64,000 bases of DNA from Blepharisma japonicum (lineage: Eukaryota; Ciliophora; Heterotrichea; Heterotrichida; Blepharismidae). Both the position numbers and the translations under genes were made by a program. The DNA lies in the NCBI GenBank assembly GCA_949751835.1, contig CATKHK010000006.1:62001-126000 (forward strand), written 5' to 3'. Below, piece after piece: positions 1 to 64,000 of the stretch. Each line of letters opens with the position of its first letter. Position 1 is the first letter of the stretch. The notes under the pieces are model-generated. The model had not been told where the DNA came from. It did not search any database and saw only the letters and a program-made list of their open reading frames with translations.

Positions 1-255
1 TCGAAAGCACCCACCCAAAGCTAAAGTGCGGAATCTGGATATGGAAAATTCGTGAGAATTTTGGTAATTAAAAAATCTGACTGAATTAGATGATGTGCAT
101 GTGTAAAAATCTGAAGAGCTTGCTACATTTACAATAGCAGCATGGTCTTGGCGAAGTAGAACATTACGGAATGACTTCCAATACTTTTGTTCTGCAGTTT
201 CTGAGGTAGGCTTTTTTGGAAATTTAATAAGCTCTAAAGGCTGGTAGTTTGCCAT
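1..255 (-). CDS. UTP15: UTP15-like WD40 protein, N-terminal part (runs off window)
   Basis: The reverse strand reads 85 codons without a stop from an ATG at 255 to the window edge. The peptide begins MANYQPLELIKFPKK, has a KYW motif near residue 27, and enters a WD40-like repeat (a region around residues 40-85 with a VRFFNYQ strand). Human UTP15 starts similarly: a short lead, a Tyr-Trp pair about 25 residues in, then the propeller. UTP15 is a nucleolar component of the t-UTP part of the small-subunit processome, needed for pre-18S rRNA processing. The assignment rests on this short N-terminus only, so another WD40 protein is possible. Its start codon lies 12 bp from the ATG of the divergent gene at 268. 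Confidence 0.55.
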   Translation of the reverse strand, partial: MANYQPLELIKFPKKPTSETAEQKYWKSFRNVLLRQDHAAIVNVASSSDFYTCTSSNSVRFFNYQNSHEFSISRFRTLALGGCFR

Positions 256-267
256 ATTAGCAATTAA

Positions 268-963
268 ATGATTCCAGGTTTCACGCACAGTAATGATATG
301 ATTACTAAGCAATTTTATGCTGATTTTGGTGCAAGTCTCTTTCAATTCCCAACTGGCGAAATGGTGCCAGATATTTCAGAAATTTTAGAATTTCAAAACA
401 CTGTCCTTACTTCGTTATATAGCAACAACCTCCAGCTGGAAATGCTATTTGATAAGGTGCTAAACGAGGCCAAAACTCTAAACTCCTATCTCTCGAACCC
501 TCGACATTCAGACTTGGTCATCCCTGAATCGTGCGATCCAAGCCAAGCTTTTTCAATGATGAGTTTAGATTTGGATTATCATTTAGTGCTTGAATCTCAG
601 CTGCCAGAAAGCATTTACAAAGAGAGAGGATTTGCAATTTCTGTTTCCCTTCGGAATAGAAAAGACGAAATCTGTTTTTTGGCAGCCCATTCAAGATATA
701 AGGTGTTCCTGTTCACCATGGACCAGCAGCCTCGGCAATTAACTATTAATATCTCTGGTAAACGAATTATCAGAGGAACAGTGGAAGCAGAAATGCAGGA
801 CAACGGCATTGTAAATTTGACCAATATTGTGATAAATGAAGTCAGCTCACACTACGCAAAAGAGTCCTTTTGTTTGTGCATAATGAGTACTAGCAGCTCT
901 CAGGTCAAGCCGCTGCTAATTAAAGACCTCCTTGTGAAGGCTCGTAAAATGCTAAAAGATTAA
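268..963 (+). CDS. Unknown 231-aa protein
   Basis: An ATG at 268 directly follows an in-frame TAA, and the frame runs to TAA at 961-963 with no internal UGA. A second ATG at 298 could be the real start, because the upstream gap is only 12 bp. I do not recognise the family. The first ~110 residues look helical; residues ~115-215 alternate short hydrophobic strands (FAISVSLRN, KVFLFTM, LTINISGK), suggesting a beta-sandwich, and a basic Leu/Lys-rich helix ends the protein. No signal peptide or membrane segment is visible. It is divergent from the UTP15-like gene and may share its promoter. Confidence 0.7.
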   Translation: MIPGFTHSNDMITKQFYADFGASLFQFPTGEMVPDISEILEFQNTVLTSLYSNNLQLEMLFDKVLNEAKTLNSYLSNPRHSDLVIPESCDPSQAFSMMSLDLDYHLVLESQLPESIYKERGFAISVSLRNRKDEICFLAAHSRYKVFLFTMDQQPRQLTINISGKRIIRGTVEAEMQDNGIVNLTNIVINEVSSHYAKESFCLCIMSTSSSQVKPLLIKDLLVKARKMLKD

Positions 964-1230
964 GTAAAATGGATTAAAATTATTCAAAACTTTTTTTAAA
1001 ATTTCTGGTTAAATAAATTTTGAGAAAAACTAAGACTAATTTAATTATAAATTCGAATTCTTATTGAGGTATAATATATTCCCAAAGTAGGAAATTAATT
1101 AACGTAATTTTTTTCTTTTTGATGAAAACTTTAAAATAATTATAAAGATTTGTTTAATTTTCTTTATTATGGTTGGAATTTAAAATTAGCCAAAAAATTA
1201 AGAATTAATAACTAAGTTTTTTGACATAAA

Positions 1231-4200
1231 ATGTCAGAAGAAGAAAACATTTCTGCATTAGAAAATTATATTCTCTCTTCTGATAAGCAGTCAGCCATCA
1301 ATTATTTTCCACCAGCTTCTTCGTTTGGGCAATTTTTAAAAGCTAACCTTTTACTCGATAAAGGTCAATTTAAGAATTCGGAATTTGATGAAACATTAAA
1401 AGAGCTTGAAAAATCAGATAAAAACCTTTATTTTACTATGGCTATTAGAAAAGATATAAAAGACCTTGATTTTATCGAAACTAAAGAAAAAATCAACGAA
1501 AAGATTGATGAAATCAACTCAAAAGAAATGAGATTTCGGTTTGACTATCCAGTTCCGATATCATCTGATATTAAAGAAAAGAATGAATTTAGTACACATT
1601 TGAATGAAAGTTTATTTTTAGAACCTTTTGATTGTGAAATTTTATCAAATGCACAGCTTTCTGATTTATCTCCTCAAGGAAAATTGAAAATAAATACTGC
1701 AAAATTGGATAAAGAATTATTCAAAGAATTATTAATTAAGTGAGACAATTTATATGCATTGCAAGGTATTCCTGAAAAAATTGATGAATTAATAAAAGAA
1801 GACAATTTTCATTTCGTTAAATGCTTTAAATACATGAGCTTTCAGCAAATGGAAGATTTATTGAAAATAAATAAAAACATTCTCAATAACTCAGGATTCA
1901 TTAAAGCGTTTTTGTATAAAAAATACTTTTATAGGTTAAAGAGTGATGATCTAGAAAACTATGAAATTTATAGCAAGGTTTGGGAAGAAATCAATGATTT
2001 TCCTGAAAAATTAAATTCGTTAAAAACGGTTACACTTTTGTCTTTGCTTAATTTAGGTTTAAAATTTGGGGTTTATGATGAAAATTTATTTAAAAAATAT
2101 TTAGGCCTCCATAAGAGTGGATGGATTTATAGCTTGAATAATGAAAACATAGACAAAAAAATAGATAAATATGCAGAGTTTGGTTATGATAATTGGAAAA
2201 ATGATCAGGAATTAGTAGAAGAATATCTAGAAGAGATACTAAAGCAGAAAGAGAATACTAATAAATATCAATTATATTTTGAAGAAAAATTTCTTAGAAG
2301 AACATTTGCAAAAATAAAAATACAAAATGGAGCATCTCCATCAGAATTTGAAGACATCATTACTCAAAATGATCTCGCCTCTCTTGCCTCTGAAATTATC
2401 CTTGAGCCATGCAAAGACAATCCCACTTCTTTTCACAGAGATGAGCTTGTTAAATTCTCTATAAAAGCCAAAAATATCCCAAAACTACTTATAAAAGTCC
2501 TCGAAATAAATGCAAAATCATACTATCTTAAGCATAATTCCAAAGTTCCCAATGATATTTGCTTGGAAGGCCTAATCGCAAAATATGAAAAAAATTACGA
2601 ATATTCAGAATCTCCATTAATAAAAACCAAAAGAATTTTAGAATTCCCAGAGCTTACAAATAAAATTGGATTATTTGTTATTGAGCTGATAGGAAATGGA
2701 AGACATTGTAGAGCTATTATTAGAAAAGGATCATTAAAATATGTATCAAAAATAACAGCTTCTGGACAGCTCGTTATGATTTTAGATGAAGAAAATACAA
2801 TATGCAATGGAAATGGAGCAGGAGTTTATTTAGATGGAAGATTTTATTCTTGTGAAAACGAAGATGGGTGTGCGCTGCTACCATTTGCTAATGAAGCAAA
2901 TATAAAAAATATTATTTTAACTGATGGAGTCATTGCAGAGCTTGTAGAAGAATTTGGACATTATACTGAACACTATGACCTAAAAGCAGAATTTTTCATC
3001 CATGAAGAGCAGCTTTTAGCAGGAAATAAAGCCACAATTTCAATTAAGCCAAGCCTTTACGTAAACGAAGTAAAAACTTTTCTATCTTTATTAACCAACT
3101 GCAAAGTTATTATAAATACTGTAGACGATGAAGAAATTTCTTCATCAAAAACTTATTCAGATTTTTCACTTTCAGATGAAAATTCAATGATTAACTTAGA
3201 AATTCAAGTTCCTGCAAGATTACGAAATGTTATGATCTCTTTTTCAGGAGAGGTAGAAAATTTAACAAAAAATAAAAAAATTCCTCTTGAGGTAGAATTT
3301 TCTATTGATGTTAATACTCGTTTAGTCAATAATGCAATATATGGCGCTTATTTAAATCTTGGGAGTGATGGATATGTAATAGAAATCAAAGGAAATAATG
3401 GAGAGCCTTACTCAGATATACAAGTTGAAGTAACTTTAGAGCATAATGATTGGCTTCGCACCAAATCAGAAATACTTAAAACCGATGAAATGGGGAAAAT
3501 CTATTTAGGAAAGCTAACTAATATTACTAATTTATCTGTTAAAGTGAAAAATCCAGAAAATGAGCAAAAATTCGGCTGGCATCTTGATTTTTTTAAAAAA
3601 ACAATTCAATATCCAAGCAGAATAAATTTATGTGAAGGCGATGAATTTGGAATTCCTGTTGATTTTAATATAGTTAAAGGCAAAGAAATAAGTTTGGTTT
3701 TGACTCACGATTCAACAATAATTGATACTTTTAATCGCAATTTGCATCTTGATTACGAAAATTCAGTAATTTGGCTTAAAAATATGACCGAAGGAATTTA
3801 TGACTTGAAAATAAATTCAGATAGTATTAGCGTCCATGTAAGCCAGGGGATACATTGGGGTAATAACCAATTTATTTTATCAGAAAATTTAGTTATACCC
3901 ACTTATAACCAATATAAAACTTTAACAATTAACTCAGCATCTGTTGAAGAAAATAAACTAAAAATAAAGCTTGGAGGAGACACTGAAAATGCCTCAATTT
4001 ATGCTCTTTTTTTCAATTATTTATCTGAAAGTTCAATTCAAGAATTAGTTCAATTTATCTCTTCATGTGAATTATCTTCTAGGCATTATGAAAAATTTTC
4101 TCAAGAAAAATCATGCTATATGAAAAGCAGAAAATTAGACGAAGAATATCAATATATCCTTGAGAGAAAATATCAGCCAAGATTTATAGGAAATACCTTG

Positions 4201-7200
4201 CAAAAGCCACAATTATTATTAAAAAGAAGTTTTATAGAAGATACATCGACTGAAACCCAAAGAGCTGAAAAAGGTGAAAAATTGGAGCATCAAAAACTTG
4301 GTGTACTTAAACATAATTCAAAAATGAATTTAAAATCAACTGCTTGCTCAGGAGGTACGCTTGAAAATTCTGGTCAAAATCTTGATTTTCTAGAGCATCC
4401 TGCTATTTGGGTATTTGATATTAATATTAATGATGATATGGCAGAAATCCCAGTTGATAGCTTTAATCACAAGCAAATTTTGGTTATCGCGACAAATGGA
4501 GAAGGGCTCTCATATGAAATCTGCAGTGTTCCTAATGCTATTATTGAACTGAAAGATATAAGTTTGCAAGAGTCTCTTGATTCTTCTAAGAGCTTTTCAG
4601 AAAAAATTCAAAGTAAAGCAGTTTATACTGAAGAATCATTTAAAATCAATGACATTAATAGCACCAGCTATGAAATTATAGACTCCATAGAAAAACTATA
4701 TAGTATTCAAAAAGAGCTAATAAAGCCAAATAAAAATTTAATCAGTTATGAGAGCTGGGATTTTCTAGGAAAATGGGAAAGCTTATCATATGAAAAAAAG
4801 CTTGAAATTTATGACAAATTTGCTTCTCATGAGCTTAATATTTTTATATATAAAAAGGACACGAAGTTTTTTAAAGACATAATTGAGCCTTATCTTAAAT
4901 GCAAAATGGAAAAAGATATTGTGGATTTATATTTATTATCTGAGCCTCTAGACCATTATCTTAGCTTATTTAATCTTGCAAAATTAAATACTTTAGAAAA
5001 AATTTTGCTTATAGACCGAATTTCTGAAAATAACCCTGATTTAGCAATCAGTCTAGCAAAAGTATTAAAAGATGAAGCGGATTCAATACCTATTAACCAG
5101 CAAGCAAAAAACAAACAAAAAGAGCTAGTTTTGCGATTTAATTTGTCTGGTGAATCCGCTGATTTTAAAATGACGAAGGGATGCGAAAGCCCTAAATCTA
5201 TCCCAAGCGAATTAGACGAAGATTTAGAAATTCAAGAAAGACGTCAGGAATTCGCAAATCTATTTAACCTTGCAAGAATGCCAATTAAATCCGATGGAAG
5301 TCCTAATAGAGGAAATGAAGAAGTTGATAAGGAAAAAACTAAAAAAAGGAGAAGAAATAGAAATAGAGAGAAAGGTATGGAATTATTTGGCAAAGAGAAA
5401 GAAAAAAAAGACAGAAAAGAGGAAAAAATCCCAAGTTATTATCAAAAACTTGATACTACGATGGAATTTGGTGAAACTTTTTATTATGGGGTTAAAAATA
5501 ATGCTGAAAATCAAAATTTGGTGCCTAACAGTCTATTTTGGTCAGAATTGGCAAATATAATAGCGAATAAAGGAGGCTCACTTGTACTATCTGAAGGAAT
5601 TTTGGGAGTGACATCAAGTATTACTGAATTGATTTGCGCTTGAGCTTTTACAGATCTTCCTTTTACCCCAAAGAATATTAATTATTTGCATGAGAAAAAT
5701 TCAATTACTTATACTGCCAATAGCAATTTTCTTATTTTTTATAAAGAACTTTATGAAGCTGAATCAGAGATAAATAATAAAATTTTAGTTTCCCAGCATT
5801 ATTTTGATCCCAAAAACGAAGAAATAACTATAAATCGATTTATCAAGCAAAAATTATATGGCTGCAAAGTAGTTTTATCTAATTCTTCAGGTTCAAAACT
5901 AAATGTCAATCTTTTAGCTGAAATCCCTCAAGGAAGCATCCCAGTTGGAAAGACAAAATATATTCAAAATCAGATTTTATCATTAGATAGCTTCCATACA
6001 CAAATTTTTGATTACCATTTTTATTTTCCGAAATCAGGAAACTTTAATCATTTTTCAGCAAATATTTCTCATAATGGCAAAGTTATAGCAAAAACTGAGC
6101 CTAAGGTTTTGAATGTCGATGAAGTTATAAGGATTGAAAAACTTGAAAATTTCGATGATTTAATACTAAGTGGAAGAAAGGACTTGGTTATAGAATTTTT
6201 AAATAAAGAAAATTTATATAGCCAAGAAAAAGGATTTGATGTCATAAAAATCTGCTGAATGATGAAAGATTTTGATTTTTGGAAAAAGACAATAGAAATA
6301 CTTAAGAGAAGGAATATTTATTTTAGAGAAATTTGGAGTTTTAGTGTTTTTCATCATTGCTTGGAGGTGTTTAGAGAACTTATTTCTTTCGAAACAGAGG
6401 TATTAAGCTTGCTTGGTAATTTTTTTGAGTCCTCAACAATATCAACAGGAATAATTAAGTATAGACATATTGAATTTGATCCAATAGTTAACGCAAGAGT
6501 CCATAAGCTGAAAAATCAATCAAAAATTACAAACAGCCGCTTTAAAGAAATATATAAAAATTTTTTACAATTTTTATCAGAAAAACCTAGTCTCGATATT
6601 CAAGACAAATTCGCCTTTGTCCAATATTTGATATACCAAGACCGTTATGAAGAAGCAATAGAGATTTATCGGTCAATACCATTAGAACAATCTATAAATG
6701 CTCCAGGCCAGTCTTATCTTCAAATACAATATGACTATCTATCATGCTATCTTGATACTAATAAAGCTTTATCTATTGCTTCTTTATATAAGAATTATCC
6801 AATAAATACATGGAAAAATCTTTTTTCTGATGTCACTGATCTTCTACAAGAAATAAGTGCTCAAGGTAATCCTAGAGAAGCCAAATCAGCGGATAATGAG
6901 CCATCTCTGATGTTTTCTATAGAAAAAGGCATCGTATTTATTCACTATCAATTTGTTAGCAGCTGCAAAATAAGAATTTATAATATTGACCTAGAAATTT
7001 TGTTTTCAAAGAATCCGTTTTTAATTGGAAATACTCAAGATTTTACCTTTGTTAAGCCAAATTTTGAAATTTCAGTTAATTTGCCTAAAGAAGGAGAGTA
7101 TCATTATAATATTCCTGATGAATTTTCTAAAGATAATATTATGCTGGAAATTTACTATGGGACCTATACAATTTCAAAATCATACTTTGCCACTTGCCTA

Positions 7201-7467
7201 AAAATAAATGTAATAGAAAGATATGGGATCATTAAAGTTATGGATGAGAATTTAATGCCAAAAGCTGCAGCTTATGTGAAAACTTTCGTTAAAAGAAAAA
7301 ATGGGCTCGTGGAATTTTATAAAGATGGGTACACCGATATTAGAGGGAATTTTGATTATGTATCATTAAATAGTGATACCTTATCTTCTATTCAAAGATT
7401 CTCAATATTGGTCGTTGATGATAAACTCGGCTCTTTAGTTCAAGAAGTAAATCCTCCACCCCAATAA
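1231..7467 (+). CDS. Giant 2078-aa protein of unknown function
   Basis: One frame runs from ATG 1231 to TAA 7465-7467. It crosses TGA codons at 1741, 5641 and 6256, which are read as Trp; all parts are in the same phase and no intron is needed. The N-terminal ~350 residues are helical. Residues ~520-900 carry repeated beta-strand patterns resembling immunoglobulin or macroglobulin-like domains (YVIEIKGNNGEPYSDIQVEV, then a similar unit). A conserved-looking block near residue 980 reads LERKYQPRFIGNTLQKPQ followed by LLLKR. A Lys/Arg/Glu-rich linker lies near residues 1365-1400, and another beta-rich unit forms the C-terminus. I recall GNTL-type blocks in large uncharacterised protist and oomycete proteins but cannot name a family. 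No signal peptide is seen, so it is probably intracellular. Confidence 0.85.
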
Positions 7468-7609
7468 TAATTAGCTAATTATTAGTCTTTTAAATAAGGA
7501 TATTAAATAAAATTCTATTAAAATATTGTAATAAATAAAAGCATAATCTCAAAAGCTTGATATTTATATCAATCTTAATACCATTTTATCAAAAATTCCG
7601 AAAATTAAT

Positions 7610-9049
7610 ATGTTTGCCTTGATTTTTCGTAATTTTGTGCGAAAAACATCTAAGGCAATTCCTAAGCAAACTCCTAAACTTCCACCTACAAACAAACTGG
7701 AGTTCCCAGAAGACTTTAAAAAATTAGGACTTAAGAAAAAAGAAGTCGACCCTGAAGTCGCAGATATTTATAATCGTTTGAAAGCCAAAGGTGCAGATAA
7801 GCTAGTAGACAAAATTATTGATAAAAAGATAAAGGATGGCGAGGAAGATGAACTATTTAGCCAAGTTTTTCAAACAGACATTAGTGAAGAAAGAAAAATG
7901 CAAAATCCTAGGCCAGACTATCCTCAAGAAAATCATCAAGAGTTAATGAGCTACGAAGAAATGGAAAAATATAACCAAAATTTTCCAGTCGAGCTTAAAG
8001 AAAGCGCAGAGCAGCTTCTTGAGCAAAAAATTCTTGAAAATAAAATCATGGACAATTTCAAAAAATCAGTAAATGAGGATATTGATAAAGCTACTGGAAG
8101 AGTTGATGACCGAAGGGAGCTAGGAAAACATGAAGAATTCGACGACCCATTTCCATTAGATGAAAAAGAAAACCCTTCATATTGGGATGAAATGATGGAA
8201 GATCTTGATCCTGGACTCAAAAAATATTTTGCACAAAGATCTTTAAATGACAAAAAAATGCTTGTAAAACATTTGCAGCAACTGTAAGGCTTATTTAGGG
8301 ATAAAATCCAGCTAAAACGACAAATCCGAGACCTTTATAAAAAATTCAAAATTGAGACACATGACGAAAATGCACCTAAAAAAGTGGATATTTATATTGA
8401 GTCAGCCCAAAGAAATGTAAAAAGATGGCTTGAAGAAATTTTGAGCACTGACAAAAGAGTTTTTACTGGGGGAGTTTTCCAAAATGGCTTTATAGAAATC
8501 TTGAAAGTTGACCTAAACTCAAGCATGTCAGTCTGCACTATATTTTTTGACATGTTTTTCCCTTCAATTTCCAATAAAGTAGACGATCCAAAAAGAAAAG
8601 AGGCTATTGAAACAGTCCGAAGAAAACTAATCCATTCTTCCCCTTATTTAAGATCAAAATTAACAAACTGTGTAGGGTTGAAATATGCCCCAGAGCTAAG
8701 GTGAATCCCTTGGGCAATAGGTGCAGACCAAACTCAACTATTGGTAATTTTTATATAGAATGGGGTTCCCAGCGAAGAAACTATTACAAAAAATTTACTG
8801 ACTGCAAAAGGCGAAGAATTAAAATTAATCACAGAGCCGAAACTGCCAGGGAAATATGCAGTCAAAAATGCTAAAAAAAGACAGAAAAAAGCAGAGGAAG
8901 AAGAAAAAGATGAAAATGAGAAAAGGAAAGAGAAATTTAAAGAGAAAAAGAAAAAAGAAAAGCTAAAAGAAGATGGAGATAAAAAACACGCAAAGCCATT
9001 CTGGATTGAAAAGCGGGAAAAAGAAAAAAAGAATATAAGGTACAAGTAA
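7610..9049 (+). CDS. Mitochondrial ribosome-binding factor A-like protein
   Basis: Three exons (7610-8283, 8299-8743, 8759-9049) separated by two 15-nt introns give 469 residues ending at TAA. The N-terminus, MFALIFRNFVRKTSKAIPKQ, is basic and lacks acidic residues, like a mitochondrial presequence. Residues ~255-375 match the RbfA fold: an amphipathic helix, then GGVFQNGFIEILKVDLNSS, then PYLRSKLTNCVGLKYAPELR, which parallels the R..L....LR..PEL signature of RbfA. One in-frame TGA follows this motif (LRW). RbfA proteins mature the small-subunit 3' end, so this one probably assembles the mitoribosomal small subunit. The family is usually much shorter. Here a ~250-residue charged N-terminal region and a Lys/Glu-rich tail flank the domain. 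Confidence 0.75.
8284..8298 (+). other. 15-nt intron 1 of RbfA-like gene
   Basis: GTAAGGCTTATTTAG. It splits a Leu codon (CT/G) and restores the frame between the two exons; unspliced, the frame hits TAA. Confidence 0.92.
8744..8758 (+). other. 15-nt intron 2 of RbfA-like gene
   Basis: GTAATTTTTATATAG lies between codons TTG and AAT. Unspliced, it introduces a TAA/TAG stop before the Lys/Glu-rich tail. Confidence 0.9.
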
Positions 9050-9196
9050 ATATGGTTTTCAGTATTTAAAATGAAGCTTAGCTTATAAAATTATCCCAAT
9101 ATTTTCTCTTTATTTTTAATAAATGATAAAAATTATTTTGTCATTAATCGCCAAAAAAAACAAATTCAACCATTTTATAATAATCAAAAGCTGAAA

Positions 9197-9311
9197 ATGG
9201 ATCAATCATCTGATGTTGAAGTTGGGTCTGAAGAAGAAGAGGTCGTTTCTGGAGAAGAAGAGGTCGAATCTGGTGAAGAAGTAGGATCCGAAGAAGTTGG
9301 ATCTGAAGAGC

Positions 9312-9348
<37 letters not shown>

Positions 9349-10840
9349 GGAAGAAGAAGAGCAAGAAGAAGAGGAAGAAGAACAAGAAGAGGAAGAGCAA
9401 GAAGAGGAAGAACAAGAAGAACAAGAAGAGGAAGAACAAGAAGAACAAGAAGAGGAAGAACAAGAAGAAGAGGAACAAGAAGAGGAAGAACAAGAAGAAG
9501 AGGAACAAGAAGAGGAAGAAGGAGCAGAAGAAGTTGAGGGTGAAAAAGAAGCCGAGCCAGAAGAGAAATCCAGCGCTGAAGCTGAAGAAGAAGATGACTT
9601 AGAAGCCTTAAAGCTCGAGCACGACGAGCTAGAAGCCAAGCTTGAAGAGTTGCGAAACCACCCTCGACTATCTGCCGCTCCACCTCAGCCAGCAAATTCT
9701 CAAATTTTTGACAAAGAGATCGAGGCCTGCCAGGCGAAAATTTCTGATCTCAACCAACAAATAGTCAAGGAAAAGGCTGAGTACCGAAAGCTTCTCGTAG
9801 AAAAAGAATACATCCAAAGTACCATAACTGAAGAGTAATTCCTATTTAGCAAATCTGAGTTTTCTCAGTTAACCAAAACAATCAGCGAGCTTTCAACAGA
9901 AAACCAGAGATTAATTGAGCAAAAGATGAACTCAGATAAAGAGGAAGCCCAACAGTCATTGGAACTAATGAAAAATAAAAACCCAAAGCTGTTTTTCTTG
10001 ATGACCAAAACAATGCAGGCAGAAGAAAACAATCAGAATTTGAAAATTGCAATGGCTGAGCTGACAAGGACCAGAAATGATATTAGAATGGAGTATTATG
10101 ATATCACCTCTAAGCTTACTTATGAAGATCAGCTGAAATCAGGCCAAAGATCAATGGAGCAGAATATTGAGGAATATGAAAAGAAAAATAAAGAGCTTGA
10201 AGGAAAGCTGAACCAGAGAAAAGTACAATTGAAAGACTTTGAAAGACTTAAAGACAGGCCACATGTAAAGAAATATTTAAGAAGATTCCAGACCTTGGAA
10301 AAAGAACATCAATATTTCCAAGAAAAAATCAGAGGAATTTATGATGATTTCGATGAATGTGAGCTAAAAATGCTTGAGAAAACCAAAGGTTTGACCAAAA
10401 TGTCTGAGACAGAAATGTGCAAGAGATTAAGAGAAGAAATAAGATCAATGGAATCTCAAATTATTCAATTGACTAAAGAAGATAAAGAAAAGGAAAGAAC
10501 ACTTAAAGAATTGAAATTTAATTATGAAGAAATTGGAAAACAAGTTACTGTCTTTAGCAGATGTGTGACACCTATGAGTTTATCTCAACCAGAGCAAACT
10601 CCAGCAGCTGTTAAAGAAAAGGAACCTAAGTCTCCTAAAAGAAAAAAGGTTAGCGAAGAGCAAAAAAGGCAAAAATTAGTCCTTTTGATTGAAAAGGAAT
10701 TGCAAGGAGGGCAGCCAGATAAAATATTGAAAGAACTTAAAACAATCGGCAAACCCAATCAAGGCGTAGCAAGCAAAATCGTGGAAATTAATAGAGGTGA
10801 GTTTTTATCTCAATATAAACCAGCACCATCATTAGGCTAA
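9197..10840 (+). CDS. Poly-Glu coiled-coil protein, 542 aa
   Basis: Exons 9197-9834 and 9850-10840 join across a 15-nt intron. Residues ~1-130 are almost entirely Glu with scattered Gln, Gly and Val, encoded by an imperfect GAA/GAG/CAA trinucleotide tract. From residue ~140 to ~460 the sequence is a long coiled coil with heptads (e.g. LELMKNKNPKLFFLMTKTMQ, then YEDQLKSGQRSMEQNIEEYE). A basic KSPKRKK segment and a short C-terminal globular part follow. The layout of an acidic N-terminus plus C-terminal coiled coil resembles the ciliary protein CCDC96/CFAP184, but I see no diagnostic motif and leave it unnamed. Several antisense and shifted frames through the Glu tract are artefacts of the repeat. 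Confidence 0.85.
9310..9530 (+). repeat. Imperfect GAA/GAG/CAA trinucleotide tract
   Basis: A purine-rich, C- and T-poor tract made of GAAGAG, GAACAA and similar units, with a longer period (units of GAAGAGGAAGAACAAGAA). It encodes the Glu/Gln run. Such tracts expand and contract by slippage, so its length may differ between strains. Confidence 0.9.
9835..9849 (+). other. 15-nt intron of poly-Glu coiled-coil gene
   Basis: GTAATTCCTATTTAG. It splits an Asp codon (GA/C) and joins the acidic exon to the coiled-coil exon in frame. Confidence 0.92.
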
Positions 10841-10867
10841 AAATAAAAGCTTATAAAAATTAAATTA

Positions 10868-12499
10868 TTAAAGCTCGGTCTGTCTCATATGATAAGTAGC
10901 TCTATCCAGCTCAGCCCCTCCGAAATCATAGAGCCTTCTTGCATAGTTTGCTGCTTCTTCATGCATATTTTTAGATAAATAATACTGCTTTAAAAACATG
11001 ATAGCTTCAATTGTCTCTTCTCCGGTATCATTTTCTTGGTCTTTTCTCGCTAAGCTTTCAGAGAAACATTTGGCAGCTTTTTCGGTCATATTTAGTCTAT
11101 TATATAGTCTGGCAAGTCTATGTAAAACTACTCCTTCTCGATCTTTCAGCCTTTCAGCTTTTTCATAGCATTTGGTAGACTCATTAGTTTTTCCCATTTT
11201 TTCATAGCAAGTCCCAAGAGCTACCCAAAGTCTTGAATCTTGTGGTCGAGTCAAAATAGCTTTATAGTAATAATAAATAGCGTATAAATTCATATCAGAA
11301 ACTTCGTAAGTTTCTGCTAGCCCATATCAAGCTCTGTAATCTTTGGAGTCGAGCTCTATAGCAGTCCTGTAACTTTCGATAGCTTTGGTGACATTCTGCA
11401 TTTCTAGGTATTCATGGCCCATTAAAATTCATGCAGGTAGGTAATTCTTATCCAACTGAGTTGCTCGCTTAAAATACACCATAGCTCTTGTATGATCATT
11501 TTTCAAACTATAATAATTCCCTAGCACAAAGCACGTTTCAGGTCTATATTTATCATTTTGATACATCCTATAAGCTAAATAACTTAACTTCCCCGCTTCT
11601 TCTCTTACATAAAGAATATTTGAATAGACATCCATAAACTCATAACGGTATGGGTCTACTTCTTCTACCTGCTCAAACCAGCTGATAGCATTCGTATAAT
11701 CATCCATCAAGAAAAATAAATTCCCAATTTGTGCATATAAAAAAGATGAGCTTGGGAAATACTTTTCAGCTAAAACAGCGAACATGTCGATACTCTCTTC
11801 ACTTCTCTGCATTTTATGGTAAAATTGTGCAATAAAAAAATTCTTCATCCAGTGGTTTTGAATCAAGCTTAAACTCTGGATGTCACAAATGTCTGACAAT
11901 TCTTGCCAAGCTGACCAATTCACTGGAAATTCATTTAAACTTTTAATAAATAGCTGCTTGGCAGTCTCTAAATCTCCTCTTTGTTTTTTTACAACACCTA
12001 ATAAATAGCTAGTCATTGCATCAATTGGCTTCAACTGTGTTTCTATTGTATAAAGCTGCCTGTTTTCGACGTCTTTGCCTTCTTCTATTGATTCTTCTTC
12101 TTTTCTGAACTCTCCATACATATAAAGTGCGTAATTATAGAGGAAAAAGGCTTGAGGAAACTCAGGTTTTGCAAATTCGGTAAGGACAGAGGCAGCTTTT
12201 AAATATTCTTTTAAGTCAAAAAGAACGCGGCCAAGCTGCAAGTTGTCGTAAGAAGCGTCAATTGGGTCTTGGTAGGGCGCCTGAGGGGGAAATTGAACGA
12301 GATTGCCTAATAAAAGTTCTCCGGCCCATTTGGCTGCTTGGTGCAATCGGTAGGAGGTAAGCAAAGATATGGCGTATCGCAGTTCTTGACGAGCAACTGT
12401 CAAATCAGCAATAGGAATAGCAGGCTCAGTGATTTTATTGAATGGACTTGCCTCTGTTTCTGTCCCGCCAACTTTTGGTTTCTCATGTGCCATAGACAT
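10868..12499 (-). CDS. CDC23: APC/C subunit CDC23/APC8 (TPR protein)
   Basis: The frame runs from ATG 12499 (MSMAHEK; a second ATG at 12493) to TAA at 10868-10870, giving 543 aa against ~597 in human. TPR repeats fill most of it. The central block [20 protein letters not shown], then [20 protein letters not shown], aligns closely with human CDC23. Two in-frame TGAs (11429-11431 and 11327-11329) fall exactly on the Trp of the family's AW-LMGHEY and YRAWYGL motifs. CDC23 is a TPR scaffold of the anaphase-promoting complex, the cell-cycle ubiquitin ligase. No intron is needed. It lies 35 bp downstream of exportin-7 on the same strand. Confidence 0.95.
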
Positions 12500-12534
12500 T
12501 TTGAAAATCCTTTATTATTTAATCCTAACCTATT

Positions 12535-15500
12535 TTAATTAACTGAAGTTATGGCTTGTCTCATTTCTGTGAAGTTTTTCGAAAAGCGGTCTTTATTTTT
12601 CAGGTCCATACTTCTAGATACCCCATTCATTAATTTTGATAATGATGCATTCAAGCTTTGCCGAGCTTCTAAATTGCTCGTTGTTCCAGAAATCACGTAA
12701 TTTTTGATCTGTTCAAAAGAATTTTCATTAATAATTATCAGTCCTAGCAGAGGCTTACTTAGTGACCACATATAATTAGAATCCTCATTTAGCACAACTT
12801 CTAATACAGCAGTTAAGAGCTCTGAAAGAGAGCTTGGAAAGTCATTAAAAACTCTGTTGATAGCTTGTGAATCACTATTTTCTTTTTGGCTGGTTTTTAT
12901 GATAAATTCACACATATAAGTGATGGAATTTGCAGTGGATAAACAGTGTTTCATGTCTGAATAGAAAATACTGGAAGCTTTAACACCTCGGAGTAAGAAA
13001 AATACAATAGTAGAAAAGTAAGAAGATCTCAGCTGGGAAAATACAGTTTTCAGATGGCTTTTGCAGATAAGCTCAAAAAATTCATAGATAACGTCGAGAA
13101 GTTTGGAATAGGCCTAAATAAAGATTACTACTGCATCATCTCGAGGGATTTTTTCTATGAGTTCAAAGCAGGTACCTAGAGATTCTAAAAAGCAAGTATC
13201 GCCATATACTTCAAAGATACCGAAACTGACATATCCGCCACTCATCATTTTTGCCATAATTTCCAATATTCTTTTTAATTTTTTATAATACTCTGTTGGC
13301 GCAATATTATTTTCTATTATTGCTTTCCCATAGCTCATCAAAATATTGCTTAAATTCCTAAACAAAATAATCCCATAGGCACACGCAATATCAAACCTAA
13401 TCCTAGCATTTCTTGAAAAAACTAGCTCTGATAGAAAAGCTAACAAAGAATTCATAACAGAGTCGTCATAAATAAAATTTGTAGATGCTGTGAAAATAAT
13501 GTCTAAATTCCCTTCATAAAACCATTCAAAGAACTCGACATAATTTCTTTGTGACTGAAAAGTAGAACAGATTCCTTTGAGTTCTCTAAATAAATGGACT
13601 AAATTTATTGATGAAGGAGAATTTCTAAGTTCTTGGATATAAACACCGGTAGGCCTCAAAAAGGACTCTAAAGGTTCATTTACATCTTCTATTATCCACA
13701 AATTCGAGATGGCTGCATATACTCTTTCTTTGTATTTTGGGTTGTTAGCACAGATACTGTAGCTTCTATAATTTGCCATTAAATTCTGAATCACATCAAT
13801 TTTCACTAAAATTTTATTACTGTAATATCCTTTGCATAAAATTTCGAATAATTCTAAACTTCATTTTAAAGCTTTTCCGTCCTGATATCTTGATAAATTT
13901 TGGATTAATTTTTCCATGACGATTTTCACTACAAATTTTACAGTGTCTTCTGGTAAAGCTTGCACAGAAGTTGTTTCTTTTGAGCTGGTTTTGTCAAAGT
14001 AAAACCATATATTGTCATGTGGGGAGTTTATATATGATTTAGTAAGACCCATAAAAAAATATACAATTGAAGATTCCAAGCATTCCAAAGGATTCATATT
14101 TTCAATTTTCCCTATTAATTGGAACACCAAATTTATCATTTGAGCGTCCAAATGGTCCTCATTTTCATTTAATTTTTTTTCTCTGAGAATAATAAATCCT
14201 GAAGCTATATAAGTAAGCCAAGCAAGCTGAGCTTCAATTTGATCTTTGTTTTGACCTTGAGCAGTCGCTGCATCATAAAGAGATAGCGTAGCTATAAAAA
14301 CTGTTTGAAGCTCCCTTATAAGGTCTGAGTAAAAATAAACACAGAATGATGTTATTTGCTCAATATGGTCTTTTAGCTCTGTTTCAGTAGTGTCATCAAG
14401 TAAATCTGGGCTGGCATTGATAGATGTATATTGCAAAAACGCTTTAAAAAGCCCTGGAACATATAACGCTATTTGGTTATTTGTTGGCAGCTGATGATGC
14501 TGCTCATAAGCGAGGTAGCTTCATATAAACAGTGAGCTTTCAAAGCCAGAAACGACAGAAGACCTATTAGAAAAAGCGACAGCTGAATAATTAGCTAGTG
14601 CTTCTAGTCAGCTCCAAAAGGCAGGTAGAGGTACTATGTCCCTCAGAGTAAAGTTTGTAATAAAGCGTTTTGAGGTCTGAATATACTCAAATTTGCTATC
14701 CCCGACTAGATTTTTGCTTTTTATGATTTCTTCTAGCACTTTTAAGTATTTTCCCACATATGCTTGACGCTGTTCTACATTGCCTCCAAAAATGCTTTTT
14801 CTTATAGCGCCCATATGATTAAAAGCTCGTAGGGCTAAAATTTCAGCTTGGTCTGTGCAGTTAAGAATTAAAAATTCTAAATATTCTAGATAAGCAGGAT
14901 TCTCAAAATGTATTTTCCACGAAAACGGCACTTGTAAGCTTAAAGAATCTTCATTAGACTCATCTGAACAAATTCCTAGAAAATCAAATGTCAAGCACAG
15001 ATTTAGGACTGTTAAGCTCTGTACAATCAAATTTAATGAAATTTCTGGGACTTTTGATATAAAAACCCAACACATCCCAAAGATTTTTTCCAGTGAATCA
15101 TCTCTAAACGAGATCGCAATTTTTCTATTAGTGGAAAGTGGCCTAAATTTGATAGGCTCGACCATTTCTGTGATGACTTCTTCAAAGAATTTAAAGCCAA
15201 TTTCTGCAACAAACAAGTTTTGGTTTATCATTTCTTGGATCGTTTGGACTGTTTGTGGGATAACTTCAAGCTCAAGCCAGCCAAGCCGGCATATTCTAGC
15301 TAACGCTTTGGCAAGACCTGCTAAGATGTAGGACGGTTTGTTGGTTTGTTCAAAGTAAAGTTGGAAGATGTTTTGATAGAGAAGATTCTTGGAATCTATT
15401 GGAAGGCGGCGCCACTCTGAGATTAGCATCTTAGTAAAAATGCTAAGAGTTAAATAATTTAGCTGGAGATTTTGGGAAATACGAAGGATTGATAAAAGAT

Positions 15501-15645
15501 TCTCAAAATTTTCTGAAGTTTCTAAGGCACTGTAAATGGCTTGTTCAGCATTTTTTCGCTCCTGGTTAGAAATTACCTGTGCGTTGTTTGAGGAGTAAAG
15601 CAGAGAGCACCAAGATTCCAGCTGAGAAATGTATTGCTCGTTCAT
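12535..15645 (-). CDS. XPO7: Exportin-7 (RanBP16 family)
   Basis: ATG 15645 to TAA 12535-12537 with one 15-nt intron gives 1031 aa (human 1087). In-frame TGAs are read as Trp, for example at 13861-13863. Family motifs align along the whole length: RPLSTNRKIAISFRDDSLEK near the N-terminus, the block CLTFDFLG followed by SDES, FDIACAYGIILFRNLSNIL in the middle, GGYVSFGIFEVYGD further on, and MWSLSKPLLGLIIINENSF near the C-terminus. Exportin-7 is a karyopherin-beta HEAT-repeat carrier that, with RanGTP, moves proteins between nucleus and cytoplasm. Confidence 0.95.
13114..13128 (-). other. 15-nt intron of exportin-7 gene
   Basis: On the minus strand it reads GTAATCTTTATTTAG. Removal joins DDAV to AYSKLLDVIYEFFEL, matching the family's YPKLSQSYYSLLEVL; unspliced, the frame ends at TAG. 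Confidence 0.93.
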
Positions 15646-15860
15646 TTTTGATTATTAAATTGGGGTAGAAATAGCGCTTAAATTCTTAATTAATATTAAT
15701 TTATTTTTCGACCTCTTAATAGTCAAAATATTAAATTACTTTCTATAGAATTTACTTCAAAATAATATCTTTCATTCACATATAAATTAAATTTGGTTTA
15801 TTTTAAACAAAATACCATTTAAGTTACTTCATAAATGAATAGAAAACATAAAAATGACTA

Positions 15861-18800
15861 TTAATCAGATTCACTAGCTTTTCCCTTAATAGGAATTATT
15901 GAAAGAATCACTTTTAGCTTGTTTAAATTGCTGACTTCTCTTGATAGATATGGCAAAAAATACAAAAAGTACAGGAGCACTGAAATAACTATATATAAAA
16001 TTGCTGTATTTACAATAGTGCTGAGTCTGTTTGCTATCATTTCTTGAGATCCTTCATCTATGACACTAAAAACACGTGCCATCATCAATTGAAGATCAGA
16101 ATATCTTTTGGTTAAAATCCAAAGCTCACTCATTTTTTCTGAGTCATATTTTTGCAATGCAGATGCCTCAAACATTAATAAATTAGTCCATCATATTGAT
16201 CCTAGTCTGGATTGGTAAATTGGAACAGTACTCTTTTCAAATAAAGAGGTTCTCATCGTTGATGGTAAATATTTTCTCTCTCACATAAAAGCATGAGTAC
16301 ATCTCATAAAAATGGTAATAGCTTCAGCTAGCTCGTTATTTGCATTGGGAAAAGAGAGACTTTCAGGAATTAGCTGCTTTAACTGATTTTCTTGGTCATC
16401 AAAAGCAGCTTCTCTTGCAAAAAAGACTATTTTTGGGACAATAGCCCTTCTTTGTACATAAATGTACATAATTTGTGGCCTTTTTTTTAGGTATTCTTCA
16501 ACCTCGGGATACATAATTCCATGAACTAAACTATAATATATCCCAGTCAAACTTATAAATAGTGTCAGTCTCGCAATATATCTCATACTTATATTTATTG
16601 AGATTTTTTTATATTTTTTTCTTAGTGGAATATCTACTTCTTCTAATTCTTCATTATGAACCAACGTTAACCTTTCTTTGCAGTTTTTTATTAGCTCATA
16701 GTAGCAAGCATAAATTTTTTCTCGAATAAAATTTCATAGGTTATTATATTTTTTGCTGATAAATATTATATAAAATACAAGTAATGCCACACAAATGCCT
16801 AGTATGCTTGCACCAATGACATCTAAAATAATAGAAAACGTTCCTATAGTGCTAATTCTGTCGATCTCACAGTTGACAAGCCCACTCAGAGATGAGTTTG
16901 ATATATAAAAAGCTTCACCTAAGCCATTTGCAATTAAAAATTGCAAATCAGTAGTATAATTTTCTGAGTTTTTAACCTTCACAATCATACTATTTATCTA
17001 AATACATTTTACATGAGCAATAAATTCAGTCAGTGCATCATATAAATTCATAAAAACTTGCTTGGGCTCAATATTACTATTAAATTCTCATATTGGAACA
17101 ATATCATGCGTAACCAATTTCGATGAATCACAATAGCTCCAATCATCATAATATTTGAGTAAAGTATCTTGATAAATTAATAACTCAGAACTGGTTTGGC
17201 TCAGCAAGTTAGTATAATAAGAAGCATCAGTATGGTTATAAGATATAGCTAGATCTATTGATCGGGAATTTTCAGCAGCTGATGCAATGCGATATAAAAT
17301 AATTCCAAGGTCATTAAAAGTATTTATTGATTTAGAATGATTCACTGCATCTGTTATATAGATTATTATTGCTATATTTGTCATGAGCACAGAAATCATC
17401 TACATTAAAAATACCGAAAAAAATAAAATCCATTTGAATTTTTTTAATGACTGCTCCGATTGATTTATGATATATTTTTCTTTGTCTGCTTATTGCTTAC
17501 TGTTAATGAAATCATATGAGCTGATTTGAAATGAAATATTTGACTCTTTTTCTTCAAATATTTGCATCCTTTTTTGTGATGTGTTTATATCATCAACATC
17601 ATCTATAAAAGTTGTAGCACTCATATTGCTTTTTCGCTTGTAAATTCTATCATCATCACGGTCAGTTGCTGTTTTAGTTTCATATTGCTTATTCTCATTT
17701 ATTATGGCGCGATTTGTAAGTTTGCCAAAAAATTCTCTCTGCTCATAAGTGTCTTTTTGTAGCCATTCTGTTATTTCGTTCTTATCTGTAATCAATATAA
17801 CGTAATGGACTTCAGAATTTTTTAAAAATTTAATCCCATGAGCAACAGCTATAGTTTCCTTAGCCACAATTAATTCTGGCTCAAAAAGCTCAAGCTCAAA
17901 AAAATTAGGAATAAATGATAAAATATTTTGATATCTTATAAATTGATTAGGCATGCCTAAAGCATCTGCGAAAAGATCACTATGGCAATAAATAATGCCA
18001 CTCTCTGATATTAGTGCAATTTGGTGATTTGAAGCAACAGGCTTCATAGATACCATAAAAAATAAATCCTGTCTAAGTGCAGTCAATTTAATTAGTGTAT
18101 GCATTTCATTTAAATGCCCTTGACAATCCATTATAAACCATGAATAACTTTTCATTATTTCAGGACCTATACAGTTATCTACAAATTTTTTCATAATTTC
18201 TAAATGATTTTCGCCATAAGGTGATGGAATATATTGAATTATATTATTGTCCATGATGTTGGTAACTGTTCCTTTTAATATCTGGGCTGCAACTTCATTA
18301 ATATATACAATAACTCCGAAAGAGTCTTTATCAGCAGAAATTAAAATATTCCCATTTCCTTCTTCAAAATTTTCTATTTTTTCTATTTTTTTTTGTTCTT
18401 GAACAAAAGAGTGTGTTGAAGCTTTTTCTAATATTATTTTTCCTCTACCAAAATCATAAAGAATATTTTGGAGTAAAGTCCCATAAATTTCGTACGATTT
18501 TGGATGTTTTTCTTTTAAAAGTTTTGTATAAATTGAATTCACTGATTTGATTAATGATGCTGAATTTTTAACTAAATATTCGAGCCTAGAAATTTTAGGT
18601 TTTTCTATTGATGCTTCCTTTCATAAATCTAGTAAAAATTTGCATAAAGCTTTATCATCTCTTTTAGCTATCTCTAACTCATTCAAATAGGATAAAAAAT
18701 CATTTTCATCTGATGTACTTTTTTCTTTGGATTTAAATCATTGATATATTCTTTGCTCTTGAACTTCTCCTTCAAAACTATCGCGAACTTGGGACATTCT

Positions 18801-20075
18801 TGCTAATTTTATTTTAGCTAAGCTAACATCTTCTGCTGAAAATAAGCAATAATTTACTTCCCAAACAACCAAAAGTTTATCTTTTTTTATTTGGGACATT
18901 TTATGTATTTCTGAAAATTGCTTATAAGTTTGTATATAATTATTAAATTTTTTTGAAGTTAATTGTTTCCTTAGCCTCAGTTCAAATATGTGCTGGTCAA
19001 AATGAGTCCCTTTATATGGCTGATTTAATGATAATTTATGCATCCAATAAAAAATAAGTCCAAGTGCTAATGGTACCACACAAATGCTTAGTAAAGCAAT
19101 AATTCCTGAATTATCCATTCAAATACCTATTAAAAAATTTAATGAAGTTCCCATTATGCCAAGCATCATAGTAACTTGAATACCGTTGACTATTGGATTA
19201 TAATAGGACTCAGATTTTCAAGCTTTCAGTGCAAGAGTTCCAGAGCAAATCATAATTATGATATAGTATCAAACTTTCTTAGAACTCATTGATACGTGCA
19301 TAAAAACAAAAACTTGTTTATAAATCAATAAATGTAAATCAATAGAAGAATTTGACCTTGATTTAATATTTTTCCAAGCAAATGAATGGCGAGTATCAGC
19401 AGTAAAAAACTCGCGAAAAACACACAAAAAAATAAGTTGGATTCATGAAAATATTCCTATTATAATTCCAGCTGTTCCGACTTCAATGTCTTTTTTGGTA
19501 AGATTTTTATATTCGTCAATATTAGAATATGAAAAAAGTGAGTATTTAATCGTAATCATTAATATCAGACTTGCTGGGATAAAACCTACTGTTGATATTG
19601 TGTCTAGGATATGAGTTGGAAAAGTCAATAATAATTTATATATTTTCAAATTATTATGATTGAAGAGACGATTGAAAAGAGAAAAGACTATTATAGCCAA
19701 TGTACATACTGAAATTTGGAAAAGCAGTGCATAAAATGCAATTTGATACACATTCAGCTCAGCAAATATAGTGTCAAAACTAAAGTAACCTAAGACCTTT
19801 CACCATCCAAAATAACTACTTCAATTTTTAATTTCCATATATGGGTATCATAGCATAGTGAGCATTTGACTAAAAGCAATTAAACTGGCAATACTCTCTA
19901 TTAAATACTGAGTTGACTTTTTCGTGCTTAAATCATATTTTAGGAAAAATCACCTTCCTAAATTTTCTATCAGATTGGATTTGATTTTATAATAAATTGT
20001 ATTTGAAAGAGAGTTGAGTCTATTATCCTTGGAGAATATTGACGTCCTGTAAAGACTGTCTAAGCTCTCTACCAT
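15861..20075 (-). CDS. Multi-pass membrane PAS protein, TmcB/TmcC-like, copy A
   Basis: ATG 20075 to TAA 15861-15863 with three 15-nt introns gives 1389 aa, with many TGA=Trp codons in one phase. About ten hydrophobic segments occupy the first ~400 residues. A cytosolic part follows, with a helical block (LKEKHPKSYEIYG) and a PAS-like domain (GNILISADKDSFGVIVYINE, then AAQIL). A second PAS-like unit contains ALISESGIIYCHSDL. The C-terminal third has four more membrane segments around a Tyr/Ser-rich loop. This layout matches a family abundant in ciliates and often labelled 'tiny macrocysts' TmcB/TmcC after a Dictyostelium protein. PAS domains suggest ligand or redox sensing at a membrane; the function is unproven. 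Copy B at 20626-24825 is its tandem paralogue. Confidence 0.85.
16998..17012 (-). other. 15-nt intron 3 of PAS membrane gene, copy A
   Basis: GTAAAATGTATTTAG on the minus strand, between the codons for His and Ile (AH/INSM). The same position holds an intron in copy B at 21763-21777. Confidence 0.9.
17400..17414 (-). other. 15-nt intron 2 of PAS membrane gene, copy A
   Basis: GTATTTTTAATGTAG on the minus strand, between FFS and MISVL. It is identical in sequence to the copy B intron at 22165-22179. Confidence 0.9.
17486..17500 (-). other. 15-nt intron 1 of PAS membrane gene, copy A
   Basis: GTAAGCAATAAGCAG on the minus strand, splitting an Asn codon after DFIN. It is the only one of the 13 ending in CAG rather than TAG. 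Confidence 0.88.
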
Positions 20076-20625
20076 TATTTGTGATTATAATTCATGATTT
20101 AGAATAAGAAGTAAGAAAAGTAAAGAAAATTAAACTGCTTAGTAAATTTTTTTTAATCCAAAATTTAGAGGTATATGGTTTTTGGCATTCGATTGCTACT
20201 TATGGGTATCATAAGCTATTAGTTAATATTTATTTTTTGTATTTTTCTAGATAAATAACCATTTTGGCTACTATAGATTTTAAAATATTAAAGACAACAT
20301 CAAAGATAAATTGCCTTATTATTTATGATTTTTATGATAACTTTTTATTGTTTTTGATAAATTTGCTATAGTTATATTAATTATTTTTATATAAGATTCA
20401 ATCGCTTAATTACTTTAAGAAATTTGCAAAGTCCAATAAAATTTTACACTTTATTATATAATTAATATTAATATTTTTTGATATCTTAATAGACAAAATA
20501 TTAAATTACTTTCTATAATATTTTCTTCAAAACATATCTTTCAATCACATGCAAATATTATTAAGCTTCTTTTAACAAAATGCCATATAAGTTTCTTTAT
20601 AATTACTAAAACAACATAAAGATCC
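20076..20625. other. Intergenic DNA between the two PAS genes
   Basis: AT-rich, with no supported gene. The part from ~20480 to 20625 resembles 15715-15860 downstream of copy A (shared blocks such as AAAATATTAAATTACTTTC), so the duplication includes the 3' flank. The rest holds the presumed copy A promoter. Confidence 0.7.
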
Positions 20626-23600
20626 TTAAACAGATTCATTAGTTTTCCCTTTAATAGGAATTATTGAAAGAATCATTTTTAGCTTGCTTAAATTGCTTAT
20701 TTCTCTTGAAAGATATGGTAAAAAATATAAAAAGTATAAAAGTACTGAAAGGATTATATATGAAATTGCTGTATATACAATAATATCAAGCCTATCTGAT
20801 ATCATATCTCTAGATCCTTTATCTATATATTCGAAAATATGAGCCATTTCAGCTTGAAGATCAGCAGATCTCTTAGTTAGAGTCCAAAGATCACTCATTT
20901 TTTGTGAGCCAAGTTCTTGCAAAGCAGTAGCATCAAACATTAATAAATTAGTTCAGTAGATTGCTCCGTATATGGATTCGTAAATTTTAGAGCTGCTGCG
21001 CTCAAATAATGAGACTCTCATTGATTTTGATAGATATTTTCTGTCCCACACAAATATGTGAGTGCATCTCATGAAGATTGTGATAGAATCATTTAACTGC
21101 TTATTTGAATTAGGCATGGAAAGACTTTTAGGAATTAGCTGCCCTAGTTGCTTTTTTGGGTCATCAATAGCTGCTTCTCTTGCAAAAAAATCTATTTTTG
21201 GAAAAATTGCCCTTCTCTGTACATAAACATAAAGAATTTTTGGCCTTTGTTTTAGATATTCTTCAACATCTGGATACATAAATCCATGAACCAAGCTATA
21301 ATAAATCCCAGTCAAACTTATAAATAATGTTAATCTTATGATGTACCTCATACTTGTATTTATTGAAACCCTAATATACTTTTTTCTTAATGGGATATCA
21401 ACATCTTCAAGCTCCTCATTATGGACTAGCGTCAATCTTTCTTTGCAATTTTTTATTAACTCATAGTAACAAGCATAAATTTTTTCTCGAATAAAATTTC
21501 ATAGGTTATCATACTTTTTACTGATAAATATTATAAAAAATATAAGAAACGCTACACAAATTCCTAGTATACTTGCTCCAATGGCATCTAAGATAATTGT
21601 AAAAGTTCCTATAGTATTAATTCTGTCAACTTCACAGTTAACCAGCCCGCTTAGCGATGAGTTTGACATATAAAAAGCTTCTCCTAACCCATTTGCAATT
21701 AAAAATTGCAAATCATTAGTATAATTCTGTGAATTTTCTACCTTCACAATCATATTATTTATCTAATTATATGTTACATGGATAATAAATTCACTTAGAG
21801 CATCATATAAATTCATGAAAATTTGTCTAGGCTCATCATTATCATTAAAATCTCATATTGGAATTATATCATGCATCACCAATTTTGATGAATCACAATA
21901 GCTTCAGTCATCATAATATTTATATAAAGTATTTTGATAAAGTAATAGTTCAGATCTTGTTTCGCTCAGCAAGTCAGTATAATAAGAAACTTCAGTTTGG
22001 TTATAAGATATAGCCAAATCAACCGATCTAGAATTTTCTGCAGCTGATGCGATGCGATATAAAATAATTCCGAGGTCATTAAAAGTATTTATTGATTTAG
22101 AGTGATTCACTTGGTCTGTTATATAGACTATTATTGCCACATTTGTTATTAGCACAGAAATCATCTACATTAAAAATACCGAAAAAAATAAAATCCATTT
22201 GAATTTTCTCAATGATTTTTCTGATTGATTTATGATAGATTTTTCTTTGTCTAGCTATTTTTTACTGTTAATGAAATTATAGGAGTTGACTTGAAATGAT
22301 ATATTTGACTCTTTTTCTTCAAATTTCTGGCCTTTTAGTGTGATGCTGACATCACCAATATCATCAATAAATGTTGTAATACTCATATTGCTTTTCCGTT
22401 TTTTTACTCGATCATCATCTTGGCCAGTTGTTAATTTTGTGTCACTTAGCTTGTTCTCATTAATTACAGAAGTATTTATAAGTTGACCAAAGAATTCTCT
22501 CTGTTCGTAGGTATCTTTTTTTAATCATTCTGTTATTTCGCTTTTATCAGTAATTAATATAACGTAATGGACTTCAGATTTTTTAAAATATTTTATCCCG
22601 TGGATAACAGCAATTGTTTGTCGAGTTACAATTAGTTCTGGCTCGAAAAGTTCCAGCTCAAAAAATTTAGGGATATATGATGAAATATTCTGATAATTTA
22701 GAAATTTGTTAGGCAAATCTAAAGCATCTGTAAAAAGATCACTATGGCAGAAGATTGTGCCATCCTCTGATATTAGTGCAACCTGATGACTAGAAGCAAT
22801 AGGTTTCATCGATACCATAAAGAATAGATTCTCCCTGAGCGCTGTTAGTTTAATTAATGTATGAAGTTCATGCAAGTATCCTTGATGGTCCATTATAAAT
22901 CATGAGTGGCTTCTCAATATTTCAGGATTTATACAATTATCCACAAAAGCTTTCATAATTTCTAAATGATTTTGATTATAAGGAGATGGAATATATTGAA
23001 TTATATTATTGTCCAAAATATTAGTTACTGTTCCTTTTAGTATTTGGGCTGCAACTTCATTGATATATACGATAACTCCAAATGAGTCTTTATCAGCTGA
23101 AATTAAAATATTCCCATTTGCTTCTTCAAAATTTTCTATTTTTTCTATTTTTTTTGACTCTTGTTCGATGGCATACGTTGAAGCTTTGTCTAAAATTATT
23201 TTTCCTCTGTTGAATTCATAAAGAATATTTTGGAGTAAGCTTCCATAAATTTCATGAGATTTTGGGTGTTTTTCTTTCAAAAGTTTTGTATAAATTGCAT
23301 TCACTGATTTGATTAATGCTGCTGAATTTTTAACTAAATATTCAAGCTTAGAAATTTTAGGTTTTTCTAGTGATGCTTCTTTTCATAAATCTAATAAAAA
23401 TCTGCATAAAGCATTGTCTTCTCTTTTTGCTAACTCTAGCTCACTTAAATAAACTAAAAAATCATTTTCATCACCAAAATTTTTTTCATTTAATTTAAAT
23501 CATTGGTATATTCTTTTCTCTTGTACTTCTCCTTCAAAACTATCGCGAACTTGGGACATCCTGGCCAATTTTATTTTGGCTAAACTAATATCTTTTACTG

Positions 23601-24825
23601 AAAATAAGCAATAATTTACTTCTCATGCAACCAAAAGTTTATCTTTGATTATTTGAGAAATTTTATGTATTTCTGAAAATTTGTCGAAAATTTGTAAATA
23701 ATTTTTAGAATGTCTTGAAATTAATTGTTTTCTTATTATCAATTCGAATGTGTGCTGGTCTAAATAAATCCCTTTATTTGGTTTATTTAATGAAAATTTA
23801 CGCATTCAATAAAATATAAGTCCAAGAGCAAGTGGCACTACACAAATGCTTAGTAAAGCAACAATTCCTGAATTATCCATTCAAATTCCAATTAAAAAAT
23901 TTAGCGATATTCCCATTAACCCAAGCATTACAGAAATTTGAATAAGATTAATTATTGGACTATAATAAGAATCTGATTTTCATGCTATGAATGCAAGTAT
24001 TCCGGAACAAGTCATTATTATGCTATAGTATCACACTTTCTTAGAACTCATTGATATATGCATGAATACAAAAAATTGTTTGGAAATCATTAAAAGCACA
24101 TCATATGAAGAATTTGACCTTGATTTAATATTTTTCCAAGCAAATGAATGGCGAGTATCAGCAGTAAAAAACTCACGTAAAATACACAAAATACTCAATT
24201 GAATTAGTGAAAATATCCCTAAAATAATCCCTATTATTCCTACATCGATCTCTTTTGGGTTAAGGTTTACGTACTCATCAGTTTTTGAATAAGAGAAGAG
24301 TGAGTACTTAATTGTTATTATTAATAGCAGATTTGTAGGGATAAAACCTATTGTTGATATTGCGCCTAAAATATATGTTGGGAAAATCAGTAATAATTTA
24401 CATATTTTTCATTTATTTTGATTGAAAAGACAAAAAATCACCAAAGCCAATGTGGATGCTGAAATTTGAGAAATCGACATGTAAAAGGCATTTTGATATG
24501 ATTTCAAATCAGCAAATATCGTGTCAAAGCTAAAATAACCTATGAGTCTTCATCATATCAAATAACTGCTTCAGTTTTGAATTTCCATATCTGGGTATCA
24601 TAGCAAAGTAATCATTTGGCAAAAAATAATTAAATTTACAATAGTCTCTATCATATATTGAGTTGATTTTTTGATATTTAAATCATATTTTAGGACAAAT
24701 CAATTTTCTAGTTTCTCTATCAGCCTGATTTTGATTTTAAAATAAATTGTATTTGTAAATGAGTGAATTCTGTGGTCTTTGGAGAAAATTGATGTCTTGT
24801 ACAGATTATCTGCGTAGTCTATCAT
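20626..24825 (-). CDS. Multi-pass membrane PAS protein, TmcB/TmcC-like, copy B
   Basis: ATG 24825 to TAA 20626-20628 with three 15-nt introns gives 1384 aa. I read the frame codon by codon from 23305 to 24825 and found no TAA or TAG; TGAs there are read as Trp. It aligns with copy A end to end: the N-terminal membrane block (FFTADTRHSFAWKNIKSRSN is shared exactly), the PAS-like region (SADKDSFGVIVYINEVAAQI shared exactly) and the C-terminal membrane segments. Divergence is concentrated in loops and in the Lys/Asp-rich linker before the first intron. Both copies look functional. The role is unknown, probably membrane sensing. Confidence 0.85.
21763..21777 (-). other. 15-nt intron 3 of PAS membrane gene, copy B
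   Basis: GTAACATATAATTAG on the minus strand, at the same position as the copy A intron at 16998-17012. Confidence 0.88.
22165..22179 (-). other. 15-nt intron 2 of PAS membrane gene, copy B
   Basis: GTATTTTTAATGTAG on the minus strand, identical to the copy A intron at 17400-17414. Confidence 0.9.
22251..22265 (-). other. 15-nt intron 1 of PAS membrane gene, copy B
   Basis: GTAAAAAATAGCTAG on the minus strand, after NFIN. It matches the position of 17486-17500 with diverged sequence. Confidence 0.88.
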
Positions 24826-25711
24826 TATTTAATAATTATAATTCATGATTTTTGAAATAGAAGTAAGAAAGAAAATACAATTAAAATATTGACCGCTTCT
24901 TGAAAAAAACCTTTAGTTCAATATTTTGACATATTAGAGCTCCTTTATGTGTACTTATTATTTATATATTTAAGTTATTGGATAATTATTATATTATGTT
25001 TTATATAGCTCTAAATTGATGACAAGCTTTAAATATTGCTTAATATTTGGTAAATAATTTATATTTTTGACAATTTGTTGTGGCTTGATTAATTTTCTTG
25101 TAAAATAAAAATGTCTTTTAACACTTATAAGAAGACTTAAATGAAGTAATAAGTGGAAATTTATACTATTATTGCTTGACAAACAGTTGCTTATTTTAAT
25201 ATAATTCCTAAGATTTTCACAATAATTATTAATTTATTAATAGCATAATCATAATATTTTCAGCTGTATTGCCATCCTGTCTATTCGATTCTACATTATC
25301 CCAAATTTGTGATTTAAAATGCTCTTTATGTTGAATAAATTTTTATTTAGGTAAGTTCAAAAAATAGGCCCATATTTAATGAGTTTTTTTTTAATTTTTA
25401 GCATTCAATTAAGATAATTTTATTGTAATTACTTATAGAATTCTAATAAAAAAAATATAAATAAAATGAATTTAATATTTTAAAATTTTCTTATCTTTAG
25501 ATAGTCAAGAATAAGAGAGTTTCTCTTAAATATGTATTTTAATTAGCATTATTAATCCTTAGATAAGAAAAATAAATAAAAGAGGATTTGTATAAAGTAA
25601 TATAATTATAGCCAAATTAAATTTTAATAAAATAGCCTAAGCTCAATGTATTTTGGAAATAAATAAAATATACATAAAATATTAAAAAACAGCTTGCTGA
25701 AAATATGATTT
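24826..25711. other. AT-rich intergenic region
   Basis: Lies between the copy B promoter side and the 3' end of the oxidoreductase gene. It is very AT-rich, and the only ORF (24994-25182, minus, 62 aa) is low-complexity and unlikely to be a gene. A short palindromic stretch near 25490-25570 contains CTTATCTTTAGATAG and CTTAGATAAGAAA. I see no RNA gene. Confidence 0.6.
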
Positions 25712-26725
25712 TTAACTTTCTTTACTAGGCTTAATTAAAATCTTCCCTGCAGACATATTATTTGAATAACTTTGGATAGCTTCTTGAATCCCTTCTAATG
25801 GATACTCGCCAGCAAAATCAGTTCTAAAAAGTCCGCCAAGTGAATTCTGTACTTTTCTCACTGTATTTATAGCCCCAAAAATATTTTTAGCTTGCAGCCA
25901 ATCAGTAAGCCACAAACCCTCTAATTTTTTCTTTTCACAAATTAAACACCCTGGGCTTATATTTCCACAAGCTTCTAATGCTAAAGCCCCATACACATAA
26001 ACAATCGAAGTTTCTGGCATTAAATTCAATAAAGTCCCTGTAATATTTCCACCTATCGCATCAAAAGCTATTGTTGCATTTAATTCTTTCGCCAAAGCCC
26101 TCAATTCTTCTTCAAAAGTAGGCTCACTTGAATTTAATACAAATTTTGCCCCTAAATTTTTAAGGGTATCAACTTGTTCTTGTCGTCTGACGATATTTAT
26201 AATTGGATAATCATTTTCAACACTCCACCTGACCATCATTTTTCCTAATTGTGAAGCAGCGGCAGTGTGGATGGCAGCTTTATGCTTTCCTTGGTAAATT
26301 ATGTCAGCGAACATTACAGCTGTCATTGGGTTAACAAAAAAGCAAGCTGCTTGGTCAAATGATATTTGGTTGTTAAGCTTAACACAATGTTTTGCACTTG
26401 TTACCATGTATTCAGCCCAGGTTCCTCCCATTTTTGGAGTCATTGCACAGGCAACTCGTTTCCCAAGAAGTGTCCAGCCTATAAAGCCGCCGCCGTTTTG
26501 AATTACAATTCCTGATCCTTCGAATCCGGGGATAATTGGAGGGTTTGGCTTTGAATTTCCGTATAATCCTCGAATGAATAATAAATCTGAAGGGTTTATT
26601 GGAGCTGCTTCCATTCTGATTAAAACTTCTCCAGGTCCAGGAGTAGGGATAGGGACTTCTCTTATAACTATTTGAGGGTTTTCAGAAATTGATTCAAGGA
26701 TTGCTGCTTTCATAAGTTTAGACAT
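25712..26725 (-). CDS. Medium-chain dehydrogenase/reductase (zinc-free quinone/enoyl reductase type)
   Basis: ATG 26725 (MSKLMKAAIL) gives 337 aa; an in-frame GTG further upstream is not a likely start. Residues ~5-110 form the GroES-like domain, with PAPGPGEV-type spacing (TPGPGEVLIRM), an APINPSDL motif and IPGFEGSGIV. The Rossmann part follows near residue 155: HTAAASQLGKMMVRW replaces the usual GGVG nucleotide loop, then INIVRRQEQVDTLKNLGA and a late FDAIGG motif. The Cys/His ligands of zinc alcohol dehydrogenases are absent, so it belongs with the zinc-independent quinone-oxidoreductase or trans-2-enoyl reductase types using NADPH. The exact substrate cannot be told. All Trp codons are TGG and no intron is needed. 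Confidence 0.88.
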   Translation of the reverse strand: MSKLMKAAILESISENPQIVIREVPIPTPGPGEVLIRMEAAPINPSDLLFIRGLYGNSKPNPPIIPGFEGSGIVIQNGGGFIGWTLLGKRVACAMTPKMGGTWAEYMVTSAKHCVKLNNQISFDQAACFFVNPMTAVMFADIIYQGKHKAAIHTAAASQLGKMMVRWSVENDYPIINIVRRQEQVDTLKNLGAKFVLNSSEPTFEEELRALAKELNATIAFDAIGGNITGTLLNLMPETSIVYVYGALALEACGNISPGCLICEKKKLEGLWLTDWLQAKNIFGAINTVRKVQNSLGGLFRTDFAGEYPLEGIQEAIQSYSNNMSAGKILIKPSKES

Positions 26726-27073
26726 TTTTAGTATTATATTTAATGACACAGTATGAAATAATAATGCTTACAAAATAGAATTTTATACAAAATTATAATA
26801 TAATAAATGGTTAAACCATTGTGATTATTATAATAAATAGAAAATTTTGCGGATAAAGATTTTAAAAAAGAATAAAAGTTGTCAGAAAAAGTTTCTTAAG
26901 TTAAAAGTAAAAAATAAAAGGGGATAATAGAGATGAATATTATTAAATTTAAAAATAAACACAATAATAAATGAATAGTTTATTTTTAGATCAGAGAGTC
27001 AAAATGAAAAACTTGAAATTACTTATTTATATCAGCACAACTCATTTATTTGCAAGTAAAATAATTGATAAAA
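26726..27073. other. AT-rich intergenic region
   Basis: No gene seen. It is A/T-rich and lies upstream of the oxidoreductase, so it probably holds its promoter and the 3' end of the 73-aa gene. Confidence 0.6.
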
Positions 27074-27295
27074 CTAATCTAAATTGATGACAGGATTAGC
27101 TTTTCTATAATAAATTTGCTGAAAATTATTTCTTTCCCCTTCATGAAGATCAATAATTCCTTTGCTGACAAATGCTTTTAAATTGCTATTTTGACTGTCT
27201 TCTTTTAATAACTCATGTATGACTTTCATTCTTGCTTTAGTTTGATTATTGTTTGTCCTGGGTGTTCTTTTGTTGTAGATTCGACGTTTAGCCAT
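27074..27295 (-). CDS. Small basic 73-aa protein, copy 1
   Basis: ATG 27295 to TAG 27074-27076. The N-terminus is strongly basic (MAKRRIYNKRTPR), then a helix KARMKVIHELLKED and a tail ending INLD. I do not recognise it. The gene at 27578-27799 encodes a protein of identical length with the same layout: a basic head, then an R/K-x-x-x-x-H-x-x-L-x-E helix, then a short I-x-L tail. Both ATGs are preceded by TATTTATTATA-like sequence. This suggests an old tandem duplication and supports both as real genes. A nucleic-acid-binding role would fit the basic head but is a guess. Confidence 0.55.
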   Translation of the reverse strand: MAKRRIYNKRTPRTNNNQTKARMKVIHELLKEDSQNSNLKAFVSKGIIDLHEGERNNFQQIYYRKANPVINLD

Positions 27296-27577
27296 ATATT
27301 TATTATACTCTAAACAATTTTATGCCCCCAATATTAAGCTAATTGTGAATATATACAGAAAATTTTAAAAATGAACAAAAAAAGCTAGTTTTAATGTGGG
27401 AATATTTGGATTATATTTCAATTGTGAATAACAATATAAAATATGATACAAGAAACAAATTAATATAAATCTAATCAGAAATATTTAGCTTAAATTATGT
27501 TTGATTTTAAAGTTTTAATTAAAATTTGGTATATGCCCCCTTTTTATAAAAGCCATAAATTTTTAAGTATTATTTAA

Positions 27578-27799
27578 TTATTCTAAGCAAATGATTCCAG
27601 TATATTTTTCAATTTTCTTTCTTTGCTCTTCTCCAATTTCTTCATTATTGTCTCCTAATTTAATTTCTAAGCTTTCTTTTGCTTCTGAATTAGCTTTTTC
27701 ATTTGATTCCCTTAATATTTTGTGGAGAGCGTGCTTTCTGACCTTTGAAACCCTGTTAGAAACGCCTTGACATCTTCTTCCTTCTGGTATCTTCTTCAT
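27578..27799 (-). CDS. Small basic 73-aa protein, copy 2
   Basis: ATG 27799 to TAA 27578-27580. MKKIPEGRRCQGVSNRVSKV is followed by a helix RKHALHKILRESNEKAN and a charged region ending ICLE. It is probably a diverged tandem partner of the 73-aa protein at 27074-27295: same strand, same length, shared N...K.R....H..L.E helix pattern. Identity outside the helix is low, so the relationship is inference. Function unknown. Confidence 0.55.
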   Translation of the reverse strand: MKKIPEGRRCQGVSNRVSKVRKHALHKILRESNEKANSEAKESLEIKLGDNNEEIGEEQRKKIEKYTGIICLE

Positions 27800-28097
27800 A
27801 TTTATTATAAGTAATAGTGATCTGAGGATGTTTTTGTATATACTTAGCTCATCCTCTTCCGTTACCGTCTTTTAATGATAATTTATAGTTGCCCTTTAAA
27901 TTAAATGGTTAGCATTAACATCAATAAATAATTATTAAGAGATTAGAATTAAATCAATAAGAGTCGGCATCAATTTATTTAAATTTAGAGAGTTATTTTT
28001 TAGCTATATATATTTTAATAAAAATTTTGCAAGTCTTCTGTCAGCAAAAATCAATAAAGAGCTAATCTTATAGATAATTCAGCTAGAATAATCTAAA
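27800..28097. other. Intergenic region upstream of small gene copy 2
   Basis: AT-rich, with no gene seen. A slightly GC-richer patch near 27845-27895 has no recognisable RNA motif. Confidence 0.5.
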
Positions 28098-30173
28098 TTA
28101 AGTTAAAATTTCTTTCTTAACAGACAGAATCTCTTCAACAGGCTCAACTTTCTGAATCCACCTGCCTTTCTCTTCCTCATCAGTTCTTTTCAACAGTTGA
28201 GCTCTTTCATTATGCGTATTAACCCATTTTTCTCTATAAAGATGCACCTGAGCAAAGAATTCATCTTTCATTTTTGCTTCTTTTTCCTTTTGAGCTTCTT
28301 TAGCAGCTCTTTTTACTTGTCTGTCTTCCTCTTCATATTTTGCTGCGAGCTCATCTAATTGATTCACAATTTTATCATAAATTTTAGGGTCTAAAATGGA
28401 TTTCGGTCTTGGTCTCCAAGAAAACTGGTAAAACTTCTCTAAAGCTGCATGAGTGACATCAGATCCTTGACAATTAAAAATTAAATACCCAGATCCCTGC
28501 TGCTGTACGGCTCTTTGTTGAATCCCTTGCAAGCTTCCCACCGTTAAATATCTTCCACTAGGGTCCCATTCTATAAAGTTCATATTCATGTGAACTCTTT
28601 CTTCAATTTGATATAAAGTTTGATTTTTCACACAGAAAAACTCAATTCTCCCTTCAGTATTATTTTTAGCTGCAAAGCTATAGGTCACTAAATGCCCACC
28701 TTGGGGTGCCCATGCAATTGCTGAGCATTTTGTGTCGCATTGGTCAATCTTTTTGGTTTCGATTTTTTCTGAGTCAATTTCATAGACAACTAAGGTTTTT
28801 GAAGAATGAGCCCCAGCATAAATTAAAGCGAAACGATTGCTGTTAGGTTCCCAAGAAAAAGTGCTGACTACAAAATCTAATGAAAGGGATTCTACTGGGA
28901 TTCCTCTCTTTTTTACATAAAATATTTCAATGATACTATTTTTAGGTTTTGGATTGTTTCTGTGCTTTGTAGTCACCACTGATATTAAAAATTCGCCATT
29001 ATTATGCCAAAATGAGTAAAAGCCAAGAGCTTCATAAACCATTCTTGTTGCAATTAATTCCCTGCTAGGGATTGCCAAAAGCCTCACTTGTGCCGGCTTG
29101 GCTTCACTTTCTCTTATATGGAGACATATCACATTATCTCCACTACTCCATGAAAATTCAGCTAACTGCGGTATCGGAATTGGTGCCTTTTTGCCTTCAT
29201 TGTCTTCAATCATAGCCATTGTCTCTGAATTGTAAACACTTATCATTTCATTTCCTTTTTTCGCTACAAATTCTCCATTATAACTATACATATAAGTTCC
29301 CCAAGGTTCATCATTGGCTTGAAAAGTCCTTATTTCTTCCCCTTTTTCTAAACTCCACATAATAAATTGTCCTGCTGCACCAGGGGAATAAGTCATTAAA
29401 TATCGCTCGCATGGGGAAAATTCAATTTGGTTTACACCATAATGAGAAAGTCTCATAATTTCTTCGAATTTTGGTCCACCCCAAAGCACAATTCCACGTT
29501 GATGCAAAGTTGCAAGATATGTGCCTTGGCTTGACCATTTTACATATTTATCAGTCCAAACTTTGTCTGATGGTCCAGCAGTGACAAGTTCAGGATTCAG
29601 GGAAATTGAGTCATTCCAAAACACTTTTGTTGATTCCTCATGGCGGATTACAAATTGGTCACGTGATCTATGATCTGTGAGCCAACTTTTGAGCTCTTTT
29701 TGTGTAAATACTCTAGGCTCCACATATTCTGCAGGAGTGTCCATAAGCCTATCAAATTCATCAAAAGACACAACTGTAAGTGAGTGTTTTTTATCAAATG
29801 CCAACCCATTGCATTTGGCTACTGCTGTTTTTGCTAATTCTTCATCAGGAAATGTGACGAATGCAAAACATTGGCTTTTTCCATCAACCATAGGCATATA
29901 GACTGCACTTGGCTCAATCGGAACAACAGCTTTACTAATGACTTTTACAAGAACCTTTACTAAAAGTTCTTCTTTTTCAGATGTGACTTCAGGGAGATTA
30001 TCCACAATCACTCGATTTGTCCAACGAAGCTCAAATAATGGTTTTGGCTCTAATAGAGGATCATTTCGCTCTTTAGCTTCACGCTTTTGATCTTCAATAT
30101 AAGGTTCGTATTCTGGATGAGACTGTAAAACATCAGAAAAATCGATGAGCTCAAGAGGATGCTGATCTTCCAT
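28098..30173 (-). CDS. EIF3B: Translation initiation factor eIF3 subunit b
   Basis: ATG 30173 to TAA gives 691 aa (human ~814). An N-terminal RRM spans residues ~53-140, with NRVIVDNLPEV as RNP2 and QCFAFVTFPDEELAK as RNP1. A WD40-type beta-propeller follows, starting at KVWTDKYVKWSSQGTYLATL and including EWDPSGRYLTVGSLQG. The conserved C-terminus contains FYQFSWRPRPKSIL, typical of eIF3b just after the propeller, and ends in a charged helix that in other species binds eIF3i/g. eIF3b is the scaffold of the eIF3 complex on the 40S subunit. All 16 Trp codons are TGG and there is no intron, unlike the long low-expression genes nearby. Confidence 0.96.
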   Translation of the reverse strand: MEDQHPLELIDFSDVLQSHPEYEPYIEDQKREAKERNDPLLEPKPLFELRWTNRVIVDNLPEVTSEKEELLVKVLVKVISKAVVPIEPSAVYMPMVDGKSQCFAFVTFPDEELAKTAVAKCNGLAFDKKHSLTVVSFDEFDRLMDTPAEYVEPRVFTQKELKSWLTDHRSRDQFVIRHEESTKVFWNDSISLNPELVTAGPSDKVWTDKYVKWSSQGTYLATLHQRGIVLWGGPKFEEIMRLSHYGVNQIEFSPCERYLMTYSPGAAGQFIMWSLEKGEEIRTFQANDEPWGTYMYSYNGEFVAKKGNEMISVYNSETMAMIEDNEGKKAPIPIPQLAEFSWSSGDNVICLHIRESEAKPAQVRLLAIPSRELIATRMVYEALGFYSFWHNNGEFLISVVTTKHRNNPKPKNSIIEIFYVKKRGIPVESLSLDFVVSTFSWEPNSNRFALIYAGAHSSKTLVVYEIDSEKIETKKIDQCDTKCSAIAWAPQGGHLVTYSFAAKNNTEGRIEFFCVKNQTLYQIEERVHMNMNFIEWDPSGRYLTVGSLQGIQQRAVQQQGSGYLIFNCQGSDVTHAALEKFYQFSWRPRPKSILDPKIYDKIVNQLDELAAKYEEEDRQVKRAAKEAQKEKEAKMKDEFFAQVHLYREKWVNTHNERAQLLKRTDEEEKGRWIQKVEPVEEILSVKKEILT

Positions 30174-30474
30174 TTTATAAAGGATTTAGAGAGATTTGTT
30201 TAAAAAGAATAATATTTAGCAATAAAATTCACAATAATTTATAATAAATTAGGTTTTTCATGTATAGAAAATATAATTATACAATATTTTTCCTTATTTA
30301 TAAATATTATAAATAGAAATTATCCTTATACAGTCAATAATTATAAATACTTCAATAATGCAGTATAATTTTTCTTAAAAATTCTGCAATTCCCTTAAAA
30401 TTCATTTTTCTTACTCCTCCAAGAATTCATAATAAATCCTTATACAAATTTCACAATAAAAATTTTAATAGAGA
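30174..30474. promoter_or_regulatory. Shared divergent promoter region, eIF3b / BTB-SPRY
   Basis: 301 bp of AT-rich DNA between two divergent start codons. It must hold the promoters of both genes; I see no defined motif. Its T-rich right half is unusually C/T-biased. Confidence 0.5.
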
Positions 30475-31653
30475 ATGCTAAGACCCGATCTTGAATACCA
30501 AAACATGTTCGAACTCTTCAATCTCCCTTCTTTTAATTTTTTCCTCGATATCCCAAGCAGAACTTCTTCCTCAAGCTCAGAAACTCAAGATGTCTCAAAT
30601 TTCGATCGCCAACTTGAGTCTCATTTCGACCAGCTCTCAACATCTTTTTCCTCACAAAAAGATTTTCTTGAAGCTACCAAGCTGAGAATTTGTAAGCAAA
30701 AGAAGACCTTCAACGAAATTATTACTGAAAAATGAGAAAAAATTAACAAGGAAAAACAATTGTGAGAAGAAAATATTTCAAAAGCCGAATCGCTATCAAA
30801 ATTGTCAGAAAATTTAATCGAAATCAATATTGGAGGTTCTCATTCGATTATAACCACTTTGGATACTATTAGGAAATACCCAGATTCTGCCTTAGCAGCA
30901 ATGTTTTCAGGTCGGCATCAATTAGCATTGCAAAACGGAAAAGCCTTTGTGGATAGGGATGCAAAGCCTTTTTGCCAAATGATTGATTTTTTGAGGACTG
31001 ACAGAGCGCCGATTTTTAAGCACCCTGAAGACCAAATTAGCTTTTTGGAAGAGCTTGATTATTGGGGAATTTTAGATAAAAATCCAATAAAAAATATTGA
31101 CCAATCTTGAAGACACTTCGACCCTGAATGGTGCGCAAGCACTCTAACCCTCGAAAGCGATGCCACAGTTGTAAGAAAAATTAGCTCTTCCCATGGTATC
31201 ATTTTTGGAGCCAACGCAATGAGTGAAGTCTGCCCATATGTTGAGCTAAATATTTCTATAGCAGAATTCTCCAGCAATGGCTCTCATATTTTTATCGGAC
31301 TCGTCGACAAGTCAAAGTACCGTCTCCATCAGCTTTTATCCACCTTATGAAGAGATGCGCCATCAAGCTGGTACTGGGATGTCTGGAGCACCAAACTTAT
31401 TAAAACTGATGAAAATGGCTTCCACAAGGTAATGACGGGCTATGGGTGTGACTGTGAAGATACAGAAACTGTTATTGGGATTTATTATGATGAAAAAAAT
31501 AGGACTATAAGCTTTTTCAAGAAAGGGATTTCTCAAGGAGTTGCCTTTACGGAAGTGCCACCTGGACTTTATCCTTCTGTAGATGTGTGGCTTGAAAGTG
31601 GGACTGTAACTATGTTACAGACGAAGGTCCCGAAAAATATTAAACTAATGTAA
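30475..31653 (+). CDS. BTB/POZ (T1-type) plus SPRY domain protein
   Basis: ATG 30475 to TAA gives 392 aa, with in-frame TGAs read as Trp, including two in the linker (EKWEKINKEKQLWEE). A Ser-rich head and a short coiled coil (~35-105) precede a potassium-channel-tetramerisation-type BTB at ~110-200: LIEINIGGSHSIITTLDTIR, GRHQLALQNGKAFVDRD, FCQMIDFLRTDRAP. The C-terminal half is SPRY-like, with WYWDVWSTKLIKTD and GIYYDEKNRTISFFKKGISQ near its end. KCTD-type BTB proteins often act as substrate adaptors for cullin-3 ubiquitin ligases, and SPRY domains bind protein ligands; this pairing is common in ciliates. The target is unknown. Confidence 0.9.
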
Positions 31654-31695
31654 TTTCAATTTATTAAGAAATATTTAAAAATATTAATATTTATT

Positions 31696-32979
31696 TTAAT
31701 TATTATCTGATTGGATTTCTTCTTTAATTAGCTTTTCTTTTTCAAGCTCTTTCTGCTTTCGAGGCAATGTCACAAAGCCATGCCAAGTGTGTCGGATATA
31801 AATAATGGCTACAATAATTCCTAGGCCAAATCATATTATAGCTGCATGGTAATATTCCATATAATATGTAAGCCAAATCATTATTGCAGGACCAAGTGCA
31901 GATCCTAGCATCACTGCTGTGACATAAACTCCAGCAATTAAATCTACCACTCTGTCTGTTAATTTAAATCCAATTTTATTCATAACTGTGCCTGTAATGA
32001 TAGGAAATCCTGAAGCTGTGCCAACTGACATACCGAAATCCAGAAAAATAAGTCCATATAATAAACAAGGATTATATTCTCCAATTATTGTATTAACAAT
32101 TCCTATCAAAACAAGTCCAACTGTTGCTCCAATAATTCCAAGTAACATGATAACTTTTCTATCAATTTTTTCCAAAAATAAACAAAATATAGTAGTGACT
32201 ACAAATGATACTAAGGAGCTTGCCACAATAAAAAATGCTAATTATTTCTTACTTATTGTTTCATCATCTCTGTCCATGTCTTCTAGAATCCCATCAAGTA
32301 CAGGATCTACACATCGAGCTGCAGCGACCACATAAATAATCACCATACAATCCAATAAAATTTCATTTTCTTTTATTAAATCTTTTATTTCTAAATCCAA
32401 ATTTTCATCGTCTTCTCTAGGAGTTTTTTTGACATATTTTAAAGTAAAAATAAAAACTAAAGTCAATACAAATGTGCATGATAAAAAATAAAATAAAAAA
32501 TGCTCTTTTTCAGAGAGATATAAGGGCATTGTTAAGCCAAAGGTATAGCCTAAATCCCATGAAAATTCAGCAATAGGAAATAAAAGATAAATATTTTTAG
32601 GGTCATGAGCCAGAAGTAAAGTCAGTGCTGGGACAAAAAATCCTACAGTTCCAAGTGATATCAAACCAATAGAAATTGAAAGCCAAATAATGCACAAAGC
32701 AGGGGTTAAATAAGCCGCGGCTGGATAAATTGCGACCCCAAAAATCTATATAAATGATACCACTAATAAAACGCTGGAAATTAAATAATTTCGCCTTCTT
32801 ACGTATTTGAGGTGGTCTGCTACTCAAGGAGCTAATAAAAATCCTATAACATAGGCAAATGTAATAACTCCACGAGTAGGGGAATCAGTCGAATCTTCAA
32901 TTATAGGCAGAGCTGCAATAGAAGAATAATAGCTGAAAAATACAATGGCTATAAGCGGAAAAATTCCAATCTTAAACAT
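31696..32979 (-). CDS. Major facilitator superfamily transporter
   Basis: Two 15-nt introns (32746-32760, 32238-32252) and TGA=Trp codons give 417 aa from ATG 32979. The open frame extends upstream to 33018 but has no ATG there. About 12 hydrophobic segments are present. The loop after the second helix reads PWVADHLKYVRRRNYLIS, matching the MFS G-x-x-x-D-R/K-x-G-R-R-type loop. The central cytosolic loop is acidic (REDDENLDLEIKDLIKENE). The second-half counterpart loop is FLEKIDRKVIMLLG. A charged tail follows the last helix. The substrate cannot be inferred from sequence. Confidence 0.85.
32238..32252 (-). other. 15-nt intron 2 of MFS gene
   Basis: GTAAGAAATAATTAG on the minus strand. It splits a Thr codon and restores the frame into the FFIVASSLVSF helix; unspliced, it stops at TAA. 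Confidence 0.9.
32746..32760 (-). other. 15-nt intron 1 of MFS gene
   Basis: GTATCATTTATATAG on the minus strand, between LLV and IFGVAIYPAAAY. Unspliced, it ends at TAG. Confidence 0.9.
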
Positions 32980-33110
32980 TATTTGTATAAAAAGGCGTTT
33001 TTCAATATGAGGATGCAAGGCTTATTGATAAATCGTAAAAATTTAATTTCTGATATATAATTCCTATTTAATCATATCCATTATTAAAAATAATCAATTT
33101 TTAATATAAT

Positions 33111-36100
33111 TTAATCGTCTTCTTCCCATCCTCCAGTTGCTCTTCCATCTAAATCAATGTCTGTACAATGAGTAATTGCATATAACATTTTTTCTTTCAT
33201 AACTTCTTTGTTTGTATATGCTGGCAATTCAATAGAAAAGAAACAAGTATGAGAGACTGGCAAATAATTGTTGACTGGTCCTTGAGGGAGGTATCGAGTG
33301 ATTTTCATATGTTTCCAGTCTTTTCCTGATGGCAGCTTGGATCTTCCCCACACAAATTTCAAATATAAAGATCTTTCTTTAGGAGTCATTTCTAATAAAA
33401 CTTCCCAAAAGGTAGAAATGTGAGGGTCATTTATGCTGCAGTTCTCGTAATCAGTATTTCCTTTAAGAATTTCTATATCAATATTTGAAGCTCCACAAAC
33501 AAGAGTTTCTACCTGTTTTCAGCTAAATAAATTTAAATAATCAATTGGTATCACTGCACTTATTCCATTTCTAATTGCTTCATACGCCTTTGCACCTTCA
33601 CTAAGCCTAAATTTTTCAATTAAATCAGCATACTCTTTCGCAGTTTCATAAGTAACTGGAATTTCTTTTCCATTCGGGATCAGCTCAACTTCACGTCCAC
33701 TTGAGTCTTTTGTGGTAAATTTCTCATCATAAGCATATGCAAAAGTCTCAGGCGTCAGCTGGTTTTCTGCAGGATTTCTTAAAATTTCTAAAATTTGGAC
33801 AGTGCATACATCAATGCCTCGGAGGTCTCTTGTGGTTAAAGGGTCCATTAGGAGGCGTTTTCAGAACAATGGAGGAAAAGATATATTTAAATTATTTTGG
33901 GTTCTGATAGCTGCCCCCATAAGTTTACCAAGGAATGTAAAAAGCTCGAGGTCTTGTGGGGTGTCTGCTGATGGGTTTATGATCCATGATTCACGGTTTT
34001 CGCCAATATTATGGACATTATTAGGGCATGGTACTAGGAGTCTTAGGTAGCTTGATTGGAGTTCGTCACACATGTTGCTCATAGACTCATTATAAGGCCC
34101 TCCTGCGTCGATAGAGGCTTCTCCACGATACGTGACTCGATATACTCTTTCTGAATTTCTGAACTCAGTATTAGGGATATTTATCATGCACCTATATATT
34201 TGTCCAAATATAGAAAACTGGCCATATACATCTACATCTTTTTTGTCCCTATGTCGTGCTGCTTTAGGACGATCTATAGTAATTTCTGTTCTTCTTTCAT
34301 TAACAGTTTTTGCTAAGCTGTCTTTTAAAATTCCATTTTTGAACCTGAAAAACACGTAGCTTCGAGAGCCTATAAACACCCTTTGCAGTTCAGACATAGA
34401 AGTTATAGAGTCTAGATGCAAATTAAATAAATACAAAGAAGATTCCACCCTTTTATTAAACCTCAGTAAAATTTGGTATAATTCTCGCATATCGTCTTTG
34501 CTAATTTTTTCTAATTCTTGATAGTAAATTAATTCGTTTTCGTTCGGATTAATTTCTTCATTTTTTAAATTCATGATGTCGAGACCTTTGGATTGGGTGA
34601 ATTCATCAAGGTAATTTACTAATTGTTCAGCGGCTCCATTTTTAAATAAATGCTTGTATTTTTGGGAGTAATTTTGCTGCCAGTCATTTTTAGTTTCTTC
34701 TGAGGCATAATTAAAATACGAATTTATCACATTTTTGGTCCTCCCAGTGAATTTTGGAATTATTTTAAATTTGTAGCCATAGTAGATAGAGTCATTATTT
34801 GAGGAAATATTTATAATATCGATATCTGTAGGAAATTTGGGAAATTCTGAAATAGTGATACTTTGTTCAGGAATTGTCAAAACTGAAACAAATTTCAGCG
34901 GCTCCATTTTGTCATTAAATTGGAAATTTGGTCTTTTTGTGACTAAAAATTTCCCATTTTTATAAAATTTGAATTTTCCTTCCTCAAAGTCTATATAGCA
35001 GCCAATAATGTCATTTACAGAAAATCCTTCTACATCTGAATAAATTATGATAGAGTTTTCGTGCTCTATGAGTTTCTGGGCCAATATTGATGAAAATGTG
35101 AATCCTAGGCCAATTTTTCCTCTTGAATTAATAGAAACTTCTACATAATTTCTTCCAATTTTTAGTTCAGGAGTAGTCGCGTATATTGAAGGGGAATCCT
35201 CAAATTTAATTAATGTCCTTTTATCAGTAGAGATGCTAGCATTTTCATTTAAATCGCTTCAGAAATGCTTTATTAAATAGCTGGAATTTATAGGATACCA
35301 TCCATATACAGTGTCACCTTTTGCAGTTAAATTATATTTATTGCCTTCTTTTTGTATACACTTTAAAGTTACAGATGAAGAATTATCACCAAAGCAGGCA
35401 ACTGGAGTTATGCTTTCAGAGATTTGAGTGAATTTGCAGACTTCTGTATCATTTTTGAAAAAAATTAACTCTTTAGTGTCAAAGTTTAGCAATATTGAAA
35501 GTAAGTCAGCTGAGGAGAAGCTGGGGCCATGGGTATTTGAGCCTTTACTGTAAAAGTCACCAGATTTTTTCCAAGTTCATGATTCTTTTTGGTAGCCAAT
35601 ACCTATACAGCTGTTGATGGCTGAGTCAATTTCGTCAGATTTTATGGCTCCAATATAAAAATTATCATTATTTCCATCACTGTCTAAGGCAAAAGTAATT
35701 TTTATAATCCCACTATTGAAATTTTGATTAAAAATAGCAGTTGCATACCCGTTCCCATTATCTCTTCTTGCAGTCCTATTTTTATTTTCTAGTAGAATTC
35801 CATTACCTTTAGGATTTTCCATCCAAAAGCAATCATTAAGCTGACTAAATGTCAAATTTTCCACATTTTCAACAGGAATTTTGCCTTTATTATCATAGCT
35901 AAAATAAATTGTCTCACTTGGATTCAGCATAGAATTGGGATCAATTTCTATATTAAGGAACAGTGCCCCTGGTATTTGAATTTTTTCCACTTTAGTTTGC
36001 CTTTTATAAGGATGCAGCGACTCTCTCTCCTCTTCTGCATTTTTACTGATCCTTTCTTTAAACCTGTCAAATAAAAACATTTCTAGTGCCTCATCTTTAT

Positions 36101-39100
36101 CTGTAAGCCCTTTCATATCAGAAACCAGCTCATTCAGCTCCATAAACCACTGTTCTTGATTTTCTATATTAGAAAAATTCCCAATTTCAAATAAAAATGT
36201 TATCAGGGCTTGCAAAATTTGGTTCCATGTTTTTGCAGCTTCATTTTCATGGTAAAGCTCATTGGCTTCTAATAGCGAAATTTCTATGATTTTTTCAATT
36301 GTAGGATTATTACTAATCATATAAGATTTCAATATATTTAAAGCCCGCAGTTTATCATCAACAGAATTTGCAGATAAAACAAATAAAAATAGTGGCTGAA
36401 GGAATCGAGGAGTATATAAAATTCTTAATTCTTCATTAGTAATTGCGAATTCTCTGAGTTTTTCAAGCATCCAAAGAGCACCGTTAGGTTTTACTGTCTT
36501 TTCGCCGCCAAGAGAAGTGGCGGTAAATCGATATCCTCAGTCATTTCGAGAGCCATCACTATGAAAATACCAATAAATCGTGCTTCGTTGGACCTCAAAA
36601 GAAACCCACTTAGCAGTCCCAGTTCCTGAAAAGTTTTTAATTTCTCCTTGTTTTGAAGGTTTTTCATAAAATTTCAAATAATCGCATGATTCTTCAGTGG
36701 CACATCTTGGGTCAAATTCTATACGGATTCCATTCGCCCCCGGGAAAGAAATGACCCCTTCAGCGTCAAAATTGTCTGCATAAGGATGGACGCTTTCGTA
36801 AGTTGAAGATTTTGATCCTGAGGTGTTGCTAATTAAATAGGAAATTAAAATATTTAAGCACTCTTTTGCGGCTTTTAATCGGAAATTTTCACCATCTAAA
36901 TTTTGTAGTAGTTTTCTAATAGGAGCTTCAAGGTGGTCTAATTCAGACTCTAGATGAGTTAAAAGACGTCCAAGGCTGGTTCTGCCTGGCATTGTGGTAA
37001 TCATATTAGGGTATTTTTTAAGTGTGCTGACTAGTAATTTCTTTGATATTGCCAGTCTTCTATTTTCTTCTATATCAAGCAATAAATTATAAAGCTCCAT
37101 AAGCGATAATCCATCATAATTAGCTGAGTCGTCTGTTTGAGCACCATTTGAATTTCCCCCAATTTTACGGTCTACTAGTCCATGAGTATCAGTCTCTGAC
37201 ATTTCCATAGATTTTAAAGGAATAATAGGACAATTTAGCACTGAATCTGCATTTTTTACAGCCACAAAAATATAATAATTTTTTATGTCTTGTGATGCAA
37301 TATTTAAAGCTCTACCCTCTTTGTCAGTAATTAATTGATATCCGTATGGCAAAATTATAGAATACACAGAAGTTACTTTTATAAAAGCAATATCTTTGAT
37401 AGAAGGGTTATTTTTTTCTGGTTGAGAAATTTTGATGGATACTTGGTTAGTTCTGTCATCATTGATGCTTAGATCTCCAATATCAGTAAATCCTGCAGCA
37501 CCTCCAGCTATAGAAAAACCTATGCAAGCGTTTCCGTTTGTTTTTTTTTCTTTTTTCATAGCTAATATTTTTCTTTTCGGGATTTCAAATTTAATTTCAT
37601 TTCCATTTTCATATATTTTTGCTATATGGTACCCAGGTGGGACTTTTTCAATTTTATCGAAAATTTTGATATCAGTCACCATTTCTTGTTCTAAACTTAA
37701 TGGTGGATTGTTCATATTTTCCACACCAAAACGATTCAACGCATAATCAATTGCTGAGCTCAAGTCGCTTGATGCTTTTAATGCTTCTTCTATTTCTTCG
37801 TCTGAAAATCCAAGCAATTGTAACCTTAATTTGTCTAAATATTGATCTTTTATTTGGACTTTTACATACCTTTCCCCTCCTTCTAACTCTTTGGGAGCCT
37901 CAATTTTTGATTGAAGCTCACCATCGTATTTATTTTCATAGACCTCAAAGCATAATAAACTGGCAGAAGCTCCAATATCTAGGTAAACCCCAAAATCTCC
38001 TATTTTAATTCCATTAAATACTGTTCCGCATATTTTTTCTATATGAATTTTTGAATTCTCATTTATAATTGTTACCTCTCCATTAGCTTTTGCATAAATT
38101 CTTATAATTAAAGGCTCAAATAAGCTTGCTTCTCCGTTTGCTTCATTATTTATAGCGAAATGAGGCCTTCCTATTGCAGTGGTGATACCAATTTCTAAAT
38201 CTCCTACAATAAGTCCACAAGAAAGTTTATTGTTTATAGCTTGGCCTTGTATAGCTGCCATTATTGTGATAGAGGCTAAAGGCTCGATATTTTTTTGAAA
38301 AATATCATAAAGTAAAGAATTTTTATATTCTTTTCTTTCAGAAGTTTGCTTTGGATTTTTTATTACAAAATGTTTAGTTTCATTTTGGTAAAATTCGGAT
38401 TTTCCAGTTAAGTCTTTAATCTTAAAAGAGCCTTCTTTAAACAGAGCCAATCTATAGATCTGCCCTGCTACTTTTTGCACCTTTTCTGGTTCTTTTCAAT
38501 CAATAATAGCTTGCTTTTCTTTAATCCCCATTTCAAAGCATTTCACAATTTTCACAATCGGTATATCTACAGACACCAATTCAATCGCTAATAGCTGGTC
38601 ATTATCGTTTCATTGGGCGATTTTATTTTGAGCTTCTTCTTCAGTTAATTGCTTTTCTTCCTCTTCTTTTTTTTCTTCACCTTGTGATACTGGTTTTAAA
38701 TGTAATTTTTTGGCTATTTCACTGATGAGCCTATTATAGCTGTTTTTACTAGTCGTTAACTGTGGCTTACTCTTAGAAATTACATTACCTATAATATTTT
38801 CTATTTCTGAATATTTTGGCTCTTTGGATTCTAAGGTGTCGATCATACAGACCATGGAAATTATATCAAGTTTTGTATATAAAGCACGGAGGTTTGCGAT
38901 GGAGTCACAGCTCGCGTTTATTAAAACATTTGAAGAGCTTCGAAGGGTTTCCCAGAATGAAATTGTGGAAGCGCTTATGCGGTCTTTTTCCTCACTATCA
39001 AGCTGATCGTTTAGCTTTGTATTAATTTGGGCTTCTATTGAGTCAATTTTTTCAAGATTTTCAGTTATAGTTGTATCTTCGATTATGGAATAAAATCTTG

Positions 39101-42100
39101 CATTTGGGTTAGTGATTTCTTTAATAATTCCTCGAGGAAGAGAACAGTTTAATAGCTTTGCATGGGAAAGAACTGTTGGTATTACACCATATCCATCAAA
39201 ATTTTTAGATGATGAAGCCATAAAATACAAAGCACCTGCATGAATTGCTGACAAAGGATTCCCTAGCATTAAAGATTCAGAGCCATCCCTTAGGGTTCTT
39301 ATCAACGCTTCTACTACCTCATATCTTCACCTTTCAACAGCAGTAAGTGATAAAAGCAAACTTTCAGCTTCATAGGCCCATCTAAGTGATATTTCTTTTG
39401 AGCTTTCATTTTCATACCAAATTGTGCCTTTTCCAATTTTAATAAGTAAAAATGAAATAAAATCGAATTTATTTCCAGTTAATTTTCCAATTTTTTCCCA
39501 ATAAGGAATGAATGTTTGTGGAGAATGCTGGGTAGAAATTATATGTCGTAATATCCGAGTTCCTAGTAGAATTGTTTTTGCGGAAGGAATTGCAAAGGTA
39601 ATTTTTAATAGAGTGTCAAAATATTCCTCACGTGCAATGAGCTTTGTAAGACAATGAGAGCCAAGCGACCCATATAGTGCTCATAATAATGAGCTGATAA
39701 AGTCAATTTGCCCTGATATTGCTTTTGATGTAGATTTGCATGATAATGGCAACTCGTTATACATAGAAATTGCATCTTTGATTTCATTGTAATAGTCTTG
39801 GAATTTTTCTTTGTTTGAGGTTATAGCTTTTATTGTTATATAAAAATCTAAATTCCCTGCTTCATCTTTAAATTCTGCTGGCGCATTTTCTGGAATTTTT
39901 TCTGGAATAATTATCCCTGGCTCATCCGCTGATAAAAATAATTCCAAAAATTTAGCAAAAGAATTTTCAACTGACTGCTTGATTCTTCTATTAAAATTTT
40001 CTATAACTTGGCGTATATTTGTCATATTATAGTCTTCTAAGGCTTCATAATAATCATTTCTAAGATGATGCCACAGCTGGGAGTTGCTTATATAATTCTG
40101 TATATCTTGTGGAAACTGGTCACTGAAATTTTTAAATACATTTAAATATCTGAAAAAATCATATTCGCCTTTAGAATTTTTATTTTCTTCATAACATTCC
40201 AAAGTATCTACAATAGAAGAGTCTAGTCTTATAAGATCATTTTGCTGGATTATTCCTTTCATAGCAGGATCAGCTTTATTAATAAAATCATCAATGATTT
40301 CACATAAATAAAATCCTTCGAAATTTTCTGTTTCCTTTTTAAACTGTCTTATCCATTCTTTTACTGGATTTTTTACCAATTCACTCGAAATTATATTTTT
40401 TCCGATCCAGTTTTCTCCTTTTACAATTTGTGAAATTATGAATTGGTCGTTATTTTGAGCCATAAAAATTTTGTCAAATTTGAGCTCGTCAAATAAAACT
40501 TTAATAAAGATTTCTTGAATTAAATTTTTTTTGGATTCGTTAGGCTCAACCCATGAGCCGACAATTGAGTATAAAATTTGTTTAAATAATCCTCATGAGC
40601 TTTTGGATAATTTTAACTTTAATAATTCTCGGGTTTTTGTGTCAAACTCTAGCTCAGGGGAAAGCAAATCTTCATAGTTCGTAAAAGAAAATTCTAAATT
40701 GTTTGAAATTCCTGTCAGATATTTTTGATTTGGTTTTTCCACATCTCTTTTTATTAAAATATATTTTCTTTCGCCTTTAAATAAAATCTCCTCTGTTGCC
40801 TTTTCATATCCATTAATTAGATGGTTTTCTAATAAAATTTCGGCAATAGGCTGAGCCTCTCCACCTTTTTCAATTACTAAATATAAATTATTCTCATCTT
40901 TTTTTTCTTCTAATAATATTTTTTCAGAATTTTCGGGTACTTCATTTTCTTTAAAAATTCCCAATTTAGTTATGCAGGATTCTTTTTGGAAAAGCTTTGC
41001 AATTTCGTCTTCTCCAAAATTACCTTTAGCCCATTTAAGTAAATGTGAAATCGTCATTGAAAATTGTTTTTCTAAAATCAAATCCCCATCAATTCCTTTT
41101 AAAGGGTAGCTCATAGCTTCAATTACAGATAAATAATACTCATAATCAGAAATTTTATTTTTATTGTCATCATTTTTTTTCAGCTCTTTTTGCAAAGTTT
41201 CATAAACTTCAAAAAATGAATGCTGCACACATTTTAACAAAAATGGGTCAATTCCTTCTAATCCATCCCAACAGTGATGTTTTACACCTTTTTTCTTCAA
41301 AGAGTCACTGAAAATTTTAACAATCGCAGTTTCATTTTTATTAGAATTTTTAATCAAATCAGAAAACAACAATAATCCAAGTACTCTTGCAATCCCTTTA
41401 GTTCGCCTTTTTTCTACAGTTTCTATGATTTCTTGAAGTGGAACTGATGATTCTAAAAATTTGGTAACAAAATCAGCGACTTTAAGAAATTCTTTAATAT
41501 CTTCGTTTTCAGGTTCTTTTATTTTGGAGGCTGTTGTAAGAAGACCTTTTAGTTTTGATGAGGTTATAACTGCCTTTTTGACTGCTTTTCATTTGCTTGC
41601 GGTTTTAAGAGGAAGAGAGTTTTTACTTTGCATCCTTGCAACACTTGACAATAAATTTTTCATTACTTTGTTGACACCAAGCTCATTTAAGCTAAATCTA
41701 TATTCTCCTGCTAATAATAATGCTGATTTTATTACAATGTCTCTATTTATGTCTGTATAAGTAATATCTGGGTTCCCATGATCCATTAGCTGCTGTTTAT
41801 GCTTTTGTGCCCACCCTCTTATTAAATTACTTTGCTTTATAATAAATTTCAGTGTCAATCCAACGTCCTCAGGAGAGTCAAAAATCTTATTAACTGTGTC
41901 AATTACATCAAAAAATGCAATATATACTGCAAAAATTGCTCTTTCAGCCTGATCCATTTCTAAGCCTCCAATATTAGTAGAAGGTCCGAAAATTCCTGCT
42001 TTTTTCTTTAAATTTGCCCATGCTGCTTTAACTCTGTCACTTCCGTCAATTAATTCTTGTAAAAATTGGATGTTAGAAAAGCTAGGATTTTTCTTAATTT

Positions 42101-45100
42101 TTTGATATGCAATAATATAGTCGCCAAGTGTTATGGCTGAAGACCTGCTTTTTACTATACGCTTTTTGATTGATTCAGGGTAGCCTGATAATGTTAGCGC
42201 TCTTTTAGCTTTTTTGACTAAACTTTTATTAGTCGCTAGGGTAATTAAATCTTGGTTTATAGGCGAAGGGTCTTTGATTATTGCTAATGCGTTATCAGAT
42301 ATTCCATATTTCAGCATAGGATTTGCTAATAATCTAACAATTTCTTCATTTTCTGGCTTACTATCATATTCTCCAGATACTAAATTTGATGCAATAATTC
42401 CCATCAAAATCTTTCCCGCTTGCATGATACTTGTAGGCCAGACTTCTGTGTATCTTGCCTCTATATAAGATTTTATTTCAATTTTCCATCCATAGTCATT
42501 TTGCGACCCATCTGAATGAAAAGTAAAAAATAATAAAGGATTTTTTACTTCAAAAGGTTCTTTAGGCCAATCAGTACCTGTCCATTTAGCAAGTTTATTC
42601 ACCTTCTCTTTTTCAGTTCACAGTTCTAAATAATCGCAGCTGTTTTCTGTTTTGCATTGAGGATCAAAGATCAATGTATATTTTTTTGCTCTTGGAAATT
42701 GTATTAAATATTCAGTATTCATATTATCTTTATAGTTATGCTCGCTTTCAAAAATCTGGCTAAAAGCTTTTGGTTCTGTATTCAAAATTGAAGGTTTTAC
42801 TGGAAATCGGCGGAGTAACAATATTAAAGTTTGAATTTCTGATAAAATTTTTGACAAGAAATTTATATCTGTTTTTATGACCATAAGTAAATGCAAAAAT
42901 ATTTCAAGTGTTTGATTAATAAACGTGTCTTTGGATTTTATGTAAAATTCGTCAGGAATTTCTCCATTAGGGTATAGCTCGAAAATTTGTTTAATTATTT
43001 CAGAAGTTGCTTTGAAAAAGGAGAGTGAGTATAAAGATAAAATTTCAAGCCATTTTGATGAAAATGTAGATTTAGCTGCTTGAGAAAAAATAGCGGTTTG
43101 TGTGGTTTCTAATAGTTTTATTAAAGAAATATCATAAGGCTTTCCTTGTATTGCTTTTGTAGATTCTTGGGATGCAAATTCAATTAGTAAGTCGATAAAT
43201 TTTCTTATTAATATTTCTTGGTCTTCTCCTACAAGGTCTAATGCTGAAAATAATTTTTCTGGCTTTTTCATTTCGCTGAAAATTTTTTCCTGCAGCTTCA
43301 TTAATCCTTCATTATCTTCTTTATTTTTTTTTCTATTTTCAAGCCGAGTAACCATAAATAAAAGTTTTTCTTTAGGATCTCCATAAAATATATCAAAGCA
43401 TAAACTTATGGTCAGCGATGCTTCTTCTGACGATTTCGTATTAGGCAAAAGTAATATTAATTCTGTCGAATGGTCAAATATTCTTTTTTTTATTTGAGAA
43501 GTTAGATCATTTTCACTATGAAACTCTGATATCAACAAATGTGCCCTAATAATTTTTTGTAATGATATAAAACAGTTATGACAATTTTCTAAATTCAGCT
43601 TCGAAAACTCATTTTTCTTAACTATAATTATGATTTTTTCAAAAATTATGTCAATTTGGTCTAATATAGAGCATTGCAAATCTATTGAAATTCCTTTCTT
43701 TTTTGGTTGAGTAAATGCTTTATTTTCACTTTGAAGGAAGTTCAGGACATTTTCATTAACATTAGCTAGCTTATTCAATATAAATGTCAAAATATCTCCT
43801 GATGTTACTCCTAAATACTCATCGTTAATTTCTTCATTTCCCAAAATTTTAAATAATTTATTTTCTTTGAAATTATTTTCCACATGCTTTTCTATGCCCA
43901 ATAATTTTGCAACTTCTTCAGGATAATCCTCAGGATTAATCAGTCGTATTTTTGATACTCCACTTTGGCTTGTATAAATTCTAACGACATCAGGCAGAGG
44001 TTTATGCTTTTCTTGAGGCTCTTTAATTCCATTTTTATAAAAAGTGACTGTTTTCTCATTCATATCTAAAAGCATTCCTATTTTATCTCCAATACTTCAT
44101 TTTTCCCATTTATAAATTTCAGTGCTTTTCAGCCATATAGTGGAATCTGCTTGATATGCAATAGTTGCGAAGCTGTTTTCTGCCCAACAGGTAAGTGAGT
44201 TGTATTTTGCATCAGCAACTCCAAGCATTAAATTCTCAGTAGAAAGCTTATCTATTATTGCTTCGAAGTAGTGGATGCCTGATCGAAATTCCTCCTCTCC
44301 AAGAACTGTTGACCAACCACTTTCTCCAGATACAGCGGTCCCATAATCTTCTATATTACTTTCAGGCCCACATTTATCTGCACTTCATTTTGAGGATAAA
44401 GACCCAAAATCTTTAAAAATTTTTAATAAAGGAAAAACTGCTTCTAAAACTTGTCTATCAATTTGACTCACAGCAAAAAGGCTTATAGCCAGTGTTAAAA
44501 TTGTATTTAAATTCCCAGAAGCAATACATAGCGACAGCAGCGGTACAAAATTTGTTTTTCTTTCATTTCTCAAAATTGAATCAAAAAATTGAGTAATTAC
44601 AGTTAAACTATTAACAATCGCTAGCTCATTTGACTGTAAAGACAGAGGTGGAATTTCTTTTAAAATTTCACAAGCTTGCTGTATTAATCTCTCATGAAGC
44701 TCAGGCTTAATTTCTTTAACTGCTTCTATAATCATAATAATAGTTCCGAGCCCAGCACTGATCGCAATTTCTGCTTTATTTGATATTGCTGGTTTTTTTA
44801 TTTTATCTTTTTTCTCCTCATTTATACCTCTCAATTTATTAAATTGTTCAATTCTCAATAAACTCTCAAACGATTTTGAAATTGCCTGGAATTTTTTTAT
44901 AATTTCTTTTGTGGATGAATCTTCGGTTCTTTTTCTGAAAATGTCTTCAATTAGATTTTTTATTGCATCAGCATGCTTTTCGTGAAAGCAGTCAGGGTTA
45001 TCAAGGCTTAATATCATGGATTCTTCTTGGTCAGTTGTGACATCTTCTTCTTTTGGTTTGGTTTTTTCAAGTCCTGGGGCTTGATAGACGTCAAGATCAG

Positions 45101-45239
45101 ATCTGGATGAGAGAGAATCCATGTCAAAAATAATGGAAGGGTTTGATATGAAAGCTAAGTCATCTTTTAAGGTTTTAGAAATTCGGTCGAGGTCTAAGGA
45201 ATCAACTCTTGATAATATATCACTCAAAGAGTTACCCAT
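33111..45239 (-). CDS. Giant HECT E3 ubiquitin ligase, 4042 aa
   Basis: ATG 45239 (MGNSLSD, a possible N-myristoylation signal) to TAA 33111-33113. All pieces lie in one phase, joined by at least 11 in-frame TGA=Trp codons, with no intron. Modules by rough residue: SPRY-like ~300-440; CUB-like with DPQCKTENSCDYLEL ~840-930; UBA ~2465-2500 (LLGFSDEEIEEALKASSDL); a second CUB-like unit with FDPRCATEESCDYLKFYE ~2820-2920; a third, weaker unit ~3075; SPRY-like ~3150-3300 and another ~3380; HECT ~3650-4042. The catalytic Cys is in LPVSHTCFF (codon 33243-33245). The Trp of WKQVETLVCG, conserved in HERC-type HECT domains, is a TGA. The HECT domain resembles HERC/HECTD4 types, but no RCC1 repeats are visible. 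Targets unknown. Confidence 0.93.
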
Positions 45240-45754
45240 TTTTCTATTATAGACAGTTTCATATTGAAATAGACAGAACAAGTTAGGGTAAGAAAGCCTT
45301 AATGTTTAATTGGAAGGGGTTTTAGATAATGAAAATCTATGAAGGGTTTTGATAATTCTAATTTTTTATAGATAAAATATTTGATCTGAAGAAATAATAA
45401 GATTTACATAATTTGTGTATGAAAAGGGGAAAATAGTCCCTTAGTCAAAAAATATTTTGTTTGATATTTTGAATTAATTTCCCTATTTTTATATGCAGTG
45501 ATATCAGAAACTAAATGAACTTCTATTGTTTCCAGCTTTTTCTTTATAACTATAAGCATATATCAATTGAAATATATTTCAGAACTTGATGCATTATTTT
45601 ACTCATAAAGAAAAAGAGTTTAATGTAAGATTAAGGTTTATAAATTTTGCGCTCTATATAGTTTGATAATAAATCATATTTAATAAAAAGGAAAACTAAT
45701 CTATTAGTATCATCAAATATCATCATTTATACCACGTCTCAATAAAAATTGTTT
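45240..45754. other. Intergenic region upstream of HECT gene
   Basis: Contains the HECT promoter. AT-rich; no gene or RNA recognised. Confidence 0.6.
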
Positions 45755-46327
45755 TTAAATTACAAATGGTAGCCTATTTGATAAATTTTTCTTCAGAAAG
45801 TTAAATTCCTTTATCCTCTTAGGCAAATTAGCTGTTGGAGGCAATTTAAGATTTTTATTATATTTGAATTTCTCACAAGTTTCAATTTTCAATACTTCTT
45901 TTTTAACTTTTCCAGAATTGAGTACTTTTCTTCCTAAGCTGCTGTCAGACTTAACCTTCTTTAAATAAGTGTTATTTAACGTCAAATTTTGTTTTGATAA
46001 ACTACGCTGGCTGTTTCCATTATTTGAAAATCATTTAATTTTATTGTTCTTTGGTCTAGAAGAGGGAACTCTACTTCTTGAAGAGCTGTTTATCAGGGTT
46101 TTTCCAAGCTCAGTAAAGTTATTAAGATTTTTGATAGTAATTTTATAGTCTTGATCAAGCTCATATAGGTGATATGATGAAATTCCAAGTTCTATTTTAT
46201 GAACTGGAACTGGACTTCTTATCGGTGTGTGTGCCAATTTATATAAATATAATTGCCATTTTATTTTACACAGAATATAATTAATACAAGATATCAATCC
46301 ATTAACTTTAAAGCAGAAATTCTTCAC
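45755..46327 (-). CDS. Doubtful basic ORF without an ATG
   Basis: An open frame on the minus strand from ~46327 to TAA 45755-45757, crossing one TGA=Trp at 46031-46033. The protein would be basic and Ser/Lys/Asn-rich (SSRSRVPSSRPKNNKIK, later LPPTANLPKRIKEFNFLKKN). Its style is like other small disordered proteins in this window. However, no in-frame ATG exists anywhere in it, and I found no 15-nt intron that would supply one from upstream. It may be a real gene whose first exon I missed, or a decayed gene. Family unknown. Confidence 0.35.
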
Positions 46328-47128
46328 CTATCTTGCTTCTCTATCAAAACTTCAATAAACTCTAATAAAATTTAAAAATCACCAAAAGGAAAACTTCAAT
46401 TCTATACATCAAGAATATCTCCAATTTATTTTATCATTATCTGTATTTCCAAAATTATTATGTGAGATCTATTTGCATCTCTATATATAGATCATAAATC
46501 AGTGCACACTCCAAAGAATCCATGCCTTCTTCAGCTCAAATTCTCTTAGTTCCTCTAAAAGTATCTACACTTGTCTTTTAAATGCACTCCACATCAAGCA
46601 CATGATGCTCATGCAGATGATAATCTTGTCACGAAATACCATTTTGTGTATAAAAAGATTATTATTTATGGAAGATAAGATGTGCATACGGAAATCTCAT
46701 AAATATAAATGATAAAAGACATAGATATAATCTTTAAAAATATAAGCGGATCAAAAATATTGCCGGGTTGTGGCTAGATCTGGCGTAATAATTACCCACT
46801 TGCTATCAAAATGAATAGGCAATGTGTAGCCAAGGATATGATAGGCTATCATTTCTAAACTATATATGATATGGCAATAATGAAAAAATGTCTTCATGAA
46901 AACTCCAAATTAATCTTATCCTTTCTTGAAAAGTGATCCCAAAATTCGTGAAACCCAATAAGTTTATTATTTCGCATACATATTTTATAAAATACCAACT
47001 AATTAACTGAACTTAGAGGCTATATAAATTGTTCGTTATATTTTATAAAAATTTATTAATCATAGACTACTTTACTTGAAATTTTCGAATAAATAATTAA
47101 TTATAATCCATAATTAAAATTATCAACA
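46328..47128. other. Gene-free region with a moderately GC-richer stretch
   Basis: About 800 bp without a coding frame. The part 46450-46870 is less AT-rich than ordinary spacers here and holds inverted segments (for example CATCAAGCACATGATGCTCATG near 46592 and GGGTTGTGGC...ACCCAC near 46765-46800). No tRNA, snRNA or snoRNA could be recognised. It could be a decayed gene or an RNA gene. Confidence 0.4.
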
Positions 47129-47869
47129 ATGACAAATACACTCGAGCAATACTCTATTCAAGCTTTGACTGAAGAATCTGATAAAATTCACACAGAAACT
47201 TCCTCATGAAGCCAAGAAAAAACATGAGAGTCTTATAGTACCAACATAAAATGCTTCCTAAAATCCCGTGATAAACTTTCAAATCCTTTCCACTACAAAA
47301 AGAGAAATTACGATATAAACTTCAACAAAGACAATTTTAAACGAATTTTACTAAATCTTGAATTTAATCCTAGCCAGGAAGAACCTTTTATTAAGTTTTC
47401 TATGCTTCCAAGCCCTCCAAAAGCTGATAAGAAATACTTGCAAAAATTAGACAAAAAAAATCAAACAAATAGGTGTAAATGTTTATCAATTGACAATGGG
47501 ATTTGTACAAGCTCTAATATAGAAAGCCGGTGCGACTCACCTGACTGCCTAATGAAAATGCATAAACCTCAGCGCTCACTGCTATCATTTCCTAAAAGGG
47601 AGCATATCAGAATTCCTTCATATACCCCAAGCGCTCATAGATTTTTAAGCCCAAAATCTGATCATATGTCCATACGCCGTGCGGGATGTAGATCAACAAG
47701 CCCTGAATATATAATTCTAAAGACTCCTACGAGTGCTATTAATATCAAACCAGAAATTGCTATCAAAGACAAGACTTCACCAAAACCTCCTAACCCTAAA
47801 ATGGCTCCTATAATAGCCCAAAGGAGTGAATTAAGGCTTCCTTTTATATGTCGAAGCTTAATATGTTAG
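47129..47869 (+). CDS. Unknown basic 246-aa protein
   Basis: ATG 47129 to TAG 47867-47869, with two in-frame TGAs in the first 40 codons (SSWSQEKTWESYS) joining the head to the main frame. Residues ~115-150 hold six Cys in ~35 residues (RCKCLSIDNGIC, then RCDSPDCLMK), possibly a small metal-binding knuckle. After that the chain is Pro/Ser/Arg-rich and probably disordered. I do not recognise the family. NME7 starts only 29 bp downstream on the same strand. Confidence 0.75.
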
Positions 47870-47898
47870 AATTTAAGTCGGTTTCTTAAACTTTTAAA

Positions 47899-49026
47899 AT
47901 GGCGTCTGAAGAACGGTTTGTCTTTGTGGTGGATTGGTTTGATCAAGCAGCTTCTTTAATTAGAAAATATCAGCTTACTTATTTCTGTGTCGACAACTCC
48001 ATTGAGATGGTGATTTTTATGTAGTATGACTTAAAAAACCGAAGAGTTTTCTTAAAAAGATGCCAATATCCTAGCTTAGGGCTAAGTGATTTGTATTTGC
48101 AGGCCACTATTACTATTTTTTCAAGGCAGCTAAAAGTTGTTGACTATGGTGATGTATTTACCCGCTCAAGATTTGAAGCTGAAAGAGGGCGCACTTTTGC
48201 AATGATAAAACCAGACGCTTATAATAACATTGGAAAAATCATCGATAGAATTTTGGGAGCTGGCTTCAGAATTTCTAATATTAGAATGGTAAGATTTTCA
48301 ACTGAAAACGCAAGGCAATTTTATGCAGAACATGCAGGAAAACCATTTTATGACGGTTTAGTGGGATTTATGTCAAGCGACGTTGTTGTTGGAATGGAAT
48401 TGGTAGCAGTTGACGCAGTTCCAAAATGGAGAAGTTTAATGGGGCCAACTAACTCGAATACAGCAAGAAATGATGCTCCTACCAGCATTAGAGCGACTTT
48501 TGGTACAGATGGACAAAGAAATGCAACTCATGGAAGTGACTCTCCTGCTAGCGCAAACCGAGAAATTAATTTCTTTTTCAGCATCCCTAGCAATACAGCT
48601 GCTCTTAATAATTGCACTTGTTGCGTCATCAAACCTCATGCCATCCAAAATGCAGGAAAAATTATTGATATGATCTTAAGCGAAGGATTCGAAATTTCTG
48701 CATTAAAAATGATCCACCTCGACAAACCCTCTGCAGAAGAATTTTTAGATGTTTACAAAAATATTTTGCCTGAATTTGTTTCACTTGTGGACCAATTAAT
48801 ATCAGGCCCTTGTATTTGTCTTGAAATTCGACAAGAAAATGTCGTCCAAAGCTTCAGAGATCTATGCGGGCCACTTGATCCAGAAATAGCTAGGCATTTA
48901 AGACCAAATACAATAAGAGCAAGATATGGGGTTGATAGAGTCCAAAATGCAGTTCATTGCACAGACTTGCCAGAAGATGGGGTGCTAGAATGTGAGTATT
49001 TCTTTAGAGTTTTAGCTGGTAACTAA
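47899..49026 (+). CDS. NME7: Nucleoside diphosphate kinase 7 (DM10 + two NDPK domains)
   Basis: Exons 47899-48009 and 48025-49026 give 370 aa (human 376). The N-terminal DM10 domain (~1-85) begins with EERFVFVVDWFDQAASLIRK, close to human NME7, and ends at SRQLKVVDYGD. Two NDPK domains follow: A (~95-230, KPDAYNNIGKIID) with the active His at residue 206 in NATHGSDS, and B (~240-368, CCVIKPHAIQNAGKII) with His 348 in NAVHCTDLPEDG. NME7 is an axonemal doublet-microtubule inner protein and also works with gamma-tubulin complexes at centrosomes in animals. Here a role in cilia is expected. Both His residues are kept, so both sites could be active. Confidence 0.97.
48010..48024 (+). other. 15-nt intron of NME7 with GTG 5' end
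   Basis: GTGATTTTTATGTAG lies between the codons for Met and Tyr (SIEM/YDLKN), aligned with human GSVEM/HDVKN. It is the only intron of 13 here with G, not A, at position 3. Confidence 0.9.
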
Positions 49027-49068
49027 TCCTTATTTATTTAACTTTTTATCCATAAAAAATTCTTAATC

Positions 49069-49785
49069 TTAATGCAATTTCCCCAATTCTTCAATTTCTT
49101 GTTCATACTCAATTTCATGCCTTGGCCTCCTCTTCGGTAAAATTTGGTCTAAATCCTCAATTTCTTGGTCACTTTCTTCAATATCTTCTTCCACGAATTC
49201 AATTTGTTCTTCTTCATCTAGAAGCTCATTGTAAAGTTTTGGTGGATAATTATAAATTTCATCATAAGTCCCACTTTTCAGCCTCTCTAAGAGTTCTTTT
49301 TCGATGCTGATTTCAATATTTGCTGCTTTTTCAGCTTTGGCTTCTCTTGTTTTTTCTCTTCTTTCAGCTTTTTTGCTGACAGTGACTAATTTTGTGTTGT
49401 CTTGTTTTTTGATTTTTCGCTGTCTAATTAAATATTGAACGATTTTTGTGAATCTTTGTTTATTCTTGTGGATAAGAAAGTCTGGCCAAAATTCAAGATG
49501 TTCGTCTATCTGTTCCAAAGCTAATTTATAATTTTGTAAAAGCTTAATTCTTTCCCATAGCTTTTTTGGAGTATTTGCACGTTCTGGGACTTTTTTATAC
49601 AGATAGCAGACCCCTTCTTTTTCAATGATAGTCGCATAGGTGCTATTGGCTAATGGGCAAGATCGTCGATTGCAGAGACCTGTCACATTGTACTGGTTTC
49701 TGCAGAAGTTTTGTGTTTCAGTTGATGCACGATAAGAACAATGGTTTGAGCCTATTACTCCCCATATGACTTCATCGTTTTGCAT
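49069..49785 (-). CDS. MAK16: MAK16 ribosome biogenesis factor
   Basis: ATG 49785 gives 238 aa. The N-terminus MQNDEVIWGVIGSNHCSY and the Cys-rich block FCRNQYNVTGLCNRRSCPLA align nearly residue for residue with human MAK16. So do the later YLYKKVPERA, LWERIKLLQNY, ALEQIDEHLEFWPDFLIHK and KQRFTKIVQYLIRQRK. The C-terminus is acidic, as in the family. MAK16 binds pre-60S particles with RPF1 in the nucleolus; its Cys residues form a metal site. There are no UGA codons and no intron. It is convergent with NME7 (42 bp apart) and lies 17 bp downstream of the SF-assemblin gene. Confidence 0.97.
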   Translation of the reverse strand: MQNDEVIWGVIGSNHCSYRASTETQNFCRNQYNVTGLCNRRSCPLANSTYATIIEKEGVCYLYKKVPERANTPKKLWERIKLLQNYKLALEQIDEHLEFWPDFLIHKNKQRFTKIVQYLIRQRKIKKQDNTKLVTVSKKAERREKTREAKAEKAANIEISIEKELLERLKSGTYDEIYNYPPKLYNELLDEEEQIEFVEEDIEESDQEIEDLDQILPKRRPRHEIEYEQEIEELGKLH

Positions 49786-49802
49786 ATTTATTTATCTTTA
49801 AC

Positions 49803-50561
49803 TTAAGAATATTTGCTAACAGCGTTAAGTTTGGAGCAGGTTTCTTCTAATAAAGTCAATAAAGTTTCTTCTGAGGATTCTCTGTCTTTTCGTTCCTGGT
49901 CTAGTTCTGCTTTTATACGAGATACGACGTCTCTGACCATAGCAAGTAGGGCTTCTTCTGTTTCTTCACGAGCCTTTCTTTCCATTCCTAGGGTGTTATT
50001 GATTTCTCCTAAATCATTTTGCAATTTTTTCATCAAATTTGCTTCTAGCTCTTCTCTTTCCCTTACAGAATTTTCCACATACTCATAAAGCTTTGGTAGG
50101 TCCTTACTAAAATACAGTTTTGCTTCTTTTTCTGCTTCTTCTCTAGCTCTAACCTCCCTTAAAAGTTCATTTTTTATGCTTTCAATTCTTTCATCAATCA
50201 GCCGTTGTGCACGGATTTCATTTTCTTTCCGTGAATTGCCAGCTTTTACAATAATTTCGTGCATTCGGTCTTGGATTTCTGCAAGTTCGCGTGATTTTAC
50301 TTCAAAAAATGCTTCACGTGTTGACCTTTCTTCGTCAAGTGCTTTTTGGATTTTTAAAAGATTCTCTTTTAAGGACCCGAATTTTTTAGTATTTTGTTCT
50401 TGAGATTCAAAGAGCTGCTCTTCTATTTCTTGAAGCTTGCTATTTATGGTGTCTAAACGAGATGTGCGGTCCCCTTCTAGAGATGTTTGGATTGAGCTGA
50501 GTTTGTCAGAAAGACGGTGAATACGGTCTCGAAAAGAGGACTCTGAGCGAGTTTTGCTCAT
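49803..50561 (-). CDS. SF-assemblin (striated fibre protein)
   Basis: ATG 50561 gives 252 aa, coiled coil from residue ~10 to the end, with no Trp. A head (SESSFRDRIHRLSDKLSS) precedes regular heptads. The family-typical segments are KALDEERSTREAFFEVK, AQRLIDERIESIKNELLREV and LGMERKAREETEEALLAM. SF-assemblin polymerises into the 2-nm filaments of striated basal-body rootlets; in ciliates it belongs to kinetodesmal or other cortical fibres. Ciliates often carry many copies, so this is likely one of several. Confidence 0.93.
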   Translation of the reverse strand: MSKTRSESSFRDRIHRLSDKLSSIQTSLEGDRTSRLDTINSKLQEIEEQLFESQEQNTKKFGSLKENLLKIQKALDEERSTREAFFEVKSRELAEIQDRMHEIIVKAGNSRKENEIRAQRLIDERIESIKNELLREVRAREEAEKEAKLYFSKDLPKLYEYVENSVREREELEANLMKKLQNDLGEINNTLGMERKAREETEEALLAMVRDVVSRIKAELDQERKDRESSEETLLTLLEETCSKLNAVSKYS

Positions 50562-51431
50562 TTTTAGATTATTTGAAAAAAGTTTTAAGAAATAAGACGA
50601 GATATGATATAGAAGATTTAGAAATAATAATATGGAATAAAAGAGATAGAAAATATTCGGAAAATGGATATAGCAGTATTGAAAGATAGGGAATTAAAAA
50701 AATTTATTATTAAGTGTGTGGTATTAAAAGCATATCGTTAATGATTGTGTAGTTGATTAATTGTAATTTTATTATTCAAATATTAAGGAAATAATTTTGA
50801 TTTTATATCTATTTGAAATCATAAATTTATCTAATTTATAGTAAAATACATACTCATTTTGCTATTCTAAAAGCTTTATAGAAAATTCTCACTTAATTAT
50901 CTTATAGTTGAGACTAAAATCAAAATAAACAGTATAATAAAAATTAGCTGGCCGCGCAAAGTTGAGTTTTAACTATCCAATATTCTGATATGAAATAGTA
51001 TCTCATTACCTTCTATATTATCATTTAATTAACTAAGCGTATATTATGGCCGTTTTTATAAAATTAAGCGAATATTATTTCTTGCTTTTTTAGAATCAGT
51101 GAACAGATTTATTTTACATGAGTTTTAATGAAAGGATTTACCTTAAAAATGAAATTGTTGTGGCTGAAATTGAGAAAAATTCCGGGGAATGAAAAGCGGT
51201 AATTCATAAATTTCTAGATTTTTTATTACAGTAAAATCAGCAGAATTGATTCAATTTTCTTTCTGCAAGCAGCTTCTTATTATAATTGCTTTTTCTTTTA
51301 GGCTTAAAATTGGCTGGATTTTTGATTAGGTATTCCAATATTACTATTATAAGTTAATCTACACAGTTTAGCCATTTTAGTTAGCGTTTTTGAAATATTT
51401 AATTTTTAAGCGATTATAATTAAATATTTTA
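50562..51431. other. AT-rich intergenic region
   Basis: About 870 bp upstream of both flanking genes. A 38-codon ORF (51118-51234) is too short to support. A small GC island at ~50949-50965 (GCTGGCCGCGCAAAG) resembles no complete RNA gene. Otherwise nothing seen. Confidence 0.55.
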
Positions 51432-51920
51432 ATGCAAGACGTTTCCCAATGGGTCGCCTTAGCAAGCACTCTTAGCGAAAATAAAAACAAATTTTTTTCC
51501 CACATTGAGCCTATAAAAGAAGCTGTACACACTATTGAAGATTTTTTGGAGGAATCGAAAAAACAAATGGATACTTTATTATCGAATGAAAATATTACCG
51601 ATCTCGATTTTAAAAGCCAAATTTCTCATATAAGGATATTAACAAAGCTACTATTTCAAAAGCGAAAGTCTATGATTTTATGTTGTGTTAAAAAGTGCAT
51701 AAAAAGCTTAAAAAAATATGAAAAACCCAAAAATGACAAAAATATGAAAGAGATTTGTGTTGATATTCTAAGCACAATTGAAAACGAAAAAGGGCTGCCT
51801 AAAACTTCTGAGGAACTGAAAAAAATCAATAAACTGAGAACAATAGCAGAAAAAATGATAAAAAATTTGGAGTGTACATTAGAAGAAGATAGTCAAATTT
51901 GTATAAAAATAAAAGTATAA
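51432..51920 (+). CDS. Unknown helical 162-aa protein
   Basis: ATG 51432 to TAA, with no UGA and no intron. The protein is almost wholly predicted helix, rich in Lys, Glu and Leu (EPIKEAVHTIEDFLEESKKQ; then LRTIAEKMIKNLE). A central Cys pair lies in MILCCVKKCIKSL. There is no signal peptide or membrane segment. Not recognised; the composition fits a small helical-bundle or coiled-coil protein. Confidence 0.65.
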   Translation: MQDVSQWVALASTLSENKNKFFSHIEPIKEAVHTIEDFLEESKKQMDTLLSNENITDLDFKSQISHIRILTKLLFQKRKSMILCCVKKCIKSLKKYEKPKNDKNMKEICVDILSTIENEKGLPKTSEELKKINKLRTIAEKMIKNLECTLEEDSQICIKIKV

Positions 51921-52528
51921 ATTAGAATATCAAGAGAATTGACATAGAAATCCGTATTAAGTAGATCGAATTAATGCCCGCTTTTTTAAAGATATTATTT
52001 GCATATGAATTTCTCAAAAAATGATATCAAGTTATAAAGATATATGGCTTAATAAGCTAGATATTTATCCTAAATTTGATCAAGACCCTTTAATTTGAGA
52101 ATTCCGAGGCAAAATAATAGATCTTCAGTTCCTCACAATAACTTCTAATACAAGTTTTCAAATTAATTTATCGGAATGAATTATAAACGTTTACCTAAAA
52201 AAATTATAAGAATAAGATAAATATGGGTTCTTGTTATGGAAAAATGCACGATATTTCGATTTTAATTACAAAATTAGAAAATATTAAATGTCAATAAACA
52301 ATACTATAATAAATTTATCTAATTGTATTTCTTTTCTAATTAATTTAAAACTAGATTTCAATTTTCATCACAGATTTAATTTTCTTACGGCCAGACAGTT
52401 AATTTATAAAGAAAATAAGCTTTGTATTCAAATTTTATTTCAATTGGTATAAATCCCTCGAGCTATATTTAAAAAACTTTCCCTATACTATTGCATTATT
52501 CAATGTGGCTTCTGATCCATTGTAATAA
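51921..52528. other. AT-rich region with one small ORF
   Basis: It holds a 62-codon frame at 52021-52209 that needs two TGA=Trp codons (MISSYKDIWLNKLDIYPKFD...). The composition is protein-like, but no relative is visible. It may be a gene remnant or chance. The rest shows nothing. Confidence 0.4.
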
Positions 52529-52923
52529 ATGGGAACAGCACATGATAAGTCTAAAGCTGAAGAAAATCCAAACAATATTATTGAAATAAATCCTTCAAGG
52601 ATAGATTGTATAAATATACATTCCGTTCATTTGAATTATAAATAATCTAAATTATTATTCCTATTTTCTTCATATACTCTACAACTTTCAACAACATGCA
52701 TTTCTTTTTCTTCCATTCCACATAACTTTTCATGCATAAACATAATTTTGATAGGAGTTCTCAAGAGGAGGTATTTAAATCAATCGTGTCAAGTTATACT
52801 TTAATGAATCAAAAAATTCACAATGTAAAAATAGCAATAAGGCGAAGTGGAAGAAATAAAACCCAAGGCTGACAATCTCCAAAAAGCATAGAGAAAAACT
52901 TAAAATTTCACTGAACGTTATAA
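52529..52923 (+). pseudogene. MGxS small-protein family, degenerate copy 1
   Basis: Two blocks resemble the intact family members downstream. Block 1 (52529-52648) starts MGTAHDKSKAEENPNN and ends at an in-frame TAA after 39 codons. Block 2 (52732-52923) is in another phase and contains SSQEEVFKSIVSSYTLMNQK, matching the family core of copies 2-4. The 80 bp between them is diverged. With a stop and a phase change separating the two halves, this is most simply a decayed gene, although block 2 alone has its own ATG and could be a short remnant protein. Confidence 0.6.
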
Positions 52924-53286
52924 TGACAACTTTGGGTTAAATTTAAAAACGGCTAATTTCTTAACATATTTTCTATTTATGCTTAAAGTCATATAAATAA
53001 TACTGATTGGAAAATTATTATATTTAGAAAGCTCTGTGTAAATTGCGTATATAAATAAACTCCTTAATGCAATTTGATGCGTGAATTATTATTATGTAGC
53101 TAAAATTTGATTAACAGAAAATATTTTAAGTCAAATATTTTCTGTACTTTAGAAACTTAATAATAATATATGAAACTGGATTATCGTTTTTGAAACTTCA
53201 AAATTTGAACACTTAACTGGGTTTCAAATATTTTTTACCATTTTTATACTGAATTGTTTTACAGAATTAACTAAGCATATAAAAAT

Positions 53287-53598
53287 ATGGGATCAAGCAA
53301 TGATAAAATTGTAAAGGAAGAAACAGAGCAGGAAAGATCTCGATCAAGTTCATCCGAGATCGAAATAGATTTATCGCCTGTGCATATAGACGATTATGAT
53401 CTAAAAGGGAGTTCAAAAGAAGAGATGTTCAAATTCATAGTATCCAATTATGCGCTGATGAACAAGAGAATAAAGGAATCTAATGAGGGCATAAAGAAAG
53501 AACTTAAAAGAGCAAATAAAGCAAAAACAGTGCCACCACAATCACCTGATAGATTAAAAAGAAAAGTAATACCACACTTAAGAACAGTTGTAAATTAA
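53287..53598 (+). CDS. MGxS small-protein family, copy 2 (103 aa)
   Basis: ATG 53287 to TAA. Begins MGSSNDKIVKEE, so Gly2 and Ser3 could allow N-myristoylation (inference). An acidic/Ser-rich head leads to the family core DDYDLKGSSKEEMFKFIVSN, then YALMNKRIKES, and a Lys-rich tail with a Thr-x-Pro element (KTVPPQSP). The core recurs in copies 1, 3 and 4 on the same strand within 4 kb. The spacing D-x-Y-x-hydrophobic-K-G-x-S-K/N-E is constant. I know no described family with this core. Short, soluble and probably helical in the core. Confidence 0.75.
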   Translation: MGSSNDKIVKEETEQERSRSSSSEIEIDLSPVHIDDYDLKGSSKEEMFKFIVSNYALMNKRIKESNEGIKKELKRANKAKTVPPQSPDRLKRKVIPHLRTVVN

Positions 53599-54847
53599 TG
53601 AAAATAAACAACTTTTTTATATAAATCTATTTGAAACTTTAATTATGATTGATTTCTTGCTCATCGGTGTATATTTAAAGATTTCGAAAAGGAAAAATGG
53701 AACACCATATATTAGGCTTAGAGCTAAGTTTAGAATTATATAAAGGGAATTTAATTTATTATTATTTTTTTCATAAATTTCAAAAATTGATAAAGAAAAT
53801 ATTTTGATTGATGTTTTAATTATTTTTAAACTATTTAATTTTTACAAAAAAAATTAATCATTATAATAATTTTTTGTTTTATTTTTAATTAAATTTTAAT
53901 TTCTTCAAAATTTCTGAAAAAAAAAAGCACTAAAATTCGATTTATAAAATATCTAATCGAGCTAATATCGATGCATTTTAATATTGAGATCTAGTATGAG
54001 TATGGTGATTTATTAAAGGATTCTTGATTAGAAAATGGTGAAACTAGGAAAATGAATATAGTAAAAAATGCATCAGATAGTGCCAAATAATATTTATACA
54101 GTAAACACTTTCAAAAAACTGTTTAAGTGTTTTAAATGTTAGAATTAAAAATTCTATTCGGAAAAGTTTATGACAAGTGCAAGTGAGCAGATTAAACGAA
54201 AATTGAATAATTAACTGTTAAAGTGCTTTTTTATAGCAAAATTAATATTCTAATAAATGGTAGTAAAAGTCATCTTATATAATGCAAGTATGCCAAAATG
54301 TGATCTAGAAATGCCAAAAGCCATTCATTATTTGAGTTTTAAGCAATGCTTGGTTCAATTTCATGCTTCATTTAAAATTTTTCTTAGAATTATTAATTAC
54401 TAATTGATAAAAATAATTGATAACCCTTGGGCTCAATTTTTATACTTAGAAGACGAATATTTAGGACTAAAAAGTTTCTAATTACTCGCAGTTGAATTTT
54501 ATGAGAAAAAAAATAAGAATGAGAAAAATGGAAAAGCAAAATATTTAGACCTCAATATCATGGAGCAATGAAATTTCAATCAATTGAATTAGTTTTAACT
54601 TTTCCTTTTTCAACTGTGTAGACAAATAAGTATATGGTGTCAAAGAAAATTGGCAAAAAAAGATAGGGCTTTATAGGAGTGAATTAAAATGCATATTATG
54701 ATATATATGATTTATTATATTTATCCTTGATGATCTAAATGCATTTATAATAGAAGTACCTTTATATCCAAAAATACTTGAATAATAGAGAGGTAACGAG
54801 AAATTTCAGAAAAATTATTGTTATATGGCAGAATTAATAGCTTATAA
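53599..54847. other. AT-rich spacer in the small-gene array
   Basis: No gene is supported. From ~54560 onward the sequence is the left part of the ~1-kb tandem repeat unit (similar to ~55570-55887). Short open stretches such as 54290-54403 (37 codons) may be remnants of a decayed family member, but I cannot align them. Confidence 0.5.
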
Positions 54848-55153
54848 ATGGAAACAGTCAATAAAACTTTAAAGGAAAATTGAAGCAAAGAGCAATTTGA
54901 TTCAGACACCACAGCTAGCAAAAATTTAGACTGTTATATCGACAACTTAAATAGTTATAAGATTAAAGGAAACTCAAAAGAAGAACTGCTGAAATCTATA
55001 GTTTCGAACTATACGCTAATGAATAAAAGGATACAAAACGCTAAAGCAAGCTTGCAGGAAAGCCAAAGAAAACCTAAGAAAAGAAATACAGTCCCTACTA
55101 AGAAGCCTAAGCTAATGCAAAAATTGAATATGGCATTTGAGTTCTTTATTTAA
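54848..55153 (+). CDS. MGxS small-protein family, copy 3 (101 aa)
   Basis: ATG 54848 to TAA 55151-55153 with one TGA codon at 54881-54883. The start is METVNKTLKENW, where the W is that TGA. In copy 4 the aligned residue is TGG, which independently shows UGA=Trp. The core is NSYKIKGNSKEELLKSIVSN, then YTLMNKRIQNAKASLQES, and the tail KKRNTVPTKKPKLMQKLN. Unlike copies 1, 2 and 4, it has Glu, not Gly, at position 2, so it cannot be N-myristoylated. A standard-code reading would miss this gene entirely. Confidence 0.8.
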
Positions 55154-55887
55154 AATTTTAATATAAATAAGTATTTATAATATGATTTCTTTTAAGTTTA
55201 CTGTAAATTCTAACAATACTACTTTTAAGCTTTTGACTAAGAATAATAAAACCAAAATAAAGAAATAGCTATGAAGAAAAATGGAGTAGAATTAATTAGT
55301 AGAACATTTTTAAATATATGAAATTAATGGAGCTGATTTAGAAGAGTTAAAAATTAAACCCTGGATTAATTAAAATATGAGTATATAAACGCAGGTTTTA
55401 ATATTCCAAAGCAAAAATAGGTGCATTATAATAAAAAATTGTAAGTCTTAACCAAGTGATACACCAATAATTTCTTGAAATGACGATGTAAATAAATCTA
55501 CGTAGTAAATGATTTGATAAATTTGTTCTTTAATTCTGTCAAAAAGAGTTTAAATTCCCTAAAACTTTATTTTCTATCAGATATTCAATCGATTGAATTA
55601 ATTATAACTTCGCTTTTTGAACATTGAAAAATAAATAAAATTTATATTAGTTAAATATATGGTTTTAAAGGAAAATTGGTGGTAAAAGATAGAGCTATAA
55701 AGATTGGAACTAAAATGTATATTATGGTACATAAATTTATTATATTTATGCTTGATTCTAAATTCATTTATTAAGAGGTATCGCCTTTATGCCCAAAAAT
55801 ACTTGAATCACTATCAAAAAATATCCAGGTTACTAGAATCTTTTGGAATCATGGTTGGTATATGGAAGAGAATTAATTGTCTTATAA
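55154..55887. repeat. Spacer of the ~1-kb tandem repeat
   Basis: The 3' flank of copy 3 (55154-~55565) matches the 3' flank of copy 4 (56158-~56575), with shared blocks such as GTTTACTGTAAATTCTA and AGGTGCATTATAATAAAA. The segment ~55570-55887 matches ~54560-54847 upstream of copy 3. The frame at 55704-55904 is a by-product of this repeat. Confidence 0.75.
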
Positions 55888-56157
55888 ATGGGAGCAAGCA
55901 ATAACACTTTAAAGGAAAATTGGAACAAAAATCCAGCTGATTCTGCTTTCGCAGATAATTATAGCATTAAAGGAGCCTCAAACGAAGTACTGCTAAAATA
56001 TATATATTCGAACTATGCGCTAATGAATAAAACAATGCAAGTTACTCAAGCAAGCTTACATGAAAGTCAAACGAAGCCAGGGGAAAGAAAGACATTCCCT
56101 ACTGAGAAGCCTAAGCGAGTGCAAAAATTAAATACGATATTTTGGGTGTTTGTTTAA
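55888..56157 (+). CDS. MGxS small-protein family, copy 4 (89 aa)
   Basis: ATG 55888 to TAA. MGASNNTLKENWNKNP is followed by a shortened head and the core DNYSIKGASNEVLLKYIYSN, then YALMNKTMQVTQASLHES. The tail RKTFPTEKPKRVQKLNTIFW aligns with copy 3 almost throughout, and the last residues are hydrophobic in both. The close match plus matching flanks marks copies 3 and 4 as the most recent duplicates. Trp12 is TGG here, against TGA in copy 3. Function unknown. Confidence 0.8.
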   Translation: MGASNNTLKENWNKNPADSAFADNYSIKGASNEVLLKYIYSNYALMNKTMQVTQASLHESQTKPGERKTFPTEKPKRVQKLNTIFWVFV

Positions 56158-56827
56158 AACATTAACATGAATAAGTAATTAAAATATAATTTCGTTTAAG
56201 TTTACTGTAAATTCTAGCCATATTGCTTTAAGCTTTTGAGCGAGAATAAGAAAATCAAAATGAAGAAATCTATGTGGAGAAAATGGAAAAGAGTTAATTA
56301 ATAGGAAATTTTTAAACATATTAAATTAATAGAGTTGATTTAGAAGAGTTAAAACTAAACCCTGAATTAAATTAATATATGAGAATATAAATGTAGATTT
56401 GATTATCCCAAAGCAAAAATAGGTGCATTATAATAAAAATTGCCAGTTTTAATTAAGTGATACCCCAATAATTTCTTGAAATATGATATAACACAATTTT
56501 TTTAGCAAATGTTTTTTAAATTTCTTTTTTAATATTTTAAAAAGAGCTTAAATTCCTAAAGCTATATTTTATATTAGATTTTCCTTATATGCTTTTAATT
56601 ATTAATTGCCTCTCTAAAGTAAAGTAAATCTAACAAATCTATTATTCATTAAATTTCCATGCGAAAAATTCTGAAATATGCAATAAATTTATTTTAAAAT
56701 AAAGAGCTTTAATAAGAATATTTCCAATAATCAACTGATTTACCAAATTTTATCCTATTTAATTTTAATATTCCTGCTAATTCTTTTGAGCTCTCTCCTT
56801 CTCTCACCACCAAATTTGATATAAAAT
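56158..56827. other. End of tandem repeat and promoter of next gene
   Basis: Up to ~56580 this repeats the 3' flank of copy 3. The remainder (~56580-56827) is AT-rich unique sequence before the next gene. No further gene seen. Confidence 0.6.
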
Positions 56828-57511
56828 ATGGACAGGTATCAACTTGCCACTTCTCTTTTAGGTTTATGGGACGAAAAGACATGGATGCCAATATTTAGAG
56901 GTCCCAGATATCGTCGTTACCAATCAATTGACAAGATGATGGATCTCATGGAAATTGCTGGAAAATCCGCCCCTGTTTTCCCAGTCGAAGCAGTCCTTTT
57001 GAATCCAATGGATGACGAGTGGGACGATCAGATGACTTATATCAATATCAATTACGGCTGGATATGGAGTCATATTTTTGTGCATTTAGGATTACCATTG
57101 AGCGTTTATATCTACAACCACAACTTGATTCATTATAATGTCCACTATCGCGCTCTCAAATGGTTTTTACCTTTAGTTATGGTCTGGCAATTCGAAAAAT
57201 GCTATAAATATTATAGAACTCAGCTCACAAAAGGTATTTTATTTGATGAATATGTACAAGCAAGAGCTGATGAGCTGATAGCTCAAAGAGAACATTTACT
57301 TCACACTGACCAGGTAAAGAGATATTTAAACTGGCAAATTGACTTTAAAGAGACAATGCAAAACATTAAAAGAGAACAAACCAACAACCATGCTAGCGAT
57401 TTCAAGCAGGCAGAACTTGCCTTACAAGCTTTTATTGGTAGATGGGTAGATCCTGCTGTAGGAATCAAGTATCCATTGGCTGGACCTCGCTATCAGTGGG
57501 GAGGATTTTAA
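56828..57511 (+). CDS. Unknown 227-aa membrane protein, possibly mitochondrial
   Basis: ATG 56828 to TAA; Trp-rich and all TGG; no intron. Two hydrophobic stretches at ~75-95 (YGWIWSHIFVHLGLPLSVYI) and ~112-125 (ALKWFLPLVMVWQF) could be a membrane hairpin, followed by a charged helical region and a C-terminus ending GPRYQWGGF. There is no classic signal peptide. The aromatic-rich short protein with one or two helices and exclusive TGG use recalls ciliate-specific subunits of respiratory complexes, but no motif allows assignment. Function unknown. Confidence 0.75.
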   Translation: MDRYQLATSLLGLWDEKTWMPIFRGPRYRRYQSIDKMMDLMEIAGKSAPVFPVEAVLLNPMDDEWDDQMTYININYGWIWSHIFVHLGLPLSVYIYNHNLIHYNVHYRALKWFLPLVMVWQFEKCYKYYRTQLTKGILFDEYVQARADELIAQREHLLHTDQVKRYLNWQIDFKETMQNIKREQTNNHASDFKQAELALQAFIGRWVDPAVGIKYPLAGPRYQWGGF

Positions 57512-58127
57512 GATTAAGCTTAAAAAAGATTCAAAAATTGGAAATTTAATAAATTTTCGTAATAAGACATTTTTAAGCTGGATTGTATAGAAAAAATTTT
57601 TAATTCATGAGTTTATAGATTTATCGGTTTTGGCATATTTCTTTTACAAATAAGTAAATTTAATAAAAGAAAATCAATTAAAAATTATCGAATTTATATA
57701 TACCAATCTTAAGTTACTGATAACATTAAAGGCCATAATACAAGTCAAATTTGGACCTTAAACAGCTTAGATCATCTAAAAAATTTAGATTTTATTTGTC
57801 TAAATAGCATTGCAATAATTATTAAAATTTGCATTTTGACTAGCGGAAATTATTCAGGCAAGGTAAAATTATTTGAGAATAACTTAATTACATTTGAAAC
57901 CTAAATCTCTATTTACCATTCTTCAATCTATCATTTTCTTTGGTATCTATTCCATTTATATTTTAAAGACTTGTGGTTTAATTCAATTTATCAAGAATGA
58001 GACTAAAAATCGATATTTCTTACACTATAAATAATAGATCGTCTCTACATATTAAAGTTTAGCTATAAACAGTAATTTTTCAGTGAGAGATTATTGTGGG
58101 TTTATAAGTTATTTATTTTAATTTACT
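57512..58127. other. AT-rich intergenic region
   Basis: Convergent spacer of ~615 bp between two 3' ends. Nothing recognised. Confidence 0.6.
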
Positions 58128-58565
58128 CTATCTTAAGGAATTAAATGTCTTGCTTCGATGGATTTCTCGTTCTTTTGGTCTTATATCTTCAAGAATATTT
58201 ACAAGACCTGTTTTCCTCTCAATCCCTGGAGAATCATCCAGTTCTTTTTTGAGATCATAAAGCATTCTGTTTACTCCATCGAATCCGGACTGTGCGTATA
58301 TATAAGGTAAGTACTTTAGTGTCCTCCCTGATTTGTGATTTCCTAGATATTCGCTAGAAGATCCTATACATGCATTGCAGCTTTCAATTCGAGGCCTGGT
58401 TTTTGTTAAAGGTGGTAGCTTGATTTGTTCAGAAAATCGTCGATATTCATCTTGAACTGCTTTTTTAGGTGACGGTATTTGTATTGATGGCTTCCGCTGC
58501 ATCGCTAAACTTATTGGCATGTGTAAATTATATGATCGTGGCATCTCAAGTTTGAGTTCCATCAT
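58128..58565 (-). CDS. Unknown 145-aa protein
   Basis: ATG 58565 (a second ATG immediately after) to TAA 58128-58130. Basic, Pro/Ser-rich N-terminal half (QRKPSIQIPSPKKAVQDEYR) and a C-terminal half with a possible helix (GVNRMLYDLKKELDDSP). Two Cys in ESCNACIG. It resembles the short disordered proteins common in ciliates, with no recognisable domain. Confidence 0.65.
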   Translation of the reverse strand: MMELKLEMPRSYNLHMPISLAMQRKPSIQIPSPKKAVQDEYRRFSEQIKLPPLTKTRPRIESCNACIGSSSEYLGNHKSGRTLKYLPYIYAQSGFDGVNRMLYDLKKELDDSPGIERKTGLVNILEDIRPKEREIHRSKTFNSLR

Positions 58566-58981
58566 TTTTTAATGTTCACCACTTATTTATTTGGTATATT
58601 AATTGAAATGGAGTTAAGGAATCGAATTTTTCATTATTCTTATTTATGATGGTATTAAAACTAATATTAATATTATTGGCGACCTAAAGTGATATCATGA
58701 AAATTAATTATATATAAAAACCTAAAAATTGTTGGAATTTTTTTAATTAAAAAAATAAATAATTTTGTATAGAAAATTAAGCAGTATAATAGTTATATTT
58801 TTGATACTTATTATCTCATATAATTTTATTTTATTTTTTATTTTTTTTGCACTATTATTTTAAAAAACTTTTCTTTATTCTTTTAGATTAATTTATTTCT
58901 ATATAAATTAAGCTTAATTATACAGAATCTCTTGGCACTATATCTCCATGAGTAATTTATTATACAGTTAATACAATTAAG
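58566..58981. promoter_or_regulatory. Divergent spacer before the kinase gene
   Basis: Extremely AT-rich, with long T and A runs near 58730-58900. Must contain the promoters of both neighbours; no motif identified. Confidence 0.5.
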
Positions 58982-60058
58982 ATGGGAAACTGCAACCTAC
59001 GAATGGACAACTATGATCCCACTGTCAGCTTAAATCGGCAGAATTTCCAATTTCAATACCCAATAGGCAAAGGAGGATTTGGCAAAGTCTGAAAAGTGAC
59101 GCAAAAAAAGAGTAAAACGATCTACGCTTTAAAAGAAATGCTCAAATCTCGAATTATTGTAAAAAGATCTGTTCATTCTGTTATGAACGAAAGACGTCTT
59201 TTAGCGATTCTCAGGCATCCTTTTATCGTTAATATGCATTATGCATTTCAAGATCGCGAAAATCTATATTTAGTCATGGATCTTATGCCAGGTGGAGACC
59301 TTCGTTATCACCTCAGCAAAGTTCATAAGTTTTCTGAGGAACAAACAAAATTTTTTGTAGCTTGTTTAGTCATTGCATTCGAATATCTTCACAAAAATAA
59401 TATAATTCACAGAGATATCAAGCCTGAAAACATCGTTTTGGACGATCTTGGGTATGCACATTTGACAGATTTTGGGATAGCCAGGGTTTTTCAGCCTGAA
59501 AATTCTAACGAAACTTCAGGGACTCCTGGCTATATGGCTCCAGAAGTTTTGTGTAGGCAAAACCATGGTTTTGCCGTTGACTATTTTGCTCTAGGTGTTC
59601 TAGGATTTGAGTTTATGACTGGAAGAAGGCCTTATTTAGGCAAAGATAGAAAAGAAATTAGAGATGCAATTTTAGCGAGGCAGGTGCAGCTTAAACGAAG
59701 CGACATACCTGAAGGCTGGTCACTTGAAGCTGCAGATTTTATTAATAAATTAATACAAAGAAAGCCGCAAAACCGACTCGGATCCCTTGGCGTAGAAGAA
59801 GTAAAAGACCATGCATGGCTTAGAGACGTCCAGTGGGAAAAATTATTTGATAAAAATCTGAATCCTCCATTTAAGCCACCAGTCGCTGATAATTTTGATA
59901 GTAGACAAGTTATGAATGGGTGGAAAGATGATATTTCCGGCGGCACAAAAGAAGCGTCAAATCAAGGCATGTTTAACGGGTACTTTTATGACCTTAATTT
60001 GCAAAGCGAAGGAATTAATTATACAACTGAAACTTCAAAGATTGAGAAGAAAATATAA
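58982..60058 (+). CDS. YANK/STK32-like AGC protein kinase
   Basis: ATG 58982 to TAA gives 358 aa. MGNCNLRMDNYD is a likely N-myristoylation and palmitoylation site. The kinase domain spans ~25-285: Gly loop GKGGFGKVW (29-37, W37 encoded by TGA 59090-59092), catalytic Lys51 in YALKEM, HRDIKPENIVLD, LTDFGIA and the GTPGYMAPEV activation end. Substrate-binding segment MDLMPGGDLRYHL and the post-domain VQWEKLFDKNLNPPFKP match STK32 (YANK) kinases, including the DLRYHL motif. All catalytic residues are present. A membrane-bound Ser/Thr kinase is expected; targets unknown. Confidence 0.92.
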
Positions 60059-60205
60059 TTATTGATAAATTATGAGTTTTTGGTGTAAAAAATATAATAA
60101 AAATCTGCAGCTTGTTTAAATTTATACAAATAAGTAAAGAAAATTCCCGAATCCCCATTTTTATTTGCACCTCCATTTAAAAGCTCCCGATGTAATCCAT
60201 TTATA

Positions 60206-61000
60206 ATGTCTGAATTTTTTGATAGAATTTATATCAGAGGATTTCCGTCCTCCTACACCTCAGACTCTCTACGCGTCCGCTTTAGAGAGTATGGGCCTAT
60301 CAAATCAGTTTACATTACAATCAATGAAGGCACTGCTCCTTTTGGGGTCATTAGATATAAAAACCCTAACCATGCTCCAAAAGCAGTAGAAGCTGCCAAT
60401 GCTAAGCAAGAAGGCGATATCACTTGGTATGTAGCAAAATGCGAAAAAAAGGCTGAAAGGCATTCAAAAGCTGTCAATGAGCGCAATAAGCAATTAGAGG
60501 TATGGAAAAAGACCAATGTGATTGTCAAAGGGCTGCCTAGCGATGTCACTAATGAAAGGCTACAAGCTCATTTCGGAATTTATGGAGAAATCACGTCGAT
60601 TAGCATAAAGGATGGGAAAGTTTTCGTGTGTTTTGCTAAAGAAGAAGATGCGAAAAAAGCAATTGAGGATGCAAAAACGAGGCTTTTTGAAGAAAATAAA
60701 ATAAATGTCTCGTTTTGGATCCCAAAGAATGAATTAACAAGGAAAATAATGATGAATAAGCAAAAAAGGCAAAGCTACAAACTTAGACAGGAACGCAAAA
60801 AGAAGAAAAGTGAAGAGCAAAAGGCTAAAGAAGAAGCTAAGGAAGAAACTAAGGAAGAACCTGTAAAGGAAGAGCAAGAGAATGCAACTAAAGAAGAAGC
60901 TAGCAAGGAAGCAGAACCAGTAAAGGAAGAACAAGAAAATATAGCTAAAGACAAAGGCGAAAAAGAGGAAGTATTAAAAGAAGATGAGTCTCAAAAATAA
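60206..61000 (+). CDS. Two-RRM RNA-binding protein with charged tail
   Basis: ATG 60206 to TAA gives 264 aa. RRM1 (~6-85): RIYIRGFPSSYTSDSLRVRF (RNP2) and PFGVIRYKNPNHAPKAVEAA (RNP1). RRM2 (~103-175): NVIVKGLPSDVTNERLQAHF and GKVFVCFAKEEDAKKAIE. The C-terminal ~70 residues are Lys/Glu repeats (KEEAKEETKEEPVKEEQE and similar). No UGA codons. A nuclear or cytoplasmic mRNA-binding role is likely; it is not a full poly(A)-binding protein (two RRMs, no MLLE). Confidence 0.88.
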   Translation: MSEFFDRIYIRGFPSSYTSDSLRVRFREYGPIKSVYITINEGTAPFGVIRYKNPNHAPKAVEAANAKQEGDITWYVAKCEKKAERHSKAVNERNKQLEVWKKTNVIVKGLPSDVTNERLQAHFGIYGEITSISIKDGKVFVCFAKEEDAKKAIEDAKTRLFEENKINVSFWIPKNELTRKIMMNKQKRQSYKLRQERKKKKSEEQKAKEEAKEETKEEPVKEEQENATKEEASKEAEPVKEEQENIAKDKGEKEEVLKEDESQK

Positions 61001-61131
61001 GTAGAAAGTTCGAAGGAAATACTTAAATAACTTACTCATCTTCATATAAACTTTTTTATATAATATATTATGCATAACTTAGAGATTAGACATAAAATAT
61101 GATTAAACTAATCTCAATCTTATTAACTTGT

Positions 61132-61584
61132 TTATCCACGGGCATATTGTCTACACCAATCTGTAGCCATTCTTATCGCACCAGTTTCGTCATCTTTCCA
61201 ATGCCTAGCTATTTGAGGATCTAAAGGATCATCAGGATTAGGACAACTCATAAGCGCTTGAATGCTTAATAAGACTGACCTAATTTGAAGAGCTGGAGAC
61301 CATTTATCCTTCAGAACATCCAAACAGATTCTTCCAAGTCTATCCACATTTGGGTGATAAATTTTAGTAAGAAAGCGGACTTTTGGAGGGCACATCGGAT
61401 AATCATCAGGTAAGAAAAGCTCGAGCTCAAAAAGTCCTCCTTCATAAGGAGAAGAAACAGGGCCTGCTATCTGGATGTGAAAGTATCTTGGATTAGCAGG
61501 ATCTGCATGAGCTGAAATGCCAATGACTGGGTCACCCGTCAAACGCTCAGTTTCTTTTTGGATCCTCCTTGTCAAGCTCGCCAT
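61132..61584 (-). CDS. UBE2N: Ubiquitin-conjugating enzyme E2 N (UBC13)
   Basis: ATG 61584 to TAA 61132-61134 gives 150 aa, the family length. The active Cys is C87 in [20 protein letters not shown], with the HPN motif at 77-79 (YHPNVD). The stretch [15 protein letters not shown] and overall alignment to human UBE2N/UBC13 are close. UBC13 pairs with a Uev protein to build Lys63-linked ubiquitin chains in DNA-damage tolerance and signalling. Met64, the usual Uev/E3-interface position, is kept (YPMCPP). All three Trp codons are TGG. Confidence 0.96.
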
Positions 61585-61889
61585 ATATTAGAAATTATTT
61601 GCTATCGAAATTAATTTTTAGGTAATAAAATTAAGGATGGTTTAATTATGATAAATTTGAGCAGAAAAATATTTTCCAGGTAATTCTTAGGATATTGTGT
61701 AATGATATTAAGCTAATTTCTCTTATAAAGTCTATATATATTTTATCTTTCTATTAAATGAATAAAAAAATGAATTGATTGACAATCAAATTTATTAAAT
61801 TAATTAAAATGACTATTACTTGCAAATAAAACGTTTATCATTTATGAAACAGAGAAAATTCTATCAAACACTAACAATATCATAAACAG
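61585..61889. promoter_or_regulatory. AT-rich region upstream of UBC13
   Basis: About 300 bp, no gene seen; presumed UBC13 promoter. Confidence 0.5.
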
Positions 61890-62295
61890 TTTCTTAAGCC
61901 TTTTGCCCTCGGCAGTACCAGGATTTCTGCCTCCGCATGCTTATCATTGAGAGACCCGATAGATACCTTCCATTACTCTCGTAGGAATGGGTTTGCACAA
62001 GCCAATCTTGGCTTCCATAACTATTGAACCTCTAGATCCAAGTAGCTACAGTTTCTCGCTGGGTAGATGCCACCATTTGAGGCCTGATAAGAGGCTTATC
62101 GCTCCCAATCAAGCTTGCCCTTTCCACTTTTTTTGGCTACAGAGCTAAAACCTCGAGTGACATAGACTATCTCGATATGGCTGGAGTAAAACCTTGCCAA
62201 ATATACTCAAATAATATCCGACCCCTTTCTATACCCAAATCCCAAGAGCAGTTGCCTTTAAGTACTGAGGAGTCTGGATCAAAAGGTCAGTGCTA
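61890..62295. ncRNA. Candidate structured RNA gene, family and strand unknown
   Basis: About 400 bp with clearly higher GC than every spacer in the window, sharp AT-rich borders and no open frame. It carries many short inverted repeats: GGCAG 61911-61915 with CTGCC 61927-61931; GAGAG 61949-61953 with CTCTC 61976-61980; CCATT 61970 with AATGG 61986; AAGCCAA 61999 with TTGGCTT 62008; GATAAG 62086 with CTTATC 62095; TCGAG 62153 with CTCGA 62171. I compared it from memory with SRP RNA, RNase P/MRP, U1-U6, U3, 5S and tRNA and found no full signature. A T-run at ~62127 on the + strand and ATTTTC at ~61857 on the minus strand are possible Pol III stops. Confidence 0.5.
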
Positions 62296-62468
62296 TTTTA
62301 TTATATATAATCTAATAAGATAATAGACTATTTCAGTAGAAGGTTTCTTATATTTAGCAGCGTTTTTCAGATTTTAATTATTTTTTCGGTAGAATATTCA
62401 GTGGAATCAAAAATGGGATAATGATATGCACGATTTTAAAACATTAATCTTTTTCATTATTTAGTAAT

Positions 62469-64000
62469 ATGAGCGTAGAACGAAACCTCTACAATTCTCA
62501 ACAAAATAAACAAGTCCAATTAAAAATCCCTCCCTTAAATATAGGTTTATCTGAGAAGAAGGCAAAGCCACAATCTTTATCATATGATCACGATTCAATG
62601 AAAAAAATTAGTCATAGCCATGCCCAATCTACCCTTGATTTTTCAAGTCTTTCTCAAAGTAAAACAATGAGGTCTATTAATAGAGTTAATAGAGAGCAGC
62701 TTAAAGATTTTTTAAGTGTCGAACGCAAAGCAGGCTTGATTGTAGCTAAAACATGCAGAGATGTTTCTCATTTAAAAGATGAATACCAATTAAGCAAACA
62801 TAATGTAAAACTCCCAGATTTGACTGGGAATAAATCTGTGACCCAAGTTCTGCCAATTTCACCTGAACATCTAAAAATGTTTATAAATTCTACTGATAAG
62901 CTAGGATTTCCAGCAACATCTCCGAGAGGAATTATGAATGGACTTGGCTGTTCAAAAGAAAAATGTTTAGAAAAAGTAATGGGAGATAGTGAAAGTACGA
63001 GCTCTTTTCAGGACAGTTTAGATCAATTTAAATCAAAAATAAAAGCAAACAGTCTGATACAGAAATCTTCACAGTCAAAATTTCTTGACTCAGTATTATC
63101 TCAAAAAAAAATTGTCCAAAAAGAAGACCCATTCATATATCTTGGCTCTCCAAGTGGAAGACAAGAAGTTCAGAATTTAAAGGAATGATATAATTATATG
63201 CAGGAAAATTATCTCAACAAATTTTTGGATCAGAAAATATTAAGCGAAATGGGCGAAGAAGAAAAAAATGATAAATTTGAGATTGCAGACGTTATATTGA
63301 AAACTGGTCTAAGAGAAATAGTTAGACAAGTTTCTGTCTATTGTGTAGAAAGAGGAGAATTACTATCAGTCATTGCTGAAAGATATCTTGATTATTGAAA
63401 AATTTGTTGCTCTTTATTAGAAGACATTAATAAAAAACTAAAAGAAGATCTCACCAAAGAAATCGAAAAACTTCATGCAATTATCAAAGAAAAAGACCGC
63501 ATTTCTAATCAAAAAATCATTGAACTAGGCCGTGAAAATGCTTTTATCCAAGCTTCTTCTAATATAAAAGATATCGAAATAAATCGTCTCCGTGAAAATA
63601 TCAGAAGATATAAAGCTGAGCGTGAATATCGTATGAAAAAAGACTTTGAGCACTATAACAACGCAATAAGAAAATTCCAAGAGGAGCTAAAAGAGTCCGA
63701 ATTTAATAACTCCGACAATGTAAAAACAGGAAAATCCAAGGTTTTTATTATGCAAAAATTAGATGAAGCTCAAAAAATCGTATCAAAATTGCGGTTAAGG
63801 AAAGACTTCAATGACGGCATGACTATAGTAGACAGTGAGGAAGGTGTAGCTTGGATTGACCAGGATATGATGGGCGATGATATAGAAGAACCTTATAAGG
63901 ACGAAGAAATCCAAGTAGAAATTTGCAAGGAAACTGAAGATAAAGAGACCATGACATTTAGGGATATGGTAAATAGGTCAATGGAAACTGATGAAATTGA
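62469..64000 (+). CDS. Axonemal dynein light-chain-domain protein (AXDND1-like), partial
   Basis: ATG 62469; the frame runs off the window end at 510 codons, crossing TGAs at 63186-63188 and 63396-63398. Residues 1-230 are Ser/Lys-rich and disordered. Residues ~270-310 match the inner-arm dynein p28/DNALI1 signature (LREIVRQVSVYCVERGELLS, human: EIIRQVTIECPERGLLL). A long coiled coil follows to ~430, then an acidic stretch (DQDMMGDDIEEPYKDEE). The long N-terminal extension excludes p28 itself and fits AXDND1-type proteins found in ciliated organisms. No stop is seen before the edge. Confidence 0.8.

What the first reader, a model, noticed from the sequence alone, without database searches (positions are those of the whole stretch)
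52529..56157. Undescribed tandem family of ~100-residue proteins
Four copies on the + strand share the core D-x-Y-x-(I/L)-K-G-x-S-(K/N)-E...I-x-S-N-Y-x-L-M-N-K. Three are intact and one is decayed. Three start MG-(S/A/T), suggesting lipid-anchored proteins, while one lost Gly2. Heads and tails vary and the core is constant, a pattern of birth-and-death evolution with a conserved interaction surface. I know no family with this core. Copy 3 and the degenerate copy 1 are not visible as complete genes under the standard code.
Basis: partly seen in the sequence, partly recalled or inferred. Interest (0 to 1): 0.75.

Follow-up and report, generated by a model that had tools for sequence, protein, structure and literature searches.

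The report
Small orphan protein family in Blepharisma-like ciliate
A single-celled ciliate carries a fast-changing family of small, possibly membrane-tethered proteins without a convincing match in the databases searched; four of nine copies sit side by side, and one is interrupted by a short DNA segment that looks like the kind ciliates cut out when they build their working genome.

Summary
Four same-strand copies (c1-c4) share a core, Y-x-(I/L)-(K/R)-G-x-(S/T)-K-E-E...I-V-x-N-...-L-M-N, beyond chance. They belong to a family of nine loci found in this genome, a Blepharisma-like somatic-type assembly with UGA=Trp. The five other members begin MGNC or MGCC. Pfam, NCBIfam, PDB sequence and Foldseek searches gave no convincing relative.

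Three corrections. First, c1 is not plainly decayed: its frame is open on both sides of one 104-bp segment flanked by the direct repeat ATAA. That fits the published short, TA-bound internal eliminated sequences (IESs) of Blepharisma; excision could not be tested. Second, the copy with the loosest core is c4, an intact ORF: core pN/pS is 0.19 for c2-c3 but 1.23 for c3-c4. Third, lipid anchoring is likely only for the MGNC/MGCC members. All four tandem copies lack that cysteine, c3 lacks Gly2, and the classical myristoylation pattern is met in 1 of 8 starts scored.

The array lies in an ancient duplicated block: nine collinear gene pairs with another contig, which carries one family member in the same gap. 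Most likely these are N-acylated helical adaptor proteins of one lineage, expanded locally: a new family of an ordinary kind. The IES-like insert and the duplicated block are the better leads.

The parts
52529..52639 (+). Copy 1 (c1), 5' piece: MGT start, 37 codons up to the Tyr that aligns with core column 1
   Evidence: translation; sequence.
52640..52743 (+). 104-bp insert in c1. The direct repeat ATAA at 52638-52641 and 52742-52745 makes the exact cut ambiguous. Length is not a multiple of 3; no GT..AG ends by eye. IES-like.
   Evidence: one place in the genome for stretch 52600-52790 (which skips very common words); IES class described in PMC9942856.
52744..52923 (+). Copy 1 (c1), 3' piece: 59 codons plus stop, in phase with the 5' piece across the insert; holds most of the core and the tail
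53287..53598 (+). Copy 2 (c2), intact ORF of 103 aa, MGSSNDK start
54848..55153 (+). Copy 3 (c3), intact ORF of 101 aa with one TGA read as Trp; no Gly2 (MET)
55888..56157 (+). Copy 4 (c4), intact ORF of 89 aa, MGASNNT start; most private core residues among the window copies (8 of 28; c1 6, c2 3, c3 1)
54575..55558 (+). First unit of the youngest tandem duplication (holds c3)
   Evidence: 74% identical over 1,022 alignment columns to the next unit.
55584..56556 (+). Second unit of the youngest tandem duplication (holds c4)
51432..51920 (+). Left neighbour gene of unknown family; its paralogue stands left of the single family copy on contig C50
   Evidence: 44% aa identity; no Pfam match.
56828..57511 (+). 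Right neighbour gene, homologue of the PDB chain named ATPTT7 (6ynx; Tetrahymena mitochondrial ATP synthase subunit, organism recalled); its paralogue (98% aa identity) stands right of the single family copy on C50
   Evidence: (E 5.4e-50).

Best explanation
This is a small, apparently lineage-specific family of roughly 77-105 residue proteins. SHOWN: nine loci in one genome share a roughly 28-residue core; relatives outside the array begin MGNC or MGCC; the core changes more slowly than heads and tails between c2 and c3 or c4; copies multiplied in tandem at one locus that also exists, with one copy, in an ancient duplicated block. INFERRED: the ancestral protein is myristoylated on Gly2 and palmitoylated on the adjacent Cys, so it sits on a membrane. 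Its core, a Tyr-Gly turn followed by a capped helix, docks on a protein partner. The variable basic, Ser/Thr-rich tail tunes membrane contact, perhaps by phosphorylation. In the tandem array these parts have drifted: no palmitoylation Cys in any copy, no Gly2 in c3, a relaxed core in c4, and an IES-like segment inside c1. The array is best read as an expanded and partly relaxed branch of an acylated adaptor family.
For: Nine loci: array c1-c4, C50:321470-321784, C27:252822-253052, C138:48127-48381, C17:66332-66511 (exon 1) and C79:83021-83206 (exon 1). A core query at E up to 10 returned these nine and no other. All five members outside the array start MG(N/C)C. C17 and C79 carry a putative 15-nt GTAAG..TAG intron at the same codon boundary of the core, and the next stretch continues it; introns of 15-16 bp are predominant in Blepharisma (PMC9942806, passages). 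An N-myristoyltransferase gene is present (PF01233, E 7.5e-69). Core pN/pS is 0.19 (c2-c3) and 0.29 (c2-c4), against 0.68-0.86 for heads and tails, though core pS is saturated (0.86-0.87). AlphaFold2 gives helix 44-80 in c2 (block pLDDT up to 90) and helices 17-34 and 44-71 in the C27 member. Under neutral simulation the c3 and c4 frames stayed open in 0.5-3% of runs.
Against: PROSITE-style myristoylation pattern met in 1 of 8 starts scored; position 6 is Asp or Glu in 6 of the other 7 (and the translations). No transcript or protein data. Helical hydrophobic moment of the core no better than shuffles (fractions 0.10-0.87 for nine single members, 0.20-0.66 for column means of eight). c3-c4 core ratio 1.23. 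No partner known. Overall model confidence is low (mean pLDDT 63 and 72, pTM 0.30 and 0.44). The tail phosphorylation idea rests only on basic residues near Ser/Thr, which are common in such tails. C50 is the weakest member by sequence (best E 0.0048-0.089) and rests also on its MGNC start and its place. That the family is confined to one lineage was not tested: no other ciliate genome was searched.
Confidence: 0.5

Rival explanations
1. The array is a decaying pseudogene cluster: only the loci outside it (C50, C27, C138, C17, C79) are functional, and c1-c4 are relics at different stages.
For: c3-c4 dN/dS 0.71 overall (bootstrap 0.36-1.50), coding identity 76, 76 and 74% by codon position, close to that of the non-coding flanks (75 and 82%). 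Core c3-c4 ratio 1.23. c1 interrupted; c3 without Gly2; no Cys at positions 3-4 in any array copy.
Against: c2-c3 core ratio 0.19 and c1(3')-c3 core ratio 0.16, both with saturated pS. c2, c3 and c4 frames open; a neutral walk from c3 or c4 to their present distance kept the frame open in 1-3% of runs, both lineages together in 0.5%. The net length difference between c3 and c4 is a whole number of codons (36 nt).
Confidence: 0.27
2. The 104-bp segment in c1 is an internal eliminated sequence (IES) present in the assembled somatic-type sequence because it is retained or only partly excised; with it removed in development, c1 is a normal gene. (This can be true together with the best explanation.)
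For: Direct repeat ATAA containing TA at both ends and length 104 bp match the published class: short IESs of about 65-115 bp, about three quarters of all IESs bounded by TA-containing repeats, about 70% intragenic (PMC9942856, passages). By eye not a GT..AG intron, and much longer than 15-16 nt. The stretch has no other match in the genome, as expected of short IESs, which are mostly non-repetitive. The 3' piece stays open over 59 codons (chance about 0.8% by local composition; the 5' piece about 5%) and its core ratio to c2, c3 and c4 is 0.25, 0.16 and 0.39.
Against: No reads or germline assembly at hand. TA-rich DNA makes a 4-bp repeat cheap. No terminal inverted repeat seen by eye. c1 has changed the Lys/Arg-Gly of core columns 4-5 to Asp-Arg, unique among the nine. 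The c1 ratios rest on saturated pS (0.91-1.16). 104 bp is not one of the two named most abundant short lengths (72, 110 bp). skips very common words.
Confidence: 0.35
3. The proteins are not lipid-anchored at all; MG starts are incidental and the core is a soluble helical binding module.
For: Classical pattern fails in 7 of 8 starts scored; one copy lacks Gly2; no Cys at positions 3-4 in the array copies.
Against: MG(N/C)C is kept in 5 of 5 members outside the array although the rest of their N-terminal regions varies; the genome encodes an N-myristoyltransferase. PPM1A and PPM1B are N-myristoylated (title of a cited reference, seen) and, from recall, begin MGAFLDK, with Asp6-Lys7 as in c1 and c2.
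Confidence: 0.2

Closest known systems
Small dual-acylated anchor proteins such as smAKAP and AKAP7 (recalled)
   Same: Small size, MG..C start in the members outside the array, one central helix, basic Ser/Thr-rich parts; could work by tethering a partner at a membrane.
   Different: A recalled AKAP-RII helix pattern is found in 0 of 8 sequences; no AKAP model among the Pfam matches of 6 members.
DinB-like / ClbS proteins (PDB 3dka, 6anr)
   Same: Short likeness SKEELxKxIxxNxxLxNK (3dka E 0.0057 and 6anr 0.052; 0.021 and 0.014).
   Different: Chains of 155 and 178 residues, four-helix bundles by recall. The best stretches lie at residues 14-76 of one chain and 5-27 of the other, so the likeness is read as chance or convergence.
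Short TA-bound ('periodic') IESs of Blepharisma stoltei (PMC9942856, passages)
   Same: The c1 insert: 104 bp, TA-containing direct repeat, intragenic, one match in the genome.
   Different: Found in a somatic-type assembly; excision not shown.
Lineage-specific young gene families of ciliates (PMC10810533, search listing and abstract start only)
   Same: Lineage-specific families are its subject; this one too is small, fast-changing and without database relatives here.
   Different: Whether that paper covers anything like this family I did not look up.

Membership tests
N-myristoylated proteins (classical PROSITE PS00008 pattern, recalled) | Gly2 followed by allowed residues, small residue at position 6 | tested here: not met
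   met by c4 only, 1 of 8 starts scored (c1 not scored; it has Asp6); position 6 is Asp/Glu in 6 of the other 7. Gly2 itself is present in 7 of the 8.
N-myristoylated proteins (classical PROSITE PS00008 pattern, recalled) | Organism encodes an N-myristoyltransferase | tested here: met
   PF01233 at C78, E 7.5e-69.
Dual-acylated (myristate plus palmitate) proteins | Cys next to Gly2 | tested here: inconclusive
   Present in 5 of 5 members outside the array, in 0 of 4 array copies. The modification itself was not testable.
A-kinase anchoring proteins (smAKAP-like) | Amphipathic helix fitting the RII-binding pattern (recalled) | tested here: not met
   0 of 8; helical moment not above shuffles. 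The RI-type pattern was not tested.
DinB-like / ClbS | Four-helix bundle with metal ligands, about 150-180 residues (recalled) | tested here: not met
   Single-exon members have 77-105 residues; one model has helices 5-18, 44-80 and 96-100, the other two helices. Foldseek of the second model gives nothing with E <= 0.001. Both models are weak.
LAMTOR1 and BORCS5 (recalled as small MG-start lysosomal proteins) | Match to the Pfam models | tested here: not met
   Neither is among the six families listed for 6 members at E up to 10 (HMMER's filters drop most matches above about 0.1).
Blepharisma IES, short periodic class | Length about 65-115 bp, TA-containing terminal direct repeat, often intragenic | tested here: met
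   104 bp, ATAA repeat, inside the c1 frame; class as described in PMC9942856.
Blepharisma IES, short periodic class | Precise excision during macronuclear development | not testable with these tools
   No reads and no germline assembly available.

The most novel reading that the evidence does not exclude
c1 is a switchable gene. Its TA-bound 104-bp segment is an IES that is removed in some macronuclei and kept in others, so excision turns on a full-length protein while retention leaves a 38-residue Gly2-bearing peptide. In this way a member of an acylated signalling family would be controlled by programmed DNA editing.
Probability: 0.08. Interest if true: 0.7.

Novelty: new member of a known kind. 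Interest (0 to 1): 0.33.

Why it matters
It adds a bounded family (nine loci found, a constrained core, distinct N-terminal types) to a ciliate genome, and it gives a clear case of local expansion with relaxed constraint against a single-copy sister locus. More useful than the family itself are two testable leads. One is an IES-like segment sitting in an otherwise open gene of a somatic-type assembly. The other is a nine-pair collinear duplicated block, which raises the question of a large-scale or whole-genome duplication in a heterotrich.

Tried and rejected
Known family: Pfam, 6 of 9 members scanned, gave only weak matches (first member: MRVI1 E 0.0025 at 17 bits against cut-off 27, linker histone 0.012 at 16.3 against 22.4; linker histone in 2 of 6 members), read as composition. 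NCBIfam, nine entries (c1 as its 3' piece, C17 and C79 as exon 1), gave nothing below 0.033. PDB profiles of six and nine rows gave the same two DinB-like chains. Foldseek of the C27 model gave 6 matches with E 7.2-9.9; the model is weak.

Dropped rows: eight genome-search matches with E 0.43-2.94 (C66 and C106, C30, C26 and C7, C2 and C58, C46) were set aside as chance and not examined.

Amphipathic helix or coiled coil as the interaction surface: not supported. The 100-degree moment is no better than shuffles, and the column means peak near 70 degrees instead.

AKAP reading: the recalled RII pattern is absent.

Intron reading of the c1 insert: rejected by eye. No GT..AG at any junction that the ATAA repeat allows, and 104 bp against 15-16 nt.

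Repeat or MITE reading of the insert: stretch 52600-52790 matches only itself (which skips simple repeats and very common words).

C27/C138 as a duplicated-block pair: no shared gene between 5 kb upstream of each or in the 1.5-kb flanks; one short match (35 aa, E 3.9e-4) vanished with low-complexity filtering and composition statistics. C17/C79: only the family gene itself in the 1.5-kb flanks. Wider flanks were not fetched.

Relatives outside this genome: not obtained. The window's genome has no relatives in the collection, and profile scans of viral contigs and genome contigs did not run for want of a conserved stretch.

Literature: 'heterotrich + myristoyl' gave one paper, on Paramecium calmodulin (PMC9608856, listing only). 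A search for at least 3 of ciliate, myristoylated, palmitoylated, small proteins, AKAP gave 95 papers, of which 12 were listed; no listed title or abstract start concerns such a family. On genome duplication: 12 papers, 11 listed; passages of three seen; 66 papers, 10 listed, none opened for that question; PMC10547551 holds all three terms.
Full report
Setting. The window is bases 62001-126000 of contig C6 (820 kb) in a 45.2-Mb, 224-contig assembly. Many long ORFs hold TGA read as Trp. CCCTAACA repeats occur in the assembly, at contig ends such as that of C6 (77 forward and 91 reverse matches, reversed-pattern control 0), and two family members carry putative 15-nt introns. The B. stoltei facts used for comparison (41 Mbp somatic genome, UGA=Trp, predominantly 15 and 16 bp introns, telomere repeats that are permutations of CCCTAACA) come from passages of PMC9942806.

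The observation. Four same-strand copies lie at the stated place: c1 52529-52923, c2 53287-53598, c3 54848-55153, c4 55888-56157. Whole-genome searches with c2 find the other three at E 1.2e-11 to 1.8e-4, and with c3 at 4.3e-18 to 1.7e-5. The likeness is real.

The family is larger than the array., searches with four further members and one with a core consensus give five more loci: C50 (MGNCVDDNK..., 105 aa), C27 (MGNCAEREE..., 77 aa), C138 (MGNCIERKE..., 85 aa), C17 (MGCCAERPS...) and C79 (MGCCSDRVR...). In C17 and C79 the ORF stops inside a GTAAG..TAG 15-mer at the same core boundary, and the stretch behind it continues with KLK; no transcript confirms the intron. The core consensus at E up to 10 returned these nine places and no tenth. 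C50 is the weakest by sequence (E 0.0048-0.089) but also has the MGNC start and the matching place in the genome. Eight other matches with E 0.43-2.94 were set aside as chance. Intron-split or more distant members could still be missed.

Core and constraint. The 28-column core reads Y-x-(I/L/Y/F)-(K/R)-G-x-(S/T)-(K/Q/N)-x-(E/V/D)-(M/L/V)-(F/L)-x-x-(I/M)-x-x-(N/S)-(Y/H/Q)-x-(L/I)-(M/L/F)-(N/T)-x-x-(I/L/V/M); only c1 departs at columns 4 and 5. Between c2 and c3 the core has pN 0.16 and pS 0.87 (saturated), heads pN 0.59, tails pN 0.43; between c2 and c4 the core has pN 0.25, heads 0.42 and tails 0.48. So the core is the slower part over these deeper splits. The youngest pair breaks the rule. 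c3-c4 have dN/dS 0.71 (bootstrap 0.36-1.50), coding identity 76, 76 and 74% by codon position, and non-coding flanks at 75 and 82%; their core has 14 non-synonymous and 3 synonymous differences. Against each of seven other members used as outgroup the changes that can be placed fall mainly on c4 (2-6 against 0-1). Yet both frames are open, which neutral simulation reproduces in 0.5-3% of runs. c4 is best called relaxed, or changing under new demands, not dead.

Copy 1. The 5' piece (37 codons) and the 3' piece (59 codons to a stop) are in phase and open. Between them lie 104 bp bounded by the direct repeat ATAA (52638-52641 and 52742-52745), with 2 G in 104 bases; 55 of 63,896 windows of that size here have so few. 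A search with 52600-52790 matched only itself (which skips very common words). The 3' core compares with c2, c3 and c4 at pN/pS 0.25, 0.16 and 0.39, with saturated pS. PMC9942856 (abstract and passages) describes about 40,000 IESs in B. stoltei: about a quarter short (under 115 bp) and largely non-repetitive, about three quarters bounded by TA-containing direct repeats, about 70% inside genes. The segment fits each of these. Against: TA-rich DNA makes such repeats cheap, no inverted repeat is apparent by eye, and c1 alone has replaced the basic residue and Gly of core columns 4-5. Without reads the case stays open; I give it 0.35.

Genome context. Translating all window ORFs of at least 60 codons (stop to stop) against 50 kb of contig C50 (296001-346000) shows nine gene pairs in the same order: 28101 (eIF3b-like, inferred from its eIF2A and RRM matches), 47114, 49806 (SF-assemblin match), 51432, 56828 (ATPTT7), 58131, 58982 (protein kinase), 61135 (ubiquitin-conjugating enzyme) and 62448. 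Eight of nine are in the same orientation, the ubiquitin-conjugating enzyme being turned. The block covers window 28-64 kb and C50 309.8-334.4 kb; other window genes, for instance the giant ORF at 33111-45305, have no counterpart in that stretch. dS is 1.2-2.3 in eight pairs and saturated in the ninth, with dN/dS 0.016-0.14 in the eight. In the gap between 51432 and ATPTT7, C50 has one family member and the window has four. So the locus is probably ancestral and the array a local expansion. The c2-c3 and c2-c4 splits (dS about 1.9, near saturation) may be about as old as the block, and c3-c4 (dS 0.38) is much younger. c2, c3 and c4 have 28-32% identity to the C50 member, their neighbours 44-98% to theirs.

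Anchoring. Gly2 is present in all array copies but c3 and in all five others. MG(N/C)C is kept in 5 of 5 members outside the array and in 0 of 4 inside it. The genome encodes an N-myristoyltransferase. The classical pattern fails in 7 of 8 starts scored, chiefly for an acidic residue at position 6 (c1, not scored there, also has Asp6). That PPM1A and PPM1B are N-myristoylated I saw as the title of a cited reference; that they begin MGAFLDK, with Asp6-Lys7 as in c1 and c2, is recalled. I judge acylation likely for MGNC/MGCC members, uncertain for c1, c2 and c4, and excluded for c3 by the need for Gly2 (established knowledge).

Structure and mechanism. AlphaFold2 from six and nine sequences gives one long helix over the core (c2, 44-80) and a possible helix pair (C27, 17-34 and 44-71), with low overall confidence. 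Foldseek of the second model finds nothing with E <= 0.001. The core has hydrophobic pairs but no significant single face, so one amphipathic docking face is not shown; packing against both its own first helix and a partner would fit. My working mechanism is a membrane-tethered adaptor whose helix binds a partner, with a variable basic tail. The family, its constraint and its history are shown as far as stated above; the anchor, partner and tail roles are inferred.

Novelty. No convincing Pfam, NCBIfam or PDB relative and no such family in the titles or abstract starts listed. A new orphan family of a common kind. The search 'Blepharisma + whole-genome duplication' gave 12 papers, 11 listed; I looked at passages of three of them (PMC9942806, PMC11441545, PMC11925944), where that phrase occurs once each, in the title of a Paramecium reference. 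A second search was read as a listing only. Whether a Blepharisma duplication is in print elsewhere, or in supplements, I cannot say.

Noticed in passing
window 28101-64000 and contig C50:309762-334360 (L041-L043): Nine collinear gene pairs with dS 1.2-2.3 (one saturated) and low dN/dS: an ancient duplicated block with gene loss, possibly part of a whole-genome duplication in this heterotrich.
   Followed up: partly
window 52640-52743: 104-bp IES-like segment with flanking ATAA repeats, unusually poor in G (2 of 104), inside an otherwise open gene of a somatic-type assembly.
   Followed up: partly
window 15861-20084 and 20626-24828: Two tandem sets of minus-strand ORFs with hydrophobic stretches resemble two sets on C50 at 296.7-306.0 kb at only 23-37% identity, perhaps a second, older tandem family next to the block.
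   Followed up: no
window 52223-52297: Short ORF MGSC... of 24 codons upstream of c1; an MG-C start with no core seen behind it, perhaps chance or a remnant.
   Followed up: no
window 58982-60058: Protein kinase gene that also begins MGNC; its paralogue on C50 is 89% identical.
   Followed up: no
window 9089-10840: Long Glu/Gln-rich low-complexity stretch (EEEEQ repeats) in one ORF, followed by an overlapping ORF in another frame.
   Followed up: no
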